Shown here in pieces: positions 1 to 64,000 of a stretch of DNA of 64,000 nt. Under the pieces are notes generated by a model that saw only the letters and a program-made list of their open reading frames with translations, was not told where the DNA came from and did not search any database. Origin of the DNA: Streptomyces antimycoticus (GTDB lineage: Bacteria; Actinomycetota; Actinomycetes; Streptomycetales; Streptomycetaceae). Location: the NCBI RefSeq assembly GCF_005405925.1, contig NZ_BJHV01000001.1, forward strand, positions 10,292,001 through 10,356,000, read 5' to 3'. The position numbers and the translations under genes are program-made. Position 1 is the first letter of the stretch, and each line of letters starts with the position of its first letter.

Positions 1-158
1 ATCCGCCCGAGACACAAGAGGCCCTCGCCGCAATGCACCCGCTCGGCCGGATGGGGGAGATCGACGATGTGGTCAACGCGATCGTCTATCTCGAGAACGC
101 CTCGTTCGTCACCGGCGAGATCGTGCACGTGGACGGCGGTCAGAGCGCGGGACGCTGA
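1..158 (+). CDS. Short-chain dehydrogenase/reductase, C-terminal end (partial)
   Basis: Only the last 52 or so codons are in the window; the reading frame enters at position 3 and stops with TGA at 156-158. The visible part reads HPLGRMGEIDDVVNAIVYL followed by FVTGEIVHVDGG. This is the usual C-terminal end of classical SDR enzymes (helix alpha-G, then the VDGG strand near the C-terminus). The NAD(P)-binding glycine motif and the YxxxK catalytic residues lie upstream of the window, so substrate and cofactor cannot be judged. The next gene on this strand is the TetR gene at 1453; 159-332 holds no gene that I can support. Confidence 0.85.
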   Translation, partial: PPETQEALAAMHPLGRMGEIDDVVNAIVYLENASFVTGEIVHVDGGQSAGR

Positions 159-332
159 GTCAGTCGGTGACGTCGGCCCCACCCGGTCTTGGGGTGCGGC
201 GGAACGGCGGCGACCACCGCGGTCATCTGAGGCGACGGCCGCCGCACGTCCCGTGGTCGAGCCGAAGGTCTGACGGGCATCCGTGCAAGCGAATAGTTCT
301 CCTCTCGTCGGACCCCCTGGGGGATGGCGTGG

Positions 333-1292
333 TCAGACGGCGGTTGCCGTGGTCGCGAGCATGTCGAGGGAGGTCTGCCACAGGCGGGCCGCGTGGCGAG
401 CGTCCAGTGCGTGGGCGGCCACTCCGCGCCGGACACCGGGCTGATGGGGTCCGGCCTCGTTGCAGTCCTCGAAGTACCGGCCGGTCACGCCCTCGGTCAG
501 CGGGGAGGCGGCGAGCAGTACGGAGGTCGCGGCCCCCTGCTCGATGTTCTTCCAGGACACGTCGGTGCTGGTGGGGTCGAACGAGGCGGGGCTGTGGGAG
601 ATGTCCCCGATGTGGCGGCCGAGCCGGGTGCTTGTGATACGGCCGGGGTTGAGGGCGTTGACGGCGATCAAGTCCGATGCCCAGCGGCGGCTCGCCTCGA
701 CGGCGAACAGCACATTGGCGGTCTTGGACTGGCTGTAGGCCGCCCACGGGTCGTAGGGGTGTCGCTCGAAGTTGATGTCGTCGAAGAGCACCTCGCCGTT
801 GACGTGGCCGACCGAGCTGACCGCGACCACACGTGCGCCACGGGCCGCCGCCAGGGCGCCGTGCAGACCGGTGGCGAGGGCGAAGTGGCCGAGGTGATTG
901 GTGGCGAACTGCGTCTCCCAGCCCTCCTTCGTCCGCTGAAGTGGAGAGGCCATCACACCGGCGTTGAGGACCAGGATGTGCAGCGGTCCACGCCAAGCAT
1001 CGACGAAGGCGCGTACCGAGCTCTGGTCGGCGAGGTCGAGCATCGTGGCGTGCACCGTTCCCGGGCCGCTCGCCGGGCAGATCTCCTCGGCGGCCCGCCC
1101 GCCCGCCGCCAGGTCGCGGACGCCGATGGTGACCTCGGCACCGGCGGCGGCCAGGACGCGTGCGCTTTCGCGTCCGATGCCGGAGGCCGCTCCGGTGACG
1201 AGGGCGCGCTTGCCGGTGAGGTCGACGCGGTCCAGGACCTCGGCAGCGGTGGTCCGGGCCCCGAAGGGGGTGGTGATGAGGTGGTCGGTCAT
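333..1292 (-). CDS. SDR family oxidoreductase (retinol-dehydrogenase-like)
   Basis: A 319-residue cytosolic NAD(P)-dependent oxidoreductase. Visible motifs are the cofactor-binding TGAASGIG (about residues 34-41), NAG in LVLNAGVM (about 109-116) and the catalytic YSQSK (about 186-190). A GRITSTRLGRH stretch follows, as in the extended retinol dehydrogenase/WWOX-like subgroup. The ATG is preceded by CCTGGAG at good spacing. The gene is divergent from the TetR gene at 1453, and two identical palindromes lie between them, so it is probably the repressor's target. The substrate cannot be told from sequence. Similar SDRs beside TetR genes usually handle ketones, aldehydes or quinones. Confidence 0.85.
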   Translation of the reverse strand: MTDHLITTPFGARTTAAEVLDRVDLTGKRALVTGAASGIGRESARVLAAAGAEVTIGVRDLAAGGRAAEEICPASGPGTVHATMLDLADQSSVRAFVDAWRGPLHILVLNAGVMASPLQRTKEGWETQFATNHLGHFALATGLHGALAAARGARVVAVSSVGHVNGEVLFDDINFERHPYDPWAAYSQSKTANVLFAVEASRRWASDLIAVNALNPGRITSTRLGRHIGDISHSPASFDPTSTDVSWKNIEQGAATSVLLAASPLTEGVTGRYFEDCNEAGPHQPGVRRGVAAHALDARHAARLWQTSLDMLATTATAV

Positions 1293-1373
1293 GACGCGCT
1301 CCAGGAGATGGTGACATGGGGGCGAGCGCGCGGCCGGTGGCGCGATGGCGGTGGGCCGTCGTACGCTCGTATC

Positions 1374-1422
1374 CGGAACGGGTTCCGGTTCGCTTTCTCG
1401 ACACTAAGCGGAACCAGTTCCG
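1374..1422. promoter_or_regulatory. Paired TetR-type operators
   Basis: Two copies of the palindrome CGGAAC-NN-GTTCCG, at 1374-1387 (spacer GG) and 1409-1422 (spacer CA), 35 bp apart start to start. Both six-base arms are perfect in both copies. They sit in the 160-bp gap between the divergent SDR and TetR genes. This is the expected place for a TetR dimer to repress both genes. Confidence 0.8.
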
Positions 1423-1452
1423 TTTGCAAGTGGTGGCGAGAGGAGACCCGGA

Positions 1453-2037
1453 TTGACCGGCATCGAGGGGAACGCGGCGCGGCACCGCAGGCCGCTGCGC
1501 GCCGACGCGCAACGCAACGAGGACCGGCTGCTGGAGACGGCGGCGGCCGTCTTCGCCCGTGAGGGATCAGGGGCCTCGGTCAAGGACATCGCCCGCGAGG
1601 CCGGCGTCGGCGTCGGCACCCTCTACCGCCGGTTCCCGTCCAAGGAACTCCTGGTCGAGGCGGTCTACCGGCAAGAAGTGCGGCGCCTGTGCGAGGCGGC
1701 GCCGCACCTCGCCGCCACGCTGCCACCGGTGGACGCGCTGCGGACCTGGATGGAGCGTTTCATTGACTTCATGGCCGCCAAGAGCGGGATGGCGGATGCG
1801 CTGAGAGTGGTGCTGACCGACGACAGCGAGCGGCTGCAGACCCGGACCCTGCTGGCCGAGGCGATCGACCACCTGCTGTCGTCCGGGGAGGGCCGGTCGG
1901 CGGCGCGGCCGGAGGTCGACGCCCAGGACGTGCTGATGGCGCTCGGCGGGATCAGCCTCATGGCCGCCGGCGAGGATCAGCGTGACCTGGCCACCCGGCT
2001 CATCGATCTGCTCCTGCGCGGCATCGTGAGGAGCTGA
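1453..2037 (+). CDS. TetR family transcriptional regulator
   Basis: A 194-residue one-component repressor. The N-terminal helix-turn-helix is clear: RLLETAAAVFAREG, then VKDIAREAGVGVGTLYRRF and PSKELLVEAVY (about residues 29-75). The rest is a helical ligand-binding domain of the usual length. The start is TTG at 1453, chosen because AGAGGAG lies 7-13 bases upstream and because the HTH then falls at the normal distance from the N-terminus. It is divergent from the SDR gene, with twin palindromes between them, so autoregulation plus control of the SDR is likely. The ligand is unknown. Confidence 0.88.
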   Translation: MTGIEGNAARHRRPLRADAQRNEDRLLETAAAVFAREGSGASVKDIAREAGVGVGTLYRRFPSKELLVEAVYRQEVRRLCEAAPHLAATLPPVDALRTWMERFIDFMAAKSGMADALRVVLTDDSERLQTRTLLAEAIDHLLSSGEGRSAARPEVDAQDVLMALGGISLMAAGEDQRDLATRLIDLLLRGIVRS

Positions 2038-2129
2038 CGCGGTCGGCGCCGTCGAGACGATAGAAGCCCTTTGGATACTCCCGGTGGCGGTCATGCTGGA
2101 TTGCCGGGTCCACCAGGCGCAGGACACAC

Positions 2130-2258
2130 CAGGCCCAGGACACCCTGGAACGGCTGGTCGACGCCCGGCTGCTGACCTCCCCGAGCCCCGGCCGCCACCA
2201 CCTCAACGACCTGGTGCGGGCGCCGGCCCGGGAGGTGGCCGAGGAGCCACCGGTCGGC
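2130..2258 (+). pseudogene. AfsR/SARP-type regulator remnant
   Basis: Frame 3 reads QAQDTLERLVDARLLTSPSP and continues GRHHLNDLVRAPAREVAEE. This matches the winged-helix piece at the end of the NB-ARC domain in AfsR/DnrI-type Streptomyces regulators (LxxLVDxxLLxxxxPGRYxxHDLxRxxAxE). No start codon, P-loop or flanking domain survives and a TAG lies at 2061. The frame runs without a stop into the response regulator downstream. I read it as decayed coding DNA, not a functional N-terminal extension of that regulator. Confidence 0.6.
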
Positions 2259-2378
2259 CCGGCAGCGCGATGGGGTGCCTTCGGCCCCATCGCGAGGATT
2301 GCGAAGCGTTGTGGACTGGTCGCCCGACGGCCGAGATACGACGCGCTGTGCCCACATCCGGACTGCCAAGATAAGCGA

Positions 2379-3074
2379 ATGATCTATCCAGCCGATATAG
2401 ACCGGTCGACTGCGGATCAGACACGGCTGTTACTGATCGAGGACGACCGGGAAACCGCAGACATGCTGGCGGAATTGTTCAGCTCAGAGGGCTACGAGGT
2501 CGAGGTGGCATTCGACGGCCACCGGGGGCTTCATCTCGGGCTCAGCCGACGACATCAGGTGATGGTGGTCGATCGCATGCTTCCGGGCATCGAGGGCCTG
2601 GACCTGGTGAAACGATTACGGCGGGTCGGTGTGACCACCCGGGTCCTGGTGCTGACCGCACTGGGCGAACTCGGCGAGCGTGTCACCGGCCTCGATTCGG
2701 GCGCGGACGACTATCTGGTCAAGCCCTTCGAAGTGGACGAACTGCTGGCCAGGGTGCGCGCGCTGCACCGGCGCGACCTCTCGGGCGCCGAAATCCTTCC
2801 GCTCGGCGAGGGAGAGCTGGACCTGCGGCGCCGCGAGGTCCGCCTCGCCGACGGCACGGGCATCGAGCTGTCCTTGCGGGAATTCGGCCTGCTCCACGCG
2901 CTCGCCGAAGGCCCCAAGATCGTGCACGACCGTTCACACCTTCGCGAGCGGGTGTTTCCCGATACCTCGGCGGAGTCCATTGTCGACACCTATGTCTACT
3001 ACCTGCGGCGGAAACTGGGCCGTGATGTCGTCCGCACCGTGCGCGGGCGCGGCTACCAGATGGGGACGCTGTGA
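2379..3074 (+). CDS. OmpR/PhoB family response regulator
   Basis: A 231-residue two-component response regulator. The receiver domain starts LLLIEDDRETADML. The phosphoacceptor Asp is near residue 65 (VMVVDRMLPG), the conserved Thr is in LVLTALG and the Lys in YLVKPFE. The C-terminal winged helix (SIVDTYVYYLRRKLG, TVRGRGYQM) is of the OmpR class. The open frame extends to 2214 or further upstream, but that part is an AfsR-type remnant. The ATG at 2379 gives the normal family length, although no strong ribosome site precedes it. The gene overlaps the kinase start by four bases (GTGA), so the two are translationally coupled. Confidence 0.88.
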   Translation: MIYPADIDRSTADQTRLLLIEDDRETADMLAELFSSEGYEVEVAFDGHRGLHLGLSRRHQVMVVDRMLPGIEGLDLVKRLRRVGVTTRVLVLTALGELGERVTGLDSGADDYLVKPFEVDELLARVRALHRRDLSGAEILPLGEGELDLRRREVRLADGTGIELSLREFGLLHALAEGPKIVHDRSHLRERVFPDTSAESIVDTYVYYLRRKLGRDVVRTVRGRGYQMGTL

Positions 3075-4390
3075 ATTCGATTCCGATCCGTTTCCCGCGT
3101 CGCACGGCGCCGACCCCCGAGCAGCGGAGACTCTCCTCCGCCCAGTGGACGATAACCCGGCGCATCTCGCTGGTGATGTCGGTGATCATGTTGATCATCG
3201 GGGTCATCGTCTATGGCGTCATGCTGTTCGCCCAACGCGCCGACGCGGAGCGCGAAACCCAGTGGGGGATCGACCACAACACCATCGACAGCCCGCCGGT
3301 GTGCGTGTGGATGACTGTGGAGCGGGACGGGGTGATCAGCAGCACCCCCGGCACCCCCGCCGGGCTACCTGTGAGATCCAGCCTGGCCGCGGTCCGCGCG
3401 GGCGCTCCCGCGGTGCTGGAACGGGTGCGGCGAGGTGGCGAGGAGTACACGGTGCGCACCGCATGGCGTGGCGCGGAGGTCGTTCAGGCAGCCTACGGCG
3501 AACGGTTCCAGCGCGCCGACCGCAACCATCTGCTGCTCGCCTTCGCGGCGGCCGAGGCGGTCGGTCTGCTGCTCGTCGCCGTCGCCAGCGGTGTGCTCGC
3601 GCGACGGGCGATGCGGCCGCTCTCCGAGGCACTGGACCGGCAGCGGCGATTCGTCGCGGACGCCAGTCATGAACTGCGCACACCGCTGACCCAGTTGCAC
3701 ACCCGCGCCCAGTTGCTGGTCCGGCGCTCCGGCTCGGCCACCCCGCAGCAGCTCGCCACCGACCTGCGGCGCCTGGTGACCGGAACGCGGCAACTCGGTG
3801 ACGTCATAGACGATCTGCTGCTGTCCGCGCGGCTGTCCCAGTCGCCGGGATCCCGCGATCCGGTCGACCTGGCCACGCTCGCCAAGGAGGCGGTGTCCGC
3901 CGAGGACGCCCGGGCCCAGGCGATGCAGCTGACCGTGGGTCTTCGGTGCGGGCCGGGGCGGCATGTGGTGATGGGCACCACGTCGGCGTTGCGCCGGGTG
4001 ATCGCCGCGCTGGTCGACAACGCGATGGGGCACACTCCGCCCGGTGGGGAGGTCGTGGTGTCCGTGGATGCCCCGCTTCCCGGCATCGTGTCGCTGTCCG
4101 TACGCGACACCGGCGTGGGGTTCGCACCGGAGGAGGCCACCCGCATGTTCGAGCGGTTCGCCAGGGGGGCCGCCGGCCGCGGCAGACGATTCGGGCTCGG
4201 ACTGGCGCTGGCCCGCGAGGTGGTCGAAAGCCATGGCGGGCGGATCACCGCCGCCGGACGGCCGGGGCACGGTGCGCTGTTCACCGTGGAGCTGCCGGCG
4301 GCGCGGGTGGGGGAGACCATTCCACGGCAACGGACGATCGCCTCCTGCCTCTCCGCGGGAGGCAGACGGCCGGATGTTTCCGGGCACTGA
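3071..4390 (+). CDS. Sensor histidine kinase
   Basis: A 439-residue membrane kinase. One transmembrane helix lies at about 32-55 and a second at about 155-178, with a short extracytoplasmic sensor loop of about 100 residues between them. The HisKA box FVADASHELRTPL has its phosphorylated His near residue 200. The ATPase motifs are DNAMGHTPPGG (N box), DTGVGFAPE (G1), FERFARG (F box) and FGLGLALAREVVESHGG (G2). No clear HAMP domain is seen beyond the short RRAMRPLSEAL linker. The GTG start overlaps the response-regulator stop. It is the cognate partner of the upstream regulator; the signal is unknown. Confidence 0.88.
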   Translation: MNSIPIRFPRRTAPTPEQRRLSSAQWTITRRISLVMSVIMLIIGVIVYGVMLFAQRADAERETQWGIDHNTIDSPPVCVWMTVERDGVISSTPGTPAGLPVRSSLAAVRAGAPAVLERVRRGGEEYTVRTAWRGAEVVQAAYGERFQRADRNHLLLAFAAAEAVGLLLVAVASGVLARRAMRPLSEALDRQRRFVADASHELRTPLTQLHTRAQLLVRRSGSATPQQLATDLRRLVTGTRQLGDVIDDLLLSARLSQSPGSRDPVDLATLAKEAVSAEDARAQAMQLTVGLRCGPGRHVVMGTTSALRRVIAALVDNAMGHTPPGGEVVVSVDAPLPGIVSLSVRDTGVGFAPEEATRMFERFARGAAGRGRRFGLGLALAREVVESHGGRITAAGRPGHGALFTVELPAARVGETIPRQRTIASCLSAGGRRPDVSGH

Positions 4391-4413
4391 CGCGATCGGG
4401 GCCAGGGCCCGGC

Positions 4414-5316
4414 TCATGAGGCCTGCGGCCGGCGCCAGTCGAGGGCACCGCTGTCGAGATCTTCGGCGAGCCCGGCCAGCGGCGACTCGGCGTCCCACAC
4501 CAGCCGGGTCCGGCGCCACAGCCGGCCGTTCGCCAGCCGTTTCAGCGCGACCCCCGGGCAGTGGTCGCCCGGCGCGAAGAAGGCCCCGATCGCGTTCCCG
4601 GCGCTCACGATGGCCGCCGCGGTCGTCTGGTCGGCGCCGAAATACCGGAACCGAGGGGTGAACCCCGCACGCTCGCAGGCGATCCTCAGGCTCAGGCCGA
4701 GACCGTCGGAGCGGTCGCCGGGGGCGACCCAGGTGTCCTCGGCCAGTTCTTCCAGGGTGATCAGCTGCCGATGGGCCAGCCGGTGGCCGGGGGAGAGGCC
4801 GATCAGCACCGGTTCGGTATCGAGGTCGCGGACGGTGAACTCGCGGACCGGGGGCGGCACGACATCCGGGAACTCGCTGATGACCGCGAGCGCGATCTTC
4901 TCGGTGCGCAGCAGCTCCAGCACGGCCTGGGAGGAGGGTTCCAGATAGGTCAGCTGTTCGTGATGCGGCAGCCGCTCCCGGATGAGCACGGCGATCAGGG
5001 GAACCCAGGGGTTGTCCACCCCGCCCAGCCCGACGGCCTGTGGCGGTTCGGCCGGCTGGGCCAGGGTCCGTGCCGTGGAGAGCAGATCACCGAACTCGTC
5101 GAGCAACTGCCGTGCTCTGCCCAGGACATGGACGCCGAGCTCGGTCGGCTCGACACCATGCGGGCGGCGGCGGAACAGCGGCCCGCCGAATTCCTGCTCA
5201 ATGCGTCTGAGCTGGGTGGACAGGCCGGATTGGGCGATCTTCAAAGTGGCGGCCGCATGGCTGATGCTGCCCGACTCAGCCACGGTGAGCACGATCCGAA
5301 GATGGCGCAGCCCCAT
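4414..5316 (-). CDS. LysR family transcriptional regulator
   Basis: A 300-residue LysR regulator. The N-terminal HTH reads LRHLRIVLTVAESGSISHAA and SGLSTQLRRIEQEFGGPLFRR, followed by a substrate-binding domain of normal size. The open frame allows a start 63 bases upstream, but the ATG at 5316 gives the usual LysR N-terminus (MGLRHLRIVL) and has GGAGG/AGGAAG in front of it. The start lies inside the end of the MFS gene (41-bp overlap, same strand), so it is cotranscribed with the exporter. Its target is probably the MFS gene and/or the divergent 3,4-AHBA operon. Confidence 0.85.
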   Translation of the reverse strand: MGLRHLRIVLTVAESGSISHAAATLKIAQSGLSTQLRRIEQEFGGPLFRRRPHGVEPTELGVHVLGRARQLLDEFGDLLSTARTLAQPAEPPQAVGLGGVDNPWVPLIAVLIRERLPHHEQLTYLEPSSQAVLELLRTEKIALAVISEFPDVVPPPVREFTVRDLDTEPVLIGLSPGHRLAHRQLITLEELAEDTWVAPGDRSDGLGLSLRIACERAGFTPRFRYFGADQTTAAAIVSAGNAIGAFFAPGDHCPGVALKRLANGRLWRRTRLVWDAESPLAGLAEDLDSGALDWRRPQAS

Positions 5317-6883
5317 GTCCACTTCCTGCCTCCGTCGTTGATGGTCGCGGCCGGAAATATCCGATGACGAGAACGGCACCGGCCACGGACAGCAGCGCCG
5401 TCCACGCCGCGGTGACGTACATGGCGTGCAGATAGGCCCGGTTCGCGGCGGCGAGGAGATCGGGGCGGCTCAGCGACCGCGCCACCGCCCGGGTGGCCTC
5501 CGCGGAGTCCAGGGCCGTCTCCCGTGACCCGGGAGGCAGATCGGTGAGCGAGGGCCGGATGGCCCCGCGGTAGGCGGTGGCGAGCACCGAGCCGAGCACC
5601 GCGACCCCGAGGGTGCTGCCCACCGGCCGGGCCGCGGCGTTGATCGCCGCGCCGGCGCCGGTGTAGCGCGGGGGCAGGGAGGCCATCATCTCCGCCGTCA
5701 TCGGCGCCACCACCAGGCCGATACCGGCGCCCTGCGCGAAGAGCATCCCGGCGATCCAGGCCACCGGGGTGCCCGCGTCGAAGAACACATAGCCGCCGAA
5801 GGTGATGCTGGACAGGAGTATCCCGGCGACCGCGCACCAGCGGACGGCCAGCAGCCGGGACACCGCCGGGGAGATCTGGTTGCCGAGGACGATGCCGCCC
5901 GCGGCGGCCGACATCACGGCCCCGGCGGCCAGCGTCGACAGCCCGTGCACCCCCTGCAGATAGAAGGCGCAGTAGAAGAGCTGCCCCGCCAGGCCGAAGA
6001 AGAGCAGCAGCAGGGTCACCGTGCCGCCCGCGAAGCGCGGCTCGGCGAACAGGCGCACATCGAAACCCGGCGCGGCTCGGCGGCTCTGCGACATCACGAA
6101 CGTCGCCAGCAGGGCCAGACCGACCGCCAGGGGCAGCAGCGTGGCCGGGCTCGACCAGCCGGCCGGGCGGCCGCCCCGGATGACGCCGTACACCACAAGA
6201 CCCAGCCCCAGTACGGAGAGCGCGAGGCCCAGCGGGTCGAGCACCCTGCGTTCGGCGTAGCGCAGCCCGGGCACCAGGAGCCATATGCCGAGCAGGCACA
6301 CCGCCACCACCGGAAGGTTGACCAGGAACACCGAGCCCCACCAGAACCGGGTCAGCAGCGCACCGCCCACCACCGGTCCGAGCGCGACGGCGGCGCCGCC
6401 CGCGGAGGCCCAGACCGCGATCGCCCGGGTCCGGTCGGCCGGGGCGCTGGCGCGGGTGACGATCGCCAGCGTCGCCGGGGTGATCAGCGCCCCGCCCGCG
6501 CCCATGAAACCGCGGGTGACGGTCAGCTCCGTGGCCCCGTCCGAGAACGCGGCCAGTGTGGAGGCGCCGGCCAGCAGCATCAGCCCGGTGACCAGGATGC
6601 GGCGCGGCCCGTAGCGGTCGGCGAGGGCGCCTCCGGCGAAACTGCCCGCGGCGAAGACCAGCGAGTACGAGGCGTTGGCCCACGCCAGGTCGGCGGAGCT
6701 CGCCCCGAGCCCGTGCACCGGATCGGCGAGGGTTTCCATCGCCACGTTGAGGACCGTGTTGTCCAGCAGGACCAGCGTCTGCGCCAGGACCGCCACGGCC
6801 ACGGTCCACCACTGCCGGGCGGAGGTGGCCGCGGCGCGGCCCTCGCCCCCGGCCGCGGCCGGCGCCGCGGGCCGGTGTCTCAC
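5276..6883 (-). CDS. DHA2-type MFS drug exporter (14 TM)
   Basis: A 535-residue inner-membrane proton-driven exporter. Helix 1 is WWTVAVAVLAQTLVLLDNTVLNVAM with the DHA2 motif LDNTVLNVA. Motif A follows (GGALADRYGPRR), then motif C-like glycines (AVALGPVVGGAL). Fourteen hydrophobic segments can be counted, including the extra central pair. The frame is open far upstream (to 7432), but GTG at 6883 overlaps the stop of the flavodoxin gene (GTGA) and gives a normal N-terminus. Its position next to the divergent 3,4-AHBA operon suggests it may export that product. This is inference from context. Confidence 0.85.
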   Translation of the reverse strand: MRHRPAAPAAAGGEGRAAATSARQWWTVAVAVLAQTLVLLDNTVLNVAMETLADPVHGLGASSADLAWANASYSLVFAAGSFAGGALADRYGPRRILVTGLMLLAGASTLAAFSDGATELTVTRGFMGAGGALITPATLAIVTRASAPADRTRAIAVWASAGGAAVALGPVVGGALLTRFWWGSVFLVNLPVVAVCLLGIWLLVPGLRYAERRVLDPLGLALSVLGLGLVVYGVIRGGRPAGWSSPATLLPLAVGLALLATFVMSQSRRAAPGFDVRLFAEPRFAGGTVTLLLLFFGLAGQLFYCAFYLQGVHGLSTLAAGAVMSAAAGGIVLGNQISPAVSRLLAVRWCAVAGILLSSITFGGYVFFDAGTPVAWIAGMLFAQGAGIGLVVAPMTAEMMASLPPRYTGAGAAINAAARPVGSTLGVAVLGSVLATAYRGAIRPSLTDLPPGSRETALDSAEATRAVARSLSRPDLLAAANRAYLHAMYVTAAWTALLSVAGAVLVIGYFRPRPSTTEAGSGHGAAPSSDRAHRG

Positions 6884-7484
6884 GGCTCCAGCGCTCGTCT
6901 GCCCGCGACCAGGGTCCGGGTGAGTTCCGCGACCCGGTGCCCGAGATGTTCCGCGGTGGCGAGGTCGGACTTGTGCACCGCACCGGATCGGTCGTCCACC
7001 GCGGACTGCGCGGCGGCGCCCTGGAAGAAGCCGAGCCGGTTCAGGTCGAATTCGCTTCCGGAGGAGGAATTCCACCCGGGGGCAGGCCGAGGCTGGCCCA
7101 GAGCATGCCGTGCTGTGCGGCGAGGGTGGCGAAAAAGCCCAGGGTTCCGGCCTTGTCTCCGGCCATCGAGCCGGAGTTGGTGAAACCCGCCGCCAGCTTG
7201 TCCTGCCAGCGGCGGGTGAGCCAGCGTCGGGCGCTCGCCTCCGCGAAGGCGTGGAAGGCCGACGAGGCCGTGCCCATATAGGTCGGCGCACCGAAGATGA
7301 TCGCGTCGGCGTCGTCGAGCCGATGCCATTCCTGACCGGTGATCCGGTCGACTTGGATGGAGGCGACCTCGGTGTGCGGGACCCGGCTCGCCCCGGCTCG
7401 TACGGCCTCCGCCAGCCTGGCGGTGTGACCACGTCCGCCGTGACAGGCGATCGAGATGCGTACCGGGTCGGTCAAGGCGGTCAC
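6880..7484 (-). pseudogene. Flavodoxin-family FMN reductase, frameshifted
   Basis: The ATG-initiated frame gives a flavodoxin-like N-terminus (FMN phosphate-loop region ISIACHGGRGHTARLAEAV, and IIFGAPTYMGTASSAF). It then reads LGLPPGGIPPPEANST and stops at 7041. The -1 alternative frame continues as WNSSSGSEFDLNRLGFFQG through LATAEHLGHRVAEL to a stop at 6880. That is the normal end of the family. Restoring one base at the C3G5 run near 7075-7082 makes a 201-residue protein, and the second stop then overlaps the MFS start. As written the gene is broken; the cause may be a true mutation or a sequencing error in the homopolymer. Confidence 0.75.
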
Positions 7485-7686
7485 AGCAGCCTCCTCGAAA
7501 ACGCGGTTTTCGGCTCCGGCGGAATAGCCGTCGGACAGCCTGTCAGAGCAATCTCAGAAATTCCTCAGAGCCGCATAACCGCAGAGTGATGGAGATTCGA
7601 TATCCGCTCGGCTCTGCGTGGACGTGCCATTCTGGCCGAGCAATCCCCCTGCGTGGTTCGCCCCTTGGGAGAGGTGTGCCTGGCAC
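7485..7686. promoter_or_regulatory. Divergent promoter region of exporter and 3,4-AHBA operons
   Basis: A 202-bp gap between the minus flavodoxin/MFS/LysR operon and the plus biosynthetic operon. It is noticeably AT-richer than its surroundings around 7540-7640 and must hold both promoters. An imperfect repeat TCTCAGAAATTCCTCAGAG near 7552-7570 is the best candidate for a regulator site, but I cannot tie it to LysR. Confidence 0.4.
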
Positions 7687-8493
7687 ATGACCGATATTGG
7701 TAAATCATTCCGGATGCGGCGGCTCTCGGGCGTCGGGGACGGAAGATATCTTTTCGTCCCGCTCGACCACAGTGTGTCCGATGGGCCGGTGGTGTCCCAG
7801 GCCCGCTGGAACGGGCTGTTGAGGGCGCTGGTGGACGGCGGCGCGGACGCGGTCGTCGTCCACAAGGGCCGGGCGCGGGCGATCGCACCGGATATCCTGC
7901 GCCGCTGCGCCCTGGTGGTTCACCTGAGTGCGGGTACGGTGCACGCGGCCGACACCGATGCCAAGGTGCTCGTCGGCGACGTCGAAGAGGCCGTACGGCT
8001 GGGCGCGGACGCGGTGAGCGTGCATGTGAATCTCGGATCGGACACCGAGCACCGGCAACTCACGGATCTCGGGGCCGTCGCGGCCTCGTGCGACATCTGG
8101 AACATGCCGCTGCTCGCGATGATCTATCCGAGGGGGCCGCGGATCGCCGATCCGCACGATCCCGCGCTGCTCGCCCACGCGGTCAACATCGCCGCGGATC
8201 TCGGTGCCGACCTGGTGAAGACCTCGATCGCGCTGCCGATGGACCGGATGGCCGAGGTGGTGAACAGCTGTCCGCTGCCGGTCCTCGCCGCGGGTGGCCC
8301 GCCCGACGGCTCGGACCTGATCAGTCACGCGACCTCGTTGATGCTCGCCGGCTGCCGCGGCCTCGCGGTCGGCCGTCGGATCTTCTCCTCGCCCTCACCC
8401 TCCTCGTTGGTGGCGCGACTGGCCGCCGTCGTGCACGCCGTCGATGCCGGAACGACCCCCCACCCCCCGACGATCGCGACAGGAGCCGCATGA
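7687..8493 (+). CDS. griI-like: 2-amino-4,5-dihydroxy-6-one-heptanoate-type aldolase (GriI-like)
   Basis: A 268-residue class I aldolase of the DhnA/ADH-synthase family. It has the [14 protein letters not shown] entry, the [12 protein letters not shown] strand and the Schiff-base lysine in [10 protein letters not shown] (about residue 178). Family members related to GriI join aspartate 4-semialdehyde to dihydroxyacetone phosphate; the C7 product is the precursor of 3-amino-4-hydroxybenzoate. The directly overlapping gene is the matching partner enzyme, which makes the 3,4-AHBA route much more likely than the archaeal shikimate route. ATG 7687 was chosen over 7618 because [13 protein letters not shown] is the normal N-terminus and GGGAGAGG lies about 11 bases upstream. 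Confidence 0.85.
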
Positions 8494-9530
8494 AGTTCGC
8501 ATGGATCGATCTCCGAGCCGTTCCGCAGCCCCAGCTCGAATCCATCGTCGACGCCGCCATCCATACGCGGATGCAGGGCGTGCTCTGCGATGACGCATCC
8601 GTCCTCGCCGCACTGCCCCCCACCGTCACCGGCATCACCACCACGGTGGTGACCGAGGAGAAGGAGCTGTACGACCTCGGCGCCGACACCGCCGCGTGGG
8701 TCGAGGTACACGACGAACCGTCGCTGAGGCTGGCGTGCGAGGCCGCCGTCGCGCTGCCCCTCACCGTGGTCCGCTTCGCCGACCCGACCAAGATCCCGCT
8801 GGAGATCGTGCTCGCCGCCGCGGACCGCTCCGCCGGAAAGCTGATCACCGTCTGCGCCGATCTGGAAGAAGCCGCCACCGTCCTGGAGGTGCTGGAACGC
8901 GGTTCGGACGGAGTCCTGCTGGCTCCCTCCGACGCCGGCGAGGTGTTCGCGCTGGCCCGGCTGCTCGAGGCCGGCACCACTCCGCTGGAGCTGACCACGC
9001 TGACCGTCGACCGCATCGAGCACCACGGGCTCGGCGACCGGGTGTGTGTGGACACCTGCACGCATTTCGCCGAGGACGAGGGCATCCTGGTCGGCTCGTA
9101 CTCGACCGGCTTCATCCTGTGCTGCAGCGAGACCCATCCGCTGCCGTACATGCCGACCCGCCCGTTCCGGGTCAACGCCGGCGCCCTGCACTCCTATGTG
9201 CTCGGCCCGGAGAACCGGACCAACTACCTGAGCGAGCTGCGCTCGGGCAGCACGACGCTTGCGGTCAACGCCGAGGGCCGGACCCGGCCGGTCACCGTCG
9301 GCCGGGCCAAGCTGGAGTCCCGGCCGCTGCTGACCATCACCGCGAGATCGGCCGACGACATCGTGGTGAGCCTCACCGTCCAGGACGACTGGCATGTGCG
9401 GGTGCTCGGGCCCGGCGGCAAGGTCCACAACGTCACCGAGCTGCGGCGCGGCGACGAACTCCTCGGCTACCTGGCCACGGACCAGCGCCATGTGGGCTTT
9501 CCCATCGGCGAATTCTGCAAGGAAAACTGA
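8490..9530 (+). CDS. griH-like: 3-dehydroquinate synthase II family, 3,4-AHBA synthase (GriH-like)
   Basis: A 346-residue member of the archaeal-type 3-dehydroquinate synthase II family. It begins [12 protein letters not shown] and keeps the diagnostic VGSYSTGFILCCSETHPLPYMPTRPFRVNAG region (given here in part as GSYSTGFILCCSET and PTRPFRVNAGALHSYV). GriH of the grixazone pathway is a member and cyclises and aromatises the GriI product to 3-amino-4-hydroxybenzoic acid. The start overlaps the aldolase stop (ATGA), as expected of an enzyme pair. A role in primary aromatic synthesis is unlikely because actinobacteria use AroB for that. Confidence 0.87.
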   Translation: MKFAWIDLRAVPQPQLESIVDAAIHTRMQGVLCDDASVLAALPPTVTGITTTVVTEEKELYDLGADTAAWVEVHDEPSLRLACEAAVALPLTVVRFADPTKIPLEIVLAAADRSAGKLITVCADLEEAATVLEVLERGSDGVLLAPSDAGEVFALARLLEAGTTPLELTTLTVDRIEHHGLGDRVCVDTCTHFAEDEGILVGSYSTGFILCCSETHPLPYMPTRPFRVNAGALHSYVLGPENRTNYLSELRSGSTTLAVNAEGRTRPVTVGRAKLESRPLLTITARSADDIVVSLTVQDDWHVRVLGPGGKVHNVTELRRGDELLGYLATDQRHVGFPIGEFCKEN

Positions 9531-10915
9531 TGAGCGTCCGCATGCGGGAGCTCCTTGACACCCTGTTCGACGCCCATCCCGGCGAGCTGCCCTACCTCGT
9601 CCACGGTGACCACCCGGTGAGCCGCGGAGAGGTCCGGGCCGCCGTGGCCGTGGAAGCGGCGGTCTTCGCCGGGCACGGCGTCGGCGAGGGGCATACGGTG
9701 ATGCTCCAGATACCACCGAGCTGCACCCAGATAGAGGTACTGCTCGCGCTGTGGCAACTGGGCGCCCAGGTGATGCTGGTCGACCACCGGCTCAAACCGT
9801 CGGAAGTGGACGCCCTGCGCTCGTTGTGCCACCCGCAGTTCATGGTCGGCGCGGGTACGGCGGGCCGCTCGTCGCTCAGGTTCGAGCCCCGGTACGAGGT
9901 GGTCACCTCCCGGTACCCGGACGGCCGCCCGGCGGCGACCGAGCACCGGCTGGTGCAGTTCAGCTCGGGTTCCACCGGCCTGCCCAAGGTGATCGGGCGG
10001 ACCGCGGCCTCCCTGGCGGCCGAGATCGAGCGGTTCACCCGGATCGAGGGGATGCCGACCCCGGGCGAGCGGGTGTTGCTGCTGAGCTCGACCGCGCACA
10101 GTTTCGGCCTGATCGCCGGGGTGCTGCACTCCCTCGCCGCAGGCGTCTCGGCGGTCTTCGCGCGACGGGTGTCGGCCAAGGACATCCTGGCCGCCGCCTC
10201 GCGTCACGACATCCACGTCATCTTCGGCACGCCGTTCCACTACGAGCTGCTGAGCACCGCTCGGGACCTGCCCGCGCTGCCCGCCCTGCGCGCGGCGGTC
10301 TCGGGCGGGGAGATCATGCCGTCGCAGACCGCCGCGCGGTTCGCCGACCGGTTCGGCACCGGGGTCGGCGAGTCGTACGGGACCACCGAGACCGGCGTCA
10401 TCGCGATGGAGGTGAGTGGCGCCTCAAGGCCCTCGGTCGGCCGGCCGGCACCCGGTGTGCGGCTGCGCGTCCGCGAGGGCGAGCTGGACGTCTGGCTGCC
10501 GGACGGCTCACCCTATCTGCACGCTTCCGGCGGCGACCGGTACGCCGACGGCTGGCTGCACACCCACGACCGGGCCGAACTGGATTCCTCCGGCGCCGTG
10601 CGACTGCTGGGCCGTGGCGACTCCCTGGTGGTCATCGGCGGCCTCAAGGTCGATCTGACCGAGGTCGAAGCCGTGTTGTGCCGGCACCCCGGGGTCAACG
10701 GGGCCGTGGTCGTGCACGCCGGCGCCACCGAAGCCTATGTGTCCGTCGCGCCGGATGGCCCCTCGTCGGGGGAATTGCTGCGCTGGTGCCGGGACCGGCT
10801 GGCCGACTACAAGGTGCCCCGCGTCGTCCACGTCCTGGCGGACCTGCCCCGCACCTCCAACGGCAAGCTCGTCAGGCGCCGCGACGCCCTGCTCGCCCGC
10901 ACTCCCGACCGTTGA
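9530..10915 (+). CDS. Acyl/aryl adenylate-forming ligase (ANL family)
   Basis: A 461-residue member of the adenylate-forming superfamily. Motifs are A3 VQFSSGSTGLPKVIGRT, A5 GESYGTTETG, A7-like GWLHTHDRAEL, A8 LLGRGDSLVVIGGLKVDLTEVE and the C-terminal lysine in RTSNGKLVRR. It is shorter than typical CoA ligases. The start overlaps the GriH-like stop (TGATG). The most economical role is to activate 3,4-AHBA, or a derivative, and load it on one of the two carrier proteins that follow. A free CoA ligase is the alternative. Confidence 0.82.
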   Translation: MSVRMRELLDTLFDAHPGELPYLVHGDHPVSRGEVRAAVAVEAAVFAGHGVGEGHTVMLQIPPSCTQIEVLLALWQLGAQVMLVDHRLKPSEVDALRSLCHPQFMVGAGTAGRSSLRFEPRYEVVTSRYPDGRPAATEHRLVQFSSGSTGLPKVIGRTAASLAAEIERFTRIEGMPTPGERVLLLSSTAHSFGLIAGVLHSLAAGVSAVFARRVSAKDILAAASRHDIHVIFGTPFHYELLSTARDLPALPALRAAVSGGEIMPSQTAARFADRFGTGVGESYGTTETGVIAMEVSGASRPSVGRPAPGVRLRVREGELDVWLPDGSPYLHASGGDRYADGWLHTHDRAELDSSGAVRLLGRGDSLVVIGGLKVDLTEVEAVLCRHPGVNGAVVVHAGATEAYVSVAPDGPSSGELLRWCRDRLADYKVPRVVHVLADLPRTSNGKLVRRRDALLARTPDR

Positions 10916-10978
10916 CCCGCCGACCGCCCCTTGCCGCCCACCCCCATCGATTCCCGTGGCACAGAAAGGTTGCGCACC

Positions 10979-11251
10979 ATGCAGACGGCGTTGCAGAAGG
11001 AGATCCGCGACTTCGTGCTCAGCACGATCAGCGAGGAGATGAACCATCCGCTCGACGCGGACGAGATCAGCGATGACAGCCCCATGGGCACCGGCGGAAT
11101 CGACATCGACTCACTGGGCCTGATCGAGCTGCTCCTCCGCCTGGAGCGCCGGTTCGACGTGAAGTTCCCCGACGGTGACATCGAACAGGCCGGTGCGATG
11201 AACCTGGGCGACCTGATCAACGAGGTCGTCGGGCGGGGCGCCACGGCATGA
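10979..11251 (+). CDS. Acyl carrier protein 1
   Basis: A 90-residue acidic carrier protein. The phosphopantetheine-attachment motif is GIDIDSLGLIELLLRLE, with the modified serine near residue 45. Downstream it has the normal helix-II/helix-III pattern. ATG 10979 is preceded by AGAAAGG. An in-frame start 48 bases upstream would add a proline-rich leader and has no ribosome site. It is followed by a second carrier protein with ATGA overlap, so the pathway uses two discrete carriers. One may hold the aryl starter and the other an extender or second aryl unit. Confidence 0.85.
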   Translation: MQTALQKEIRDFVLSTISEEMNHPLDADEISDDSPMGTGGIDIDSLGLIELLLRLERRFDVKFPDGDIEQAGAMNLGDLINEVVGRGATA

Positions 11252-11511
11252 CCGCGGAATCCGAGGCCCGGCCGGGGATCACCGTCGACGCCGTACGGGA
11301 GCTGCTGTCCGACCCCAAGATCTTCGCCGAACTGCCGCCCGGCCTGGACGACGACGCCGAACTCGCTCTGGACTCACTGGGGCTGGTGTGGTTCCTGCAC
11401 CAACTGGAGCTGCGGTACGGCCTGGAGATCGAGCCGGCGGAAGCCTTCCTCGCCGAGTTCACCTCGATCCGCCGGATCACCGACTACCTGGTGGACGTCC
11501 ATGAGTCGTGA
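11248..11511 (+). CDS. Acyl carrier protein 2
   Basis: An 87-residue carrier protein with the attachment site ALDSLGLVWFLHQLELRYG, serine near residue 43. It is divergent from carrier 1 both in the DSL flanks and in the acidic N-terminal segment, so it is not a recent duplicate. It overlaps carrier 1 (ATGA) at its start and the ketosynthase by 11 bases at its end. Confidence 0.83.
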   Translation: MTAESEARPGITVDAVRELLSDPKIFAELPPGLDDDAELALDSLGLVWFLHQLELRYGLEIEPAEAFLAEFTSIRRITDYLVDVHES

Positions 11512-12658
11512 GGTGCTGCTGACCGGATTCGGGGTGCGTACCGCCTTCGGCACCGGGGCGGACGCACTGCGGGAGGGCGTCTTCGACGGGAGACCCGCGT
11601 TCGCGCCGATCACCCGCTTCGACATCGGCCCGTACCGAACGGGCCTGGCCGCCGCCTACGGCCCGGCCGCCCCGCTGCGTGACGTGCTGGCCGAGGTCGC
11701 CGCGGCGGCGGTCGGCATGGCCGGGCTGCCGACGGGTGCGCCGGCCGCCGTCCTGGTGGGGGCCGCGGGCGATTTCACCGGGCTGACCCGCTTCTGGCGC
11801 GCCCGGGACTCTCCCGGCTCTCCCGGTGCGGCGGTCTCCGGCGGCGCCGCTGAGACCGTGCCCGCCTGGCAGGCCGAGGCCCTCGCGGACACGCTCGGCG
11901 TGCGCGGCCCCCGGCTGGCGTTCACCGGCGCGTGCGTCGCCTCGGCCGCGGCGATCGCGCATGGCTGCCAGCTCATCGCCTCCGGCCGGGCGGAGACCGC
12001 GATCTGCGCGGGGGCGTACCTGGTGGAGGAGGAGAACCTGGCCAAGTTCGACTCGGGATTCGCCCTCTCCCGGGACGGAATGGTGCGGCCGTTCTGCGCC
12101 GACCGCAGCGGTCTGCTCCTCGGGGACGGAGCCGCCGCCATCGTGCTCGAATCCGTCGACGGCGCCCGGCGCAGGGGAGCACGTGCGCTCGCTGCGCTGA
12201 CCGGCTGGGGCGCCGCCGGCGACGCCCACCACATCGCGCGGCCCCATCCGGAAGGCGCCGGGCTGGTCGCGGCCGCCGGCCGGGCCCTGCGGCGTGCGCG
12301 CGGCCCGCGGATCGACTACGTGAACGCGCATGGCACCGCGACCCGGCACAACGACCCCGCCGAGACGCGCGGACTGCGCACGCTCTTCGGCGCGGACGCG
12401 GCCCGCACACCGGTGAGCTCGACGAAGAGCACCACGGGACATCTGCTGGAGGCGGCCGGTGCGGTGGAACTCGTGATCACCCTGCTCGCGCTGCGGGACG
12501 GGGTCCTGCCGCCCACCGCCGGATTCACCGAACCGGATCCACACTGCGATCTCGACTATGTGCCGAACCGCCCCCACAAGGCCGACGTCCGGCGTGCGCT
12601 CACGGTCAACGCCGCGTTCGGTGGCGCCAACACCGCGCTGGTACTGGAGCGAGCATGA
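11501..12658 (+). CDS. Beta-ketoacyl synthase (FabF-like, complete catalytic triad)
   Basis: A 385-residue ketosynthase. The nucleophile is Cys near residue 145 (FTGACVASAAA). The two histidines are in AHGTATRHND (about 277) and STTGHLLEAAGA (about 314), so the decarboxylative Cys-His-His set is intact. It lies between two carrier proteins and a truncated ketosynthase-like protein. No acyltransferase, ketoreductase or dehydratase is in the operon. It could extend an aryl starter by one or few units using host AT/KR/DH, or form an amide/ester bond between aryl units. The latter role was described for the ketosynthase BomK of benzoxazole A33853 biosynthesis. Confidence 0.85.
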   Translation: MSREVLLTGFGVRTAFGTGADALREGVFDGRPAFAPITRFDIGPYRTGLAAAYGPAAPLRDVLAEVAAAAVGMAGLPTGAPAAVLVGAAGDFTGLTRFWRARDSPGSPGAAVSGGAAETVPAWQAEALADTLGVRGPRLAFTGACVASAAAIAHGCQLIASGRAETAICAGAYLVEEENLAKFDSGFALSRDGMVRPFCADRSGLLLGDGAAAIVLESVDGARRRGARALAALTGWGAAGDAHHIARPHPEGAGLVAAAGRALRRARGPRIDYVNAHGTATRHNDPAETRGLRTLFGADAARTPVSSTKSTTGHLLEAAGAVELVITLLALRDGVLPPTAGFTEPDPHCDLDYVPNRPHKADVRRALTVNAAFGGANTALVLERA

Positions 12659-13257
12659 TCGCCGCGATATCCGGTCCGTCCGCGCCGCCCGTCGCCGGCT
12701 TTGTGGAGTCCGCCTTCAATCCGATGGTGTACCAGGCCGTCGAGCGATGTCTGACCGCCCGGCCGGGCGACGGCTCCAGGACCGCCATGGTCCTGGCCAG
12801 CACGATGGGGGATGCCGCCACCCTCGATCTCGGCAGCCGTCTGCTGGTGGCCGGGCAGGTGCACAATCCGCTGTTGTTCATGCAGTCCACCGCGAACGCG
12901 GTCCTCGGCCGGCTCAGCCTCGAGTTCGCCATCACCGGACCGCTGCTCTGCCTGTCCACCGTGGCGGACCCGGCCGGTGAGCTGCTGGCCACCGCGGAAC
13001 TGCTGCTGGAGGACGAGGAGCTGGACCGGATCGTGCTCATCGGGGTCGAGCTGACCGGCACCGAGCGCACCACGGCGGCGCACCGCGAGCTTCGTACCGG
13101 CCCACCCGCCGCGGATCTGGCCGTGGCGATCGTGCTGGACCGGGACGATCCGGTCCCGAGCCTCCCGCCCGACATCCCGCCCACCCCCTCGGGGGAGTAC
13201 GGCACCCTTCGCGGCCTGGTCGAGCTGGCCGCCCGAATCCAAGGAACCACATCATGA
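12655..13257 (+). CDS. Truncated ketosynthase-like protein (chain-length-factor-like)
   Basis: A 200-residue protein resembling only the N-terminal half of a ketosynthase fold (NPMVYQAVERCL, VLASTMGDAATLDLG, FMQSTANAVLGRLSLEFAI, TGPLLCLSTVADPAGELL). There is no nucleophilic cysteine at the GxC position (the region reads GPLLCLSTVAD) and no HGT or GH histidine motifs. The length, ATGA overlaps on both sides and good codon use argue for a real gene, not a relic. Similar short KS-like partners occur in aryl-polyene-type type II systems. It probably pairs with the ketosynthase just upstream. Confidence 0.65.
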   Translation: MIAAISGPSAPPVAGFVESAFNPMVYQAVERCLTARPGDGSRTAMVLASTMGDAATLDLGSRLLVAGQVHNPLLFMQSTANAVLGRLSLEFAITGPLLCLSTVADPAGELLATAELLLEDEELDRIVLIGVELTGTERTTAAHRELRTGPPAADLAVAIVLDRDDPVPSLPPDIPPTPSGEYGTLRGLVELAARIQGTTS

Positions 13258-14951
13258 TCACCAAACAGGAACGCGCGCGGATCAGCGAGGACGCCGCCCT
13301 GGGGGCCGGGAATGTGATCCACCGGCTGAAGGCGTACGGCAGAGAGCTCGACGAGCAGGTCCTGTGGACCGATGCCACCTGGCAGGCGCCGGACGGCGGC
13401 CACCCCGAGGTGCTGACCCTGGGCGAGCTGCACGAGGCCGTGGAGATCTACGCGAGCTGGTACCACGCACAGGGCGTCGGGCCCCGCGACCCGGTGGCGA
13501 TCCAGACCTATTCCAGCACCGAGTTCGCCATCAACTTCCTCGCCCTCACCTCCCTGGGCGCGATCCCCTCCTTCGTCAACGGCAACCTCCGTCCGGAGAT
13601 CGCCCGCGAGTATGTGCGGCGCCAGGGCGCGGTAGGGGCCGTCACCGACCGGGCCCATCACGCGGTCCTCGCCCCGGACCGTGCCGAACTGGGGCTCGGC
13701 TTCTGTGTCACGGCGGCCGACATCCGCGCGGAGAACCGCGAGCCCCTCCCCGCGGCCTATCCTTACTCCCACCACGCCACCGATCCGATCATCATCTCGC
13801 ACTCCTCGGGCACCACCGGGATGCCCAAGGCCGTTCCGCACACGCATCAGACCCTGCTGTACGCGCAACTGCACCGGCTGAAGCTGTCGGTCGGCTCCGC
13901 GATGGGCAGGCTGCTGGTCGCGCTGCCCGGCTCGCACAACGCCGCCATCTCGGTCATGCTGTTCGGCTTCCTGCTGCGCTCGCCCGTATCGATGCTGTCC
14001 AGCCAGCGGGGGATCGACGTCCTGGACGCCATGGAGTCGTTCCACCCCACCACGGTGTTCGCGTTCGCCGGAACCTACGGTGAGATGGCGGCCCAGGATC
14101 TCTCCGCCCGCGATCTGTCCAGCGTGGAGGCGTGGTACAACACCGGGGACGCGGCGCACGAGACACATATCAAGGCGCTGATCGAGCAGGGCAGCCATGA
14201 GACGGTCGGACGGGATCTGAAGCGGCGCCGGGTCCCCGGCTCCGTATTCACCGATGGACTCGGCTCCTCCGAGACCGGCTACTCGCTCTTCCACAACGGA
14301 CACAAGCCCGGCAGGTCGTCCTTTTCGCGCTGCGTCGGCAAACCGATGAGCTTCGCCGAGGCGGCGGTGCTCTCCGAGGACGGCACACCGCTGCCACCCG
14401 GCGAGATCGGCCGCCTCGGCGTGCGCTCGCCCACGCTCACCCCCGGATACTGGAACGACTCGCTGACCTTCCACCGGCTGCGGCTCGGTGGCTACTGGCT
14501 CACCGGCGATCTCTCCTATCGGGACGAGGAAGGAAACTTCTACCACCTGGACCGGGCGCCGGACGCGATCCGCACCCCCACGGGCATCGTGTTCAGCACC
14601 CGCACCGAGGAGTTGCTGCTGCGCGAGATGCCCGAGCTGGACGACTGCACGGTGGTGGCGGTCGCGCCCGAGGGCGTACGAGCGGACTGGGACGGCGACG
14701 GCACCGCCGACGCCTACGCCCTGCTGCAGGTGTCCGCGGACGCGGCCGACACGAAGACCGACGACGCCCGATGGACGGCCGAGGTCAACCGGGTGCTGAT
14801 CGCCGCGGGCTTCCCGCAGCTGACCGGAGCGCTGCGGATGGATCCGAGCGAGGTGGTGAAGGGAGCCACCGGCAAGGTGCTCAAGCGGGAGATGCGCGAA
14901 CGCTTCCGGGCCCGGGTGGCCGCCGGCGAGCTGGACGGGAAGGTGCGATGA
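13254..14951 (+). CDS. Second adenylate-forming enzyme (ANL family)
   Basis: A 565-residue member of the ANL superfamily. A3 is ISHSSGTTGMPKAVPHTH, A5 GLGSSETGYSLF, A7 YWLTGDLSYRDEEGNF, and the C-terminal catalytic lysine is in KGATGKVLKREM. The A8 hinge is unusual: DRAPDAIRTPTGIVFSTRTEE in place of the standard GRxxDxIxxxGxxVxxxEIE. The start overlaps the preceding gene (ATGA) and the stop overlaps the next one (ATGA). With one ligase already upstream, this enzyme may activate a second acid partner or form an amide. The substrate cannot be read from the sequence. Confidence 0.8.
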   Translation: MITKQERARISEDAALGAGNVIHRLKAYGRELDEQVLWTDATWQAPDGGHPEVLTLGELHEAVEIYASWYHAQGVGPRDPVAIQTYSSTEFAINFLALTSLGAIPSFVNGNLRPEIAREYVRRQGAVGAVTDRAHHAVLAPDRAELGLGFCVTAADIRAENREPLPAAYPYSHHATDPIIISHSSGTTGMPKAVPHTHQTLLYAQLHRLKLSVGSAMGRLLVALPGSHNAAISVMLFGFLLRSPVSMLSSQRGIDVLDAMESFHPTTVFAFAGTYGEMAAQDLSARDLSSVEAWYNTGDAAHETHIKALIEQGSHETVGRDLKRRRVPGSVFTDGLGSSETGYSLFHNGHKPGRSSFSRCVGKPMSFAEAAVLSEDGTPLPPGEIGRLGVRSPTLTPGYWNDSLTFHRLRLGGYWLTGDLSYRDEEGNFYHLDRAPDAIRTPTGIVFSTRTEELLLREMPELDDCTVVAVAPEGVRADWDGDGTADAYALLQVSADAADTKTDDARWTAEVNRVLIAAGFPQLTGALRMDPSEVVKGATGKVLKREMRERFRARVAAGELDGKVR

Positions 14952-15496
14952 CCGAGGTCGACCGTACGAGCCCCGGTACGAGCCCCGGTACGAGCCCCGG
15001 TACGAGCCCCCGGCCCAGGACCATGGACGTGTACCGGCAGTGGTGGCTGCACGACGCGCGCTGGTACCAGGGGGTGGCGAAGCGGTTCGGACACGCGGTG
15101 GCCAATGAGATCAACGCCGAGGCGCTGCGGTATGTGGCCGTCCAGGTGGGCAAACGGATAGCCCGTCAGTTCGGCGGCAAGCCCGCGGTGGACCTCGAGG
15201 AGCTCCGCCGCCGGTACGACGCCTGTTCCGAGTGGATGTTCCCGAGCGAGCTGCGGGACGGGGCGACCGCGGTGCTCCCGGACGGGGAGATCGAGCTGAC
15301 CATGCGGCAGAACTTCGCCGTGGTGATGGTCCGGATGGCCGGTTCGCTCGACGGCTACAAGTGCCCGTGCACCGACATCCACGCCGGCTGGTCGGAGGGG
15401 CTCGGGGTCGAACTCACCCGCAACTGCGCCACCGCGTGTCTGCGGGACGGCGACCCCGCCTGCCGGCTCCTGATGCGGGTCGGGAGCCCGGTATGA
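14948..15496 (+). CDS. Small uncharacterised protein, DUF6125/ATC-hydrolase-like
   Basis: A 182-residue soluble protein with no signal peptide. After a repetitive TSPG leader (residues 7-21) it reads MDVYRQWWLHDARWYQGVAKRFG and ends with NCATACLRDGDPACRLLMRVG. The WLxxDxxWYxxVxxxFG start and the Cys-containing RDGDPxCR end resemble, from memory, the DUF6125 and thiazoline-carboxylate hydrolase-like families. I cannot verify this. It has several cysteines (KCPCTD, NCATAC, PAC) that could bind metal. It overlaps both neighbours by ATGA, so it belongs to the pathway. A cyclisation or hydrolysis step is possible but unproven. Confidence 0.6.
   Translation: MTEVDRTSPGTSPGTSPGTSPRPRTMDVYRQWWLHDARWYQGVAKRFGHAVANEINAEALRYVAVQVGKRIARQFGGKPAVDLEELRRRYDACSEWMFPSELRDGATAVLPDGEIELTMRQNFAVVMVRMAGSLDGYKCPCTDIHAGWSEGLGVELTRNCATACLRDGDPACRLLMRVGSPV
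14965..15010 (+). repeat. 12-bp in-frame tandem repeat (TSPG units)
   Basis: The unit TACGAGCCCCGG is repeated 3.8 times inside the 5' end of the gene at 14948 and encodes a TSPG tetrapeptide run. The repeats are nearly identical, so they are young or prone to slippage. A length change of one unit keeps the frame. Confidence 0.9.
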
Positions 15497-16413
15497 CCGC
15501 GCGAGTCCTTGTCGCCGGGGCCACCGGGGTGATCGGCCGCGCACTGGTTCCGCTGCTCCGTGCCCGCGGCCATCATGTGACCGCGCTGGTACGGGAGCCG
15601 TCCCGGGCGGCCGGGCTGGCCCTGGACGGCGTCGTGGTGGCCGACGCGCTGGAAGCCGAGGCGGTGCGCGCGGCGGTGCTCTCGGCCCGGCCGGACGTGG
15701 TGGTGCATCAGCTGACCGCCCTGCGCGGCCCCACCGCGGAGGGCTTCGAGCCGACCGCCCGGCTCCGCACCGAAGGCACCGCGCATCTGATCGCGGCCGC
15801 CGAGGCCGCCGGGGCGGAACGGATGGTGGCGCAGAGCATCGCGTTCGCCACCGCTCCCCGCGGCGGGCCGGTGCTCACCGAGGACGCACCGCTGTATGCC
15901 GACGCACCGGATCCGGGCTGGGCGCTCACCACGCGCGCCATCGCCGAACTGGAGCGCCGGATACTGGGCGCCGCACACCTCTCCGGGACCGTACTGCGCT
16001 ACGGAACCCTGTACGGGCCGGGCACCCTCTATCACCGCGCCGGTGCGTTCGGCGGCGCGGTGGCGCGCGGCAGGCTGCCACTGCCGGAGCCCGCCGCCGG
16101 GATCACCTCGTTCCTTCACGTCGAGGACGCCGCACGGGCCGCGGTGTGCGCCGTGGAAGCGGATACCGACGGCGTGTTCAACGTGGCCGATGACGACCCG
16201 GTCGAGGCCGCGGTCTGGCTGCCCGAGTACGCCCGTCTGCTCGGAGCGCCCCCGCCCCGGACGGTGCCGGCGCAACTGGCCGAGCGGTTGCTGGGCTGGT
16301 TCACCAGCTACCAGCTCACCGCCATGCGCGGCGCGGCCAACGACCGCGGACGGCAGGCGCTCAACTGGAAGCCCGCGGTGTCGAGTTGGCGGACACGACT
16401 GGCCGACGACTGA
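15493..16413 (+). CDS. NAD-dependent epimerase/dehydratase family protein
   Basis: A 306-residue extended-SDR protein. The Rossmann motif is VAGATGVIG (about residues 7-15). An RYGTLYGPGT segment and a SFLHVEDAARA segment follow, as in nucleoside-diphosphate-sugar epimerase-like and atypical SDR proteins. The canonical YxxxK pair is not obvious: AQSIAFA occupies the Ser strand and TTRAIAELE the helix. The ATG at 15493 overlaps the stop of the preceding gene. It is the last gene of the operon and the only visible redox enzyme in it, so it may reduce a carrier-bound or released intermediate. Confidence 0.75.
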   Translation: MTARVLVAGATGVIGRALVPLLRARGHHVTALVREPSRAAGLALDGVVVADALEAEAVRAAVLSARPDVVVHQLTALRGPTAEGFEPTARLRTEGTAHLIAAAEAAGAERMVAQSIAFATAPRGGPVLTEDAPLYADAPDPGWALTTRAIAELERRILGAAHLSGTVLRYGTLYGPGTLYHRAGAFGGAVARGRLPLPEPAAGITSFLHVEDAARAAVCAVEADTDGVFNVADDDPVEAAVWLPEYARLLGAPPPRTVPAQLAERLLGWFTSYQLTAMRGAANDRGRQALNWKPAVSSWRTRLADD

Positions 16414-16446
16414 CCGGGCGGTGGGCCCGTGCACAGCAATGGCCGC

Positions 16447-17058
16447 CTACAGGCCGTCGGGTTCGGTGAGGCTGGGGTGATTGATACGTCGCCGCATCGC
16501 GGGGAGGTGGCCGGCGAGCAGGGCGATACCGGGCATGTCGACGAGGGCGAGGGCCGCCATCGGTATCCAGGTGGCGGCCGGCCCACGGGCGAGAAGCGTG
16601 GTCATGAGCGCGGGTGTGACCACGTCACCGATGCTGAAGGCCATCTGGGAGAGCGAGTTGTACCGGCCCCGACTCGCCGCGGTGGCACAGTCGTTGACGA
16701 TGGGCGACACGATCAGGCTCTGGATCAGTTCGCCGACGGTCACCAGGACGACCGCGGCGAGAGCGCAGCAGATACTGAGTGCCGACGGCACGTACGCACA
16801 GCACAGCACCGCGACGAAGGCACCGCCGACGATGGCCTGCGATGCCATCAGGCTGCTCCATCGCCGATGCCCGGTGAGCGCGGCGCCCACGGGTGTGGCG
16901 CCCACGGGTGTGGCGCCCACCGCGCCGAGTACGGCGTTGACCGTGAGGACGGTGCCGGGTATCCACGGTGGTAAGTGCACCGTGTCGACGAGGAAGACGG
17001 GAACGGCGAGGCCGAGGCGACCCCGAAGCGGACCGCACCGCTCCGGCGGCCGACGCAC
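16447..17058 (-). pseudogene. MFS transporter, C-terminal half remnant
   Basis: About 200 residues that correspond to the second half of a 12-helix MFS protein (FLVDTVHLPPWIPGTVLTVN, ELIQSLIVSPIVND, RGRYNSLSQMAFSIGDVVTP). The first six helices and motif A are absent. The neighbouring oxidase gene ends 22 bp upstream of the putative start, so there is no room for the missing half. A 15-bp direct duplication around 16883-16920 makes GATPVGATPVGA in a helix. I judge it a truncated, non-functional transporter. Confidence 0.65.
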
Positions 17059-17079
17059 CGCCGCGTCGGTTCGCGAAGG

Positions 17080-18678
17080 TCAGGTGCCGATCGCTTGGGG
17101 ATAGCTGAAGAAGTTGGTCGGGTCGTACGTCCGATTCACTCGGACCAGCCGGTCGTAATTCGCGCCGTAATAGGCCCGCCGCCAGTCCTTCAGGGTCGGA
17201 TCCGGGAAATTCTGATAGGACTGCGGCGGGGGAGTGTCACCGAAAATGCTCTGGTAGAACTCGCTGAGCCAGTAAAGATTCGCCGTGGCGACACGTGGCG
17301 GGTCGTAATCCGCCCAGGAGGTCTCGACGGCGAGGATGAAGACCCCGTTTCGGTGGACGAACGCCGTCGCGTCCGGCGGCACTTGGTTGATCTCGCCGCC
17401 GAGGGCGAACATGGCGAACCCGGCCCCGTCCTCGTTGTCGCTGCCGGGCCACTCCAGCAGCCGCTCGGCAGCGGCACCGATTTGCTCATCGGTCAGGAGT
17501 GTCCGAGAGGTCAGAACCGCCGACTTGCCGGCGAACTGTTGCACCGGCGTGGTCGCGCTCAGCAGCTCGCTCGCCTGCCCCGGGGTGACCTCCCGGACCG
17601 ACGCCTCGTTGCGGGCGCGCTCCTCCGCCGTGCCGATGGCGAGCATCGGGGCCAGGATGGCGCGCAACTCATCGAGGTCACCGTAGTACTGGCCGATGGC
17701 ATTGACGCCCGCGTTGGCGTGGATCTGGTCCCTGGTGAGCCCGTGGGTCCCCATGCCGACGCGAAGATGGAATCGCTTGTCGTCCAGGGTGTCCACGGCG
17801 ATCTGTTGCGCGGCGGCGAGCACCGGCAGCACCGAGTCCAGGCTCCAGCGCAACTCGTAGAAGCCCACGTCGCCCTGGAACCGCTCGTACTGGAACGTAA
17901 AGGAGGTGTTGACACCGAAGTTGTTCCCCGCCCCGCCGCGACAGCCCCAGAACAGATCGGAGTGGGAGTCCTCGCCGGCCTCCACCACGCGGCCGTCGGC
18001 GAGTACCACGGTCGTCGAGACCAGCCGGTCACAGGTCAGGCCGAACATCTTGTCGCTGAAGCCGATACCGCCGCCGAGCACCAGCCCGGCCACCCCGACC
18101 GTGGGGCAGCGGCCGGTCGGCACGAACATGCCGCGGTCCTCCAGCATGGGGTGCAGGTCGCCGTTGGTGACGCCGGCTCCCACGGTGAGGGTGCCCGCGC
18201 CGTGAACGACCCTCATCCGCCCGTAGGTCCGGGTCCGGGAGCGGGCACCCGGCAGCGAGGTGGAGACGATGTTTTTCATGCGGGCCATGTTGAGGAGCAG
18301 ACCCGTGGTGGCGGAGTACCCGGCGTAATTGTGGCCCAGCCCGGAACGAGGGACGGCGGGCAGTCCCACCGCGCGGGCCCAGCGGACCGCCGCACGGACA
18401 TCCCTGGTCGTGGCGCACGCCACAATCCCCGCGGGGCGGATCCCGGCGTACCGGTGGTTGAACGGAAGCGCCAGCGGCGGGTAGCCGGAGTCGCTCGGCC
18501 GATAGAGCGTGGAGCGCGACGACAGTGCCTGAGCCAGCAGCTGCCAGTCCCGTTCGCCGACCCGCTCCGCCACCTCGGTGGGTGGCGCGGCAGCGGCGGG
18601 CGATGACGGCAAGCCCGCCACCTCCGTGCTCAGGACACCCACCGTGCCCGCCCGCAGTACGTTCCGCCTGTTGATCAA
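17080..18678 (-). CDS. Secreted FAD-linked oxidase (berberine-bridge type)
   Basis: About 532 residues. The N-terminal Tat signal is RRNVLRAGTVGVL followed by AAAAPP. The FAD-binding PCMH domain has both covalent-flavin residues: His in RSGLGHNYAGYS and Cys in GRCPTVGVAGLVLGGGIG. This is the bicovalent arrangement of BBE-like oxidases. The C-terminal berberine-bridge box is NRTYDPTNFFSYPQ. The frame opens at 18783 with GTG, but the TTG at 18678 has GAGGG eight bases upstream and places the twin arginines at residues 4-5. Family members oxidise sugars, alcohols or alkaloid-like rings in the cell envelope. The substrate is unknown. Confidence 0.8.
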   Translation of the reverse strand: MINRRNVLRAGTVGVLSTEVAGLPSSPAAAAPPTEVAERVGERDWQLLAQALSSRSTLYRPSDSGYPPLALPFNHRYAGIRPAGIVACATTRDVRAAVRWARAVGLPAVPRSGLGHNYAGYSATTGLLLNMARMKNIVSTSLPGARSRTRTYGRMRVVHGAGTLTVGAGVTNGDLHPMLEDRGMFVPTGRCPTVGVAGLVLGGGIGFSDKMFGLTCDRLVSTTVVLADGRVVEAGEDSHSDLFWGCRGGAGNNFGVNTSFTFQYERFQGDVGFYELRWSLDSVLPVLAAAQQIAVDTLDDKRFHLRVGMGTHGLTRDQIHANAGVNAIGQYYGDLDELRAILAPMLAIGTAEERARNEASVREVTPGQASELLSATTPVQQFAGKSAVLTSRTLLTDEQIGAAAERLLEWPGSDNEDGAGFAMFALGGEINQVPPDATAFVHRNGVFILAVETSWADYDPPRVATANLYWLSEFYQSIFGDTPPPQSYQNFPDPTLKDWRRAYYGANYDRLVRVNRTYDPTNFFSYPQAIGT

Positions 18679-19014
18679 CGTGGCTGCCCTCGCAAGAAGT
18701 GCTCCGGAGACGCGATGGTCTCCCTCCCTCGCAAAGTCAACCGGCGATTGATCGGCGCAGCGGCGAAACGTATTCCCGTCCACAGGTCCGCAACCCGAAA
18801 GAAGGCCGACCTGCCGCTGAATGCCCCAGCCCGGTATGACGAACGGGCGCGCTCATCCAAGCGCCCGCTCCCCGCCACCTCCGTCGGCGCACGGCCGCCG
18901 TCCGTGAGCCCGGGTGCCGGGTCGGAGTGCTGCTACGCCGTCACACCGTCTTCAGCTGTCCGCCGTCGACGACGGAGTCGGCGGAACACAGGACCGGGCT
19001 GGACGTTCGGTGCC
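18679..19014. other. Intergenic stretch without a supported gene
   Basis: 336 bp upstream of the oxidase and downstream of the pentapeptide-repeat gene. It must carry the oxidase promoter. Open frames here are short and shadow-like. I see no remnant, repeat or clear hairpin. Confidence 0.5.
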
Positions 19015-20562
19015 TCATCGCTTCATCCGCCCACGGATCGCGAGGGCGGCGAGGCCGAGGAGGACCGGCTCCGAGAAGCGGGATGCCATCTCGATGTACC
19101 CGCCGGCTACGGTCAGGTCCTGCCCGCCGGAGCGGAACACGGTCGAGTGGAGCGTCACCTCCAGAGCCTTCTCAAGGCGTTTGCCGGTGAACCGGTCCCC
19201 GGTGGGGTTCTCCGGGTCCTGCTTGTCGATCTCGAAGGTGACCTTGCCGCCCGGGGGCGGCACCGTGGCCGTCGCCTGCTGCTTCGGGGAACCCTGGGGC
19301 AGGCCGAAGCCTGTCAGCAGCACGATGGTGAGGAGCATCGAGGCCGCTAGCCAACCGAGCGCGCGTGAGGCACGCAGACCGTAGCCGGACAGCAGCCAGT
19401 ACGCCTGGAGCAGCCAGCGGTCCGCCTCACTCCACGTACGGCTGTGGCGACGCATCTCCATCTCGCCGTAATAGAAGTCGGCGGCTCCCGGTTCGTCGCG
19501 GGCGTCCTCGCGGGCCTTGCGCAGCTGCCGGTAGGTATCGGCGAGGGCGGCCGGGTACGGAGCCGGCCCCGGGGTCTGCCAGCCCCTCCACCACGCCTCT
19601 TCGACGATGACGTGCCGTCGGGTCCAGCGCCGGCCGCGGGGCGGTTCGGCGAAGACGCAGGAGCCCTCGATCTGCAGTTGGTCGAGGTGATGGGTTCCCC
19701 CGAAGACACACCGTGACAGGTCGACGTCGAAGAGGAGCAGCATGGACGCGTCGACACCGGAGAGCGAGGTGACCGAGGGGCGCTGGTCGGGCGCGGTCGG
19801 GTAGGCCGGGATACCGGAGTGCGCCACATGGTGTTCCATCGACGTCAGGGTGCATCGCTCGGCAAGACGGGCGCGCGTGAGGTCGATGGATGCGCCACTC
19901 GCCTTGAGGGTGACCGGTGCCTCGAACCAGGCCCCGGTGAAATCGACGTGGTCGGCGACGACTTGGGCGACCGTATGCCTGGTGATGTGGCTCTCTCGCA
20001 GGTCCAGCAGCCGGACGCCGTGAGCCCCCATGAACCAGGGCCCGGTCGCGAACGACGCACCGCGGAAGACGAGGTGCCCGGCCGGGGTTGTGCCGTCGGC
20101 CGTGCACCGCACCTCGTCGAAGTTGGCGAGCGCGTGGAACTCGGCCCCGTCGAACCGGGCCGCCGAACCGAATAGCGCGCCGGCGAACACGGCGTCCTGC
20201 CTGAACCTCGCTTCCCTGAACCACGCTCCCTTGTCGAAGCACACCATGTTGAAGTGGGCGGCGCCGGTGAAGACCGCCTTGTCGAATCGAGCCCGTCCAC
20301 AGCGCGGCCGCTCCTCGCCGGGCCGGCACAGCGCGTCCAGCAGTTCGTCCAGCAACTCACCGCTGATCTCGGTGCCTCGCGCGTCGATGTCGTCCCCGGG
20401 CGTCAGGGTCGCGAGGTAGGCGAGGCGCTCCTCTTGGCCGAGGTGTCCGAGGCACCGCTCGAATCCGCCGATCCTGATACCCGTGCATCCGACCGGCTCG
20501 TCCCCTGTGGCCCCGTCACCGCAGTGGTTCCAATCCGGCGCAGTGATACCCATGAGGGCCAT
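19015..20562 (-). CDS. Pentapeptide-repeat membrane protein
   Basis: A 515-residue protein. Residues about 88-200 form a pentapeptide-repeat right-handed helix with the A(D/N)xF-type register (ARFDKAVFTGAAHF, ARFRQDAVFAGALF, ARFDGAEFHALANFDEV). More degenerate repeats continue to about 310. A charged segment (TYRQLRKAREDARDEPGAADFYYGEMEMRRH) then leads to a transmembrane helix near 404-424 and a second hydrophobic segment near the C-terminus. The TYRxLRxxxEDxxxxxxAxxFYYxEMxxRR motif is seen in membrane-tethered pentapeptide proteins. Function unknown. It lies 84 bp downstream of a zinc-ribbon membrane protein on the same strand. Confidence 0.75.
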   Translation of the reverse strand: MALMGITAPDWNHCGDGATGDEPVGCTGIRIGGFERCLGHLGQEERLAYLATLTPGDDIDARGTEISGELLDELLDALCRPGEERPRCGRARFDKAVFTGAAHFNMVCFDKGAWFREARFRQDAVFAGALFGSAARFDGAEFHALANFDEVRCTADGTTPAGHLVFRGASFATGPWFMGAHGVRLLDLRESHITRHTVAQVVADHVDFTGAWFEAPVTLKASGASIDLTRARLAERCTLTSMEHHVAHSGIPAYPTAPDQRPSVTSLSGVDASMLLLFDVDLSRCVFGGTHHLDQLQIEGSCVFAEPPRGRRWTRRHVIVEEAWWRGWQTPGPAPYPAALADTYRQLRKAREDARDEPGAADFYYGEMEMRRHSRTWSEADRWLLQAYWLLSGYGLRASRALGWLAASMLLTIVLLTGFGLPQGSPKQQATATVPPPGGKVTFEIDKQDPENPTGDRFTGKRLEKALEVTLHSTVFRSGGQDLTVAGGYIEMASRFSEPVLLGLAALAIRGRMKR

Positions 20563-20646
20563 CCCACCAGGGAGCAGGGCCCGTTCGCAGCCATTTCACG
20601 GGTGTCCGTGCAGCCGGTCGGGCATCCGGACGCGTCCCGACCGCGT

Positions 20647-21333
20647 TCACATTTCGGGGTCGATTTTCGAAGAGAGGAAGAACAGGCCGAGAGCGAGCAC
20701 CAGGAACAATGCCGCCAACTCACTGTCCCGGAAGTACAGAACGACGGTCACGACGCAGGAGGCGAGTCCGAGCAGGCCGGTGATACGGCCGAGGATCCGC
20801 CGAGGACGGGCGGAAGGCCCGGACAGGCGCTCGGGGACCGGGTCCTTGGCGTTCTGCCCATACGGAAAGGGCCCCGGCCGGTAATGCCAGCCGTCCTCCC
20901 GCAGCTGCTGAACCGCCGGGTGGCGGCGGGCGTGGCGCAGACGGCGGGGCGCGAGGCGGTTCCAGGGCAGCCACGCCTGGCGGGTCGCGATCCACACCGG
21001 TGTGGGAAGGCAGGCCACCACTGCCCATATCACCGCGTTGACTTTGCCGCCCGATGTGCTCGGCAGGATCCCGAGCAGCGTGTCCAACTGACCGCTGGCG
21101 GCATATGCGATCGGCGCGGCGATGGAGAGCGCCATCATGGACTGCTCGATGATGTGGCCGTGATGGCACCGCTCACAGCGTGGCACACGGACGCTGTTGC
21201 TCTGCCACTTGGTGCGGATGCCCAAATACCAGGTCGGGTTGGACTGCACGTCCCTGTGCAACCCGACGACACGATCGTGCCGCGTGGCCGTGGTCTCGCT
21301 TGCGCAGAACCAGCACTGTCGCGTCATGAGCAT
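20647..21333 (-). CDS. Zinc-ribbon membrane protein, unknown function
   Basis: A 228-residue protein. The N-terminus has two CxxC pairs (CWFCAS, CERCHH) typical of a small zinc ribbon. At least four hydrophobic helices follow (MMALSIAAPIAYAA, AVIWAVVACLPTPVWIA, ITGLLGLASCVVTVVLYF, LAALFLVLALGLFFL). The start can be either of two near Met codons (21333 or 21327). I do not recognise a family. It is probably cotranscribed with the pentapeptide-repeat membrane protein downstream, which suggests a shared envelope function. Confidence 0.65.
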   Translation of the reverse strand: MLMTRQCWFCASETTATRHDRVVGLHRDVQSNPTWYLGIRTKWQSNSVRVPRCERCHHGHIIEQSMMALSIAAPIAYAASGQLDTLLGILPSTSGGKVNAVIWAVVACLPTPVWIATRQAWLPWNRLAPRRLRHARRHPAVQQLREDGWHYRPGPFPYGQNAKDPVPERLSGPSARPRRILGRITGLLGLASCVVTVVLYFRDSELAALFLVLALGLFFLSSKIDPEM

Positions 21334-21499
21334 CTCCTGGAACCGTGCCCTCGGTAGGCCGACATGCGAACCATGCCCGTCACCGTAAGGCCCCGCGCCG
21401 GGACCCGTCCCACATCTGCGCGGTCGGTTGGGCTGCCTGCTACCGGGCGGTGACGTCTGGGACGGCCTGTTCGGCGCCGGCTCCTGCCCGGCGACTCAG

Positions 21500-21775
21500 T
21501 GGGCGGCGGCCGGGCCACGGCCGCCAGCGGCACCGTGACCGTCCGCACCACGACGTGGGCTGCTGAGGGCGAAAGCCTGCGCCATCTCCAGGGGGCGGTG
21601 GACTCGGCCCTGTGCGGCAAGAGCCGCTAGCCGCCATGCGCGCGGCGATGCCGACCTCGGGCTGGGCCAGGACGGCGTTCTCCCAGGAGGCGAAGCGCAT
21701 GTCGCAGGCGAGGAGGAACTCGCTGCCCGCGTCCCGCGCCCGGCCGCGCAGCTTGGCGATGGTGACGGCCGGGGG
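21500..21775 (-). pseudogene. Enoyl-CoA hydratase/crotonase remnant
   Basis: One minus frame reads VTIAKLRGRARDAGSEFLLA then CDMRFASWENAVLAQPEVGI. This is the oxyanion and second-strand core of a crotonase fold (GxxxGxGxEFxLAxDMRFA, LxQPEVGxG). After that the match jumps frame (RPLEMAQAFALSSPR-type text). The first third and the C-terminus are missing. It is a decayed gene fragment in a 650-bp region (21334-21987) that otherwise contains no intact gene. Confidence 0.65.
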
Positions 21776-21987
21776 CAAAGCGGGTGCTCGTCGAGTCGCG
21801 GCACGGCCGACGCGGCGATCTCCCCGCACTCGGTCACACATCCGTGTAACCGAGTGCTCCGGTTGGCGGACGTCCCAGGTCGGAGCACTCATTCGGCGGT
21901 GGTCGGGCGCGACTCTGATCGGATTCGAGGTGGCAGGCTTCCCGAGGCGTGGCCCGTACCACGCTCCCATCGGGAAGGCGGTACCGG

Positions 21988-23574
21988 ATGCGTGGCCTCG
22001 AAGTCATCGTGGTGGTGCTCGCCGCGGTGCTGACCATGAGCTGGCTGGCTCACCGCCTACGCTGGAACGAGCCGGTCATGCTGGTGGCGGGCGGCTGCCT
22101 GATCGGCCTGACCCCCGACTTCCGCGGGCTGGCCCTGTCGCCCGAGGTGGTCCTGCTGCTGTTCCTGCCCCCGCTGCTCTACTGGGAGTCGCTGACCACC
22201 TCGCTCCGGGAGATCCGGACGAACGTGCGCGGCATCGTGCTGCTCGCGACCGGTCTGGTGCTGGCCACCGCCGCCGCCGTGGCCTCGGTGGGGCACGCGC
22301 TGGGCCTTTCCTGGCCACTCGCCTTCGTCCTCGGTGCCGTCGTCGCCCCCACGGACGCCATCGCCGTGGCGGCGGTCGCCCGCGGGCTGCCCCGCCGGAT
22401 CCGGACCATCCTCCGGGCGGAGAGCCTGATCAACGACGGCACCGCGCTCACGCTCTACGCCGTGGTGATCGGCGTCGCCGTCGAGGGGCTGGCCGTCACC
22501 TGGACGGACACCACCGTGCGATTCCTGCTCGCCTACGCGGGCGGTGCCGCGATCGGCTGTGGATGCGCCGCCGTCGTCGTGGCTCTGCGCAGGCGGTTGC
22601 GTGACCGCAGGGTGGAAAACGCCTTGGGCGTGCTCACCCCGTTCGCCACCTATCTGCCCGCACAAGTGCTCGGCGTCTCCGGCGTTCTGGCGGTGGTCAC
22701 CTGCGGTCTCATCCTCAGCCAGGCGGGCCCCAAGGTGATCAGTGCGAGCTCCAGAGTGCAGATCATCTCCTTCTGGGAGGTGAGCACCTCCCTCCTCAAC
22801 AGTGCCCTCTTCGTCCTCGTCGGCGTCCAGACGCCCGCCATCGTCAGCGCGATCGCCTCCGTCTCCCCGGGACACGCGGTCATCACCGCCGCGCTGGTCA
22901 GCGGCGTAGTGATCGCCACCCGACTGCTGTGGCTGTACTCGGTGCCCTACATCATCCGCGCCGTCGACCGCCGCCCGGTCCAGCGCACGCTGCGCTACGG
23001 CGCCCGGCAGAGGTTCCCGCTCGCCTGGAGCGGGGTGCGCGGTGCCGTCTCGCTCGCGGCCGCGCTCGCCGTCCCGACCGCCACCGCCGCGGGCCGGCCG
23101 CTCGCGGGACACGGCCTGCTGGTCTTCACCGCCGTAACCGTCATCCTGGTCACGCTGGTCCTCCAGGGGACGACGATGCCCGCGGTGATCCGCTGGTCCG
23201 GACTGCACGGCGATCCCGATGAGACCACCGAGGAACGCCACGCCTATGGCCAGATCATCGCCGCCGCGCTGGAGGCCCTTCCCGACCACGCCGAGCGTCT
23301 GAAAACACCGCCGGAGACGGCCGACGCCATCCTGAGCGAACTGCGCCAGTACGCCGCCGAAAAGGCGGGACCGCCGGATACCGACAACGCCGGTGTGCGG
23401 GCCGGGCTCGAACTGCGCCGCGCCCTGATCGGCGTCGAACGCAGCGCCCTGATCCGGCTGCGGGATCAGCGCAGCATCGACGACATCGTCCTGCGCCGGC
23501 TGCAGTCGCTGCTGGACACCGAGGAGATCAGGATTGAGCTGGCCCTGCATGCCTTCACCGGCCGGCCGCCGTAG
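21988..23574 (+). CDS. CPA1-type Na+/H+ antiporter
   Basis: A 528-residue inner-membrane monovalent cation/proton antiporter. About 12 hydrophobic helices are visible. The ion-binding motif is in GAVVAPTDAIAVAAVARG (the PTDA/D pair), followed by LINDGTALTLYAVV. RGAVSLAAALAVP is the conserved helix-10 arginine region. A hydrophilic C-terminal tail of about 110 residues follows. The open frame allows a start at 21949, but the ATG at 21988 has GGGAAGG upstream and puts helix 1 at the very N-terminus. It likely serves pH or sodium homeostasis. No partner genes are adjacent. Confidence 0.87.
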   Translation: MRGLEVIVVVLAAVLTMSWLAHRLRWNEPVMLVAGGCLIGLTPDFRGLALSPEVVLLLFLPPLLYWESLTTSLREIRTNVRGIVLLATGLVLATAAAVASVGHALGLSWPLAFVLGAVVAPTDAIAVAAVARGLPRRIRTILRAESLINDGTALTLYAVVIGVAVEGLAVTWTDTTVRFLLAYAGGAAIGCGCAAVVVALRRRLRDRRVENALGVLTPFATYLPAQVLGVSGVLAVVTCGLILSQAGPKVISASSRVQIISFWEVSTSLLNSALFVLVGVQTPAIVSAIASVSPGHAVITAALVSGVVIATRLLWLYSVPYIIRAVDRRPVQRTLRYGARQRFPLAWSGVRGAVSLAAALAVPTATAAGRPLAGHGLLVFTAVTVILVTLVLQGTTMPAVIRWSGLHGDPDETTEERHAYGQIIAAALEALPDHAERLKTPPETADAILSELRQYAAEKAGPPDTDNAGVRAGLELRRALIGVERSALIRLRDQRSIDDIVLRRLQSLLDTEEIRIELALHAFTGRPP

Positions 23575-23992
23575 CCGCCTGCAGCCGGACGCATCGCTCA
23601 CCGCGTAGTCCTTCGTCCCCGGTCTGCGCACGGCGCTGCGCGACTCGTGCCTGTCCAGCAGGGGCCGTCGGAGGCGGCTGGGGCAATTGACCATCGAGCT
23701 CTCGGTGTACTACGCGATCGAGCGGCTCGTGGTCCGAGGCGAGGAGGTGGCGTGCCGCATCCGGTTCGACTGCACACCTGCGGCGAGCCTTCGCGGCATA
23801 CCGCCCGCCCGGCGGGATGTGCCGTTCAACGGGCCGGTGGCGCTCGATGCCGTGCTCGCGCTGGGCGGGTTGCACGCGCCGCACCCCGCACCGGGGGCCG
23901 CCCCGCGGCTACGCGGAAGCGGCCCCTGAGCCTCATGGAGGCCGGCTGGAGAGGTAGGGCGAATCCGGGCCCCTCGACCCCGTTACCCCTCG
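23575..23992. other. Gap with one doubtful short frame
   Basis: 418 bp between the antiporter and the VOC gene. A TTG-initiated frame at 23687-23929 (80 codons, starting LTIELSVYYAIERLVVRGEEV) shows coding-like third-position GC. It has no ribosome site and no family I recognise. It may be a gene fragment. A short direct duplication (CGTTACCCCT twice) lies at about 23980-24001, just at the VOC stop. Confidence 0.4.
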
Positions 23993-24403
23993 TTACCCCT
24001 CGTCCGCTTCGGCAGCCGGACGGGGACCGCCGAAGCCGTGCGCGGAGAGGTCGAACCAGTTGCCCTCCGGATCCATGGCCCGGTATTCGGCGAAGGGGCG
24101 GTTGGTGAAGCGCTCCGCGGGCTCCTCGGCGCCGGAGGCGACCAAAGCGGCGGATATCTCGGATGTGTCGGCGACGTGGAACCCGAAGTGATTCATGCCC
24201 AATGGGGTGTCGCCGTCGAGTTGATGCTTGATCAGGGCGAGGCTGAGATACCCGTCGGAGAGGAAGCAGCTGCCATCGGGGTCCCGGTGGAAGAGCTCCA
24301 TGCCGAAGATTTCGCTGTAGAACTCGGCCAGTTTCTCGGGGTCACGGGCAACGATGGCCAGATGCCGCAGTTTGGGCCTGCCCGGGGTGGACGCGTCGGA
24401 CAT
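23993..24403 (-). CDS. VOC/glyoxalase family protein
   Basis: A 136-residue cytosolic protein with one vicinal-oxygen-chelate module. Key segments are LRHLAIVARDPEKLAEFYSEIFGME, LGMNHFGFHVAD and YRAMDPEGNWFDLSAHG. His in LRHLAI, His in NHFGFHV and a C-terminal acidic residue could form the metal site. It is the third gene of a small minus operon (JAB-like, SnoaL-like, VOC; gap to the SnoaL-like gene 11 bp). Substrate unknown; members include dioxygenases, glyoxalase-like and resistance proteins. Confidence 0.8.
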   Translation of the reverse strand: MSDASTPGRPKLRHLAIVARDPEKLAEFYSEIFGMELFHRDPDGSCFLSDGYLSLALIKHQLDGDTPLGMNHFGFHVADTSEISAALVASGAEEPAERFTNRPFAEYRAMDPEGNWFDLSAHGFGGPRPAAEADEG

Positions 24404-24414
24404 GGGCGATTCCT

Positions 24415-24846
24415 TCAGTTCTCGGAAGCCGGCGGGGTGGCCGGTCGGGGGGCAGGAACCATGTTGTGGAAAGCGGTGATCCGCCAGGCGCCGTCGGCGC
24501 CCGCCGCCACGTCCCGTTCCACGACGGCGAGGGCATGGGTGCGGGCGAGGCTGGTGCCGTCGGAGGCGACGACGGTTGATTCGACGTTGACCGTGGCCAG
24601 GTCCGGGCGCGGATAGCGGATGGACTGCACCCGCGCGTCCAGGCGAGTGGAGCGGTACGCGGTGCGGAAGAGCTGGTCGTGACCGGCGGCGATACCAGCT
24701 CGGCCGGGTGGTTTCTCGCCGCGCACTGTGGTGAAGTCGCAGTCTTCGGCGAAGACGGCGGCGAAGGAGTGGGCGTCGCCCTCGGCCCAGCCGCGCGCCA
24801 TGGCATCCCAGAGCCCCTGGATCCGCTCGTCGTCAGTCGCGGTCAT
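24415..24846 (-). CDS. SgcJ/EcaC-type NTF2/SnoaL-like protein
   Basis: A 143-residue single-domain cone-fold protein (MTATDDERIQGLWDAMARGW, DAHSFAAVFAEDCDFTTVRG, WRITAFHNMVPAP). This pattern is typical of the SgcJ/EcaC family, whose members assist or catalyse small-molecule cyclisation and oxidation. ATG 24846 was chosen over one three codons upstream because it sits five bases after the JAB-gene stop with GAGG in front. No certain function. Confidence 0.78.
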   Translation of the reverse strand: MTATDDERIQGLWDAMARGWAEGDAHSFAAVFAEDCDFTTVRGEKPPGRAGIAAGHDQLFRTAYRSTRLDARVQSIRYPRPDLATVNVESTVVASDGTSLARTHALAVVERDVAAGADGAWRITAFHNMVPAPRPATPPASEN

Positions 24847-24851
24847 CGGCC

Positions 24852-25469
24852 TCACACCCCCACCGCGGCGTTGGTCCGTATCCGCAGCGGCAGTTCAGCG
24901 CACGGCTGGTGAGGGTTCTCGGGTGAGGGCGGCGCCCAGGCGGCGAGGGCGTGGTACAAGACATCGCCGCGACGTTCCAGGTAGCAGATGAGGTTGACGG
25001 GCCAGCCGGTGTTGCCGAAGACGTGCTGATCCATCGGGGTGGGACGCTCACTGAGGATGAGTTTCCGCTCCTCCGGCGGGCCTATGCGATGCCAGTCGGG
25101 GTGCATGTGCACGGATCCCAGGATGTCAAGACCGTCGGCCTCGGCCTCGCGTGAGGCCCTCAACAGGTCGTGGGAGTCGATCCACCAGCCACGTGTCTCG
25201 TTCTCGTACGCCGGGCCGAAGAGCGGCACGATCGACTCGGTGAACTCACGGCGCGCGGCCGGGTCGGTGGTACGGGCATTGCGGCCGAACGCGACGCGCT
25301 CGACGGTGAATGTCGCGTGGTCCGCCGAACCTACGAGGAGGGCGAAGCACGGCAGTGGTGTTTCGGAGGTGATGCGTTGGTATTCACCGACGGCCACCTC
25401 GAGGAATTCATCGAGCGCCTGATCCTCTATCAGGACCGTACAACCTTCACCTAAATGCGTCGCGCGCAT
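24852..25469 (-). CDS. JAB/MPN-like protein with degenerate JAMM motif
   Basis: A 205-residue cytosolic protein. LGSVHMHPDWHRIGPPEE carries the HxH pair (H121, H123) of the JAMM/MPN metalloprotease fold. The usual Ser and Asp seven to eleven residues later are replaced by Pro and Glu, and the upstream Glu of the ExnHxH signature is not evident in PCFALLVGS. ATG 25469 is preceded by GAGGTGG; the open frame to 25619 lacks a better start. It is the first gene of the minus operon with the SnoaL-like and VOC genes. No ubiquitin-like, E1 or E2 gene is nearby. Deubiquitinase-like activity is therefore doubtful. Confidence 0.65.
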   Translation of the reverse strand: MRATHLGEGCTVLIEDQALDEFLEVAVGEYQRITSETPLPCFALLVGSADHATFTVERVAFGRNARTTDPAARREFTESIVPLFGPAYENETRGWWIDSHDLLRASREAEADGLDILGSVHMHPDWHRIGPPEERKLILSERPTPMDQHVFGNTGWPVNLICYLERRGDVLYHALAAWAPPSPENPHQPCAELPLRIRTNAAVGV

Positions 25470-25718
25470 GTCAACCACCTCTTGGTGTGGATGTCGAATG
25501 CGGTGGGGGAGCGGAGCCGTCGTACTGTATCCCGGTATTCTTGAAGTCTCAAACGGCATCCGCGCCTTCATCCCCGCCCTCGGGTACCGGGGCCTGGCCG
25601 GCCCCGGGGATGGCCACATGTCACACCGCTACCGGCTGCACGACGGAGCCGCTCACCTCGCCGCTCATCGCATCCATCACGGCGCGGAACCGCGCTCCGC
25701 GCCGCCCCGCCCCCTAGC

Positions 25719-26066
25719 TCAGCCGTCTTCGGTGACCAGGGTGTAACGCACGGTCTGGGCCTGGATGAGGCCGTCACGGAAGACGAAGGTGTCGACTCCG
25801 TCCTCCACTCGCGCATGGGCGGTGGCGGCCGACCATTCGAGAAAGAGCACGTCATCCGCGAACTGAGGCTTCACGTCCCATGCGGCGTCCGGGAGATCGC
25901 CGAGCAAGGTGCCGATGCCCTGCTTCACTCCGTCGCGTCCCCGCAGCACGCCGGAAGGAGTGACGAAGACCGCGTCTTCCGCGTAGTTGGCGCTGATCTT
26001 GTCCAAGTCTCCTGAGCCGAGCGCTTGGCCGTGGTCGTGGAAGATCTGTTCGGGCGTCCGGGTCAT
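25719..26066 (-). CDS. SnoaL-like/NTF2-fold protein
   Basis: A 115-residue cone-fold protein (PEQIFHDHGQALGSGDLDKI, YAEDAVFVTPSGVLRGRDGV, DTFVFRDGLIQAQTVRYTLV). It is typical of small SnoaL-like isomerases, cyclases or steroid-isomerase relatives. Two ATGs are possible, 26066 and 26078; I used the one that gives the family-typical start MTRTPEQIF. It is divergent from the PadR gene across 262 bp, so it may also belong to that regulator's sphere, although the operator lies at the padR end of the gap. Confidence 0.75.
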   Translation of the reverse strand: MTRTPEQIFHDHGQALGSGDLDKISANYAEDAVFVTPSGVLRGRDGVKQGIGTLLGDLPDAAWDVKPQFADDVLFLEWSAATAHARVEDGVDTFVFRDGLIQAQTVRYTLVTEDG

Positions 26067-26309
26067 CGCTGCAACCATTCCGTGCTCAGGTGTGTGATGC
26101 GCTCTCCCGGTCGGTGGGGAAGCGCGGCCGCCCATTGGGCGTGACTCCGAGAAAATAATTGCATACGCTGTTCATTGCAAGCGCTGCCTATTGCGGGGTG
26201 TCGACGTCTGGTGCCCGGACGCCGGTCACGGCTTCTCCTCGCGCTCTCCCCGAGCCGCGCGCCCGGGGGGCTCCGGGCTTCGCCTCCTCTCGGAGGGGCC
26301 GCGGGGGGT

Positions 26310-26330
26310 GCACGGTACGATTCAGACCAT
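26310..26330 (-). promoter_or_regulatory. PadR operator copy at the padR start codon
   Basis: Read on the minus strand, this 21-bp site matches 19 of 21 bases of the site at 27234-27254 (core GTCTGAATCGTAC against GTCTGAATCATAC). It overlaps the first two bases of the padR ATG, so bound repressor would block transcription or translation of its own gene. Confidence 0.75.
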
Positions 26331-26904
26331 GTCAACACTCCGGCTCTCGACGACGTCGTACGTGGTTCTCGGGATGATCGCGATGCGTGGCCCGTCCACC
26401 CCCTACGACCTCAAGCGTGCGATCGGCCGGTCCGTGGGCTACTTCTGGAACTTCCCGCACGCTCAGCTGTATGCGGAGCCCAAGAGGCTTCAGGAGGCAG
26501 GGCTCCTGGATGTGCATGAGGAGGACACCGGGCGGCGGCGCAAGATCTACACGATCACCGAGGCGGGCGACGACGCGCTGCGGGGCTGGCTGGCCGAACC
26601 GGTCAAGGAGCACTTCGAGCTGCGCGACATCGCGGAGATCAAGCTGTTCTTCAACGAGTTGGCGGAGCCGGACGACGTGGCGCGCCTCGCCCGGGACCAG
26701 ATCGAGCAGCACGAGCGGCGCATCGCGGAGTACGAGGAGATGCGGCGCCGTTACGGCGGGATCGAAGAGGTTTCCAGCCGTATGGTCACCCTCGAACTCG
26801 GCCTCGGCATGGAATACGCCGCGCGCGACTTCTGGCGCGGTGTCCAGGCGCGCGTCGAACGTGGTGAGTTCTCGTCCGTGAAAGGGCGGCCGATGGCCCG
26901 GTAG
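26329..26904 (+). CDS. PadR family transcriptional repressor
   Basis: A 191-residue regulator of the PadR/VirR-like subfamily. The N-terminal winged helix (LSTTSYVVLGMIAMRGPSTP, YDLKRAIGRSVGYFWNFPHAQLY, EPKRLQEAGLLD) includes the RKIYTITEAG wing. A C-terminal helical dimerisation domain follows (IAEIKLFFNELA and a heptad-like ARDQIEQHERRIAEYEEMRRR). ATG 26329 gives the standard start; the frame upstream of it is non-coding in character. Family members repress phenolic-acid catabolism or stress genes and release DNA on binding aromatic ligands. Its operator recurs before the CoA-ligase and larA genes. Confidence 0.87.
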   Translation: MSTLRLSTTSYVVLGMIAMRGPSTPYDLKRAIGRSVGYFWNFPHAQLYAEPKRLQEAGLLDVHEEDTGRRRKIYTITEAGDDALRGWLAEPVKEHFELRDIAEIKLFFNELAEPDDVARLARDQIEQHERRIAEYEEMRRRYGGIEEVSSRMVTLELGLGMEYAARDFWRGVQARVERGEFSSVKGRPMAR

Positions 26905-27188
26905 GGCCATCACGCGCTGACGCGTCAACCACTCTCGCCGCACTTCGCGGCCTCCGTACGCCGCATCATCCCTTGACTTCCGGCCGCAGGCCACTTCGCG
27001 CTGGGCGGTTGCGTCACTCGCGCGTGCGACGCGCGGCGCCGTCACCCAGGCCCCGATGTGCCGTGACCGCCGCTTCCGAAGCGAGCATCGCACCGCGAAA
27101 TGCCCCCGAAGGCTGGGCCGGCCGGCTCCGCGCCACTTCCTTGCGCACGTGCCCGGAGGGGCGGGGTGTGCCGTCGTCGTCCGGACCG
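26905..27188. other. Intergenic stretch downstream of padR
   Basis: 284 bp without a supportable gene, between the padR stop and the ligase promoter. Frames here are shadow-like and I see no family resemblance or strong hairpin. Confidence 0.5.
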
Positions 27189-27217
27189 TTGACACGTCCC
27201 CCAGGTCGGCGTAGCTT
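27189..27217 (+). promoter_or_regulatory. Promoter of the CoA-ligase/Mo-hydroxylase operon
   Basis: TTGACA at 27189-27194, a 17-bp spacer and TAGCTT at 27212-27217: a good housekeeping-type promoter for an actinomycete. The operator starts exactly 22 bases after the first base of the -10. The larA promoter has the same geometry. Confidence 0.75.
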
Positions 27218-27233
27218 CCAACTCCAACCTCCA

Positions 27234-27273
27234 ATGGTCTGAATCATACGGTGCGCATAGCACCGTATGATTC
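27234..27273 (+). promoter_or_regulatory. PadR operator with perfect 14-bp inverted repeat
   Basis: The 21-bp site at 27234-27254 (core GTCTGAATCATAC) recurs at padR and larA. Here it also forms a perfect inverted repeat with GCACCGTATGATTC at 27260-27273 (left arm 27241-27254, 5-bp loop GCATA). The site lies just downstream of the -10 and ends 50 bases before the ligase ATG, a repressor road-block position. No T-run follows, so a terminator is unlikely. Confidence 0.8.
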
Positions 27274-27323
27274 GCAGCTTCTGCCGAGCACTGGTAGTCG
27301 CGTGTGGAACGGAGAGGACCGCG

Positions 27324-28877
27324 ATGGATCTGAGCACGGTTCTGCGCTGGACAGCCGAGCGCTATCCGCATCGCCGGGCGATCGGCGGCAGGACCCCGAT
27401 GACGTACAGAGAGTGGGACGCCCACACCAATCGGCTGGCACGGGCGATGGCCGAGCTCGGTGTCCGTCCGGGGGAACGGGTGGTGCTCCTGAGCACCGGA
27501 GGCGAGCCGCTGGCCAGCCTCCATCTGGCGGCGCAGAAGCTGGGTGCCGCCTCCGTCCCCCTGTCCTTCCGCTTCGGCGCTTCGGAACTCGCCTACTGCA
27601 TATCCGACGCGGAGCCGGCGCTGGTGATCGCGGACGACTCCACCTCGGCCATCGCACAGGAGGCACTCGGTGCCATCGAGGCGGTTCCGTGGATCCGCTC
27701 GGGAGACCCGGTCGAGGCGACGATCGAACGCCTGGCGCGCACCCAGCCGGACGGACCGCTCGACGTCCAGGTGTCCGAGCAGGACATCAGCGTCATGCTC
27801 TACACCTCGGGGACCACGGGCAGGCCCAAGGGTGTGCCACGCACGCACAGCGCCGAGTACCACGCCTCGGTCGCCCACCTGCTGCAGAGCGGACAGTCAC
27901 TCTTCGACACGACGCTCGGCGTGATGCCGCTGTTTCACACCATGGGGCTGCGCACGCTCATCTCCACCGTCGTCGCCGCGGGCACCTGGGTTCCCCAGAC
28001 GAAGTTCGACGCCGAGGAGATGCTCGGCCTCATCGCCGATGAGGAGATCAGCTCGCTCTACCTGGTGCCCACGATCTACTGGTCGCTGTTGCGCACCGGC
28101 CGCCTGGAGCAAGCCACATCCGTACGCAAGCTGGCCTATGCCGGCGCTGCGATGACTCCGACGCTGGTGGAGCAGTTGGTGGACACGCTGCGGCCGGAGT
28201 CCTTCGTCAACCACTTCGGCAGCACCGAGATCTACACCTTCACCATCGGGACCGACGTCATCGGGAAGCCGGGATGTGCGGGCCGGGCCGGGATCTTCTC
28301 CCGGGTCCGCCTGGTGGAGCCGGTTCCGGACGCCTCGCCCGACGCCGAGGTGGCACCGGGCGAGCAGGGGCAGATCGCGGTCTCCATGCGGAACCCGGAC
28401 GCCTTCGCCGGCTACTGGCGCCGGCCCGACGCGAACGCCAAGTCGATTCGCGGTGGCTGGTACTTCCCCGGTGACCTCGCCGTCGCCGACGAGGACGGCG
28501 ACCTGTGGGTCACCGGACGCGTCGATGACATGATCAACTCTGGCGGCGAGAACCTCTATCCGGACGAGATCGAGGACAAGCTGATCGGCTGTCCGGTGAT
28601 CAGCGAAGTCGTCGTCGTCGGGCTCCCCGACGATCGTTGGGGACAGGCCGCCACCGCCTTCTTCGTCCCCGAGAGCGGGGCGACCCCCGACCACGCGCTG
28701 GCGGAGCTGCACTCCTATGTGCGCGAGGGCTCCGGACTGCCGTCCCTCAAACGCCCCAAGCGGCTCATCGCCGTCGAAGAAATCCCGAAGTCGGGCGCCG
28801 GCAAGATCCTCCGCCGCCGGCTGAGCTCCGGCGACTACCACTCGCTGGCCGACAGCGACACCGCGACAGACAGGTGA
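27324..28877 (+). CDS. Aryl/acyl-CoA ligase (AMP-forming)
   Basis: A 517-residue ANL enzyme, full length for an acid:CoA ligase. Motifs are VMLYTSGTTGRPKGVPRTH (A3), NHFGSTEIYTF (A5), GWYFPGDLAVADEDG (A7), VTGRVDDMINSGGENLYPDEIE (A8, split here as TGRVDDMINSGGE and NLYPDEIED) and PKSGAGKILRR with the catalytic lysine (A10). GGAGAGG precedes ATG 27324. The overall character is that of benzoate/hydroxybenzoate- or chlorobenzoate-CoA ligases. As first gene of the PadR-controlled operon it should activate the aromatic or hydroxy-acid substrate before hydroxylation. Exact substrate unknown. Confidence 0.85.
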   Translation: MDLSTVLRWTAERYPHRRAIGGRTPMTYREWDAHTNRLARAMAELGVRPGERVVLLSTGGEPLASLHLAAQKLGAASVPLSFRFGASELAYCISDAEPALVIADDSTSAIAQEALGAIEAVPWIRSGDPVEATIERLARTQPDGPLDVQVSEQDISVMLYTSGTTGRPKGVPRTHSAEYHASVAHLLQSGQSLFDTTLGVMPLFHTMGLRTLISTVVAAGTWVPQTKFDAEEMLGLIADEEISSLYLVPTIYWSLLRTGRLEQATSVRKLAYAGAAMTPTLVEQLVDTLRPESFVNHFGSTEIYTFTIGTDVIGKPGCAGRAGIFSRVRLVEPVPDASPDAEVAPGEQGQIAVSMRNPDAFAGYWRRPDANAKSIRGGWYFPGDLAVADEDGDLWVTGRVDDMINSGGENLYPDEIEDKLIGCPVISEVVVVGLPDDRWGQAATAFFVPESGATPDHALAELHSYVREGSGLPSLKRPKRLIAVEEIPKSGAGKILRRRLSSGDYHSLADSDTATDR

Positions 28878-28882
28878 ACCAC

Positions 28883-31315
28883 GTGACCGCGACCATGGGA
28901 CGGACGGGCCCGCCGACCGCACGGATCGAGGACCCCGCGCTGCTCACCGGCCGAGGCCGTTTCCTCGACGATCTCGACCCGCTGCCGGGCACACTGACCG
29001 CCGCCGTCGTCCGGAGCCCGCACCCTCACGCCCGCATCCGCGGTGTGAATCTCGAACGGGCGCGGCGGCACCCCGGTGTGGCCGCCGTGATCGGTCCCGA
29101 TGAGGTCACCGCGACATTGCGGCCGTTCCCGCTCTCCCTCAAGACGCCCATGCCGTACTACCCGACGGGCACCGACAAGGTCCGATTCGTCGGTGAACCG
29201 GTCGCCGTGGTGGTGGCGGGGGACCGCTACCTCGCGGAGGACGCCGCCGAACTCGTCGAGATCGACTACGACCCGCTGCCCCCGGTGGTCGATGTCGAAA
29301 AGGCGCTCCTGCCCGACGCCCCGCGACTGCACGAGGGCGCCGACAGCAATGTGGCGACCGATCGAACCTTCGAATTCGGTGATGTGGACGGCTGCTTCGC
29401 CACCGCCCACCACGTGGTGAAGGGCAAGTACACCTTCCCGCGGTACTCCTCGACCCCGATGGAGTGCTACGCGGTCATCGCGCAATGGCAGGACGAGGCC
29501 GACGGACCGGCCGTTCAGGCGTGGGCGAACTTCCACGGCCCGTTCTCCATGGTTCCGGTGCTGGCGGGGGCGCTGGGCGTACCCGCCTCGCGCGTCCGGC
29601 TGATGATCCCGTCCGACAACGGCGGCAGCTTCGGCATCAAGGCCGGCATCTACCCCTACGTGGCCCTGATGGCGCTGGCCAGCAAGCACGCCGGCCGCCC
29701 GGTGCGCTGGACCGAGGACCGCATCGAGCACATGCTCGCCAGCTCCGCCGGATCCGACCGCGTGATGTGGTTCGAAGCGGCGGTCTCAGCCGACGGCAAG
29801 GTGCGGGCGCTCAGCGCGGACCTGGTGGACAATGTCGGCGCGTATCTCCGCCCTCCGGAGCCCAGCACGCTGTACCGCTGCTTCGGCAACGTCACCGGCG
29901 CGTACACGATCGACGCCGTGCGGATCCGCTCCCGCGCGGTCGTGACCAACAAGACACCCACCGGACTCAACCGTGGATTCGGCGGTCAGCAGCTGTACTT
30001 CGGCCTGGAACGGCTGATGGACAAGATCGCCGGGGTCTGCGGTCTGGACCCGGTCGAGCTGCGGCAGCGCAACTTCGTCGACAGTGAGGCATTCCCCTAC
30101 GCCACTCCGACCGGCGGCATCTACGACTCGGGCGACTACCAGCGCGCCATGGACATGCTGCTGAAGAACGCCGACTACCAGGCGCTGCGGGAACAGCAGC
30201 GTGCGGCGCGTGAGCGCGGCGAATACTACGGCATCGGCGTCGCCACCATCGTCGACCCGTCGGCGACCAACATCGGCTATGTGAGCTTGGCCACCCCGGC
30301 CGAGCAGCGTACGGCGAGGCGCGGCAAGTCCGGCTCCACCGAGCACGTGCGCGTCAGCGTCGACCTCAACGGCATCGTGTCCGTCCTGCTGGGCACCGTG
30401 CCACAGGGACAGGGGCACGCCACGGTGGCACAGGCCGTGGTCGCCGAACAGCTCGGGCTGCCGCTGGATCAGGTCCGTCCGGTGGTCGAGATGGACACCG
30501 CCACCACCCCCTGGACGGTGACCTCCGGTAGCTATTCGTCGCGGTTCGCCCCCTTGCTGACCAGCGCACTGGTCGAAGCCAGTGAAAAACTCGCAGAGAC
30601 CGTCAAGGTCGCCGGTGCCACCTTGCTGGACGTCCGTCCGGACGAGGTGGAACTCGCCGACGGGCACATCCGGGTCCGGGACGAGCCCGAGCGGGCGGCG
30701 CTGTTCCGGCACGCGGCCGGGCTGGTCCACTGGGACCCCGGTGCGCTGCCCGAGGGCACCACCGCGCGGCTGTACGAGGAGGCCGCCTTCACGCCCCCTC
30801 AGTCGAAGGCCGCAAGCAGAAGCGATCAGATCAACTCGAGCCTGTGTTACGGATTCGTCGCCGAGCTCGTCACCGTACGCATCGACGCCGAGACCCGGCA
30901 GCTCCGGCTCGACCAGGTGGTGACCGTCCACGACCCGGGCACCATCCTCAACCACACGCTCCTCGAAGGCCAGATCCACGGCGCGCTCGCACACGCCATA
31001 GGCGGCTCGATGTTCGAGGAGATGCGCTACACCGACGCCGGGCAACCGACGGCGACCTTCATGGACTATCTCTGCCCCACCACGGCGGAGACGCGGTACG
31101 CGCTCAACAGTGACCACCTCGAGACGCCCTCCCCGCTCACCCGCCTCGGCGCGAAGGGGTGCGGCGAGGGCAGCAGCATGAGCCTTCCCGCGGCGATCGC
31201 GGGCGCGGTCGCCGACGCGCTCGCTCCGGCGGGTGTGGACATCACCACCCTTCCCCTCCACGGCAACGTACTCAACGAGCTGCTCAACGGCAGTGACAGC
31301 GAAAGGGACCTGTGA
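28883..31315 (+). CDS. Molybdenum hydroxylase large subunit (xanthine dehydrogenase/CoxL family)
   Basis: An 810-residue Mo-cytosine-dinucleotide-binding subunit. It starts with the ARIEDPALLTGRGRFLDDL entry of the hammerhead domain. NVGAYLRPPEP and TGLNRGFGGQQLYFGLERLMD are at the Mo-binding domain 1 region. VLLGTVPQGQGHATVAQAV is the Q-loop. The catalytic glutamate is in RLGAKGCGEGSSMSLPAAIAGAV near the C-terminus. There is no CO-dehydrogenase active-site Cys loop (AYRCSFR), so it is a form II/hydroxylase type. The GTG at 28883 has ACAGGTG upstream; a GTG at 28874 overlapping the ligase stop is the alternative. It works with the FAD and FeS subunits encoded at 32105 and 32998. Confidence 0.87.
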   Translation: MTATMGRTGPPTARIEDPALLTGRGRFLDDLDPLPGTLTAAVVRSPHPHARIRGVNLERARRHPGVAAVIGPDEVTATLRPFPLSLKTPMPYYPTGTDKVRFVGEPVAVVVAGDRYLAEDAAELVEIDYDPLPPVVDVEKALLPDAPRLHEGADSNVATDRTFEFGDVDGCFATAHHVVKGKYTFPRYSSTPMECYAVIAQWQDEADGPAVQAWANFHGPFSMVPVLAGALGVPASRVRLMIPSDNGGSFGIKAGIYPYVALMALASKHAGRPVRWTEDRIEHMLASSAGSDRVMWFEAAVSADGKVRALSADLVDNVGAYLRPPEPSTLYRCFGNVTGAYTIDAVRIRSRAVVTNKTPTGLNRGFGGQQLYFGLERLMDKIAGVCGLDPVELRQRNFVDSEAFPYATPTGGIYDSGDYQRAMDMLLKNADYQALREQQRAARERGEYYGIGVATIVDPSATNIGYVSLATPAEQRTARRGKSGSTEHVRVSVDLNGIVSVLLGTVPQGQGHATVAQAVVAEQLGLPLDQVRPVVEMDTATTPWTVTSGSYSSRFAPLLTSALVEASEKLAETVKVAGATLLDVRPDEVELADGHIRVRDEPERAALFRHAAGLVHWDPGALPEGTTARLYEEAAFTPPQSKAASRSDQINSSLCYGFVAELVTVRIDAETRQLRLDQVVTVHDPGTILNHTLLEGQIHGALAHAIGGSMFEEMRYTDAGQPTATFMDYLCPTTAETRYALNSDHLETPSPLTRLGAKGCGEGSSMSLPAAIAGAVADALAPAGVDITTLPLHGNVLNELLNGSDSERDL

Positions 31316-31316
31316 C

Positions 31317-32096
31317 ATGGCACTGACCGGAGGCCAGATCAGGCTGGACCGCGGCCACGACGGACGTGTCGCCTACCTGACCCTCGATCATGGCAAGTAC
31401 AACATCGTCACCATGGAGACCCGCCAGGTGATGGCCGACCGCTTCGCCGAGGTCGACGCGGACCAGGACATCCAGGCGGTGGTCATCCGGGCCGAGGGCG
31501 AGCACTTCACCTCGGGTGGCGACATCGCCGGCTTCATGGAGGTGGAGCCTGCCGACCTCACCGACCTGGGTCAGGACATCACGGCTCCGTCCCGCAGCCC
31601 GAAGCCGGTCATCACCGCGGTCGACGGCTACTGCTTCGGTGTCGGTTTCGAGCTCGCGCTGTCCACGGACATCCGTATCGCCACCGAACGCAGCCAGTTC
31701 GCCCTTCCGGAGATGCGCCTGGGCATGATCCCCGGCTCCGGCGGCACCCAGCGCCTCGCCCGGCTCATCGGTCTCTCCCGTGCCAAGTACCACGTCATGA
31801 CGGCCACCCGCATCACGGCGCGGCAGGCCGGGGACTGGGGCCTGGTGTCGGCCGTGGTGCCCGATCGCGTGGCGCTGGACGCGGAGGTCGAGCGGGTGCT
31901 GAAGACCATGCTGGGCTACTCGCCACTGGCCTTGCGCACCGCCAAGGAGGTCCTCGACAAGGGGGTCGACGCACCGCTCTACTCCGGGATCGAGCTGGAG
32001 CGCAAGGCGTACGCGATGCTGCGGTCGAGCCACGACTTCGCCGAGGGCGTCGCCGCGTTCGGCGAGAAGCGTGCCCCGAAGTTCCAGGGCCGGTGA
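31317..32096 (+). CDS. Enoyl-CoA hydratase/isomerase family protein
   Basis: A 259-residue crotonase-fold enzyme. The oxyanion segments are EGEHFTSGGDIAGF and DGYCFGVGFELALSTDIRIA. Both catalytic glutamates of classical hydratases are present (FELAL and LPEMRLGMIPGSGGTQRL). The ATG lies two bases after the large-subunit stop. Its insertion between the Mo-hydroxylase subunit genes argues that it acts on the CoA ester made by the first gene. It could hydrate a side chain or open a hydroxylated ring. Confidence 0.86.
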   Translation: MALTGGQIRLDRGHDGRVAYLTLDHGKYNIVTMETRQVMADRFAEVDADQDIQAVVIRAEGEHFTSGGDIAGFMEVEPADLTDLGQDITAPSRSPKPVITAVDGYCFGVGFELALSTDIRIATERSQFALPEMRLGMIPGSGGTQRLARLIGLSRAKYHVMTATRITARQAGDWGLVSAVVPDRVALDAEVERVLKTMLGYSPLALRTAKEVLDKGVDAPLYSGIELERKAYAMLRSSHDFAEGVAAFGEKRAPKFQGR

Positions 32097-32104
32097 TCTG
32101 ATCC

Positions 32105-32986
32105 ATGAAAGCCGCACCGTTCGCCTACGTTCGTCCCTCGCGTCTGTCCGACGCGGTCGCCGAGCTGGCGGAGACCCGCGGGGGCGGCAAGGTCATCGCG
32201 GGTGGGCAGTCGCTGGCACCGGTGCTCGCCATGCGGCTCGCCCGCCCCGACACGCTGATCGACATCAACTCGATCGAAGAACTCGGGGCGCTGACCCGCT
32301 CCGGGTCGGCGCTGCACATCGGCGCGGTCGTACGGCAGCGCCGTGTGGAGCGGGACCCGCTCAGCGGAAGTGTTCCCTTGCTGCGCCTGGCGCTGCCCTG
32401 GGTGGGCCACCGCGAACTGCGCAGCCGGGGGACGGTGTGCGGCAGTCTCGCCCACGCCGACCCGGCCGCCGAGCTGCCCGCCGTGGCCTGCTGCCTCGAC
32501 GCGGAGTTGACGCTGACCGGGCCGAGTGGCCACCGGCGCGTGTCCGCCCGGGAGTTCTTCCACGGCGCGATGACCACCGCGCTGACCCCCGACGAGATCC
32601 TCACCTCCGTACGGCTGCCCGTGGCCGCCGAGGGGGACGGGTTCGGATTCGCCGAAATCGCCCGACGCCATGGCGACTTCGCGCTCGCGGGCGTCGCCGT
32701 GCGGGTACGTCTGCGCGCCGGCCGTCCGGAGGCGACGCTGACCGCGTTCGGCGTGTCCGACCGGCCGGTCACCCGTGACGTCTCCGAGCAGCTCGCCGCC
32801 GCGGTCACCGGCAGCGGCGACGCGTCCGCGGACCGGCTCAAGGGGCCGCTCTCCGCTGTCGCCGACGAGATCGTCGACACCGACGGCGACATCCACGCAT
32901 CCAGGGACTACCGGCGCCGGCTGCTTCTCGCCCTGGCCGGCCGGGAGCTGTCCAAGGCTTACGAGCGCGCCCGCGACGGCGCTTAG
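32105..32986 (+). CDS. Molybdenum hydroxylase FAD-binding subunit (CoxM family)
   Basis: A 293-residue medium subunit with two FAD-contact motifs of the family, VIAGGQSLAPVLAMRLA (about 30-46) and RSRGTVCGSLAHADPAAELP (about 103-122), and a CO-dehydrogenase-flavoprotein C-terminal domain. No extra 4Fe-4S insert is seen, so it is unlike the 4-hydroxybenzoyl-CoA reductase beta subunit. It lies nine bases after the hydratase and before the FeS subunit. Confidence 0.87.
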   Translation: MKAAPFAYVRPSRLSDAVAELAETRGGGKVIAGGQSLAPVLAMRLARPDTLIDINSIEELGALTRSGSALHIGAVVRQRRVERDPLSGSVPLLRLALPWVGHRELRSRGTVCGSLAHADPAAELPAVACCLDAELTLTGPSGHRRVSAREFFHGAMTTALTPDEILTSVRLPVAAEGDGFGFAEIARRHGDFALAGVAVRVRLRAGRPEATLTAFGVSDRPVTRDVSEQLAAAVTGSGDASADRLKGPLSAVADEIVDTDGDIHASRDYRRRLLLALAGRELSKAYERARDGA

Positions 32987-32997
32987 GAGGTGGCCAC

Positions 32998-34263
32998 GTG
33001 ACCGTCAACGAAGCCGTGCCCCGCGGTGAGGGGGCGCCCTTCACACCGCGCCCGGTGAAGGCGGGCGCGGACGATCCGGTCGAGGTCCGCATGACCGTCA
33101 ACGGGACGCCCACGGCGCTCAGCCTCCCGGCGCGGGTCACCCTCGCCGACGCGCTGCGTGACCACCTCGGCCTCACCGGTACGCATGTCGGTTGCGAGCA
33201 CGGGGTCTGCGGTATGTGCACCGTGCTCGTCGACGGCGAGGCCGCCCGCGCCTGTCTGCTGTTCGCCGTGCAGCTGGACGGGGCGGACATCGTCACCGTC
33301 GAGGGCCTGGGACGACCCGAGGCCCTGCACCCGCTGCAGGAGTCGTTCGGGCGTCACCACGCCCTGCAGTGTGGCTTCTGCACCCCCGGATTCCTGATGA
33401 GCTCCTACGACCTGCTGACCAACCAGCCGGACGTCACCGAGGAGGAGCTGCCGGAGGAGCTGTCGGGCGTCATCTGCCGCTGCACCGGGTACCGGAACAT
33501 CCTCACCGCGGTGGACGAGACCCGGCGCGCACACCCCGAGGGCGTCCCCGCGCCGGGCAACTGCGGGCGCACGGCGCTCGTCGGCCGTGCCGGGCAGGGC
33601 GCGGACGCGTCCGACGGCCCGGACGAGACCGAGAACGCGGCGTCGTCGGGCACCCAGGACATCGTGCTGCCGGGTGGCGATCCCACGATCGCGGTGCGGA
33701 TCACCACGGGGATCGACCTGCCCGAGGACAGGGTCTGGGGCGTTCTCGACGACATCCACCTGCTGGCGCGTTGTCTGCCGGGCGCGGAGCTCACCGATGA
33801 CTACGGCCATGGCCACTACGCGGGCCGGGCCCGGGTCTCCGTGGGACCGGTCAAACTGACGTTCAACGGGGTGGCGCAGATCCTCGAACACGACCGCGCG
33901 GCCGGTCGGCTGCGGGCCATCGCGCAAGGGCAGGACACCGGTGGAGCGCAGACACAGGCGGACATCACCCTGACCACCGAGGCCACGGAGACCGGCACCG
34001 CCATGCACGCCGACGCCAAGGTCTATCTCACCGGCCGCATCGCCCAGTTCGGGCGCGCTCTCGCCGGTGACGTCAGCCGCCGGATGTTCGAGCAGTTCGC
34101 CGACGCCGTCACCGAAGCGGCGGCATCCGGGCAGGCCCCGTCCGGCCCGGTGAAGGCCCCCAGCGCCTTGAGCCTGGTGTTCGCCCCCCTGCTCGACCGC
34201 GTCAAGCGGCTGCTGCGCAGGGGCGGAAGGCGTCGGCGCGGCGGCCGCGAGAAGGAGCGTTAG
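32998..34263 (+). CDS. Fused CoxS (2Fe-2S) - CoxG (SRPBCC) protein
   Basis: A 421-residue fusion. Residues about 28-190 are a complete small FeS subunit. The plant-type 2Fe-2S cluster has C66, C71 and C74 (CEHGVCGMC) plus C86; the second cluster has CGFCTPGF and CRCTGYRNI. After an acidic linker (about 190-218), residues about 225-370 form a CoxG-type SRPBCC domain (PEDRVWGVLDDIHLLARCLP, GRARVSVGPVKLTFNG). The end is a basic tail (KRLLRRGGRRRRGGREKER) that could bind membrane lipid. In CO-dehydrogenase systems CoxG is a separate protein that recruits the enzyme to the membrane. TAGGAGG precedes the GTG start. Confidence 0.85.
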   Translation: MTVNEAVPRGEGAPFTPRPVKAGADDPVEVRMTVNGTPTALSLPARVTLADALRDHLGLTGTHVGCEHGVCGMCTVLVDGEAARACLLFAVQLDGADIVTVEGLGRPEALHPLQESFGRHHALQCGFCTPGFLMSSYDLLTNQPDVTEEELPEELSGVICRCTGYRNILTAVDETRRAHPEGVPAPGNCGRTALVGRAGQGADASDGPDETENAASSGTQDIVLPGGDPTIAVRITTGIDLPEDRVWGVLDDIHLLARCLPGAELTDDYGHGHYAGRARVSVGPVKLTFNGVAQILEHDRAAGRLRAIAQGQDTGGAQTQADITLTTEATETGTAMHADAKVYLTGRIAQFGRALAGDVSRRMFEQFADAVTEAAASGQAPSGPVKAPSALSLVFAPLLDRVKRLLRRGGRRRRGGREKER

Positions 34264-34369
34264 GACCCAGGTGTTAGTGCCACCCCTCGTCGCCGACCGC
34301 GACGCCCCCGGATTCCCGCCGAAGCCACGGGGCCCACCCACATCACACTCCGACATCGAGGAGAGCACC

Positions 34370-35725
34370 TTGACTCCCGCCGCCCAGGAGTACTCCAAGT
34401 CGCCCAGAGCCGCGATATTCGCGTCGGTCGCAGGATGGTCGTTCGACCTGTTCGATCTGTTTCTGCTGCTTTACGTCGCAGGGCCGGTCAGCAAGAGTAT
34501 CTTTCCCACCTCGAATCCGACTCTCGGTATCGCCGCGGTGTTCGGCTCGTTCGCCGTCACGGTGATCATGCGTCCGGTCGGCGCCGCGGTCTTCGGTGAG
34601 GTGGCCGACCGCAGGGGCCGCAAGAAGGCCATGGTGGTGGTGATGGGCGGTGTGGGCCTGACCACGGCGGCCATGGGACTCGTGCCGAGTTATGCCGTGG
34701 TCGGCGTGCTCGCTCCCGTCCTCTTCCTGACCCTCCGGGTGGCGCAGGGCCTGTTCGTCGGCGGTGTCACCGCGACCACGCACACATTGGGCACGGAGAG
34801 CATCGGCCCGCGCCGGCGAGGTCTGATGAGCGGACTGATCGGTGCCGGCGGGGCGGGCCTGGGTGCGGCGCTGGCCAGTGTGGCGTACATCGCCGTCTCC
34901 GCCGTGTTCCCCGGCCCGGCCTTCGAGGAGTGGGGCTGGCGGGTGCTGTTCTTCTGCGGGCTCGCCGGGGCGTTGCTGAGTCTGTTCGTCTCCAGGAAGG
35001 TTGACGAATCACCGGCCTGGGACGGGGGCGAGGCCGGCCGGGCCCCCGAGCCGGTGCCGTTCCGTGCACTCCTCCGCGGCACGGGCAAGAAGGTCCTCGC
35101 GCTGAACATCGCCGTCGCGGCGGGTGGCGGGGCGCAGTACTACCTGACATCGGGCTTCCTGCCCACCCTGCTCAGTGAGATCGTGCCCGTCGGCGAGAGC
35201 CTGCGCGGGACGATCCTGCTGGTCTGCAGCCTGGCTGTGGTGGTCGCGGCGATCGGTGCGGGGGAGCTGAGCGAGCGGCTCGGCCGCCGTAGAACCATGC
35301 TGGGCTTCGGGCTGTGCAACCTCGTCGCCCTGCCGACCGTGGTGTGGGCCATCACGGGAGCCGGAGGCGAGCGAGGCGCCACCGTGACCGTGCTGTGCGT
35401 GATCATGGTGATGCTGTCCAACGCGGCCTATGCGCCACTGATGATCTTCCTGAACGAGCGGTATCCGACGGAGCTGCGGGCCAGGGGCACGGCGGTCAGC
35501 TGGAACATGGGCTTCATGCTCGGCGGCCTCACGCCGACGTTCGTCACCCTGCTCAGTCCTGATCTCGCCCATGTTCCTTCGCGGCTGGTGTTCTTCCTGG
35601 CCGGATCGAGCCTGGTGTTCGTCGTCGCGCTCATCGCCGTCCCGGAGACCCGGGGCTCGGTGTCCTTCGGCCGACGGCCGGAACGGGTCGGAAACCGCGA
35701 TGGCGGGACCGTTGACAGGGTCTGA
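34370..35725 (+). CDS. MFS carrier, aromatic/carboxylate symporter type
   Basis: A 451-residue 12-helix MFS protein with MRPVGAAVFGEVADRRGRKKAMVVVM (motif A, in part GEVADRRGRKKA) and a second copy in helix 8-9 (GELSERLGRRRTM). The first helix FDLFDLFLLLYVAGP resembles metabolite:H+ symporters. GAGGAGAG lies four bases before the TTG at 34370, so I prefer that start to the GTG at 34271. It follows the Mo-hydroxylase genes on the same strand and probably imports the operon's substrate. The -35 of the larA promoter lies inside its last codons. Confidence 0.83.
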   Translation: MTPAAQEYSKSPRAAIFASVAGWSFDLFDLFLLLYVAGPVSKSIFPTSNPTLGIAAVFGSFAVTVIMRPVGAAVFGEVADRRGRKKAMVVVMGGVGLTTAAMGLVPSYAVVGVLAPVLFLTLRVAQGLFVGGVTATTHTLGTESIGPRRRGLMSGLIGAGGAGLGAALASVAYIAVSAVFPGPAFEEWGWRVLFFCGLAGALLSLFVSRKVDESPAWDGGEAGRAPEPVPFRALLRGTGKKVLALNIAVAAGGGAQYYLTSGFLPTLLSEIVPVGESLRGTILLVCSLAVVVAAIGAGELSERLGRRRTMLGFGLCNLVALPTVVWAITGAGGERGATVTVLCVIMVMLSNAAYAPLMIFLNERYPTELRARGTAVSWNMGFMLGGLTPTFVTLLSPDLAHVPSRLVFFLAGSSLVFVVALIAVPETRGSVSFGRRPERVGNRDGGTVDRV

Positions 35726-35740
35726 AATCTCGCCTAGCGT
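35712..35740 (+). promoter_or_regulatory. Promoter of the lar operon
   Basis: TTGACA at 35712-35717, 17-bp spacer, TAGCGT at 35735-35740. The -35 lies within the end of the MFS gene. The operator starts 22 bases after the first -10 base, the same as at the ligase promoter. Confidence 0.72.
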
Positions 35741-35756
35741 CCAAAATATTGAACAG

Positions 35757-35777
35757 ATGGTATGAAGCATACGGTCC
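35757..35777 (+). promoter_or_regulatory. PadR operator copy in front of larA
   Basis: Matches the site at 27234-27254 at 17-18 of 21 bases, in the same orientation (core GTATGAAGCATAC, itself a perfect GTATG-CATAC palindrome). It sits 51 bases before the larA ATG and at the same distance from its -10 as the ligase site. The second 14-bp arm seen at the ligase is absent here. Confidence 0.75.
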
Positions 35778-35828
35778 GTTGAGCATCGTTGCCGCGATGC
35801 GGGGCCACCTGTCGGGAGAGGGTCGACG

Positions 35829-37253
35829 ATGACCGGCACATTCCACGCACGCATCCCCTATGAGTCGCTGGACCCGCTGACCATCGGCGTCATGGACGAC
35901 GAGAGCAACGTCCGCCGCGAAGAACTCGAACTCGACATCCCCGAGCGCAACCTGCTCGCGGCGATCTACCCCGACGAACCCCCCGCGGTGCCGAACACCA
36001 CCGACGAGGCGCGGCGCGCACTGGCCAACCCGGTGGCGGGGCCGAGTCTCGCGCAGTTGCTCGAGGGCGGCCGGAGCATCACGGTCATCATCGACAACCA
36101 GTTCCGGCCCACACCTGCCTCGAAGATCCTTCCGGCGGTACTCGACGAGATCGAACGGGCGGGCACGACCAAGGCCACCGTCATCACCGGCAACGGCAAG
36201 GTCATTTCGATGTCGCAGCGCGACATCGAGCAGAAGGTCGGCCGGGACAACCTCGCGCGCATGGCCCGGCTGGGCATCCCGCTGCTCCAGAACGACCCCC
36301 TCAACTACGACGTCTACACCCACCTCGGCGTCACATCGCGGGGCACACCCGCATGGGTGCATGAGTCCGTGACCAGCCACGACGTGGTGATCGCGATCGG
36401 ACAGGCGCAGGCCAACCACTGGGGCTACGGCGGAGGCGGCAAGCTGGTCATGCCGGGAGTCTGCGCCGACATCACCATCGAGGCCAATCACGGCAACTTC
36501 GTGATGTCGCCCCAGACGCACTACGGGGCGCTGGCCGGGCCGATGCGCTCGGACATCGACGAGATCGCCACGATGGCCGGGCTCACCGCGACCCTGGACG
36601 TCCTGCTCGACACCCGCGGCAAGGTGATCGAGATGAACTTCGGGGCACATCCGGTGTCGCACCGCAGGACCATCGAGCGGTTCAACGAGATCTACGCCTT
36701 CGACAGCCCGGTCGCCGAAAGCAGCCCGGCCGACATCGTCATCTGCGGGGTGTTCGCGCCCACCGACCATCTGTTCTTCCACACCGGCTGGGGCTGCATG
36801 TCCGCCGACCATGTGGTGCGCGACGGCGGCACCGTCATCTACACCAGTCCCTCGCCCGGCGTGCGGACCGAGACGGGCTTCTTCCCCGGGCTGGCCCTGA
36901 TGGATCTGATGAAGCCCTACATGCCGCCTTCCGAGGCCGGATACCACCGGCTGCTCAAGGACATCCACGCCCGTGAGATCCAGATGTGGGCCGGCTGCAT
37001 CTGGGCCCCGATCTACGAGGTCATGGTGCGCAAGCACCTGACCCTGGTCACCCTCGAGGAGAATCTCGCCATGGCGGCCGACATCGGCATCGACGCCACC
37101 ACCTCGCTGGATGTGGCGTTCGCCGCGGCCATGGAGCGCCATGGCCCCGACGCCAAGGTGGCCATCCTGCCCTTCGCCCGGTACCAGTTGCCCCGCGAGC
37201 TGGTCCGACTGGACGCCCAGCCCCTGCGTTTCCCGCAAGAGGCGCTGCGATGA
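35829..37253 (+). CDS. larA-like: LarA-family nickel-pincer enzyme (divergent)
   Basis: A 474-residue LarA/DUF2088 homologue, longer than lactate racemase (about 425). The cofactor-binding GYxGGxKxxxPG loop is present as GYGGGGKLVMPG with K205 for the lysine that bonds the pincer ring. H221 (IEANHG) matches the Ni-ligand histidine 16 residues later. By my hand alignment, the two acid-base histidines of lactate racemase (H108, H174) are Val125 and Ala195, with H197 nearby. The substrate loop reads DNQFRPTP instead of DHTRP. The gene is followed by all cofactor-assembly genes. Family members racemise or epimerise hydroxy acids, but this one may do different chemistry. Confidence 0.85.
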   Translation: MTGTFHARIPYESLDPLTIGVMDDESNVRREELELDIPERNLLAAIYPDEPPAVPNTTDEARRALANPVAGPSLAQLLEGGRSITVIIDNQFRPTPASKILPAVLDEIERAGTTKATVITGNGKVISMSQRDIEQKVGRDNLARMARLGIPLLQNDPLNYDVYTHLGVTSRGTPAWVHESVTSHDVVIAIGQAQANHWGYGGGGKLVMPGVCADITIEANHGNFVMSPQTHYGALAGPMRSDIDEIATMAGLTATLDVLLDTRGKVIEMNFGAHPVSHRRTIERFNEIYAFDSPVAESSPADIVICGVFAPTDHLFFHTGWGCMSADHVVRDGGTVIYTSPSPGVRTETGFFPGLALMDLMKPYMPPSEAGYHRLLKDIHAREIQMWAGCIWAPIYEVMVRKHLTLVTLEENLAMAADIGIDATTSLDVAFAAAMERHGPDAKVAILPFARYQLPRELVRLDAQPLRFPQEALR

Positions 37254-37531
37254 GTGCGGACGGGCCACCCTGGCCACCGGTCCGGGGGTCGACCACCATC
37301 ACGGAACTGATCAGGCGGCATCCTGACGGCTCCGCGACGCGGTTGCTGTCCGCGATCGGAGTGGGCTGTGTCTACTGCGGTGGAGCTCCGCGGGAGCCGA
37401 TCACCCTGGCCGCCCGTCGGCACGGCCGTGACCCGGGGGCGTTTCTGCGGGTATGCCAGGCGCTCGACGACGGGTGGCCGTCGGATGAGTTGATAGCCGC
37501 CGCGCGGGCGAAGAAACCCAAGGAGGGCTGA
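37250..37531 (+). CDS. Small CxxC protein, DUF1858/redox-disulfide-like
   Basis: A 93-residue protein: TTITELIRRHPDGSATRLLS, AIGVGCVYCGGAPREPITLA, then a helical end with DPGAFLRVCQAL. The pattern (TIxExxxxxPxxxxLLxxxGxxCxxC) is that of the DUF1858 redox-disulfide domain, as found at the start of ScdA-type and hybrid-cluster-associated proteins. The CVYCGG pair could bind metal or form a disulfide. It overlaps the larA stop (ATGA) and precedes larE by two bases. It may have a role in nickel or sulfur handling for the pincer cofactor, by context only. Confidence 0.65.
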   Translation: MSADGPPWPPVRGSTTITELIRRHPDGSATRLLSAIGVGCVYCGGAPREPITLAARRHGRDPGAFLRVCQALDDGWPSDELIAAARAKKPKEG

Positions 37532-37533
37532 CC

Positions 37534-38358
37534 GTGCACACCACCACCCCGCTGGAGACCCTGACCGAGCGCATCGGCGCCGTCGGCAGTGCCGTCGTCG
37601 CCTTCTCGGGCGGCGTCGACTCGTCGCTGGTCGCGGCGGTGGCGGCGCGAGCGCTGGGGCCACGGGCGCTGGCCGTGACGGCCGTGTCGTCCGCGCTGGC
37701 CACCGGCGAGCTCGAGGAGGCGCGTGCGGTGGCCGCCTCGGTCGGTATCGCCCACGAAGTCGTCGACACCGCCGAGCTGGCCCGCGAGGGTTACCGCCGC
37801 AACGACCGTTTCCGCTGCTACCACTGCAAGTCCGAACTCTACGACCGGCTGGATGAACTCGCCGCGCGGCGTGGCTACGCCGCGGTGCTGTCCGGCGCGA
37901 ACGCCGACGACGTCGGCGACTGGCGCCCGGGGCTGCGCGCCGCGGCCGAGCACGGTGTACGGCATCCCCTGCTGGAGGCCGGTCTCGGCAAGGAAGCCGT
38001 CCGGGCGCTGGCCCGCGACCTGGCCGTGCCCACCGCCGAGAAACCGGCCTCCCCCTGCCTGGCCTCCCGCCTTCCGTACGGCACGGCCGTCAGCGTTCCC
38101 GTGCTCGCGCAGGTCGACAGGGCGGAGCTGGCGCTCAAGCGGCTCGGCTACCGGGTTCTGCGAGTGCGGCACCACGGGCTCCTCGGCAGGGTGCAGCTGG
38201 CCGCCGAAGAACTCGTGCGGGTGGGCGATCCCGGGGAGCGCGCCGCGGTGGTGGCGGCCGTCCGGGCCGCCGGCTACGACCAGGTGGAAATCGACGAACA
38301 GCCCTTCCGCTCCGGCTCGTTGAACCTGTCGATCACTCCCGTGGAGCGAAGCCGGTGA
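37534..38358 (+). CDS. larE: LarE, pyridinium-dicarboxylate sulfurtransferase
   Basis: A 274-residue PP-loop ATPase. The ATP motif is FSGGVDSSLVAAV at about 24-36. RFRCYHCKSELY carries the conserved Cys pair and SPCLASRLPYG the cysteine whose sulfur is donated in the sacrificial type. LarE adenylates the carboxylates of the nicotinate-derived intermediate and converts them to thiocarboxylates. The single Cys in the SPC segment, with no extra cluster cysteines noticed, suggests the sacrificial-sulfur version. The GTG start follows AGGAGGG. It overlaps larB (GTGA). Confidence 0.88.
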   Translation: MHTTTPLETLTERIGAVGSAVVAFSGGVDSSLVAAVAARALGPRALAVTAVSSALATGELEEARAVAASVGIAHEVVDTAELAREGYRRNDRFRCYHCKSELYDRLDELAARRGYAAVLSGANADDVGDWRPGLRAAAEHGVRHPLLEAGLGKEAVRALARDLAVPTAEKPASPCLASRLPYGTAVSVPVLAQVDRAELALKRLGYRVLRVRHHGLLGRVQLAAEELVRVGDPGERAAVVAAVRAAGYDQVEIDEQPFRSGSLNLSITPVERSR

Positions 38359-39038
38359 GCGGGGCGGTCGGAGTCGACGGGTACGCCCGGCTCGATGTGG
38401 ACCGCAGGACGCGGACGGGCGTCCCGGAGGTGGTCTTCGGTACGGGCAAGCCGCCCGAGCAGACGCTACGGCTTCTGGCCGAGCTGCGGGCTCATGACCG
38501 CACCGGCCCGGCTCTGGCGACCCGCTGCCCGGAAGCGGTTCTCGACGCCGCGGCCGAGGCGTTTCCCGGCGAGGTGGTGAGCGTCGACCGGACGGCCGCG
38601 ACGGTCACCGTCGGGGAGCCGCCACCACCGACGGGGCAAGCCCTGGTCCTGACCGCGGGGACGACCGACCTGCCGGTGGCCCGCGAATGCCTGGTCACGC
38701 TGACGGCACTGGGCGTGGGCGCCGAGGTGGTGGCCGACATCGGAGTGGCCGGACTCCACCGGCTGCTGGCGAAGCTGGACGACGTGCGCGCCGCGGACTG
38801 TCTCGTCGTCGTGGCGGGAATGGACGGAGCCCTGCCGAGCGTGGTCGCCGGGCTCGTCGCGGCCCCGGTCGTCGGTGTGCCGACCAGTGTCGGGTACGGC
38901 GTTGCCGCCGGGGGCGTCGCCGCCGCCGCGACCATGCTGTCGTCCTGCAGCCCTGGGCTGGCCGTGGTCAACATCGACAATGGCTTCGGCGCTGCCGTGC
39001 ATGTGGCGAAGATCCTCAAAGTGGCGTGCCGTGACTGA
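38355..39038 (+). CDS. larB: LarB, nicotinate dinucleotide carboxylase
   Basis: A 227-residue protein. Its C-terminal two thirds is a PurE-like AIR-carboxylase fold (VLTAGTTDLPVARECLVTL, VVVAGMDGALPSVVAGLVAAPVVGVPTS given here in two parts, and MLSSCSPGLAVVNIDNGFGA). It carboxylates and hydrolyses nicotinic acid adenine dinucleotide in the first step of the nickel-pincer cofactor route. The start overlaps the larE stop and the end overlaps larC by eight bases, so the three proteins are made together. Confidence 0.87.
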   Translation: MSGAVGVDGYARLDVDRRTRTGVPEVVFGTGKPPEQTLRLLAELRAHDRTGPALATRCPEAVLDAAAEAFPGEVVSVDRTAATVTVGEPPPPTGQALVLTAGTTDLPVARECLVTLTALGVGAEVVADIGVAGLHRLLAKLDDVRAADCLVVVAGMDGALPSVVAGLVAAPVVGVPTSVGYGVAAGGVAAAATMLSSCSPGLAVVNIDNGFGAAVHVAKILKVACRD

Positions 39039-40242
39039 GCGAGCCTGCTGGATCGACGCCACGTCCGGGCTGGCCGGCGACATGCTGATGGCCGCCCTCC
39101 TTGACGCGGGCGCGGCCCATGACCGGGTCGCCGCCGCGGTGGCGTCGCTCGGTCTCGGCGTCGCCGTACGCGCGGAACCCGACCGGCGCGGCGGATTCCG
39201 GTGTCTGCGCGCCCAGGTCCGCGTTCCCGCGGGACCTCCGGTGCACCGGCACCTGGACGATGTCCTGGCGCTGGTCGAGGCGGCGGAGCTGGGCCCGGAC
39301 GCGAAGAGCTACGCCCGGCGGGTGTTCGACGTGCTCGCTCACGCCGAAGGCGGTGTGCACGGAACCGCCCCCACCGCGGTGCACTTCCACGAGGTGGGGG
39401 CGCTGGACGCGCTGGCCGACGTCGTGGGCTGCGCGGCGGCGCTGGACGACCTCGGGCTGCTCACCGGAAACCCCGTGGTGACCACCTCGCCACTGGCGTC
39501 CGGAAGTGGCACTGTGCGCGCCGAGCACGGCCGACTGCCGGTGCCCACCCCGGCCGTGTTGGGCATCGCCGCGCGAGCGGGCCTGCCGCTGACCGAGGGA
39601 GACCTGGAGGGGGAACGCACCACCCCCACCGGGGCGGCCCTGGTCGCGGCGCTCGCCCGGCCCGGGGCGTTTCCCGCCATGACGGTCCGCAGCGTCGGCA
39701 TCGGCGGCGGTTCCCGGGACCCCGCCGACCGCCCCAACATCACCCGGGTCGTCCTGGGCACCGCCCAGGAGACCGTACGCCGGCCCTCCGGCGATGTGCT
39801 GGTGGTCGAAGCCACGATCGACGACCTGGATCCGCAGCTGTGGCCGTCGGTGCTCGCCGCGGTCCGGGCCGCCGGCGCCTGGGACTGCTGGACGAGCCCG
39901 ATCACCGCCCGGCACGGCCGGCACGGACAGGTCCTCACCGCCCTGTGCGACGAGAGCCTGCGGGGGGCGATCGTCGACACGGTATTCCGCCACACCACCA
40001 CGGTGGGGGTGCGCTGGTCGTCCTGGCAACGGGCCACCCTTCCCCGCCGGTCGGTGACCGTGGCCGTCGGACCGGAGGGGCGACGGCAGCGCATCAGCGT
40101 CAAGGTGTCCGAAGTCGGAGACGGGAGCCGTACGGTCAAACCGGAGCTTTCCGATGTGGAGTCGGCGGCCGAAGCCCTGGATCTGCCGCTGCGTGTGGTG
40201 GTGGATCAGCTGATGACCGAATTCCAGCGCCAGGACCCGTGA
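39031..40242 (+). CDS. larC: LarC, nickel insertion cyclometallase
   Basis: A 403-residue protein in a single frame. In Lactobacillus plantarum this function needs a programmed frameshift joining larC1 and larC2. The N-terminal CWIDATSGLAGDMLMAALLDAG and GVHGTAPTAVHFHEVGALDALADVVG (metal-binding His/Asp, given in part as TAVHFHEVG) are typical. EATIDDLDPQLWP starts the second half. It inserts Ni into the dithiocarboxylate pyridine at the cost of CTP. The GTG at 39031 lies just before the larB stop. Confidence 0.88.
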   Translation: MTERACWIDATSGLAGDMLMAALLDAGAAHDRVAAAVASLGLGVAVRAEPDRRGGFRCLRAQVRVPAGPPVHRHLDDVLALVEAAELGPDAKSYARRVFDVLAHAEGGVHGTAPTAVHFHEVGALDALADVVGCAAALDDLGLLTGNPVVTTSPLASGSGTVRAEHGRLPVPTPAVLGIAARAGLPLTEGDLEGERTTPTGAALVAALARPGAFPAMTVRSVGIGGGSRDPADRPNITRVVLGTAQETVRRPSGDVLVVEATIDDLDPQLWPSVLAAVRAAGAWDCWTSPITARHGRHGQVLTALCDESLRGAIVDTVFRHTTTVGVRWSSWQRATLPRRSVTVAVGPEGRRQRISVKVSEVGDGSRTVKPELSDVESAAEALDLPLRVVVDQLMTEFQRQDP

Positions 40243-40249
40243 AACCGGT

Positions 40250-40295
40250 CCGGGGAGGGGCGCCGTCGCCGCCTGCGACGCCGGCCCCTCTCCGG
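40250..40295. terminator. Bidirectional hairpin between larC and isomerase gene
   Basis: CCGGGGAGGGGC (40250-40261) pairs with GCCCCTCTCCGG (40284-40295) with one G-T pair and a 22-base loop. It sits eight bases after the larC stop, between converging genes. No U-run follows, as is common for actinomycete terminators. Confidence 0.55.
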
Positions 40296-40337
40296 CAGCC
40301 CCGCGTACGGCTTCGCCGCCGACGGCGGGTCCCGGGG

Positions 40338-41222
40338 TCAGCTGCCGCCGAGTGTGCCGGCGCCGAAGTACCTCTCGATCAGGGCGGTGGCCTTCTCCCG
40401 CTGGCGGACGCTGATCTCGGCGGCCTGCTCCTCCCAGCCGAACACACACGAGGACACCACGCCGTCGAAGCCGACCGGGGCGAGCGCGGCGAACACCTCG
40501 TCGAAGTCGACCTCGCCACGGCCGATTTCGGCGTGCTGATGCACCCGCGCGGGCGATCCGGGCGGGTTGACGATGTAGCGCAGCCCGTTCGAGGCGGTGT
40601 GGTCGAGGGTGTCGGCCAGATGCACATAGGTGACCTTCTCGCCGGCGTGGCTGATGATGCCGGTGGCGTCGTTGCCCTGGTGGAACGTGTGCGGGGTGCA
40701 GTAGAGGAACGAGATCCAGTCCCGGTTGAGCCCGCGCACCAGGTTCACCGCGGCGTGGCCGTCCTCGATGAAATCGTCGGGGTGCGGTTCGAGCACCAGC
40801 TTCACGCCCTCGCGCTCGAAGACCGGGATCAGCTCGTCCATCGAGCGCAGAAACTGGCTCTCGGCGAACTCCGCCGCCTCGGGGCGGCCGTTGAACTCGG
40901 AGTTCATCGTGTCGACGCCCAGATCGACGGTCATCTGGATGGCCCGTTTCCAGGCCCGGACCGCGGCCTGCCGCTCCTCCTCCCCGGGGCCGGACCAGCG
41001 CTGCACCGGCAGCACCGAGGCGATGCCCACTCCGGCGTCGGCGGCGCGTTTGCGCAGCTTGGCGACCGTGGCGTCGTCGGCGCGCGGGTGGCCGAAGAAG
41101 GGGATGAAATCGGCCTTGGGCGAGAGCTCCATCCAGGAGTAGCCCATGCGCGCGACCACATCGGGCAACTCCAGCACGGAGTGCGTCGCGTAGAACATCT
41201 GTGGATCCAGGGCGAGCTTCAC
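40338..41222 (-). CDS. Xylose-isomerase-like TIM barrel (sugar phosphate isomerase/epimerase)
   Basis: A 294-residue AP-endonuclease-2-fold protein. Metal-site segments are EPHPDDFIED, STPHTFHQG-type text (YCTPHTFHQGND), VHLADTLDH and GRGEVDFDEVFAALAP. GTG 41222 was chosen since GGAGGACAG lies just upstream and VKLALDPQMF is a normal barrel start; the longer frame is unsupported. It is the third gene of a minus operon with a second TIM barrel and a Gfo/Idh/MocA oxidoreductase, under a LacI operator. It likely isomerises or dehydrates a keto-sugar or inositol intermediate. Confidence 0.82.
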   Translation of the reverse strand: MKLALDPQMFYATHSVLELPDVVARMGYSWMELSPKADFIPFFGHPRADDATVAKLRKRAADAGVGIASVLPVQRWSGPGEEERQAAVRAWKRAIQMTVDLGVDTMNSEFNGRPEAAEFAESQFLRSMDELIPVFEREGVKLVLEPHPDDFIEDGHAAVNLVRGLNRDWISFLYCTPHTFHQGNDATGIISHAGEKVTYVHLADTLDHTASNGLRYIVNPPGSPARVHQHAEIGRGEVDFDEVFAALAPVGFDGVVSSCVFGWEEQAAEISVRQREKATALIERYFGAGTLGGS

Positions 41223-41324
41223 CGCTGTCCTCCGTCGTGATGGGTGTGGGTGGTGCCGCGTGACCCGGTGCCCGGCCCGCAGGAACGGGACCACGTGCGG
41301 GAACGCGGCCACGTGCCGGAGCCG

Positions 41325-42323
41325 TTAAAGAGCGGCCGCGGCCTGGTTCAGGTTCTTGGCGGCCAGGGCGAGCCCCTCGGTCTGGGAGTACGCGGCGTCC
41401 TCGTGCTCGATGTTGACCGCCATGTCGGGATCGACCTCGGCGAGGGCGCGCAGGAATTCCGTCCAGTAGGCGACGTCGTGTCCGATGCCGACCGCGACGA
41501 ACTTCCAGGCCGGGTCCTTGGGCCAGGCATTGCACCAGAACCCGTAGCCGGTGGGCACCTTGCCGGGAGCATCGGCCGGGACACGGGTGAACGACGTGTC
41601 CAGTACGCCGCGGATGTCGGCGCCGGGGCAGAGCATGGCGTCCTTGGCGGCGGCGTGGAACACCAGCGGGCCCAGCCACTTGACGGCGGCGACGATGTCC
41701 ATGCCCTGCCACATCAGATGCGACGGGTCCATCTCGGCGCCGAGATTCGTCGCGCCCGTCTCGTCGATGAGCCGCTTGAGCGTGACGGGGGAGAACACCA
41801 CGTTGTGCGGGTGCATCTCGATGGCGACCCGGACGTCGTTCTCGCGGGCCAGAGCGTCGATCTCCGTCCAGAACTCGACGGCCACGCCCCACTGGTAGTC
41901 CAGGACGTCCATGTAGACGCCGTCCCACGAGTTCACGACCCAGGAGGGGTACCTGGCATCGGGGTCCGAGCCGGGGGTGCCGGACATGGTCACCACGTGC
42001 TTCACACCGAGCAGGCCCGCGAGCCGGACGGTACGGCGCAGGTCGTCCGCGTGCTTGGGCCCGACCCCCGGGAGCGGGTTGAGCGGGTTGCCGTTGCAAT
42101 TGAGCCCGGTCAGCTCCATCCCGCGGTCGGCGAATGTGGTCAGGTACTCCTCGCGCGCGGTGGCCGAGGACAACAGCAGGTCGACCGGGCAGTGCGGGGC
42201 GGGGATGAAACCACCGGTGTTGACCTCCACCGAGGTCAGGCCGTTGGACCGCAACACGTCGAGGGCCTCGGTGAGGGTCCGGTCGTGCAGACAGGCGGTG
42301 TAGGCGCCGAGCTTGAGGGCCAT
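41325..42323 (-). CDS. Xylose-isomerase-like TIM barrel 2
   Basis: A 332-residue member of the same fold but only distantly similar to its neighbour. Segments are MALKLGAYTACLHDRTLTEA, HVVTMSGTPGSDPDAR, VAIEMHPHNVVFSP, NLGAEMDPSHLMWQGMD and VNIEHEDAAYS. Two metal-binding Glu residues, an Asp and His residues are at the expected strand ends. The gap to the oxidoreductase gene upstream is 24 bp with a GGAGACAG site. It probably acts on a sugar or cyclitol in the same pathway. Confidence 0.82.
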   Translation of the reverse strand: MALKLGAYTACLHDRTLTEALDVLRSNGLTSVEVNTGGFIPAPHCPVDLLLSSATAREEYLTTFADRGMELTGLNCNGNPLNPLPGVGPKHADDLRRTVRLAGLLGVKHVVTMSGTPGSDPDARYPSWVVNSWDGVYMDVLDYQWGVAVEFWTEIDALARENDVRVAIEMHPHNVVFSPVTLKRLIDETGATNLGAEMDPSHLMWQGMDIVAAVKWLGPLVFHAAAKDAMLCPGADIRGVLDTSFTRVPADAPGKVPTGYGFWCNAWPKDPAWKFVAVGIGHDVAYWTEFLRALAEVDPDMAVNIEHEDAAYSQTEGLALAAKNLNQAAAAL

Positions 42324-42347
42324 TGCTGTCTCCTTCGGTGTGGCGGG

Positions 42348-43553
42348 TCAGGCGTGGGGCGGAACCGTGGCGACCGCGCCACCGTTGCGGGAGGATGCGA
42401 CGACCGCCTGGATGATCTCCATGGTTCGCAGCGCGTCGGCGAACGTGGCGCAGGCGGGCAGTGGTTCGGCGACCCCCGCCACCTGGTCGAGGAAGGCCCG
42501 GGCCTGGTAGGTGAACATCTCGGCGTTGCCGCCACCCACGCCCGGCGCCTCCATCGGGTAGCCGCCCGCGAAGTACGGCAGTTGCGGACCGGCGATGATG
42601 TGGCGTGCGCCCCGTGTGCGGGCCTCCGGCTGCGCGTCGTCGAAGAGGTACTCGGCCGGCCGGTGCTGGTCGAACGCGGCCCGGCCCCCCAGCCCCACGA
42701 CGTCGAAGGAGAGCCCGTTGGGCAGGCCGAAGGCGGTGCGCGACAGCGAGAAGGTGCCCACCAGACCGGACTCGAAGCGCGCGGTGAAGGACGCCGTGTC
42801 CTCGTTCTCGACCTCGCCCACCTCGTCCGAGACGGGCGCGGCGTTGTGCCCGACGACCGCGCCCAGCGGCAGGGGCCGCTTGGGGATCTGCGTCGACAGC
42901 GAGGCGCCCGAGACCGAGGCGATGGGCCCGGCGACGTACTCGGCGACATCGATGACATGCGCGCCGACGTCCCCCAATGCGCCGGAGCCGGGGCCGCCCT
43001 TGAACCGCCAGCTCAGCGGCCCGTTCGGATCGGTGGCGTAGTCGCACCAGTACCGGCCGCTGAACAGGCTGAGGTCGCCCAGCTCGCCACTTCGGACATG
43101 GTCACGGATCGCGGCGATGGCGGGGGAGCGCCGGAAGGTGTACCCGACGGCGGTGACGACATCGGCGGTGCGCTCGACCTCGGCCATCGCACGGGCGTCC
43201 GCGAGCGAGCCGGCCAGCGGCTTCTCGCACAGCACGTGTTTGCCCGCGGCGACGAGCGCCTCCGCGATCGGCCGGTGCAGGTCGTTGCCGACGACGATGC
43301 TGACGGCGTCGATGGACGGGTCCTCGACGACGGCCTCCCAGCTCGGGAGCGCCTTCTCGTACCCGTAGCGGCGGGCGGCGTCCTCACCGAGCTCGATGTT
43401 GGCGTCGGCGATCGCGGCCAGGCGGACCGGCGGCAGCCCGGCGCCGTAGACGGTGTTCACGTTGCGGTAGCCCGCGGCGTGGGTGCGGCCGGCCATTCCG
43501 GCCCCGATCACCGCCACGGAGAGGGGCTTGCCGGAGCTGGGGTGGGTGGGCAT
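42348..43553 (-). CDS. Gfo/Idh/MocA family oxidoreductase
   Basis: A 401-residue NAD(P)-dependent sugar/cyclitol dehydrogenase. The Rossmann motif is VAVIGAGMAGRTHAAGY and the conserved lysine motif is HVLCEKPLAGSLADARAM. GDVGAHVIDVAEYVAG carries the GxHxID-type substrate His. The frame is open to 43646, but that part lies upstream of the LacI operator and the probable promoter. The ATG at 43553 has GAAAGG at seven bases and gives the standard N-terminus. First gene of the LacI-controlled operon; its substrate is likely a sugar or inositol. Confidence 0.86.
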   Translation of the reverse strand: MPTHPSSGKPLSVAVIGAGMAGRTHAAGYRNVNTVYGAGLPPVRLAAIADANIELGEDAARRYGYEKALPSWEAVVEDPSIDAVSIVVGNDLHRPIAEALVAAGKHVLCEKPLAGSLADARAMAEVERTADVVTAVGYTFRRSPAIAAIRDHVRSGELGDLSLFSGRYWCDYATDPNGPLSWRFKGGPGSGALGDVGAHVIDVAEYVAGPIASVSGASLSTQIPKRPLPLGAVVGHNAAPVSDEVGEVENEDTASFTARFESGLVGTFSLSRTAFGLPNGLSFDVVGLGGRAAFDQHRPAEYLFDDAQPEARTRGARHIIAGPQLPYFAGGYPMEAPGVGGGNAEMFTYQARAFLDQVAGVAEPLPACATFADALRTMEIIQAVVASSRNGGAVATVPPHA

Positions 43554-43599
43554 ATGGATGCCTTTCACGGTGAGGGTCGGACTCCGGGGACGGCGCTCC

Positions 43600-43658
43600 T
43601 TAAAACGCTTTAAGAGCGGCTTGCGCAGTACGATGCCCGGGCTCAAATGTCATGTCAA
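43600..43658 (-). promoter_or_regulatory. Promoter and LacI operator of the oxidoreductase operon
   Basis: On the minus strand TTGACA (43658-43653), an 18-bp spacer and a weak -10 ATCGTA (43634-43629) are followed by the palindrome TTAAAGCGTTTTAA (43613-43600). The palindrome differs by one base from the perfect site at 43755. The operator lies just after the expected start of transcription, as in classical LacI-family repression. Confidence 0.7.
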
Positions 43659-43754
43659 TAGGTTGTCGCTACGCGATGACGCGGGTGTTTCCGCGGCGGC
43701 TACGAGGGATGCGCCGCCCGTGTCGAGGACCGCGGGAGGCCTTGAGGGGCAGCT

Positions 43755-43768
43755 TTAAAGCGCTTTAA
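43755..43768. promoter_or_regulatory. LacI-family operator upstream of the repressor gene
   Basis: TTAAAGCGCTTTAA is a perfect 14-bp palindrome with the central CG typical of LacI-family sites. It lies 75 bases before the repressor GTG and pairs with the near-identical site at 43600-43613, 155 bp away. Confidence 0.8.
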
Positions 43769-43842
43769 GTCCCTGGTACTATCGGCGCGTTTCCTGGGGG
43801 TGTCAAGGGTGTTGCCCGAGGAGATGGCCGCGGGAGGTATCA

Positions 43843-44874
43843 GTGGATGACGTCGGTTCCGAGCGCTACCGAAGTGGCGCGGACAAGCGCCCCCGGCTGG
43901 AGGACGTGGCCGCCCGGGTGGGGCTGTCCACGGCGTCGGTGTCCCTGGTCCTGCGTGGTGTGCCCGGCCCCAGCGAACGCACACGGCAGCGCGTCCTGAA
44001 GGCCGCCGCCGACCTCGGCTACCAGGCGGACCGCACCGCCAGCCTGCTGGCCAGCAGGCGCACCCGGCTGCTCGGCGTGATGGTCGACATCCACAGCCCG
44101 TTCCATGCCGAGCTGGTCGAGCACCTGCACGCGGCCGCCGAGGAGGTCGGTTACGACCTCGTCCTCAGCACGCAGACCCGCACCCGCGACGAGCACACCG
44201 CCGTCGAAACCCTGCTGGCCTTTCGCAGCGAGGCCCTGATCCTGCTCGGCCCGACCGCCCCCGCCGACACGCTCGCCGCCCTCGACCGCAAGGCCCCCGT
44301 GATCGCCGTCGGCCGCCGGATCGCCGACGCCGAGCTGGACGTCGTCCGCACCGCCGACGACGACGGTGTGAGCCAGACCGTCGACCATCTGGTCGGCCTC
44401 GGCCACCGCGCGATCGTCTACGTGGACGGGGGCAAGGGCGTCATCGCCACCGACCGGCGCCGCGGCTACCGTACGGCCATGCGCCGCCATGGCCTCGGCG
44501 CGCACATCCGGATCCTGCACGGCGACAACACCGAAGCGGCCGGTGAGCGCGCCGCTCGCCACCTCCTCGACAGCGGCAAGCTGCCCACCGCGGTCGTGGC
44601 CTTCAACGACCAGTGCGCCATCGGTGTTCTGGCCGCCCTCTCCCGCGCGGACATCGCCGTCCCGGGCGAGGTGTCGGTGGCCGGTTACGACGACGACACG
44701 CTCTCCCGGCTCAGTTGCTTCGACCTGACCACCGTCAGCCAGAACGCGCGGGAGCAGGCGCGGCAGTCGGTGGCCGCGGCCGTCGAACGCCTCGACCAGG
44801 GCCGCACCGAGCCCCGCGAGGTCGTTCTCCCGCCTCGTCTCGTCGTACGCGGCAGCACGGCCGGTCCGGCCTGA
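43843..44874 (+). CDS. LacI family transcriptional repressor
   Basis: A 343-residue repressor. The HTH and hinge are RLEDVAARVGLSTASVSLVL, RGVPGPSERTRQRVLKAAADLGY and a hinge ending in LLASRRTRLLGV. A periplasmic-binding-like sensor domain follows (VAFNDQCAIGVLAAL, VPGEVSVAGYDDDTLSRLS). The GTG start has GGAGGT in front (AGGAGATGGCCGCGGGAGGT). It is divergent from the Gfo/Idh/MocA operon, with two matching palindromes between. The inducer is probably the sugar or cyclitol that the operon degrades. Confidence 0.88.
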   Translation: MDDVGSERYRSGADKRPRLEDVAARVGLSTASVSLVLRGVPGPSERTRQRVLKAAADLGYQADRTASLLASRRTRLLGVMVDIHSPFHAELVEHLHAAAEEVGYDLVLSTQTRTRDEHTAVETLLAFRSEALILLGPTAPADTLAALDRKAPVIAVGRRIADAELDVVRTADDDGVSQTVDHLVGLGHRAIVYVDGGKGVIATDRRRGYRTAMRRHGLGAHIRILHGDNTEAAGERAARHLLDSGKLPTAVVAFNDQCAIGVLAALSRADIAVPGEVSVAGYDDDTLSRLSCFDLTTVSQNAREQARQSVAAAVERLDQGRTEPREVVLPPRLVVRGSTAGPA

Positions 44875-44982
44875 GCGGGCGGCTCCATTCGTTGGCACCG
44901 TCGGGGCCGACCGCTCACCGGCGAGCGACGCGCCGGCGGAAATTCCCTACCGTGGTGGCCCGAATGGGCGGAGACTCCTCTC

Positions 44983-45690
44983 ATGGCAGACATGGGGGCG
45001 TTCCGGGAAGCGGTCATCGCGTGGGCGGCCGGTGGACCCGGGGACCGCGCCCGCGAACTGGCCACGCGGCTGCCCGTCCGGGCGGCCGTCCTGCTCGAAG
45101 GGCCGAGCGATGTCGCAGCGGTCGGCGCACTGGCCGCGAGTCGCGGACGGAACCTGGCGGCCGAGGGAGTCTGTGTCCTGTCGATGGGCGGTGCGATGAG
45201 TGTCGGGCGCTTCGCCCGCCTCCTCGGGCCATCCGGCCTGGGTCTTCGCCTCACGGGACTGTGCGACGAGGCGGAGCGCGGCTACTACGCGCGCGGCTTG
45301 GAGCGGGCCCATGCGGCACAGTTCAGTGCGGCACAGCCCAGTGCGGCGCGGTCCAACGCAGCACAGTCCAACGCAGCGCAGCCCCATGCGGCACAGCCCG
45401 ATCCAGCACAGCGACGGATCTTCGTCTGCGCGGTGGATCTGGAGGACGAGCTCATCCGCGCGCTGGGCGTGACCCGGGTGGAGGAGCTTGTCCGTGCGGA
45501 GGGCGACCTGCGTGCCCTGCAGACCTTCCTGCGCCAGCCCGCACAGCGGGGCCGCAGCTCACAGCAGCAGTTGCGGCGCTTCCTCGGCACGAAGAAGGGG
45601 CGCAAGATCCACTACGCCCGCGTCCTCGCCGAGGCCCTCGACCCTGCCCGCATGCCCGCTCCGCTCGACGGCCTGCTCACCAGCCTCTGA
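44983..45690 (+). CDS. Stand-alone OLD-type TOPRIM domain protein
   Basis: A 235-residue protein. VLLEGPSDVAAVGALAASRG carries the TOPRIM glutamate (EGxSD), GLCDEAE the first acidic pair and VDLEDELIRALG the second (DxE). SMGGAMSVGRFARLL lies between. This is the nuclease/transferase core of OLD-family ATP-dependent endonucleases, but no ATPase domain is present in the gene or next to it. Between residues about 110 and 143 there is a run of AAQxx pentapeptides from a DNA tandem repeat. It may cleave or nick nucleic acid, or serve as a nucleotidyl transferase/hydrolase. No partner is in sight. Confidence 0.7.
   Translation: MADMGAFREAVIAWAAGGPGDRARELATRLPVRAAVLLEGPSDVAAVGALAASRGRNLAAEGVCVLSMGGAMSVGRFARLLGPSGLGLRLTGLCDEAERGYYARGLERAHAAQFSAAQPSAARSNAAQSNAAQPHAAQPDPAQRRIFVCAVDLEDELIRALGVTRVEELVRAEGDLRALQTFLRQPAQRGRSSQQQLRRFLGTKKGRKIHYARVLAEALDPARMPAPLDGLLTSL
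45313..45411 (+). repeat. 15-bp in-frame tandem repeat in the TOPRIM gene
   Basis: About 6.6 diverged copies of a 15-base unit (first GCGGCACAGTTCAGT, next GCGGCACAGCCCAGT), encoding AAQ-x-x pentapeptides. The copies differ at scattered positions, so the array is older than the one at 14965. It falls between the two acidic TOPRIM motifs, where a surface loop would be tolerated. Confidence 0.88.
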
Positions 45691-45707
45691 CCGCCGGGCC
45701 GACGACG

Positions 45708-45746
45708 AGTGCCACCGCACGGACCTCCGGTCCGCGCGGTGGCACT
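45708..45746. terminator. Strong bidirectional hairpin terminator
   Basis: AGTGCCACCGC-A-CGGACC (45708-45725) pairs with GGTCCG-C-GCGGTGGCACT (45729-45746) around a three-base loop; one internal mismatch in 18 pairs. It lies between the converging TOPRIM gene and cchA, 18 bases after the former stop. Confidence 0.85.
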
Positions 45747-45787
45747 GTCCTCTCGGGACAAGGGGGTTGCGGCCGTGGGTTGCCGCG

Positions 45788-46735
45788 TCAGGGACGGCTG
45801 GTCAGGTAGCCGCCCATGGAGGTGAAGTACTCCGTGGCGGCCATCTCATGGCCGTCCTCGGTCCGTACGCGTGTGATGGCCAGGCCGTGGTTGCGGCCGG
45901 TGCGGGCGTCGGCTCCGGCGACGATCACCACGCCGTCGCCCTCGCGGTAGAAGATGCGGCCCGGAGTGCCGCCGTACCGGCCCTGGGACACCACCGCGGC
46001 CAGGATTTCGAGGCGCTTGCCCTTATGGAAGGCGTAGGTGCTGGGGTACGGCTCGGACTGGGCGCGGACCAGGCGTTCGAGGTCCTCCGCGGGCCAGGTC
46101 CAGTCGATGCGGATGTCCTCGATGGACCGCTTGTGGAAGAAGCTGGCCTGGGACCGGTCCTGCTTGGTGAACTCCGTCTGCCCGGAGGCGATGAGGTCGA
46201 GCGCTCCGATGGTGACCGGGGCGATGAGGTCGACGGTCTTGTGAAAGAGGTCGGTGGCGGTGTCGGCCGGTCCGACCGGAACCGCCTCCTGACGGACGAT
46301 GTCGCCCGCGTCCAGTTCGTCGTTCATCATGTGCGCGGTGACGCCCACTTCGGGCTCGCCGTTGATCAGGGCCCAGATCAGCGGGGAGAAGCCGGCGTAC
46401 TTCGGCAGCAGTGAGTCATGGACGTTCAGCGTGCCGCGGCGGGGCAGGTCGAAGATGCGCGGGGGGATCCACGTCCGCCAGTTGTTCGCCACGATGATGT
46501 CCGGGTCGGCCTCCTTGAGGCGCTGGAACAACTCGTCGTCGTCGGGGCGGTTGCGGATCAGCACCGGGACGCCGTGCTCTTCGGCGAGGTCGGCGACGGA
46601 GTCGCTCCAGATCTTCTCGTACGCGTGCTCGCTCTTGGGGTGCGTAACGACGAGTACCACGTCGTGCTCGGAGTCCAGGAGGGCTTGCAGGGTGCGGTGC
46701 CCCCAGGTCTGGTAACCGAACATGACGACCCGCAT
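45788..46735 (-). CDS. cchA: N5-hydroxyornithine formyltransferase (coelichelin, CchA)
   Basis: A 315-residue methionyl-tRNA-formyltransferase-like enzyme. The catalytic region is IIVANNWRTWIPPRIFDLP with the Asn, then the HxSLLPKYxGxSP motif as NVHDSLLPKYAGFSPLIWAL, and a C-terminal OB-like domain. It uses 10-formyl-tetrahydrofolate to formylate delta-N-hydroxyornithine for the siderophore. It is divergent from the ornithine monooxygenase gene, with one iron box on each side of the gap. This is the same arrangement as the coelichelin locus of S. coelicolor. Confidence 0.88.
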   Translation of the reverse strand: MRVVMFGYQTWGHRTLQALLDSEHDVVLVVTHPKSEHAYEKIWSDSVADLAEEHGVPVLIRNRPDDDELFQRLKEADPDIIVANNWRTWIPPRIFDLPRRGTLNVHDSLLPKYAGFSPLIWALINGEPEVGVTAHMMNDELDAGDIVRQEAVPVGPADTATDLFHKTVDLIAPVTIGALDLIASGQTEFTKQDRSQASFFHKRSIEDIRIDWTWPAEDLERLVRAQSEPYPSTYAFHKGKRLEILAAVVSQGRYGGTPGRIFYREGDGVVIVAGADARTGRNHGLAITRVRTEDGHEMAATEYFTSMGGYLTSRP

Positions 46736-46773
46736 GGGGTTCCTCCTCGAAGCAGGGGATGGCCGGGTGCAAG

Positions 46774-46792
46774 TAAAGCAAGGCTTACCTTA
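46774..46792. promoter_or_regulatory. Iron box (DmdR/IdeR type) near cchA
   Basis: TAAAGCAAGGCTTACCTTA agrees at 13 of 19 positions with the consensus TTAGGTTAGGCTCACCTAA used by DmdR1/IdeR-type Fe(II) repressors. It is 39 bases before the cchA ATG. Confidence 0.65.
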
Positions 46793-46867
46793 GTCCGCAA
46801 CGGGCGTATGTAGTGGCGCAGTTGGCGACGCGATGGCCTGATCCGTCCTATCGACAGGCTCGCGGGT

Positions 46868-46886
46868 TTAGCTTAGGCTCACCTAA
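46868..46886. promoter_or_regulatory. Iron box (DmdR/IdeR type) upstream of cchB
   Basis: TTAGCTTAGGCTCACCTAA agrees with the DmdR/IdeR consensus at 18 of 19 positions, the best site in the window. It lies 87 bases before the cchB ATG in the gap between divergent cchA and cchB. Confidence 0.88.
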
Positions 46887-46972
46887 GTTTCGGTGGACAT
46901 GCCGCTTCATCGGCCTGCCCACCGCGGCTTCCCCACGCCTGACAGGCGATTGCCCCGCACGATGGGAGTGAC

Positions 46973-48328
46973 ATGTCACAGGTTCTTCCTGGTGGCGCAT
47001 CAGTGGTCCACGACCTCATTGGCATCGGCTTCGGACCGTCCAATGTGGCCATGGCGATCGCACTCAGCGAGCACAACGCACGCGCCGCCGGGGGAGAGGA
47101 GATCAGCGCTCACTTCTTCGAGCAGCAGCCGCGCTTCGGCTGGCACCGAGGCATGCTGATCGACGACGCGACCATGCAGGTGTCCTTCCTCAAAGACCTG
47201 GTGACGCTGCGGAACCCGGCCAGTGAGTTCAGCTTCCTCTGCTATCTGAAGAGCAAGGGGCGGCTGATTGACTTCATCAACCACAAGAACCTCTTCCCGC
47301 TGCGGGTGGAGTTCCACGACTACTTCGAATGGGCCGCGGCCAAGGTCGGGGACATGGTCTCCTACGGCCATGAGGTCGTCGGCGTGGCGCCTGTCGTCCG
47401 CGACGGAGCCGTGGAGTACCTGGATGTGACGGTCCGGTCGGGGGAGGGGCTCGCGGTCCACCGCGCCCGCAACCTCGTCATCGGTACGGGGCTGCGTCCC
47501 CTCATGCCCGAGGGGGTGGAACGCGGTGACCGCGTCTGGCACACCTCTGAACTGCTGGCGAAGGCCGACGGCCTGGAAGGCACCTCACCCTCCCGGTTCA
47601 TCGTCGTGGGCGCCGGGCAGAGTGCCGCCGAGAACGTCGCCTACCTGCACCGCCGCTTCCCGGAGGCCGAGGTCTGCGCGGTCTTCTCCCGCTACGGCTA
47701 CAGCCCCGCGGACGACAGCGGTTTCGCCAACCGGATCTTCGACCCCGAGGCGGTCGACGAGTACTTCGCCGCGCCCGAGGACGTCAAGCGCCGGCTGATG
47801 GACTACCACGGGAACACCAACTACTCCGTGGTGGACATCGACCTGATCGACGACCTGTACCGGCAGATGTACCAGGAGAAGGTCCTCGGCGTGGAGCGGC
47901 TGCGCTTCCTCAACGTGTCCCGGCTCGCCGGTGTCAAGGAGACGGCGACGCAGGTCCGTACCACCGTGACGTCCCTCGTCACCGGCGAGGAGACGCTCCT
48001 GGACGCGGACGTGGTGGTCTTCGCCACCGGCTATAGCCCCGCCGACCCCCTCGGCCTCCTCGGCGAGGTCGCCGAGAGCTGCCTCCGTGACGACGAGGGC
48101 CGCATCCGCGTCGAGCGTGACTACCGCGTCGCGACGGATCCCGGGCTGCGCTGCGGTATCTATCTGCAGGGCGGTACGGAGCATACCCACGGCATCACCT
48201 CCTCCCTGCTGTCCAACACCGCGACCCGGGTCGGCGAGATCCTGGACTCGCTCATCGACCGGGGCGTCCCGTTCGCCTCCGACGGGGCCCGGCCGGTCGC
48301 CGACGGAGTCGGCAGCACCGCTCGCTAG
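46973..48328 (+). CDS. cchB: L-ornithine N5-monooxygenase (CchB)
   Basis: A 451-residue flavin N-hydroxylase. FAD motif GIGFGPSNVAMAIAL (about 17-31), substrate/FAD region MQVSFLKDLVTLRNP, NADPH motif VVGAGQSAAENVAYL (about 212-226) and the C-terminal ATGYSP motif are all present. It oxidises ornithine at N5 with NADPH and O2, the first dedicated step of hydroxamate siderophores. ATG 46973 gives the normal N-terminus. It heads the operon cchB-cchH under the iron box at 46868. Confidence 0.9.
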   Translation: MSQVLPGGASVVHDLIGIGFGPSNVAMAIALSEHNARAAGGEEISAHFFEQQPRFGWHRGMLIDDATMQVSFLKDLVTLRNPASEFSFLCYLKSKGRLIDFINHKNLFPLRVEFHDYFEWAAAKVGDMVSYGHEVVGVAPVVRDGAVEYLDVTVRSGEGLAVHRARNLVIGTGLRPLMPEGVERGDRVWHTSELLAKADGLEGTSPSRFIVVGAGQSAAENVAYLHRRFPEAEVCAVFSRYGYSPADDSGFANRIFDPEAVDEYFAAPEDVKRRLMDYHGNTNYSVVDIDLIDDLYRQMYQEKVLGVERLRFLNVSRLAGVKETATQVRTTVTSLVTGEETLLDADVVVFATGYSPADPLGLLGEVAESCLRDDEGRIRVERDYRVATDPGLRCGIYLQGGTEHTHGITSSLLSNTATRVGEILDSLIDRGVPFASDGARPVADGVGSTAR

Positions 48329-48347
48329 GGGGATGACGTACTGAGAC

Positions 48348-49406
48348 ATGGGCACGACTGCGATGGAACGCCCCTTGATCAGGGGCACAACAAAGGCCCG
48401 TCGGCGGCGGGTTGTGGGTCTGGGCACGCTGGTGGCGGTCCTGGTGATCGCGGCGGCGGTGTCGCTGGCCGTCGGTGCGCGCGCGCTGAGCCCCGCCGAG
48501 GTGTGGCACGGGTTGTTCGCGGCGCCGGACTCCGACCAGCGGCTCACCGAGATCAGGCTCATCGTGCGGACCGTGCGGATGCCCCGGACGGTGCTCGCGA
48601 TCGTGGCGGGCATCGCGCTGGGGGTCGGCGGGGCGCTGATCCAGGGGTACACGCGGAATCCGATCGCCGACACGGGCTTGCTGGGGGTGAACTCCGGCGC
48701 CTCGTTCGCCGTGGTGTCGGTGATCGCCGTGTTCGGGTTCGCCGACCCGTTCCAGTACGTCTGGTTCGCCTTCCTGGGGGCGGCGGGCTCCGGTGTCGTG
48801 GTGTTCGGACTGGCGAGCATCGGCCGAGGGGCCGGCAACCCGCTGACGCTCGCACTGGCCGGGCAGGGGATCACCGTGTTCCTGGCGGCGATGACCACGG
48901 CGGTCGCGCTCTCGGACCAGGCGTCGCTGAACGCGCTGCGGTTCTGGAACGCGGGCTCCGTGGCCGGTGTCGGATTCGACGTCATCTGGCCGGTCGCCCT
49001 GTTCATCGCGGTCGGGCTGGTGTTGGCGGTGACCACGCTGCCCGCCCTCAACCTGCTCAACCTGGGTGACGATGTGGCGCGGGGGCTGGGCGTGAACATC
49101 GCGCTGAGCCGGACCATCGGCATCGCCGCCATCACCCTGCTGGCGGGCGCGGCGACGGCGGCGTGCGGCCCCATCGCGTTTCTCGGGCTCATGGTGGCCC
49201 ATGTGGCCCGGTATCTGACCGGGCCGGACTACCGCTGGCTGGTGCCGTACGCGGGTCTGCTCGGCGCCGTCGTCCTCCTGCTCTGCGACATCGTGGGGCG
49301 CCTGGTGGTGCGGCCGGGCGAGTTGGACGCGGGTGTGGTCGTGGCTCTGCTGGGCGCCCCGTTCTTCGCGGCTCTGGTATGGCTCGGAAAGTTCAAGGGC
49401 GCATGA
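48348..49406 (+). CDS. cchC: Fe-siderophore ABC importer permease (CchC)
   Basis: A 352-residue FecCD-type permease with about nine to ten helices. Motifs are RMPRTVLAIVAGIALGVGGALIQGYTRNPIAD (in part GGALIQGYTRNPIAD) and GPIAFLGLMVAHVARYLTGPDYR, the cytoplasmic EAA-like coupling segment. It forms a heterodimeric channel with CchD, energised by CchE. It begins 19 bases after the cchB stop and overlaps cchD by ATGA. Confidence 0.88.
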   Translation: MGTTAMERPLIRGTTKARRRRVVGLGTLVAVLVIAAAVSLAVGARALSPAEVWHGLFAAPDSDQRLTEIRLIVRTVRMPRTVLAIVAGIALGVGGALIQGYTRNPIADTGLLGVNSGASFAVVSVIAVFGFADPFQYVWFAFLGAAGSGVVVFGLASIGRGAGNPLTLALAGQGITVFLAAMTTAVALSDQASLNALRFWNAGSVAGVGFDVIWPVALFIAVGLVLAVTTLPALNLLNLGDDVARGLGVNIALSRTIGIAAITLLAGAATAACGPIAFLGLMVAHVARYLTGPDYRWLVPYAGLLGAVVLLLCDIVGRLVVRPGELDAGVVVALLGAPFFAALVWLGKFKGA

Positions 49407-50473
49407 ACGGGACAGATGTGAAGCGATCGGTGGCGCCGGTGGCGCCGGGCGTGCGGCTCGGCCAGGTGTCGTTCGTATGGCGGCCCTGGCTTGTCTGCGT
49501 CACGCTGCTGCTGGCGGCGGCCACCTTCCTGGTGTTCTGCCTGTCCATCGGCGTCGGTGACTTCCCCATCGGGCTGTCCCGGGTGATCGCCACGATCTTC
49601 GGCGGGGGTGAGCGGGTCGACGAGTTCGTGATTATGGACTTGCGGATGCCGCGCGCCCTGGCCGGGCTCGTCGTGGGGATCGCGCTGGGGGTGTCCGGTG
49701 CGCTGACGCAGTCCATCGCCCGCAATCCGCTGGCGAGCCCGGACATTCTGGGGATCACCGGGGGCGCCGGCGCGGTCTCGGTGTTCCTGGTGACGGTGTC
49801 GGGCGGGACCGCCGCGGCGGTCGTGAGCGCCGTGGGTCTGTCCTCGGCAGCGCTCGCGGGCGGTCTCGGCACGGGACTGCTGGTGTACTTCCTGGCGTGG
49901 CGGCGCGGGATCGACGGCTTCCGGCTCATCCTCATCGGCATCTCGGTGAGCGCCATGATGGAGGCGATCACGACATGGCTGCTGGTCACGGCCGATATCA
50001 AGGATGTGGCCCGGGCCCAGGCATGGCTGGTCGGCTCGCTGGACAACCGCTCGTGGAGCGAGGTCCGGGTGGCGCTGTGGTGCACGCTCGTCCTCCTGGC
50101 CGTCGTGTTCTGTGTCGCGTTCCAGTTCAAGCCAATGCACTTGGGCGACGAGGTCGCCGCGGGCCTGGGCGTCCGGTACGCGATGGTGCGGGCGGTCCTG
50201 CTGCTGTGCGCGGTCCTGCTGGCCGCTGTGGGGGTGAGCGCGGCGGGCCCGGTCCCGTTCGTCGCGCTGGTGGCGCCGCAGGTGGCGATGCGTCTGGCGA
50301 GGTGCCCTACGCCGCCGATGGTGGCCTCCGGCATGGTGGGAGCGTTGCTGCTGATCGGTGCGGACCTGGTCGCGCGCACGGCGCTGCCGATCTCCCTCCC
50401 GGTCGGTGTGGTCACCGCCGCGATCGGCGGCCCCTTCCTCGTCTATCTGCTGGTGCGGGCGAATCTCAAATAG
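49403..50473 (+). CDS. cchD: Fe-siderophore ABC importer permease (CchD)
   Basis: A 356-residue FecCD-type permease, partner of CchC. It has the same family landmarks: MPRALAGLVVGIALGVSGAL, SIARNPLASPDILG, and GPVPFVALVAPQVAMRLAR near the C-terminus. A long frame continues upstream to 49163, but the ATG at 49403 overlaps the cchC stop and gives a normal start. Confidence 0.88.
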   Translation: MNGTDVKRSVAPVAPGVRLGQVSFVWRPWLVCVTLLLAAATFLVFCLSIGVGDFPIGLSRVIATIFGGGERVDEFVIMDLRMPRALAGLVVGIALGVSGALTQSIARNPLASPDILGITGGAGAVSVFLVTVSGGTAAAVVSAVGLSSAALAGGLGTGLLVYFLAWRRGIDGFRLILIGISVSAMMEAITTWLLVTADIKDVARAQAWLVGSLDNRSWSEVRVALWCTLVLLAVVFCVAFQFKPMHLGDEVAAGLGVRYAMVRAVLLLCAVLLAAVGVSAAGPVPFVALVAPQVAMRLARCPTPPMVASGMVGALLLIGADLVARTALPISLPVGVVTAAIGGPFLVYLLVRANLK

Positions 50474-50514
50474 ATGGCAATACAGTTCAGGCAGACCTCA
50501 ATACAGGGGGACTT

Positions 50515-51390
50515 GTGAGCGCCGAGCGCACCACGGAGATCGAGTCCGGGGCCCAGGGCATCCCACGGCTGGCGGCCGAAGGCGTCTCGGTCGGGTACGG
50601 CGGCCGGGCCGTCATCGAGGACCTGGATGTGACGATCCCGCCGGGCGTGATCACCACGATCATCGGCCCCAACGGCTGTGGGAAGTCGACCCTGTTGCGC
50701 ACCCTGACGCGGCTGCTCAAGCCGGCCAAGGGGGCCGTGGTGCTGGACGGCGAGGACATCGCGGGGCTCAGGACCAGGGACGTGGCCAAGAAGCTGGGCC
50801 TGCTGCCGCAGGCGCCGGTGGCGCCGGAGGGGCTGACGGTGGCCGACCTGGTGGCCAAGGGGCGGCATCCGCACCAGAGTTGGCTGCGGCAGTGGTCCTC
50901 GGACGATGCCGGTGTCGTGGAGCGCGCGCTGGCCATGACCGGGGTGTCGGAGCTGGCCGACCGCCCGGTCGACTCGTTGTCCGGCGGGCAGCGTCAGCGC
51001 GTCTGGATCTCGATGACCCTGGCCCAGGGCACCGATCTGCTGCTCCTCGACGAGCCGACCACCTATCTGGACCTGGCGCACGCGATCGATGTGCTCGACC
51101 TCGTGGACGACCTGCACGAGTCGGGCCGCACGGTGGTGATGGTGCTGCACGACCTCAATCTGGCCACGCGCTACAGCGACAACCTCATTGTGATGCGGGC
51201 CGGTTCGATCCTGGCGCAGGGGCATCCGCGTGATGTGATCACCGCCGAGTTGCTGGACGAGGCATTCGGGCTGCGCGCCATGGTGATTGACGACCCGGTG
51301 GGCGACCGGCCGCTGATCGTGCCGATCGGCCGCACCCACGTCCAGCTCGATCAGGTCCCGCGAGGGAATGCAAAAGTAAGGCTAGGCTAG
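50515..51390 (+). CDS. cchE: Fe-siderophore ABC importer ATPase (CchE)
   Basis: A 291-residue FepC-type ATPase. Walker A GPNGCGKSTLLRTL, Q-loop LLPQAP, signature LSGGQRQRVWISM, Walker B LLLLDEPTTYLD and switch His in VLHDLNLATRY are all present. It drives CchC/CchD. The GTG at 50515 follows GGGGGACTT. Two iron boxes lie over and just beyond its 3' end, so the downstream genes can also be transcribed separately. Confidence 0.9.
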   Translation: MSAERTTEIESGAQGIPRLAAEGVSVGYGGRAVIEDLDVTIPPGVITTIIGPNGCGKSTLLRTLTRLLKPAKGAVVLDGEDIAGLRTRDVAKKLGLLPQAPVAPEGLTVADLVAKGRHPHQSWLRQWSSDDAGVVERALAMTGVSELADRPVDSLSGGQRQRVWISMTLAQGTDLLLLDEPTTYLDLAHAIDVLDLVDDLHESGRTVVMVLHDLNLATRYSDNLIVMRAGSILAQGHPRDVITAELLDEAFGLRAMVIDDPVGDRPLIVPIGRTHVQLDQVPRGNAKVRLG

Positions 51391-51425
51391 CCTCACTTCA
51401 TCGGGATAAGGTTTGGCTGCCCTTA
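51377..51425. promoter_or_regulatory. Two tandem iron boxes upstream of cchF
   Basis: TAAGGCTAGGCTAGCCTCA (51377-51395) and TAAGGTTTGGCTGCCCTTA (51407-51425) each match the 19-base DmdR/IdeR consensus at 14 positions; they are 30 bp apart. They precede the cchF ATG by 40 bases and overlap the end of cchE. Confidence 0.75.
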
Positions 51426-51465
51426 GTCAGGGGCGCACGGACGGCGCGACAGCAAGGGATTCCGG

Positions 51466-52521
51466 ATGCTCCTCCATCGAACGACGCGTAGGACGCCATG
51501 GTGGCGGTTAGTGGTGGCGCTGTCCGCCGCGGCCCTCGGCGTCGGCCTCCTCGCGGGATGTGGTTCCGACTCGACGGACGAGACGAGCGACCATGCCCCG
51601 GCCGCCGCCTCGGGTGCGTTCCCGGTCACCGTGGAGCACGCGTTCGGATCCACGAAGATCACCAAGGCTCCCCGGCGGGTGGTCTCCGTCGGCTACACGG
51701 ACGACCAGGCCATGCTGGCGCTCGGGGTCAGACCGGTCGGCATGGTCGACCAGTATCCGAACCCGGCGGGCAAGAAGCCCGACATCAACACCCAGTGGCC
51801 CTGGGTGAAGGACAAGTGGGGCGACACCCGGCCCGAGGTCGTCATGAAGAACGGCGACACCGGCCCCAACTACGAGAAGATCGCCGCCCTGCGGCCGGAC
51901 CTGATCGTGGCGGTCTACTCCGAGATCGACAAGGCCGCCTACGACAAGCTCTCCCAGATCGCCCCGACCGTCGGCCGCACCAAGGGCGAGAAGGAGCCGT
52001 TCAGCGCCCCGTGGCAGGACAACGCCGTGCAGATCGCCAAGGCGCTGGGCCAGGAGAACGAGGGCACCAAGCTGGTGCAGGGCATTGAGGACAAGCTCGG
52101 CGCGGCCAAGAAGGCACATCCCGAGTTCGCGAACCAGACCGCGGTCATGTTGTCCTGGTACAAGAACTCGGTGGCGCCGTTCACCTCCACCGATGTGCGC
52201 GGGAGGCTGGTCACGGGCATCGGCTTCACCTACCAGACCAAGATCGACAAGATCGCGGACGGGAAGTTCTACACCGTCCTGTCCCCCGAGCGCATCGACC
52301 TGGTCGACGCCGACCGCGTCTTCGTCATCAACGACAAGGCCGACCAGCAGGCGCTGAAGAAGTTCCAGCTCTTCACCAACCTGGACGCGGTGAAGAAGGG
52401 CAAGGTGTCCTACCTGCTGGACAGCGAGGGCCCGGCCGTCGGCGCGGCCATCTCCCAGGGCACCCTGCTGTCCCTGCCCTACGCGATCGACGAGCTCGTC
52501 AAGTCGGTCGGCCGGGGGTGA
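51466..52521 (+). CDS. cchF: Siderophore-binding lipoprotein (CchF)
   Basis: A 351-residue extracytoplasmic FepB/FhuD-type binding protein. The N-terminus is a lipoprotein signal with twin arginine-rich start (RTTRRTPWWRLVVAL) and lipobox LLAGC with Cys32. The mature part has the class III binding fold (PRRVVSVGYTDDQAMLALGV, LRPDLIVAVYSEID, and a C-terminal VGAAISQGTLLSLPYAID). It captures ferri-coelichelin for CchCDE. It has its own tandem iron boxes and overlaps cchG by GTGA. Confidence 0.88.
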   Translation: MLLHRTTRRTPWWRLVVALSAAALGVGLLAGCGSDSTDETSDHAPAAASGAFPVTVEHAFGSTKITKAPRRVVSVGYTDDQAMLALGVRPVGMVDQYPNPAGKKPDINTQWPWVKDKWGDTRPEVVMKNGDTGPNYEKIAALRPDLIVAVYSEIDKAAYDKLSQIAPTVGRTKGEKEPFSAPWQDNAVQIAKALGQENEGTKLVQGIEDKLGAAKKAHPEFANQTAVMLSWYKNSVAPFTSTDVRGRLVTGIGFTYQTKIDKIADGKFYTVLSPERIDLVDADRVFVINDKADQQALKKFQLFTNLDAVKKGKVSYLLDSEGPAVGAAISQGTLLSLPYAIDELVKSVGRG

Positions 52522-54305
52522 GCGCCACCGAGGCGCGCCTCACCCCGGCAACCCTGCGCACGGCGACCGGACGCGTGGCCACCCGATGGGTCGCGGCGCA
52601 CTGCCGCGAGGTGCCCTGGCTGACGGCCGCCACCGCACTCACCACGGTGGCCGGGGCGGCGCTCCAGGTGCTCCCGGTGATCCTGCTCGGCCGGGTGGTC
52701 GACGGGGTGGTCGAGGGCGAGCCGCGCTCGACCCTGGTCACGATCGGGGTGGTGATGGGGGCCGCCGCGCTGCTCGGCGCGGCGGCCACCGCGGTGTCGA
52801 CCTATCTCATCGGGCGGCTGGGCGCGGATCTGCTCGCGCGGCTGCGCGAAGGCGCCGTCCGCGCGGTGCTGGGGATGCCGAGCGCACGGATCGAGCAGGT
52901 CGGCCGGGGAGATGTGCTGTCCAGGGTCGGTGACGATGTGGCCGTGCTGTCCAAGGGCATCCGCACGGCCGTCCCCACCGTGTTCTCGGCGGGCGTGTTG
53001 GTCGTCATCGCCACGGCCGGCATGTTCGGACTGGACTGGCGGCTCGGCCTGGCGGGCGCCGGTGCGCTGCCCGCGTACGCGCTGGCCCTGCGCTGGTATC
53101 TCCCCCGGTCCGCCCCGCTCTACCAGCAGCAGCGGGCGGCCCAGGCCGACCGTGCGCAGGCGTTGATCAGTGGCTTGAAGGGGATCGACACCGTCCGGGC
53201 GTACCGCCTCGAAGGCGCCTTCCGCGAGAAGGTCAGCGCCGAGTCATGGCGGGTGCGCGATCTCGGTATCGAGGTGTTCCGGTTCTTCGGCCGCTTCGTC
53301 GGCAGGGAGAACCGCGCCGAGTTCATCGGACTGGTCCTGATCATCGTGGTGGGGTACTCCCTGCTGGAGGCCGATGCCGCCAGCCTGGGCGACGTCTCCT
53401 CGGCCCCCCTGATCTTCCATCGGCTCTTCACCCCGCTGGGCTCCATCATGTTCACCTTCGACGAGGCACAGAAGTCGGGCGCGAGCCTGACCCGGCTGGT
53501 CGGCGTGGTGGGGGAGGCCGCGGAGGACCGGCTGGTGGGCGACGCGGCCGTCTCGCCGGCGGACACCGGGCCGTACTCGGTGACGGTGGAGGGGCTCACG
53601 TATCGCTACCCCGATACCGAGGAGCCGGTCCTCCGGGATGTCAGTCTGACCATCCCGGCCGGTGGTTCGCTCGCGCTGGTGGGGGCGACGGGCGCGGGCA
53701 AGTCCACGCTGGCCGCGCTGATCGCGGGCATCGGGACCCCGCAGGCCGGGTCGGTGCGCGTCGGGACGACCGACCTCGCCGGCCTGGACGAGGCCGGGGC
53801 GCGGGCCCTGGTGAGCATCCTGACGCAGGACACCCATGTGTTCTCCGGGCCGCTCGCCGACGACCTGCGGTTGGCCGCGCCGCAGGCGAGTGATGCCGAG
53901 CTGATGGACGCGCTGCGCACGGTCGGCGCCGAGGCGTGGGTCGACGCGCTGCCCGATGGGCTGAACACCATGGTCGGCGAGGGCGGAGAGCGCCTGGACG
54001 TCACCAAGGTGGCCCAGATCGCCCTGGCCCGGCTGGTGCTGGGCCGGGCGCCGGTGGTGGTGCTCGACGAGTCGACCGCGGAGGCGGGCAGCGAGGGCGC
54101 CGCCGAGCTGGAGCGGGCCGTGCTGGCCGCGTGCTCGGGCCGGACCACGCTGTTCGTGGCGCACCGGCTGACCCAGGCGATGGCGGCGGACCGGATCGCC
54201 GTGCTGGACGCGGGCCGCGTGGTGGAGCAGGGAACGCACGAGGAGCTGGTGGCCCTGGGCGGCCGGTACGCGCGACTGTGGCGGGCCTGGCGCGAAGGTA
54301 GTTAG
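52518..54305 (+). CDS. cchG: ABC half-transporter, putative siderophore exporter (CchG)
   Basis: A 595-residue fused membrane-ATPase half transporter. Six helices occupy the first 320 residues. The ATPase has Walker A GATGAGKSTLAAL, Q-loop LTQDTHVF, Walker B VVVLDESTAEAGSEG and switch His in LFVAHRLTQAM. The signature motif, normally LSGGQ, reads LDVTKVAQ (GGERLDVTKVAQIALARL), so it is very degenerate. Together with an intact Walker B this suggests one poor site in a homodimer or a need for a partner. Context says export of apo-coelichelin. Confidence 0.85.
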   Translation: MSATEARLTPATLRTATGRVATRWVAAHCREVPWLTAATALTTVAGAALQVLPVILLGRVVDGVVEGEPRSTLVTIGVVMGAAALLGAAATAVSTYLIGRLGADLLARLREGAVRAVLGMPSARIEQVGRGDVLSRVGDDVAVLSKGIRTAVPTVFSAGVLVVIATAGMFGLDWRLGLAGAGALPAYALALRWYLPRSAPLYQQQRAAQADRAQALISGLKGIDTVRAYRLEGAFREKVSAESWRVRDLGIEVFRFFGRFVGRENRAEFIGLVLIIVVGYSLLEADAASLGDVSSAPLIFHRLFTPLGSIMFTFDEAQKSGASLTRLVGVVGEAAEDRLVGDAAVSPADTGPYSVTVEGLTYRYPDTEEPVLRDVSLTIPAGGSLALVGATGAGKSTLAALIAGIGTPQAGSVRVGTTDLAGLDEAGARALVSILTQDTHVFSGPLADDLRLAAPQASDAELMDALRTVGAEAWVDALPDGLNTMVGEGGERLDVTKVAQIALARLVLGRAPVVVLDESTAEAGSEGAAELERAVLAACSGRTTLFVAHRLTQAMAADRIAVLDAGRVVEQGTHEELVALGGRYARLWRAWREGS

Positions 54306-54359
54306 ACACCCCTGATTCAGGTGAGCTTTTCATGACGTGGAAGGGATGCTGAGTCTTCG

Positions 54360-57300
54360 ATGTCTTCGATGGTGGAACCGGGCGCGCGTCGCGTACTGCT
54401 TTCTCCCGGACAGGTTGCCGACGTACGCCGGCGGATCGGTGACTTCTCCGACCGGACCATCGCCGAAGCGTGTGCCATCGGGCTGTCGTACTGGGCGACG
54501 GGCCTGAGCCCCGATGGCATCGACCTCACCCCCGGCACCCTGTTCGCCGATGTCCTCGGCTGGGTCGACAACGGCGGGGCGGGGTCCGCCGGTTGGGAGG
54601 TCGGCGCGGACGACCGGAGCATCCCCGTCCCGGAAGGCGTCGGGCCGGACGATGCGCGGCTCGCGCTGGACGACCTGACCGATTTCCCGGACCGGCCGAT
54701 CGGCACCATCTCCCCGTCCGGCGTGGCGGCCAGGCTCGAGGCCCTGGCCGGGTGGAACGACACCGAGGCCGACCGGGTCCGCCCGACCATCGTGGAGATG
54801 TTCCGTGAGCAGGCGCGGTCCAGGCCGGACGCCGTCGCCATCGTCGACGAGCACCGGTCGCTGACCTACCGTGAGGCCGCCGAGCGATCGAGCCAGTTGG
54901 CCCATCACCTGATCGAGCGCGGACTGGGCCCCGAACAGGTCGTCGGTATCTCACTGGGCCGCTCCGCCGAGATGGTGATCGGGCTGCTCGCCGTACTCCA
55001 GGCGGGGTGCGCGTTCGTGCCGCTCGATCCGCAGTGGCCCGCCGCGCGCCGCGCCGTCGTCATCGACGACGCCCGGGTCGTGGCGCAGCTGGGCGCCTCG
55101 GCCGAAGGCGACCCGGCCGAACCGGAAGCCGTGGCCGTCGACATCGAGGACTGGCGCTTCGGTGCCCACCCCACCGAGGGCACCGGGGTCACCGTCCCCG
55201 GCAATGCGCTGGCATACGTGATCTTCACATCCGGTTCGACCGGGCGGCCCAAGGGCGCGATGATCCGGCACGAGGCGATCAGCGAGCGCCTGCTGTGGCA
55301 GGGCAACGAGATCCTGGGCTTCGGCCACGATGACGCGTCGCTGTTCAAGGCGCCGTTGTCCTTCGACATCTCCATCAACGAGATCTTTCTGCCGCTGGTG
55401 CACGGCGGCAGGCTGGTCATCCTGAGGCCCGGCGGCGAACGCGACCCGCACCACTTGCTGAGCGTGATCGCCGAGCAGCGGGTCACCTTCACCTACCTGG
55501 TCTCGTCCATGCTGGACGTGCTGCTGGAGATGGTGGGCGACTCCGGGCGGCTGGACAGCCTGCGCCATGTGTGGTGCGGCGGCGAGGTGCTGACGCCGGA
55601 GCTGTACGAGCGGTTCCGCACCCGGCTCGACATCCCGCTGTACCACGGCTACGGCCCGGCCGAGACCACGATCGGCGTCTCGCACGTCATCTACCGGGGC
55701 GCGGCCGAGCGCCTGTCGACATCGATCGGCAAGGCCAACCCGAACACCCAGCTGTATGTGCTGGACAACGAGCTGCGCCCGGTCCCGGTCGGCGTCGGTG
55801 GCGAACTGTACGTGGGAGGGTTCCTCCTGGGCCGTGGGTACATCAACGCGCCCGGCCTGACGGCGTCCCGCTTCGTGGCGAACCCCTTCGCCGGGGACGG
55901 GTCCCGGCTGTACCGGACCGGAGACCTCGCGCGGTTCGCCCCGGATGGCTCGCTGGACTTCCTGGGCCGGGCCGACAACCAGATCAAGATCCGCGGTATG
56001 CGGCTGGAGATCGAGGATGTCGAGGTCGGTCTCGCGGAGCACCCCGGGGTGCGGTACACCTGCGTCGTCGCCAAGAAGAACGTGGCAGGCAGCACCTACC
56101 TGGTGGGGTATGTGATCCCGGCCGCCGGGAGCGAGGACCTGCGCGCGGACGAGGTCAAGGAGTGGGCCGCCGGGCACATGGTGGAGTACATGGTGCCCGC
56201 CCATATCGTCGTGATGAAGGAGTTCCCGCTCACCGCGAACGGCAAGCTCGACCGCCGTGCGCTGCCGGAACCCGCGATCGGGACGGGCTCGATCGTCCAG
56301 CCCACCACCGAGAACGAGCGCGTGCTGTGCGCGGCGGTCGCGAAGGTGCTGCGGCTGGACGAGGTCGGCGTCGACCAGGACTTCTTCCAGCTCGGCGGAG
56401 ACAGTCTGCTGGCGATCTCGCTGCTGAGCGCGGCGCGCGACGCGGGTCTCCACCTCACCGCACGGCAGATCTTCACCAACAGCACGGTGGGGGCGCTGGC
56501 GGCGGTGGCGAGCCGGGAGGGTGCCTCCACCGCGGACGACGGCGATGTGGCGACCGGTGCCGTCATGGGATCGCCCATCGTGCAGTGGCTCGGCGAGACC
56601 ACCGACGCGATCGACGGCTTCGTACAGTCGGTCGTGCTGAACACCCCGGCGGAGCTGACCGCCGACGCCCTCGACGCGATCCTCGTCGCCGTGGTCGGGC
56701 GGCACGACATGCTGCGCGCCAGGCTGGTGCGCGGCGAGCGCTGGAGCTTCGACATCCCGGTGGCGGACCGGGCCACGCCGTCGTGGCAGGAGAGCGACCG
56801 GCCGGTCGAGGAGTGCGTCGCGCTCGCCACCGGCGGGCTGGACCCGGACCGGGGCGTGATGCTGCGTGCCGTCTGGCGACGCGCGGCACGGCAACTGGTC
56901 GTGGTCGTCCACCATGTGGTGATCGACGGCGTGTCCTGGCATGTCCTGATGGACGACCTGGCCACGGCATGGCGGCAGCTCTCCTCGGGCGCGCCGATCG
57001 AACTGCCCCCGGTGGGCACGTCGTTCCGGCGCTGGACGCAGATGCTGGGGAATGCCGCCTTCGACGCGGACCGTGGCTACTACGAGCGTCCCATGCCGGG
57101 AGTGGACGGCCCCGTGGGCAGGCGTGCGCTGTCCGAAGCGGACACCGTGGCGCGGGAGCGGGTGCGGACCGTCTCGGCCGGCCCCGAGGTCACCGCCGCG
57201 CTGCTGGGCGAGATCCCCGCGACGTTCCACGCGGGCGTGGGCGATGTGCTGCTGACCGCGCTCGCCGTCACCCTCGCCCGATGGCGCCGCGACCTCGGAC

Positions 57301-60300
57301 AGGATCAGACGTTCGCGCATATCGAACTCGAAGGCCACGGCCGCGAGGGACGTTTCGTGGCGGACGCCGCCGGCTTCGAGCCGGAGCTGTCGCGGACCGT
57401 GGGCTGGTTCACCACCCTGTTCCCGGTGACCGTGGACCCCGGAGCGGCGGCCGATTTCACCGCCCCCGACTACCTGACCGCCGCGCTCAAGGCGGTCAAG
57501 GAAGACCTCGCCCGGGTGCCGTCCAACGGCGTTTCCTACGGCGCCCTGCGGTATCTGACCCGCACCGAGTTCGACGCCCCGGCACCGCAGGTGCTCTTCA
57601 ACTACCTGGGCCGCTTCGATGCGGGCGCGGCCGGAGACTGGCAACTCAGTGGTAACACGGGCCAGTTGGGGGAGGAGCGCGACCCCAGGATGCGTCTGCC
57701 GCGCCCCCTGGAGTTCAACGCGATCGCCGAACCCGCGTCGAGCGGCGCGTACGAGCTGATCACCACCATCTCCTGGCCCGACGGGATGTTCACCGACGAG
57801 GACATCGCGACCATCGGCGCATACTTCCAGGAGACCCTGACCGCGCTGGCCGCGCTCGACCGGGGCGGCCACTCGCCCAGCGACTTCGGCCTGGTGCGGC
57901 TCACCCAGGCCGACATCGACGTCCTGGACGGCCCGGCGCTGCGGGACATCCTGCCGCTGACCCCGCTGCAGGAGGGCCTGTACTTCCATTCGGTCTTCGA
58001 CGACGACTCGGCGGGCGCCTACGTCGAGCAGCAGTCGCTCAGGCTGGACGGCGAGGTGGACGCCGGCCGGCTCGCGGCGGCGGCCACCCGGTTGCTCACG
58101 CTGTACCCGAACCTGGCGGCGCGGTTCACGGCCCTCGCCGACGGCCGTGTGGTCTCCGTGCTGGAGGACGGGGTGCGGGCGCCGTTCACCACGCTCGACC
58201 GCCCCGGGATCACCGACTCCGAGATCCGCGAGTACGCCGAGCGGGACCGCCGCGCCGGGTTCGACCTGGCCACCGGCCCGCTGATGCGGTACACACTCAT
58301 CCGCGCGGGCTCCGGCCGGAACGTCCTGGTGCAGACCGTGCACCACATCATCGCCGACGGCTGGTCGGTGCCACCGATGCTCCGCGCGCTGCTGGCCGAA
58401 TACCACGCGCCGGGGACCGTGTACCCGCTCGGTGGCTTCCCCGACTACGTACGGTGGCTCGCGGAGCGCGACGACGACGAGAGCGACCGGATATGGCGCG
58501 ATCAGCTCGCCGAGCTGCCCGGGCCCTCGCTGGTCGCCGAGGGACACACCCCGTCCGCCCGGTTCGCCGACATCGCCGTGGCACCGGGGGAGGACATCGA
58601 CGCGGCCGCCCGGTCGGCCGGTGTGCCGCTGAGCGTGGCCGTGCACAGCGCCTGGGCGGTCACGCTCGGCGGCATCCTGCACGGCGGTGATGTGGTGTTC
58701 GGATCCACGGTGTCCGGGCGCGACGCGCAGGTGTCCGGCATCGAGGACATGGTGGGTCTGTTCATCAACACGATCCCCGTGCGCGCCCGGTGGGCCGGAA
58801 CGACCACGGCCCGCGACCTGCTCGCCTCGGTGCGGGAACACCAGAGCGCGGTGCTGCCGCACCAGCATGTCTCGCTGGCGAGGATCGGCCGCCTGGCCGG
58901 CGCCGGCTGCCTGTTCGACACCCTGGTGGTGTTCGATGTCGCGACCGATGTGGCCGCCCTGCGGGGACCGGGCGACGAGCTGGTCATCACCGACATCGTG
59001 AACGAGGGCGCACCGCACTACCCGTTGACGCTGGTGGTGGAGCGCGCTCCCGACGGCCGTCCCCGCTTCAACCTGATCTACGACGGCGAGCTGCTGCGAG
59101 AGGCGAGTGCCCAGGCGATCCTGCGCACATTCACCCAGACCCTCACCGGCCTGCTCATCCGCCCGGACGCCCTGGTCGACGACGTGGCGCTCGAAGACAC
59201 CAGGCGTCCCGCGCCGATCACTCCGACGACCCTGGGCGGACTGTTCGACGCCGCCGCGCGCCGTGACCCGGCGGCCACCGCCGTCACCCAGTGCGCTCTC
59301 GACGGTGCGACCCGGTCACTGACCTACGGCGAACTGTCGGCCGCGAAGAACGATCTGGCCTGCGCCCTGCGCGCGGCCGGGGCCGGGCCGGGCAGGCGCG
59401 TCGCCGTCGCCGTCCCGCGCTCCGTGGAGCAGGTCGTCGCCCTGGTCGCGATCGTCACCGCGGGCGGCGCGTATGTACCGCTGGACCTGGCCTACCCGGA
59501 CGAACGGCTGGAGTACATCCTCGCCGACGCCGCTCCGCAGGTCGTTCTCGTGGACCGTGACCAGCGCGAGCGCTTCACCCGGCTGCTGGCCCGGGCGGGC
59601 GTGGCGGCCCGTGTGCTCGTATCCGGAGACGAGCTGCCGCGGGCCGGTACGGAGGCGGGGCCGGATGCGAGCTGGCACGACCCCGCCTACGTCATCTACA
59701 CCTCTGGATCGACCGGCACACCCAAGGGCGTTGTCGTTCCGCACTCCAGCGTGGTGACACTGCTCGCGAACACCCGGCCCGCCATGGACTTCGGTCCGCA
59801 CGACGTATGGGTCCAATTCCACTCCTTCTCCTTCGACTTCGCGGTCTGGGAGCTGTGGGGCGCGCTGGCGCACGGCGCCGAGTTGCTGGTGCCGGAGTAC
59901 GGGCTGACCCGCTCGCCGGTCGACTTCCACCGGCTGGTGCGCGAGCGCGGAGTGACCGTGCTCAACCAGACCCCGTCGGCGTTCTACCAGTTCATCGAGG
60001 CCGATCGGCATGCGGACGAGCCGGTCAGCGCGCTGCGCCGGATCATCTTCGGCGGCGAGCCGCTGGATCTCGGGCGGCTGCGCGGCTGGGTCGAGCGGCA
60101 TGGCACCGGTGCGCCCGAGCTGGTCAACATGTACGGCATCACCGAGACCACCGTCCATGTCACCCACCGGGTGCTGACCGACGAGGACTTCGGCCCCGGT
60201 GGCGACGTCAGCCCGATCGGCGGTCCGATCCCGGGCCTGGCCGTCTATCTGCTCGACGACCGGCTCCGACCCGTGCCGCCGGGCCGGGTGGGCGCCATCT

Positions 60301-63300
60301 ACGTCGCCGGCGACCAGGTGTCCCTCGGCTATCTGGGCAGGCCGGGGCTGACCGCGGGCCGTTTCGTGGCGAACCCGTTCGCGGGCGACGGCTCCCGCAT
60401 GTACCACACGGGCGACCTCGCGCGCCGCACGCTCGACGGTGAGATGGAGTTCACCGGCCGCGCCGACGACCAGGTGCAGCTCAAGGGCTTCCGTATCGAA
60501 CTCGGCGAGGTGGAGTCCGCCGTCAGGGCACTCGATGGTGTGGTCGACGCGGCCGTCACCGTGGCGGACAGCGGCGATCACCTGGTCGCCCATGTCGTGG
60601 GCCGGGTGCCCGCCGATGTCACCGCCCTGCTGTCGGCGAAGCTGCCCGTACATATGGTGCCGGGCCGGGTGCTGCCCGTCGACGCCCTGCCGCTGACGGT
60701 CAACGGCAAACTGGACCGGAAGGCCCTGACCACACGCGCCGCACAGGACGACACTCCGGCGGCCGGCCCCTCGGGCAGCGGGGACGCCGTGCTCACCGCA
60801 CTGGTCGGCATCTTCGCCGACACTCTGCCCGAATCCGCCGTGGACGGCGACACCGACTTCTTCCGGGCCGGGGGCGACAGCATCGTCGCCATCACCGTCA
60901 TCAACCGGGCCAGGGCGCTCGGCCTCTCGATCGCGCCGCGGGACGTGTTCCTGTTCAGGACACCGCGCGCACTCGCCGAGCACCTGGGAACGAGCACACC
61001 GCAGACCGGGCCGACGGCGCCCGCCCGCCACGCGGACGGCCCGCTGCCGGCGACGCCGATCATGCTGCGCCAGCGCCAACTGGGCGGCTCGCTCACCCGG
61101 TTCGCCCAGGCCAGAGCGGTGGTTGCCCCCGACGGCACCGGGTTCGCCGACGCCGAGCGCGCCGCGAACGCCGCCGTGGCCGCGCACCCGGCCCTCCGGC
61201 TGCGGCTGGACGTCGCACACGGGGTGTGGGCCCTGCGCACCGAACCCGCCCGCGAGGTCACTGTCGTACGGGCCGAGACGTCCGACGCGACGACCGCGGC
61301 GAACGAGGCCGCCGGACGGCTCGACCCCGAGTCCGGGGAGGTCATCGCGTTCGCGTGGCTGGAGGCGAGCCGGACCCTGGTGGTCACCGTGCACCACCTC
61401 GCCGTCGACTCGGTGTCCTGGCTGATCCTGCTGGACGACTTGGCCGCCGCCCTGCGCGGGGCGCCCCTGGCGCCGCCGACCACGTCCTACGCCGAGTACG
61501 CGGAGGCGCTGGCGGCCCGGTCCGCCCATGCGATCGAGGACCTCGGGCACTGGCTCACCACGCTCCAGGCGCCCGCGCTCCTGCCCGCGGTCGAGCGAAC
61601 GCGCGAGACCACGGTCGTGCTCGCGCCCGAAGTGAGCGACCGCGTGACGCGTACCGCCCCCACCGCACTCGGCGTCGGTCTCACCGAGCTGCTGTGCGGC
61701 GCGCTGCGCACCGCGCTGACCCACATCCAGCCATCGCCCACCGACCTCGCGATCGAACTGGAGCGCCACGGCCGGGTCCCGGCGCTGGCGCACCACGACT
61801 ACACCCGCACGGTCGGCTGGTTCACCTCCATCGCGCCCGTGCGGCTCACGGCGCACCGCGACCCCGTCGCCGCGGCGTACGAGGTCGCCGAACGCCAGCC
61901 GGACGAGCGCGCACACGTCGCCTACGGCCGGCTCAGGTACCTCAACCCGCAGACGGCCCCGCTGCTCACCGCCCGCCCGCAGGTGCTGTTCAACTACCTC
62001 GGCCGGGGAGGCGAGTCCCAGGCCCTGCACCTCACCGGCGGCGATCCGGGCAGCCCGTACGCCGTCGAGGTGAACGCCTGGACCGACGCGGCCACCGGCA
62101 GCCTGCACGCCGTCTTCACCCTCGCCGAAGGCATCCCGGACGAGATCACCGACCACTGGCGGAGCGCACTGGAACGCATCGCGGACGCCTCCGCGACGGC
62201 CGAGCGCACGGTACCGGTCACCCCACTCCAGCGGGGCCTCTACTTCCAGGCTCAGATGGCGGGTTCGGCGGGACACTACGTCGCGCAGAGCTGGTTCACC
62301 TTCGACCGGCGCCTGGACACCGACGCACTGTCCGAGGCGATGGCGTATGTAATGGCGCGGCACCCGGTCGTGGCCGCCGGCTTCGCCACCGACGACGACG
62401 GCAACCCGGTCCAGGTCCTGGGGGCGGGCCGGCGCGTCCACGTCCGTACGGTCGAGCTCACGAGCGACGCGGACGTCGAGGCGCTGCGCACCCGGGACCG
62501 CGATACGGGATTCGACCCGGGCGAGCCCCCGCTGATCCGGATGACCGTGGTGCGGCTGCCCGGCGACCGCGACGGGCTGCTGCTCAGCTACCACCTGCTG
62601 CTGTGGGACGGCTGGTCCCGCGAGATCGTGCTGCGGGACCTGTTCGACGCCTACCAGGCCGTCCTCGCGGGCGAGTTGCCCGATCCGGCCCCGGCCACGC
62701 CGAGCTTCGAGGACCACGCCCGGGCGCTCGACGCCAAGGACGCCGCCGCGTCGGCACGCTTTTGGGCCGAGCACCTGGCCGGTCTCCCCGGCCCGACGCT
62801 GCTCGCCGGACCGGCGCCGTCCCTTGCCGACGACCTGCCGCGCGCGCTCGTGCACACGCTGTCCGCCGAGCGGTCGGAGCTGCTGCGGGCGGTGGCCAGG
62901 GCGCACGGCGTCACCCTGAACTCGGTGCTGACGGGCGCGTTCGGCCTGCTGCTCGGCGCCCACACGGGGCGCGACGACGCCGTGTTCGGTGTGACCGTCT
63001 CCGGCCGGGAGGGTGAGGGGCTGGAGGGCATCGTCGGCGTGCTGCTCAACACCGTCCCCATGTGGACCCGGGCCCGGCCGGACGACACCGTCCGCGGATA
63101 TCTGTCGGACGTGCAGGCGGCCAGGGTCGAGGCGATGCTCCACGAGCATCTGGGGCTCGGCGAGATCCAGCGGGCCACCGGGCACGACACCCTGTTCGAC
63201 AACCTCTTCGTGCTCCAGAACTTCCTGGACATGGACGCGTTCGCCGAGATGAACGCCAGGCATGGCATCACCTCGGTGACGGCCGACGACTCCACCCACT

Positions 63301-64000
63301 ACCCGTTCACCTGGGTCGTCACCCCCGGCGACCGGCTCACGGTCAAGCTGGAGTACCGCGACGAGGACACCGCGAACGCCCGGCGGCTCCTCGACGACTA
63401 TCTGCGGGTGCTCGACGACCTGGTCCGAGCCACCGGACCGGTCGGCGCGCTGCGGGGACTGGGGCCGGAGCCCGTGCCCGCCGAACGCACCGACATCGGC
63501 ACGGACACGGTGGTCGACCGGTTCGACCGGGCGGCGGACCGCGACCCGCGGCGGACCGCGCTCGTCGCCCACGGCTCGACCATGACCTTCGCCCAGCTGC
63601 GGGACCGCAGCCGCGCGGTGGCCGGTGTGCTCGCCGGGCGCGGCATCGGCCCCGAGACGACCGTGGGCCTCGCGATCCCGCGCTCCCTGGATTCGATCGT
63701 GGCGCTGTTCGCCGTGCTGCGCGTCGGCGCCGCGTATGTGCCACTGGAGCTGGACCACCCGGACGAGCGGATCGCCGCGATCGTCGCGGACGCCCGCCCC
63801 GATGTGATCCTGACCGTGAGCGCCGTGTCCCCGCGGCTCACCGGCGACCTGATCGAGCTGGACCGCCCGCTGCCCGGCGCCGAGCCGTACCGGACGTATC
63901 GGCCTCAGGACCCGCAGCGCCTGCGGCACCCCGCGTATACGATCTACACCTCGGGATCGACCGGGAAGCCCAAGGGCGTGGTGACCGAGTACGCCGGGCT
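54360..64000 (+). CDS. cchH: Coelichelin nonribosomal peptide synthetase (CchH), 3' end missing
   Basis: At least 3213 codons; the frame runs through the window end. Domain order (approximate): A1 54800-56260, PCP1 (GGDSLLAIS) 56300-56510, E1 (HHVVIDG) 56560-57900, C2 (HHIIADGW) 57930-59160, A2 59230-60730, PCP2 (GGDSIVAIT) 60780-60990, E2 (HHLAVDS) 61030-62200, C3 (YHLLLWDG) 62210-63460, start of A3 63490 onward. The A1 pocket code, by my alignment, is DINYWGGIGK, known for formyl-hydroxyornithine. A2 is DFWNIGMVHK, known for threonine. Both fit coelichelin, whose third residue is hydroxyornithine. The start ATG 54360 has GGAAGG 22 bases upstream; 54369 is an alternative. Confidence 0.9.
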   Translation, partial: MSSMVEPGARRVLLSPGQVADVRRRIGDFSDRTIAEACAIGLSYWATGLSPDGIDLTPGTLFADVLGWVDNGGAGSAGWEVGADDRSIPVPEGVGPDDARLALDDLTDFPDRPIGTISPSGVAARLEALAGWNDTEADRVRPTIVEMFREQARSRPDAVAIVDEHRSLTYREAAERSSQLAHHLIERGLGPEQVVGISLGRSAEMVIGLLAVLQAGCAFVPLDPQWPAARRAVVIDDARVVAQLGASAEGDPAEPEAVAVDIEDWRFGAHPTEGTGVTVPGNALAYVIFTSGSTGRPKGAMIRHEAISERLLWQGNEILGFGHDDASLFKAPLSFDISINEIFLPLVHGGRLVILRPGGERDPHHLLSVIAEQRVTFTYLVSSMLDVLLEMVGDSGRLDSLRHVWCGGEVLTPELYERFRTRLDIPLYHGYGPAETTIGVSHVIYRGAAERLSTSIGKANPNTQLYVLDNELRPVPVGVGGELYVGGFLLGRGYINAPGLTASRFVANPFAGDGSRLYRTGDLARFAPDGSLDFLGRADNQIKIRGMRLEIEDVEVGLAEHPGVRYTCVVAKKNVAGSTYLVGYVIPAAGSEDLRADEVKEWAAGHMVEYMVPAHIVVMKEFPLTANGKLDRRALPEPAIGTGSIVQPTTENERVLCAAVAKVLRLDEVGVDQDFFQLGGDSLLAISLLSAARDAGLHLTARQIFTNSTVGALAAVASREGASTADDGDVATGAVMGSPIVQWLGETTDAIDGFVQSVVLNTPAELTADALDAILVAVVGRHDMLRARLVRGERWSFDIPVADRATPSWQESDRPVEECVALATGGLDPDRGVMLRAVWRRAARQLVVVVHHVVIDGVSWHVLMDDLATAWRQLSSGAPIELPPVGTSFRRWTQMLGNAAFDADRGYYERPMPGVDGPVGRRALSEADTVARERVRTVSAGPEVTAALLGEIPATFHAGVGDVLLTALAVTLARWRRDLGQDQTFAHIELEGHGREGRFVADAAGFEPELSRTVGWFTTLFPVTVDPGAAADFTAPDYLTAALKAVKEDLARVPSNGVSYGALRYLTRTEFDAPAPQVLFNYLGRFDAGAAGDWQLSGNTGQLGEERDPRMRLPRPLEFNAIAEPASSGAYELITTISWPDGMFTDEDIATIGAYFQETLTALAALDRGGHSPSDFGLVRLTQADIDVLDGPALRDILPLTPLQEGLYFHSVFDDDSAGAYVEQQSLRLDGEVDAGRLAAAATRLLTLYPNLAARFTALADGRVVSVLEDGVRAPFTTLDRPGITDSEIREYAERDRRAGFDLATGPLMRYTLIRAGSGRNVLVQTVHHIIADGWSVPPMLRALLAEYHAPGTVYPLGGFPDYVRWLAERDDDESDRIWRDQLAELPGPSLVAEGHTPSARFADIAVAPGEDIDAAARSAGVPLSVAVHSAWAVTLGGILHGGDVVFGSTVSGRDAQVSGIEDMVGLFINTIPVRARWAGTTTARDLLASVREHQSAVLPHQHVSLARIGRLAGAGCLFDTLVVFDVATDVAALRGPGDELVITDIVNEGAPHYPLTLVVERAPDGRPRFNLIYDGELLREASAQAILRTFTQTLTGLLIRPDALVDDVALEDTRRPAPITPTTLGGLFDAAARRDPAATAVTQCALDGATRSLTYGELSAAKNDLACALRAAGAGPGRRVAVAVPRSVEQVVALVAIVTAGGAYVPLDLAYPDERLEYILADAAPQVVLVDRDQRERFTRLLARAGVAARVLVSGDELPRAGTEAGPDASWHDPAYVIYTSGSTGTPKGVVVPHSSVVTLLANTRPAMDFGPHDVWVQFHSFSFDFAVWELWGALAHGAELLVPEYGLTRSPVDFHRLVRERGVTVLNQTPSAFYQFIEADRHADEPVSALRRIIFGGEPLDLGRLRGWVERHGTGAPELVNMYGITETTVHVTHRVLTDEDFGPGGDVSPIGGPIPGLAVYLLDDRLRPVPPGRVGAIYVAGDQVSLGYLGRPGLTAGRFVANPFAGDGSRMYHTGDLARRTLDGEMEFTGRADDQVQLKGFRIELGEVESAVRALDGVVDAAVTVADSGDHLVAHVVGRVPADVTALLSAKLPVHMVPGRVLPVDALPLTVNGKLDRKALTTRAAQDDTPAAGPSGSGDAVLTALVGIFADTLPESAVDGDTDFFRAGGDSIVAITVINRARALGLSIAPRDVFLFRTPRALAEHLGTSTPQTGPTAPARHADGPLPATPIMLRQRQLGGSLTRFAQARAVVAPDGTGFADAERAANAAVAAHPALRLRLDVAHGVWALRTEPAREVTVVRAETSDATTAANEAAGRLDPESGEVIAFAWLEASRTLVVTVHHLAVDSVSWLILLDDLAAALRGAPLAPPTTSYAEYAEALAARSAHAIEDLGHWLTTLQAPALLPAVERTRETTVVLAPEVSDRVTRTAPTALGVGLTELLCGALRTALTHIQPSPTDLAIELERHGRVPALAHHDYTRTVGWFTSIAPVRLTAHRDPVAAAYEVAERQPDERAHVAYGRLRYLNPQTAPLLTARPQVLFNYLGRGGESQALHLTGGDPGSPYAVEVNAWTDAATGSLHAVFTLAEGIPDEITDHWRSALERIADASATAERTVPVTPLQRGLYFQAQMAGSAGHYVAQSWFTFDRRLDTDALSEAMAYVMARHPVVAAGFATDDDGNPVQVLGAGRRVHVRTVELTSDADVEALRTRDRDTGFDPGEPPLIRMTVVRLPGDRDGLLLSYHLLLWDGWSREIVLRDLFDAYQAVLAGELPDPAPATPSFEDHARALDAKDAAASARFWAEHLAGLPGPTLLAGPAPSLADDLPRALVHTLSAERSELLRAVARAHGVTLNSVLTGAFGLLLGAHTGRDDAVFGVTVSGREGEGLEGIVGVLLNTVPMWTRARPDDTVRGYLSDVQAARVEAMLHEHLGLGEIQRATGHDTLFDNLFVLQNFLDMDAFAEMNARHGITSVTADDSTHYPFTWVVTPGDRLTVKLEYRDEDTANARRLLDDYLRVLDDLVRATGPVGALRGLGPEPVPAERTDIGTDTVVDRFDRAADRDPRRTALVAHGSTMTFAQLRDRSRAVAGVLAGRGIGPETTVGLAIPRSLDSIVALFAVLRVGAAYVPLELDHPDERIAAIVADARPDVILTVSAVSPRLTGDLIELDRPLPGAEPYRTYRPQDPQRLRHPAYTIYTSGSTGKPKGVVTEYAG

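Follow-up and report, generated by a model that had tools for sequence, protein, structure and literature searches.

A probable cma-type gene cluster for p-coumaric acid in Streptomyces antimycoticus

The operon at positions 7687-16413 of the window, by which we mean the whole stretch of 64,000 nucleotides of Streptomyces antimycoticus DNA analysed here (contig NZ_BJHV01000001.1), is, judged from sequence, probably (at roughly 0.8) a cma-type, ava-related cluster for the synthesis of p-coumaric acid. The cluster belongs to a known gene-cluster family and the finding is largely already explained. An earlier note on this DNA had called the product unrecognised, but the order I-H-A1-A2-A3-A4-A5-A6-B-A7 is the same as in the published ava and cma clusters, characterised relatives with the same core gene set and with known products, avenalumic acid and p-coumaric acid respectively (PMC10777205, Table 1), and that question is thereby closed. 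The same correspondence supports the first of the two hypotheses then offered, a short type II extension of an aryl starter. The genes that had been named, I, H, two ANL enzymes, two ACPs, a KS, a truncated KS-like protein, a DUF protein and an SDR, were all recovered at the positions originally given, tightly packed and all on the + strand:

7687-8493, +: I, DhnA/DeoC-type aldolase of the 3,4-AHBA pathway (Pfam DeoC; NF005556, 300.9 bits, cut-off 241)
8490-9530, +: H, 3-dehydroquinate synthase II-type 3,4-AHBA synthase (Pfam DHQS; NF002625, 509 bits, cut-off 375)
9530-10915, +: A1, acyl-ACP ligase (ANL), which by synteny and by analogy with CmaA1/AvaA1 (PMC10777205) would load 3,4-AHBA on A3 (Pfam AMP-binding and AMP-binding_C)
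10979-11251, +: A2, ACP for the extender unit (PP-binding; DSL motif without W/H)
11248-11511, +: A3, ACP for the starter (PP-binding; DSLGLVWFLH motif, W and H after the DSL serine)
11501-12658, +: A4, complete ketosynthase (Pfam ketoacyl-synt N and C; Cys/His/His motifs)
12655-13257, +: A5, truncated chain-length factor (CLF), 200 aa (weak Pfam ketoacyl-synt match, 19.3 bits, below the 20.8 cut-off; KS/CLF alignment; trees)
13254-14951, +: A6, second ANL enzyme, ATP-dependent diazotase of the 3-aminoavenalumate type (NF058622, 1121 bits, cut-off 975; PDB 8ZTZ/9IJF match, 897 bits)
14948-15496, +: B, DUF6125-like accessory protein, 182 aa, modelled with a Bet3/V4R fold
15493-16413, +: A7, the "SDR", NADPH-dependent diazo-denitrifying reductase (NF058621, 530 bits, cut-off 400)

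Gene calling followed a rough GC3 rule, under which some small genes are mislabelled; the assignments are based on homology. The synthesis of 3,4-AHBA proposed in the earlier note is borne out by the scores of I and H, which exceed their family cut-offs, and, again as noted before, no gene for an AT, KR, DH or thioesterase was seen among the core genes at 7687-16413. Of the features of the ava/cma family, the I/H pair, a KS-CLF with two discrete ACPs, an AvaA6-family diazotase and an AvaA7-family reductase are present. In A5 the Cys is absent at the position which the KS/CLF alignment pairs with the KS active-site Cys. The W and H of A3, residues tied to recognition of the ACP by A1 (PMC10777205), occur in all 34 loci in which the motif was found. 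The A6 of the window is 73% identical to that of L079, a locus of the genus Kutzneria, which serves as a proxy for K. albida in the identity and clade comparisons; the L079 enzyme is in turn 99.8% identical to PDB 8ZTZ, which we infer to be CmaA6. The grouping of these genes is not due to chance, for 39 loci in other actinomycete genomes show the core gene order, the exceptions being losses at contig ends, the absence of A7 from L013, L015, L016, L024 and L044 and that of B from L049.

The gene list of the earlier note, correct in the genes it named, had overlooked the divergent genes R, F and G (approximately 4414-7470) together with a two-component system (2214-4390):

2214-3074, +: OmpR-type response regulator, whose true start probably lies further in (Pfam Response_reg and Trans_reg_C)
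3071-4390, +: sensor histidine kinase, partner of the 2214-3074 regulator (Pfam HisKA and HATPase_c)
4414-5379, -: R, cmaR-like LysR-type regulator, start probably ~5316 (Pfam HTH_1 and LysR_substrate)
5276-6850, -: F, cmaF-like MFS exporter, start approximate, the listed ORF extending to 7432 (Pfam MFS_1)
6883-7470, -: G, FMN-reductase/flavodoxin-fold protein, a cmaG-like proposed ketoreductase (Pfam FMN_red matches the L009 copy)

It is these upstream genes for a LysR regulator, an MFS protein and an FMN reductase that make the cluster cma-type and p-coumaric acid its likeliest product, the pair R and G having been published as characteristic of the cma subtype (PMC10777205, Table 1). Of the cma-type loci, 19 are covered on their upstream side; R has a homologue there, on the minus strand, in all 19, and F in 16. 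Against NCBIfam, F matches DHA2-type efflux families, the best of them below cut-off. G is coding in two frames, the first ending at a stop at ~7043, an apparent frameshift, while all 20 relatives examined carry G in a single frame; a Pfam search with the first piece of the split gene gave no match. The two-component system adjoins cma-type clusters of the window's subclade: a response regulator or a kinase is found in 16 of the 21 cma-type loci, the kinase homologue in 15, adjoining R in all except L024, and the regulator in four (in 12 of the other 17 the sequence covered starts inside the kinase gene). Past the two-component system lies an SDR gene at 333-1292.

In the cma cluster of Kutzneria albida (PMC10777205) R, F, G, I, H, A1-A7 and B are arranged as in the window, which differs in lacking cmaE and cmaD, in its split G, in the adjoining two-component system and in a KS and CLF that belong to a different subclade. 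The ava cluster of Streptomyces sp. RI-77, for avenalumic acid (PMC10777205, PMC11705231), has I, H, A1-A7 and B in common with the window; relative to it the window lacks AvaE/AvaD, has R and G instead of a FabG ketoreductase (A8), which was not found downstream of A7 to 21.3 kb, and encodes a shorter CLF. That downstream interval contains an MFS-like gene, a BBE oxidase gene, a pentapeptide gene and one unassigned gene. Nothing in the window corresponds to the MFS gene that 13 ava-type loci carry on their upstream side. The architecture is shared with Streptomyces iranensis, endocoffeicus, rugosispiralis and violaceusniger (L009-L011, L045), whose A6 proteins are 92-94% identical to that of the window and which likewise have no E/D in the stretch covered (that of L009 ends just past A7), but, unlike the window, carry G in one frame.

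Every step of the route is predicted from homologous enzymes which, in K. albida and Streptomyces sp. RI-77, were either assayed or proposed. I and H would make 3,4-AHBA, A1 would place it on the ACP A3, and the A4/A5 KS-CLF pair would add malonyl from the ACP A2, once in the case of p-coumarate. Keto reduction would fall to G and/or a FAS ketoreductase and dehydration to the FAS. The released 3-aminocoumaric acid would then be diazotised by A6 at the expense of ATP and nitrite, and A7 would exchange the diazo group for a hydride supplied by NADPH, yielding p-coumaric acid by way of a short-lived diazo intermediate. For a common, plant-like phenolic acid this is a costly route.

The nitrite for this last stage is not provided by the cluster, the nitrous-acid (ANS) genes E and D being absent both from it and from its surroundings. 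Both occur in ava and cma but are missing from 72 of 134 related clusters (PMC10777205), and so are not defining. One alternative is that deamination is idle, with 3-aminocoumaric acid or its N-acetyl derivative as the end product and A6 and A7 working only on outside nitrite. Such a reading, which shares its encoded route with the cma-type p-coumarate reading and does not exclude it, we consider possible though unlikely. It is favoured by the state of the genome as a whole, in which no nitrosuccinate lyase scores above cut-off and NarG, the dissimilatory nitrate reductase, is represented by three weak matches, none above cut-off. The best lyase match, L066 (534.8 bits, family cut-off 650), is read as PcaB instead because it passes TIGR02426 (391 bits, cut-off 355.75) and adjoins protocatechuate dioxygenase and PcaDC genes that are above their cut-offs; cut-offs alone are not decisive here, as the cluster D of L049 also passes TIGR02426 (363 bits), and two of the 15 cluster-encoded D genes fall below 650 (L023, 627; L037, 649), all 15 scoring at least 627. 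Similarly, E and D are both missing from the cluster in 24 of the 39 loci, and only six of these 24 have a clear E-D pair at another site in their genome; the L045 genome has a lyase above cut-off elsewhere, with no close CreE-like gene beside it. Against idle deamination stand the intact A6 and A7 of the window, the retention of A7 in 20 of those 24 loci (partial at contig ends in two of the 20), and a lone CreE-like gene elsewhere in the same genome, outside the cluster. Nitrite may come from outside, from general metabolism, or from the lone CreE-like enzyme together with a stand-in lyase, and the source used by clusters without E/D is now testable in this genome.

A second alternative concerns chain length: by the same pathway, the KS/CLF subclade of the window could carry out two or more extensions, the product then being avenalumic acid or an aryl polyene acid of greater length. 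In a concatenated FastTree of 45 rows, from which L045 was left out because of a broken A6 reading, the window groups with L049, six loci of the genus Kutzneria and the cma-type loci against the ava-type loci and L051 with a support of 1.0. Within the cma side, however, its KS and truncated CLF form their own subclade beside the Kutzneria one, separate also from that of ava, so that the chain length is inferred, and a third CLF clade may be expected to make other chain lengths (PMC10777205). The identities, which omit gaps and are not comparable with the published 35.4% between CmaA5 and AvaA5 (PMC10777205), place the CLF of the window equally near to L079 (53.6%) and to the ava-type CLFs (median 53.8%), L079 itself scoring 56.0% against ava, and its KS nearer to the ava type (69.1 versus 65.1% for L079). 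Single-gene trees alone do not settle the chain length; in an IQ-TREE analysis of the CLF the deep forks are poorly supported (41/87), with some of the cma-type rows placed among the ava side. Set against a longer product are the R, F, G content, which is the cma set, and the CLF block TGP, shared by the window with L079, L049 and all 21 cma-type loci, as opposed to TGQ in L051 and all 16 ava-type loci (the pattern missed L080-L084). The CLFs of the window's subclade are also short, at 197-208 aa compared with 224-301 aa in the 16 ava-type loci, although length does not separate the two sides cleanly: L024 (264 aa) and L049 (250 aa) are placed with cma, and L051, at 208 aa, with ava. We consider a longer product improbable.

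The second hypothesis of the earlier note, an A33853-like joining of AHBA units by a KS through amide or ester bonds, would account for the joint occurrence of AHBA genes, KS, ANL and ACPs, yet it is very improbable, being already disfavoured by a gene order and CLF that fit ava/cma and by an A6 and A7 (the second ANL and the SDR) that match the diazotase and denitrifying-reductase families above curated cut-offs. The grixazone, bagremycin/ferroverdin and A33853 clusters do share the 3,4-AHBA-type aldolase and synthase with the window, whose I and H match the BagB/FevI and BagC/FevH families below cut-off, but to our knowledge none has the KS-CLF-diazotase set in common with it.

Returning to the cma-type reading, a new lead is offered by protein B, for which the model suggests a V4R/Bet3 fold, matched structurally across the whole domain. 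At the sequence level the B of the window scores 23.7 bits against Pfam DUF6125, below the cut-off of 27, and 15 of 19 B sequences match ATC_hydrolase at E<=1 (best 5.5e-4); a sequence search of solved structures with B gave no match, and among the literature matches listed no title concerned a V4R protein in polyketide synthesis. We tentatively put forward, as a speculation that is more probably wrong than right, that the window represents a third subgroup among the diazotisation-deamination clusters, marked by a KS/CLF clade of its own, by a dedicated two-component system, by the lack of nitrous-acid genes and by a deamination reliant on outside nitrite or the lone CreE-like enzyme. In this subgroup B would be a V4R-fold phenol- or acyl-binding partner, perhaps even the missing hydrolase for release of the aryl acid from the carrier. 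The role of B is now testable in this genome.

A link to p-coumarate breakdown by the operon at 27-34 kb was considered and dropped, the ligase and ECH matches being unspecific: the ligase scores 238 bits against a feruloyl-CoA synthetase structure and 239 bits against a fatty-acyl-CoA synthase, and the best matches of the ECH are 3-hydroxypropionyl-CoA dehydratase and general enoyl-CoA hydratases.

The ten genes at 7687-16413 on the + strand, which overlap or are almost contiguous and whose product the earlier note had not recognised, form an operon belonging to the known ava/cma family. According to the accessible text of PMC10777205, ava makes avenalumic acid and the Kutzneria albida cma cluster p-coumaric acid, both having the gene order I and H (3,4-AHBA pair), A1 (ANL enzyme), A2 and A3 (ACPs), A4 (KS), A5 (KS-like), A6, B (DUF6125-like accessory protein) and A7; the same text counts 134 related clusters, 72 of which lack the nitrous-acid genes E (CreE-like enzyme) and D (nitrosuccinate lyase, CreD), and gives the cma subtype two marks, a LysR gene and, replacing FabG, an FMN-oxidoreductase gene. 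The facts on ava come here through excerpts of PMC10777205 and PMC11705231. As in cma, both marker genes (R and G, respectively) are present in the window, together with an MFS gene (F), on the minus strand immediately upstream of the operon. The annotated features are as follows.

7687-16413, + strand: operon of ten genes
A6, second ANL enzyme: 3-aminoavenalumate diazotase (NCBIfam 1121 bits, cut-off 975)
A7, SDR: 3-diazoavenalumate denitrifying reductase (NCBIfam 530 bits, cut-off 400)
17080-18783, beside the cluster: BBE-type FAD oxidase
19015-20562, beside the cluster: pentapeptide-repeat protein

The 3,4-AHBA pair is assigned by sequence as an aldolase gene and a dehydroquinate-synthase-II-type gene. 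The Cys/His/His motifs are present in A4, and the short A5, which has no Cys at the position aligned with the KS active site, reads as a truncated CLF. The product of the cluster is most likely p-coumaric acid. Because neither the CLF nor the KS identities favour the K. albida proxy (L079) over ava, and because the deep forks of the CLF tree are left open, we infer the one-extension product mostly from gene content, the short CLF and the TGP/TGQ block difference. The coding of G is split over two frames in the window and occupies a single frame in 20 of 20 relatives examined (six Kutzneria copies lie outside this count), a state that may reflect either a genuine frameshift or an artefact of assembly. 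Since removal of cmaG is described in the accessible text of PMC10777205 as reducing production without abolishing it, the pathway could still run.

Scanning of genome contigs gave 44 A6 relatives, 39 of them within ava/cma-type loci, the other five (L046-L048, L050, L052) being excluded from the counts. Sixteen of the 39 are ava-type, and L049 and L051 are intermediate. Trees served to place one of the sixteen, L027, which is truncated upstream, as well as the cma-like L012 and L017, truncated by contig ends. R and G lie upstream in 19 of the 39, accompanied by F in 16 of those 19, and all of R, F, G, E and D occur in each of six additional Kutzneria-genus loci. Among 199 genomes searched as relatives, A6 exceeds the cut-off in eight, the window's own being one of these. 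A concatenated FastTree of 45 rows (L045 dropped) separates the window, cma-type and Kutzneria loci and L049 from the ava-type loci and L051 with support 1.0, and sets the window's subclade beside that of Kutzneria. L046, L047, L048 and L050 are other Streptomyces clusters outside the ava/cma type whose A6 relative shows 36-37% identity, and L050 carries E and D as well.

Four cma-type clusters (L013, L015, L016, L024) have no A7 gene after B, and in their genomes the A7 family gave no match at E<=1e-60 (44 first-look candidates scored per genome), save a weak one of 221 bits in that of L024; their products may retain the amino or diazo group. The ava-type L044 has its A7-family gene outside the cluster, about 1 Mb off in the genome.

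Specialist interest attaches to the lack of a nitrite supply, to the distinct KS/CLF subclade and to the fold of protein B. Of the 39 loci, 14 carry both E and D within the cluster, one (L037) has only D and 24 have neither; in L009, L012, L017, L033, L035 and L042 the sequence stops close to or within the cluster, and whole-genome searches cover all six. In six of the 24 (L015, L016, L026, L034, L035, L040) E and D sit side by side at another place in the genome, the lyase of L026 scoring below cut-off; L042, with a possible pair at a contig end, is counted apart, and L031 has E and D pieces on separate contigs. The window's genome yielded no nitrosuccinate lyase over cut-off, its best match being read as PcaB. 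It carries a lone CreE-like FAD enzyme gene (G000:C1:3448192-3450225; L065:9192-11228), 51% identical to the E of L020; a second, more remote one (35%) sits around C1:2757900-2759700. Together with three relatives, the lone gene makes up a clade next to the E proteins encoded in the clusters (support 0.986); a neighbouring lyase was sought at the window's copy only, and none was found there. Other genomes, from the set of 39 loci and from Streptomyces, carry orthologues at about 67-93%.

A homologue of the two-component kinase at 3071-4390 is present in 15 of 21 cma-type loci, adjoining R except in L024, where it follows B. The response regulator is found in four of the 21 (in 12 of the 17 without it, the compared DNA starts inside the kinase gene) and one or the other in 16. 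Neither matched in the six Kutzneria loci, L084 being uninformative with only about 0.5 kb beyond the start of R; distant matches (35-38%) lie far from the core in the ava-type L036 and L038. Synteny alone could account for the linkage in the closest Streptomyces, and its occurrence in Umezawaea, Lentzea, Goodfellowiella and Amycolatopsis carries more weight.

No homologue of the BBE-type oxidase or of an MFS-like gene (16447-17058) turned up at E<=1e-15 among the loci compared. Further along, 26191-35725 encodes a PadR regulator, an ANL ligase, xanthine-oxidase-type subunits, an enoyl-CoA hydratase, CoxG and MFS proteins, perhaps for aromatic-acid breakdown. A lactate-racemase-type operon (35829-40242) has genes for LarA-like, PP-loop (presumably LarE-like), AIR carboxylase-like (presumably LarB-like) and nickel insertion proteins. 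Finally, 45788-63998 holds a siderophore NRPS cluster, apparently coelichelin-like, with a formyltransferase, an ornithine/lysine oxygenase, two FecCD permeases, a binding protein and an ABC transporter, its NRPS extending past the window end.
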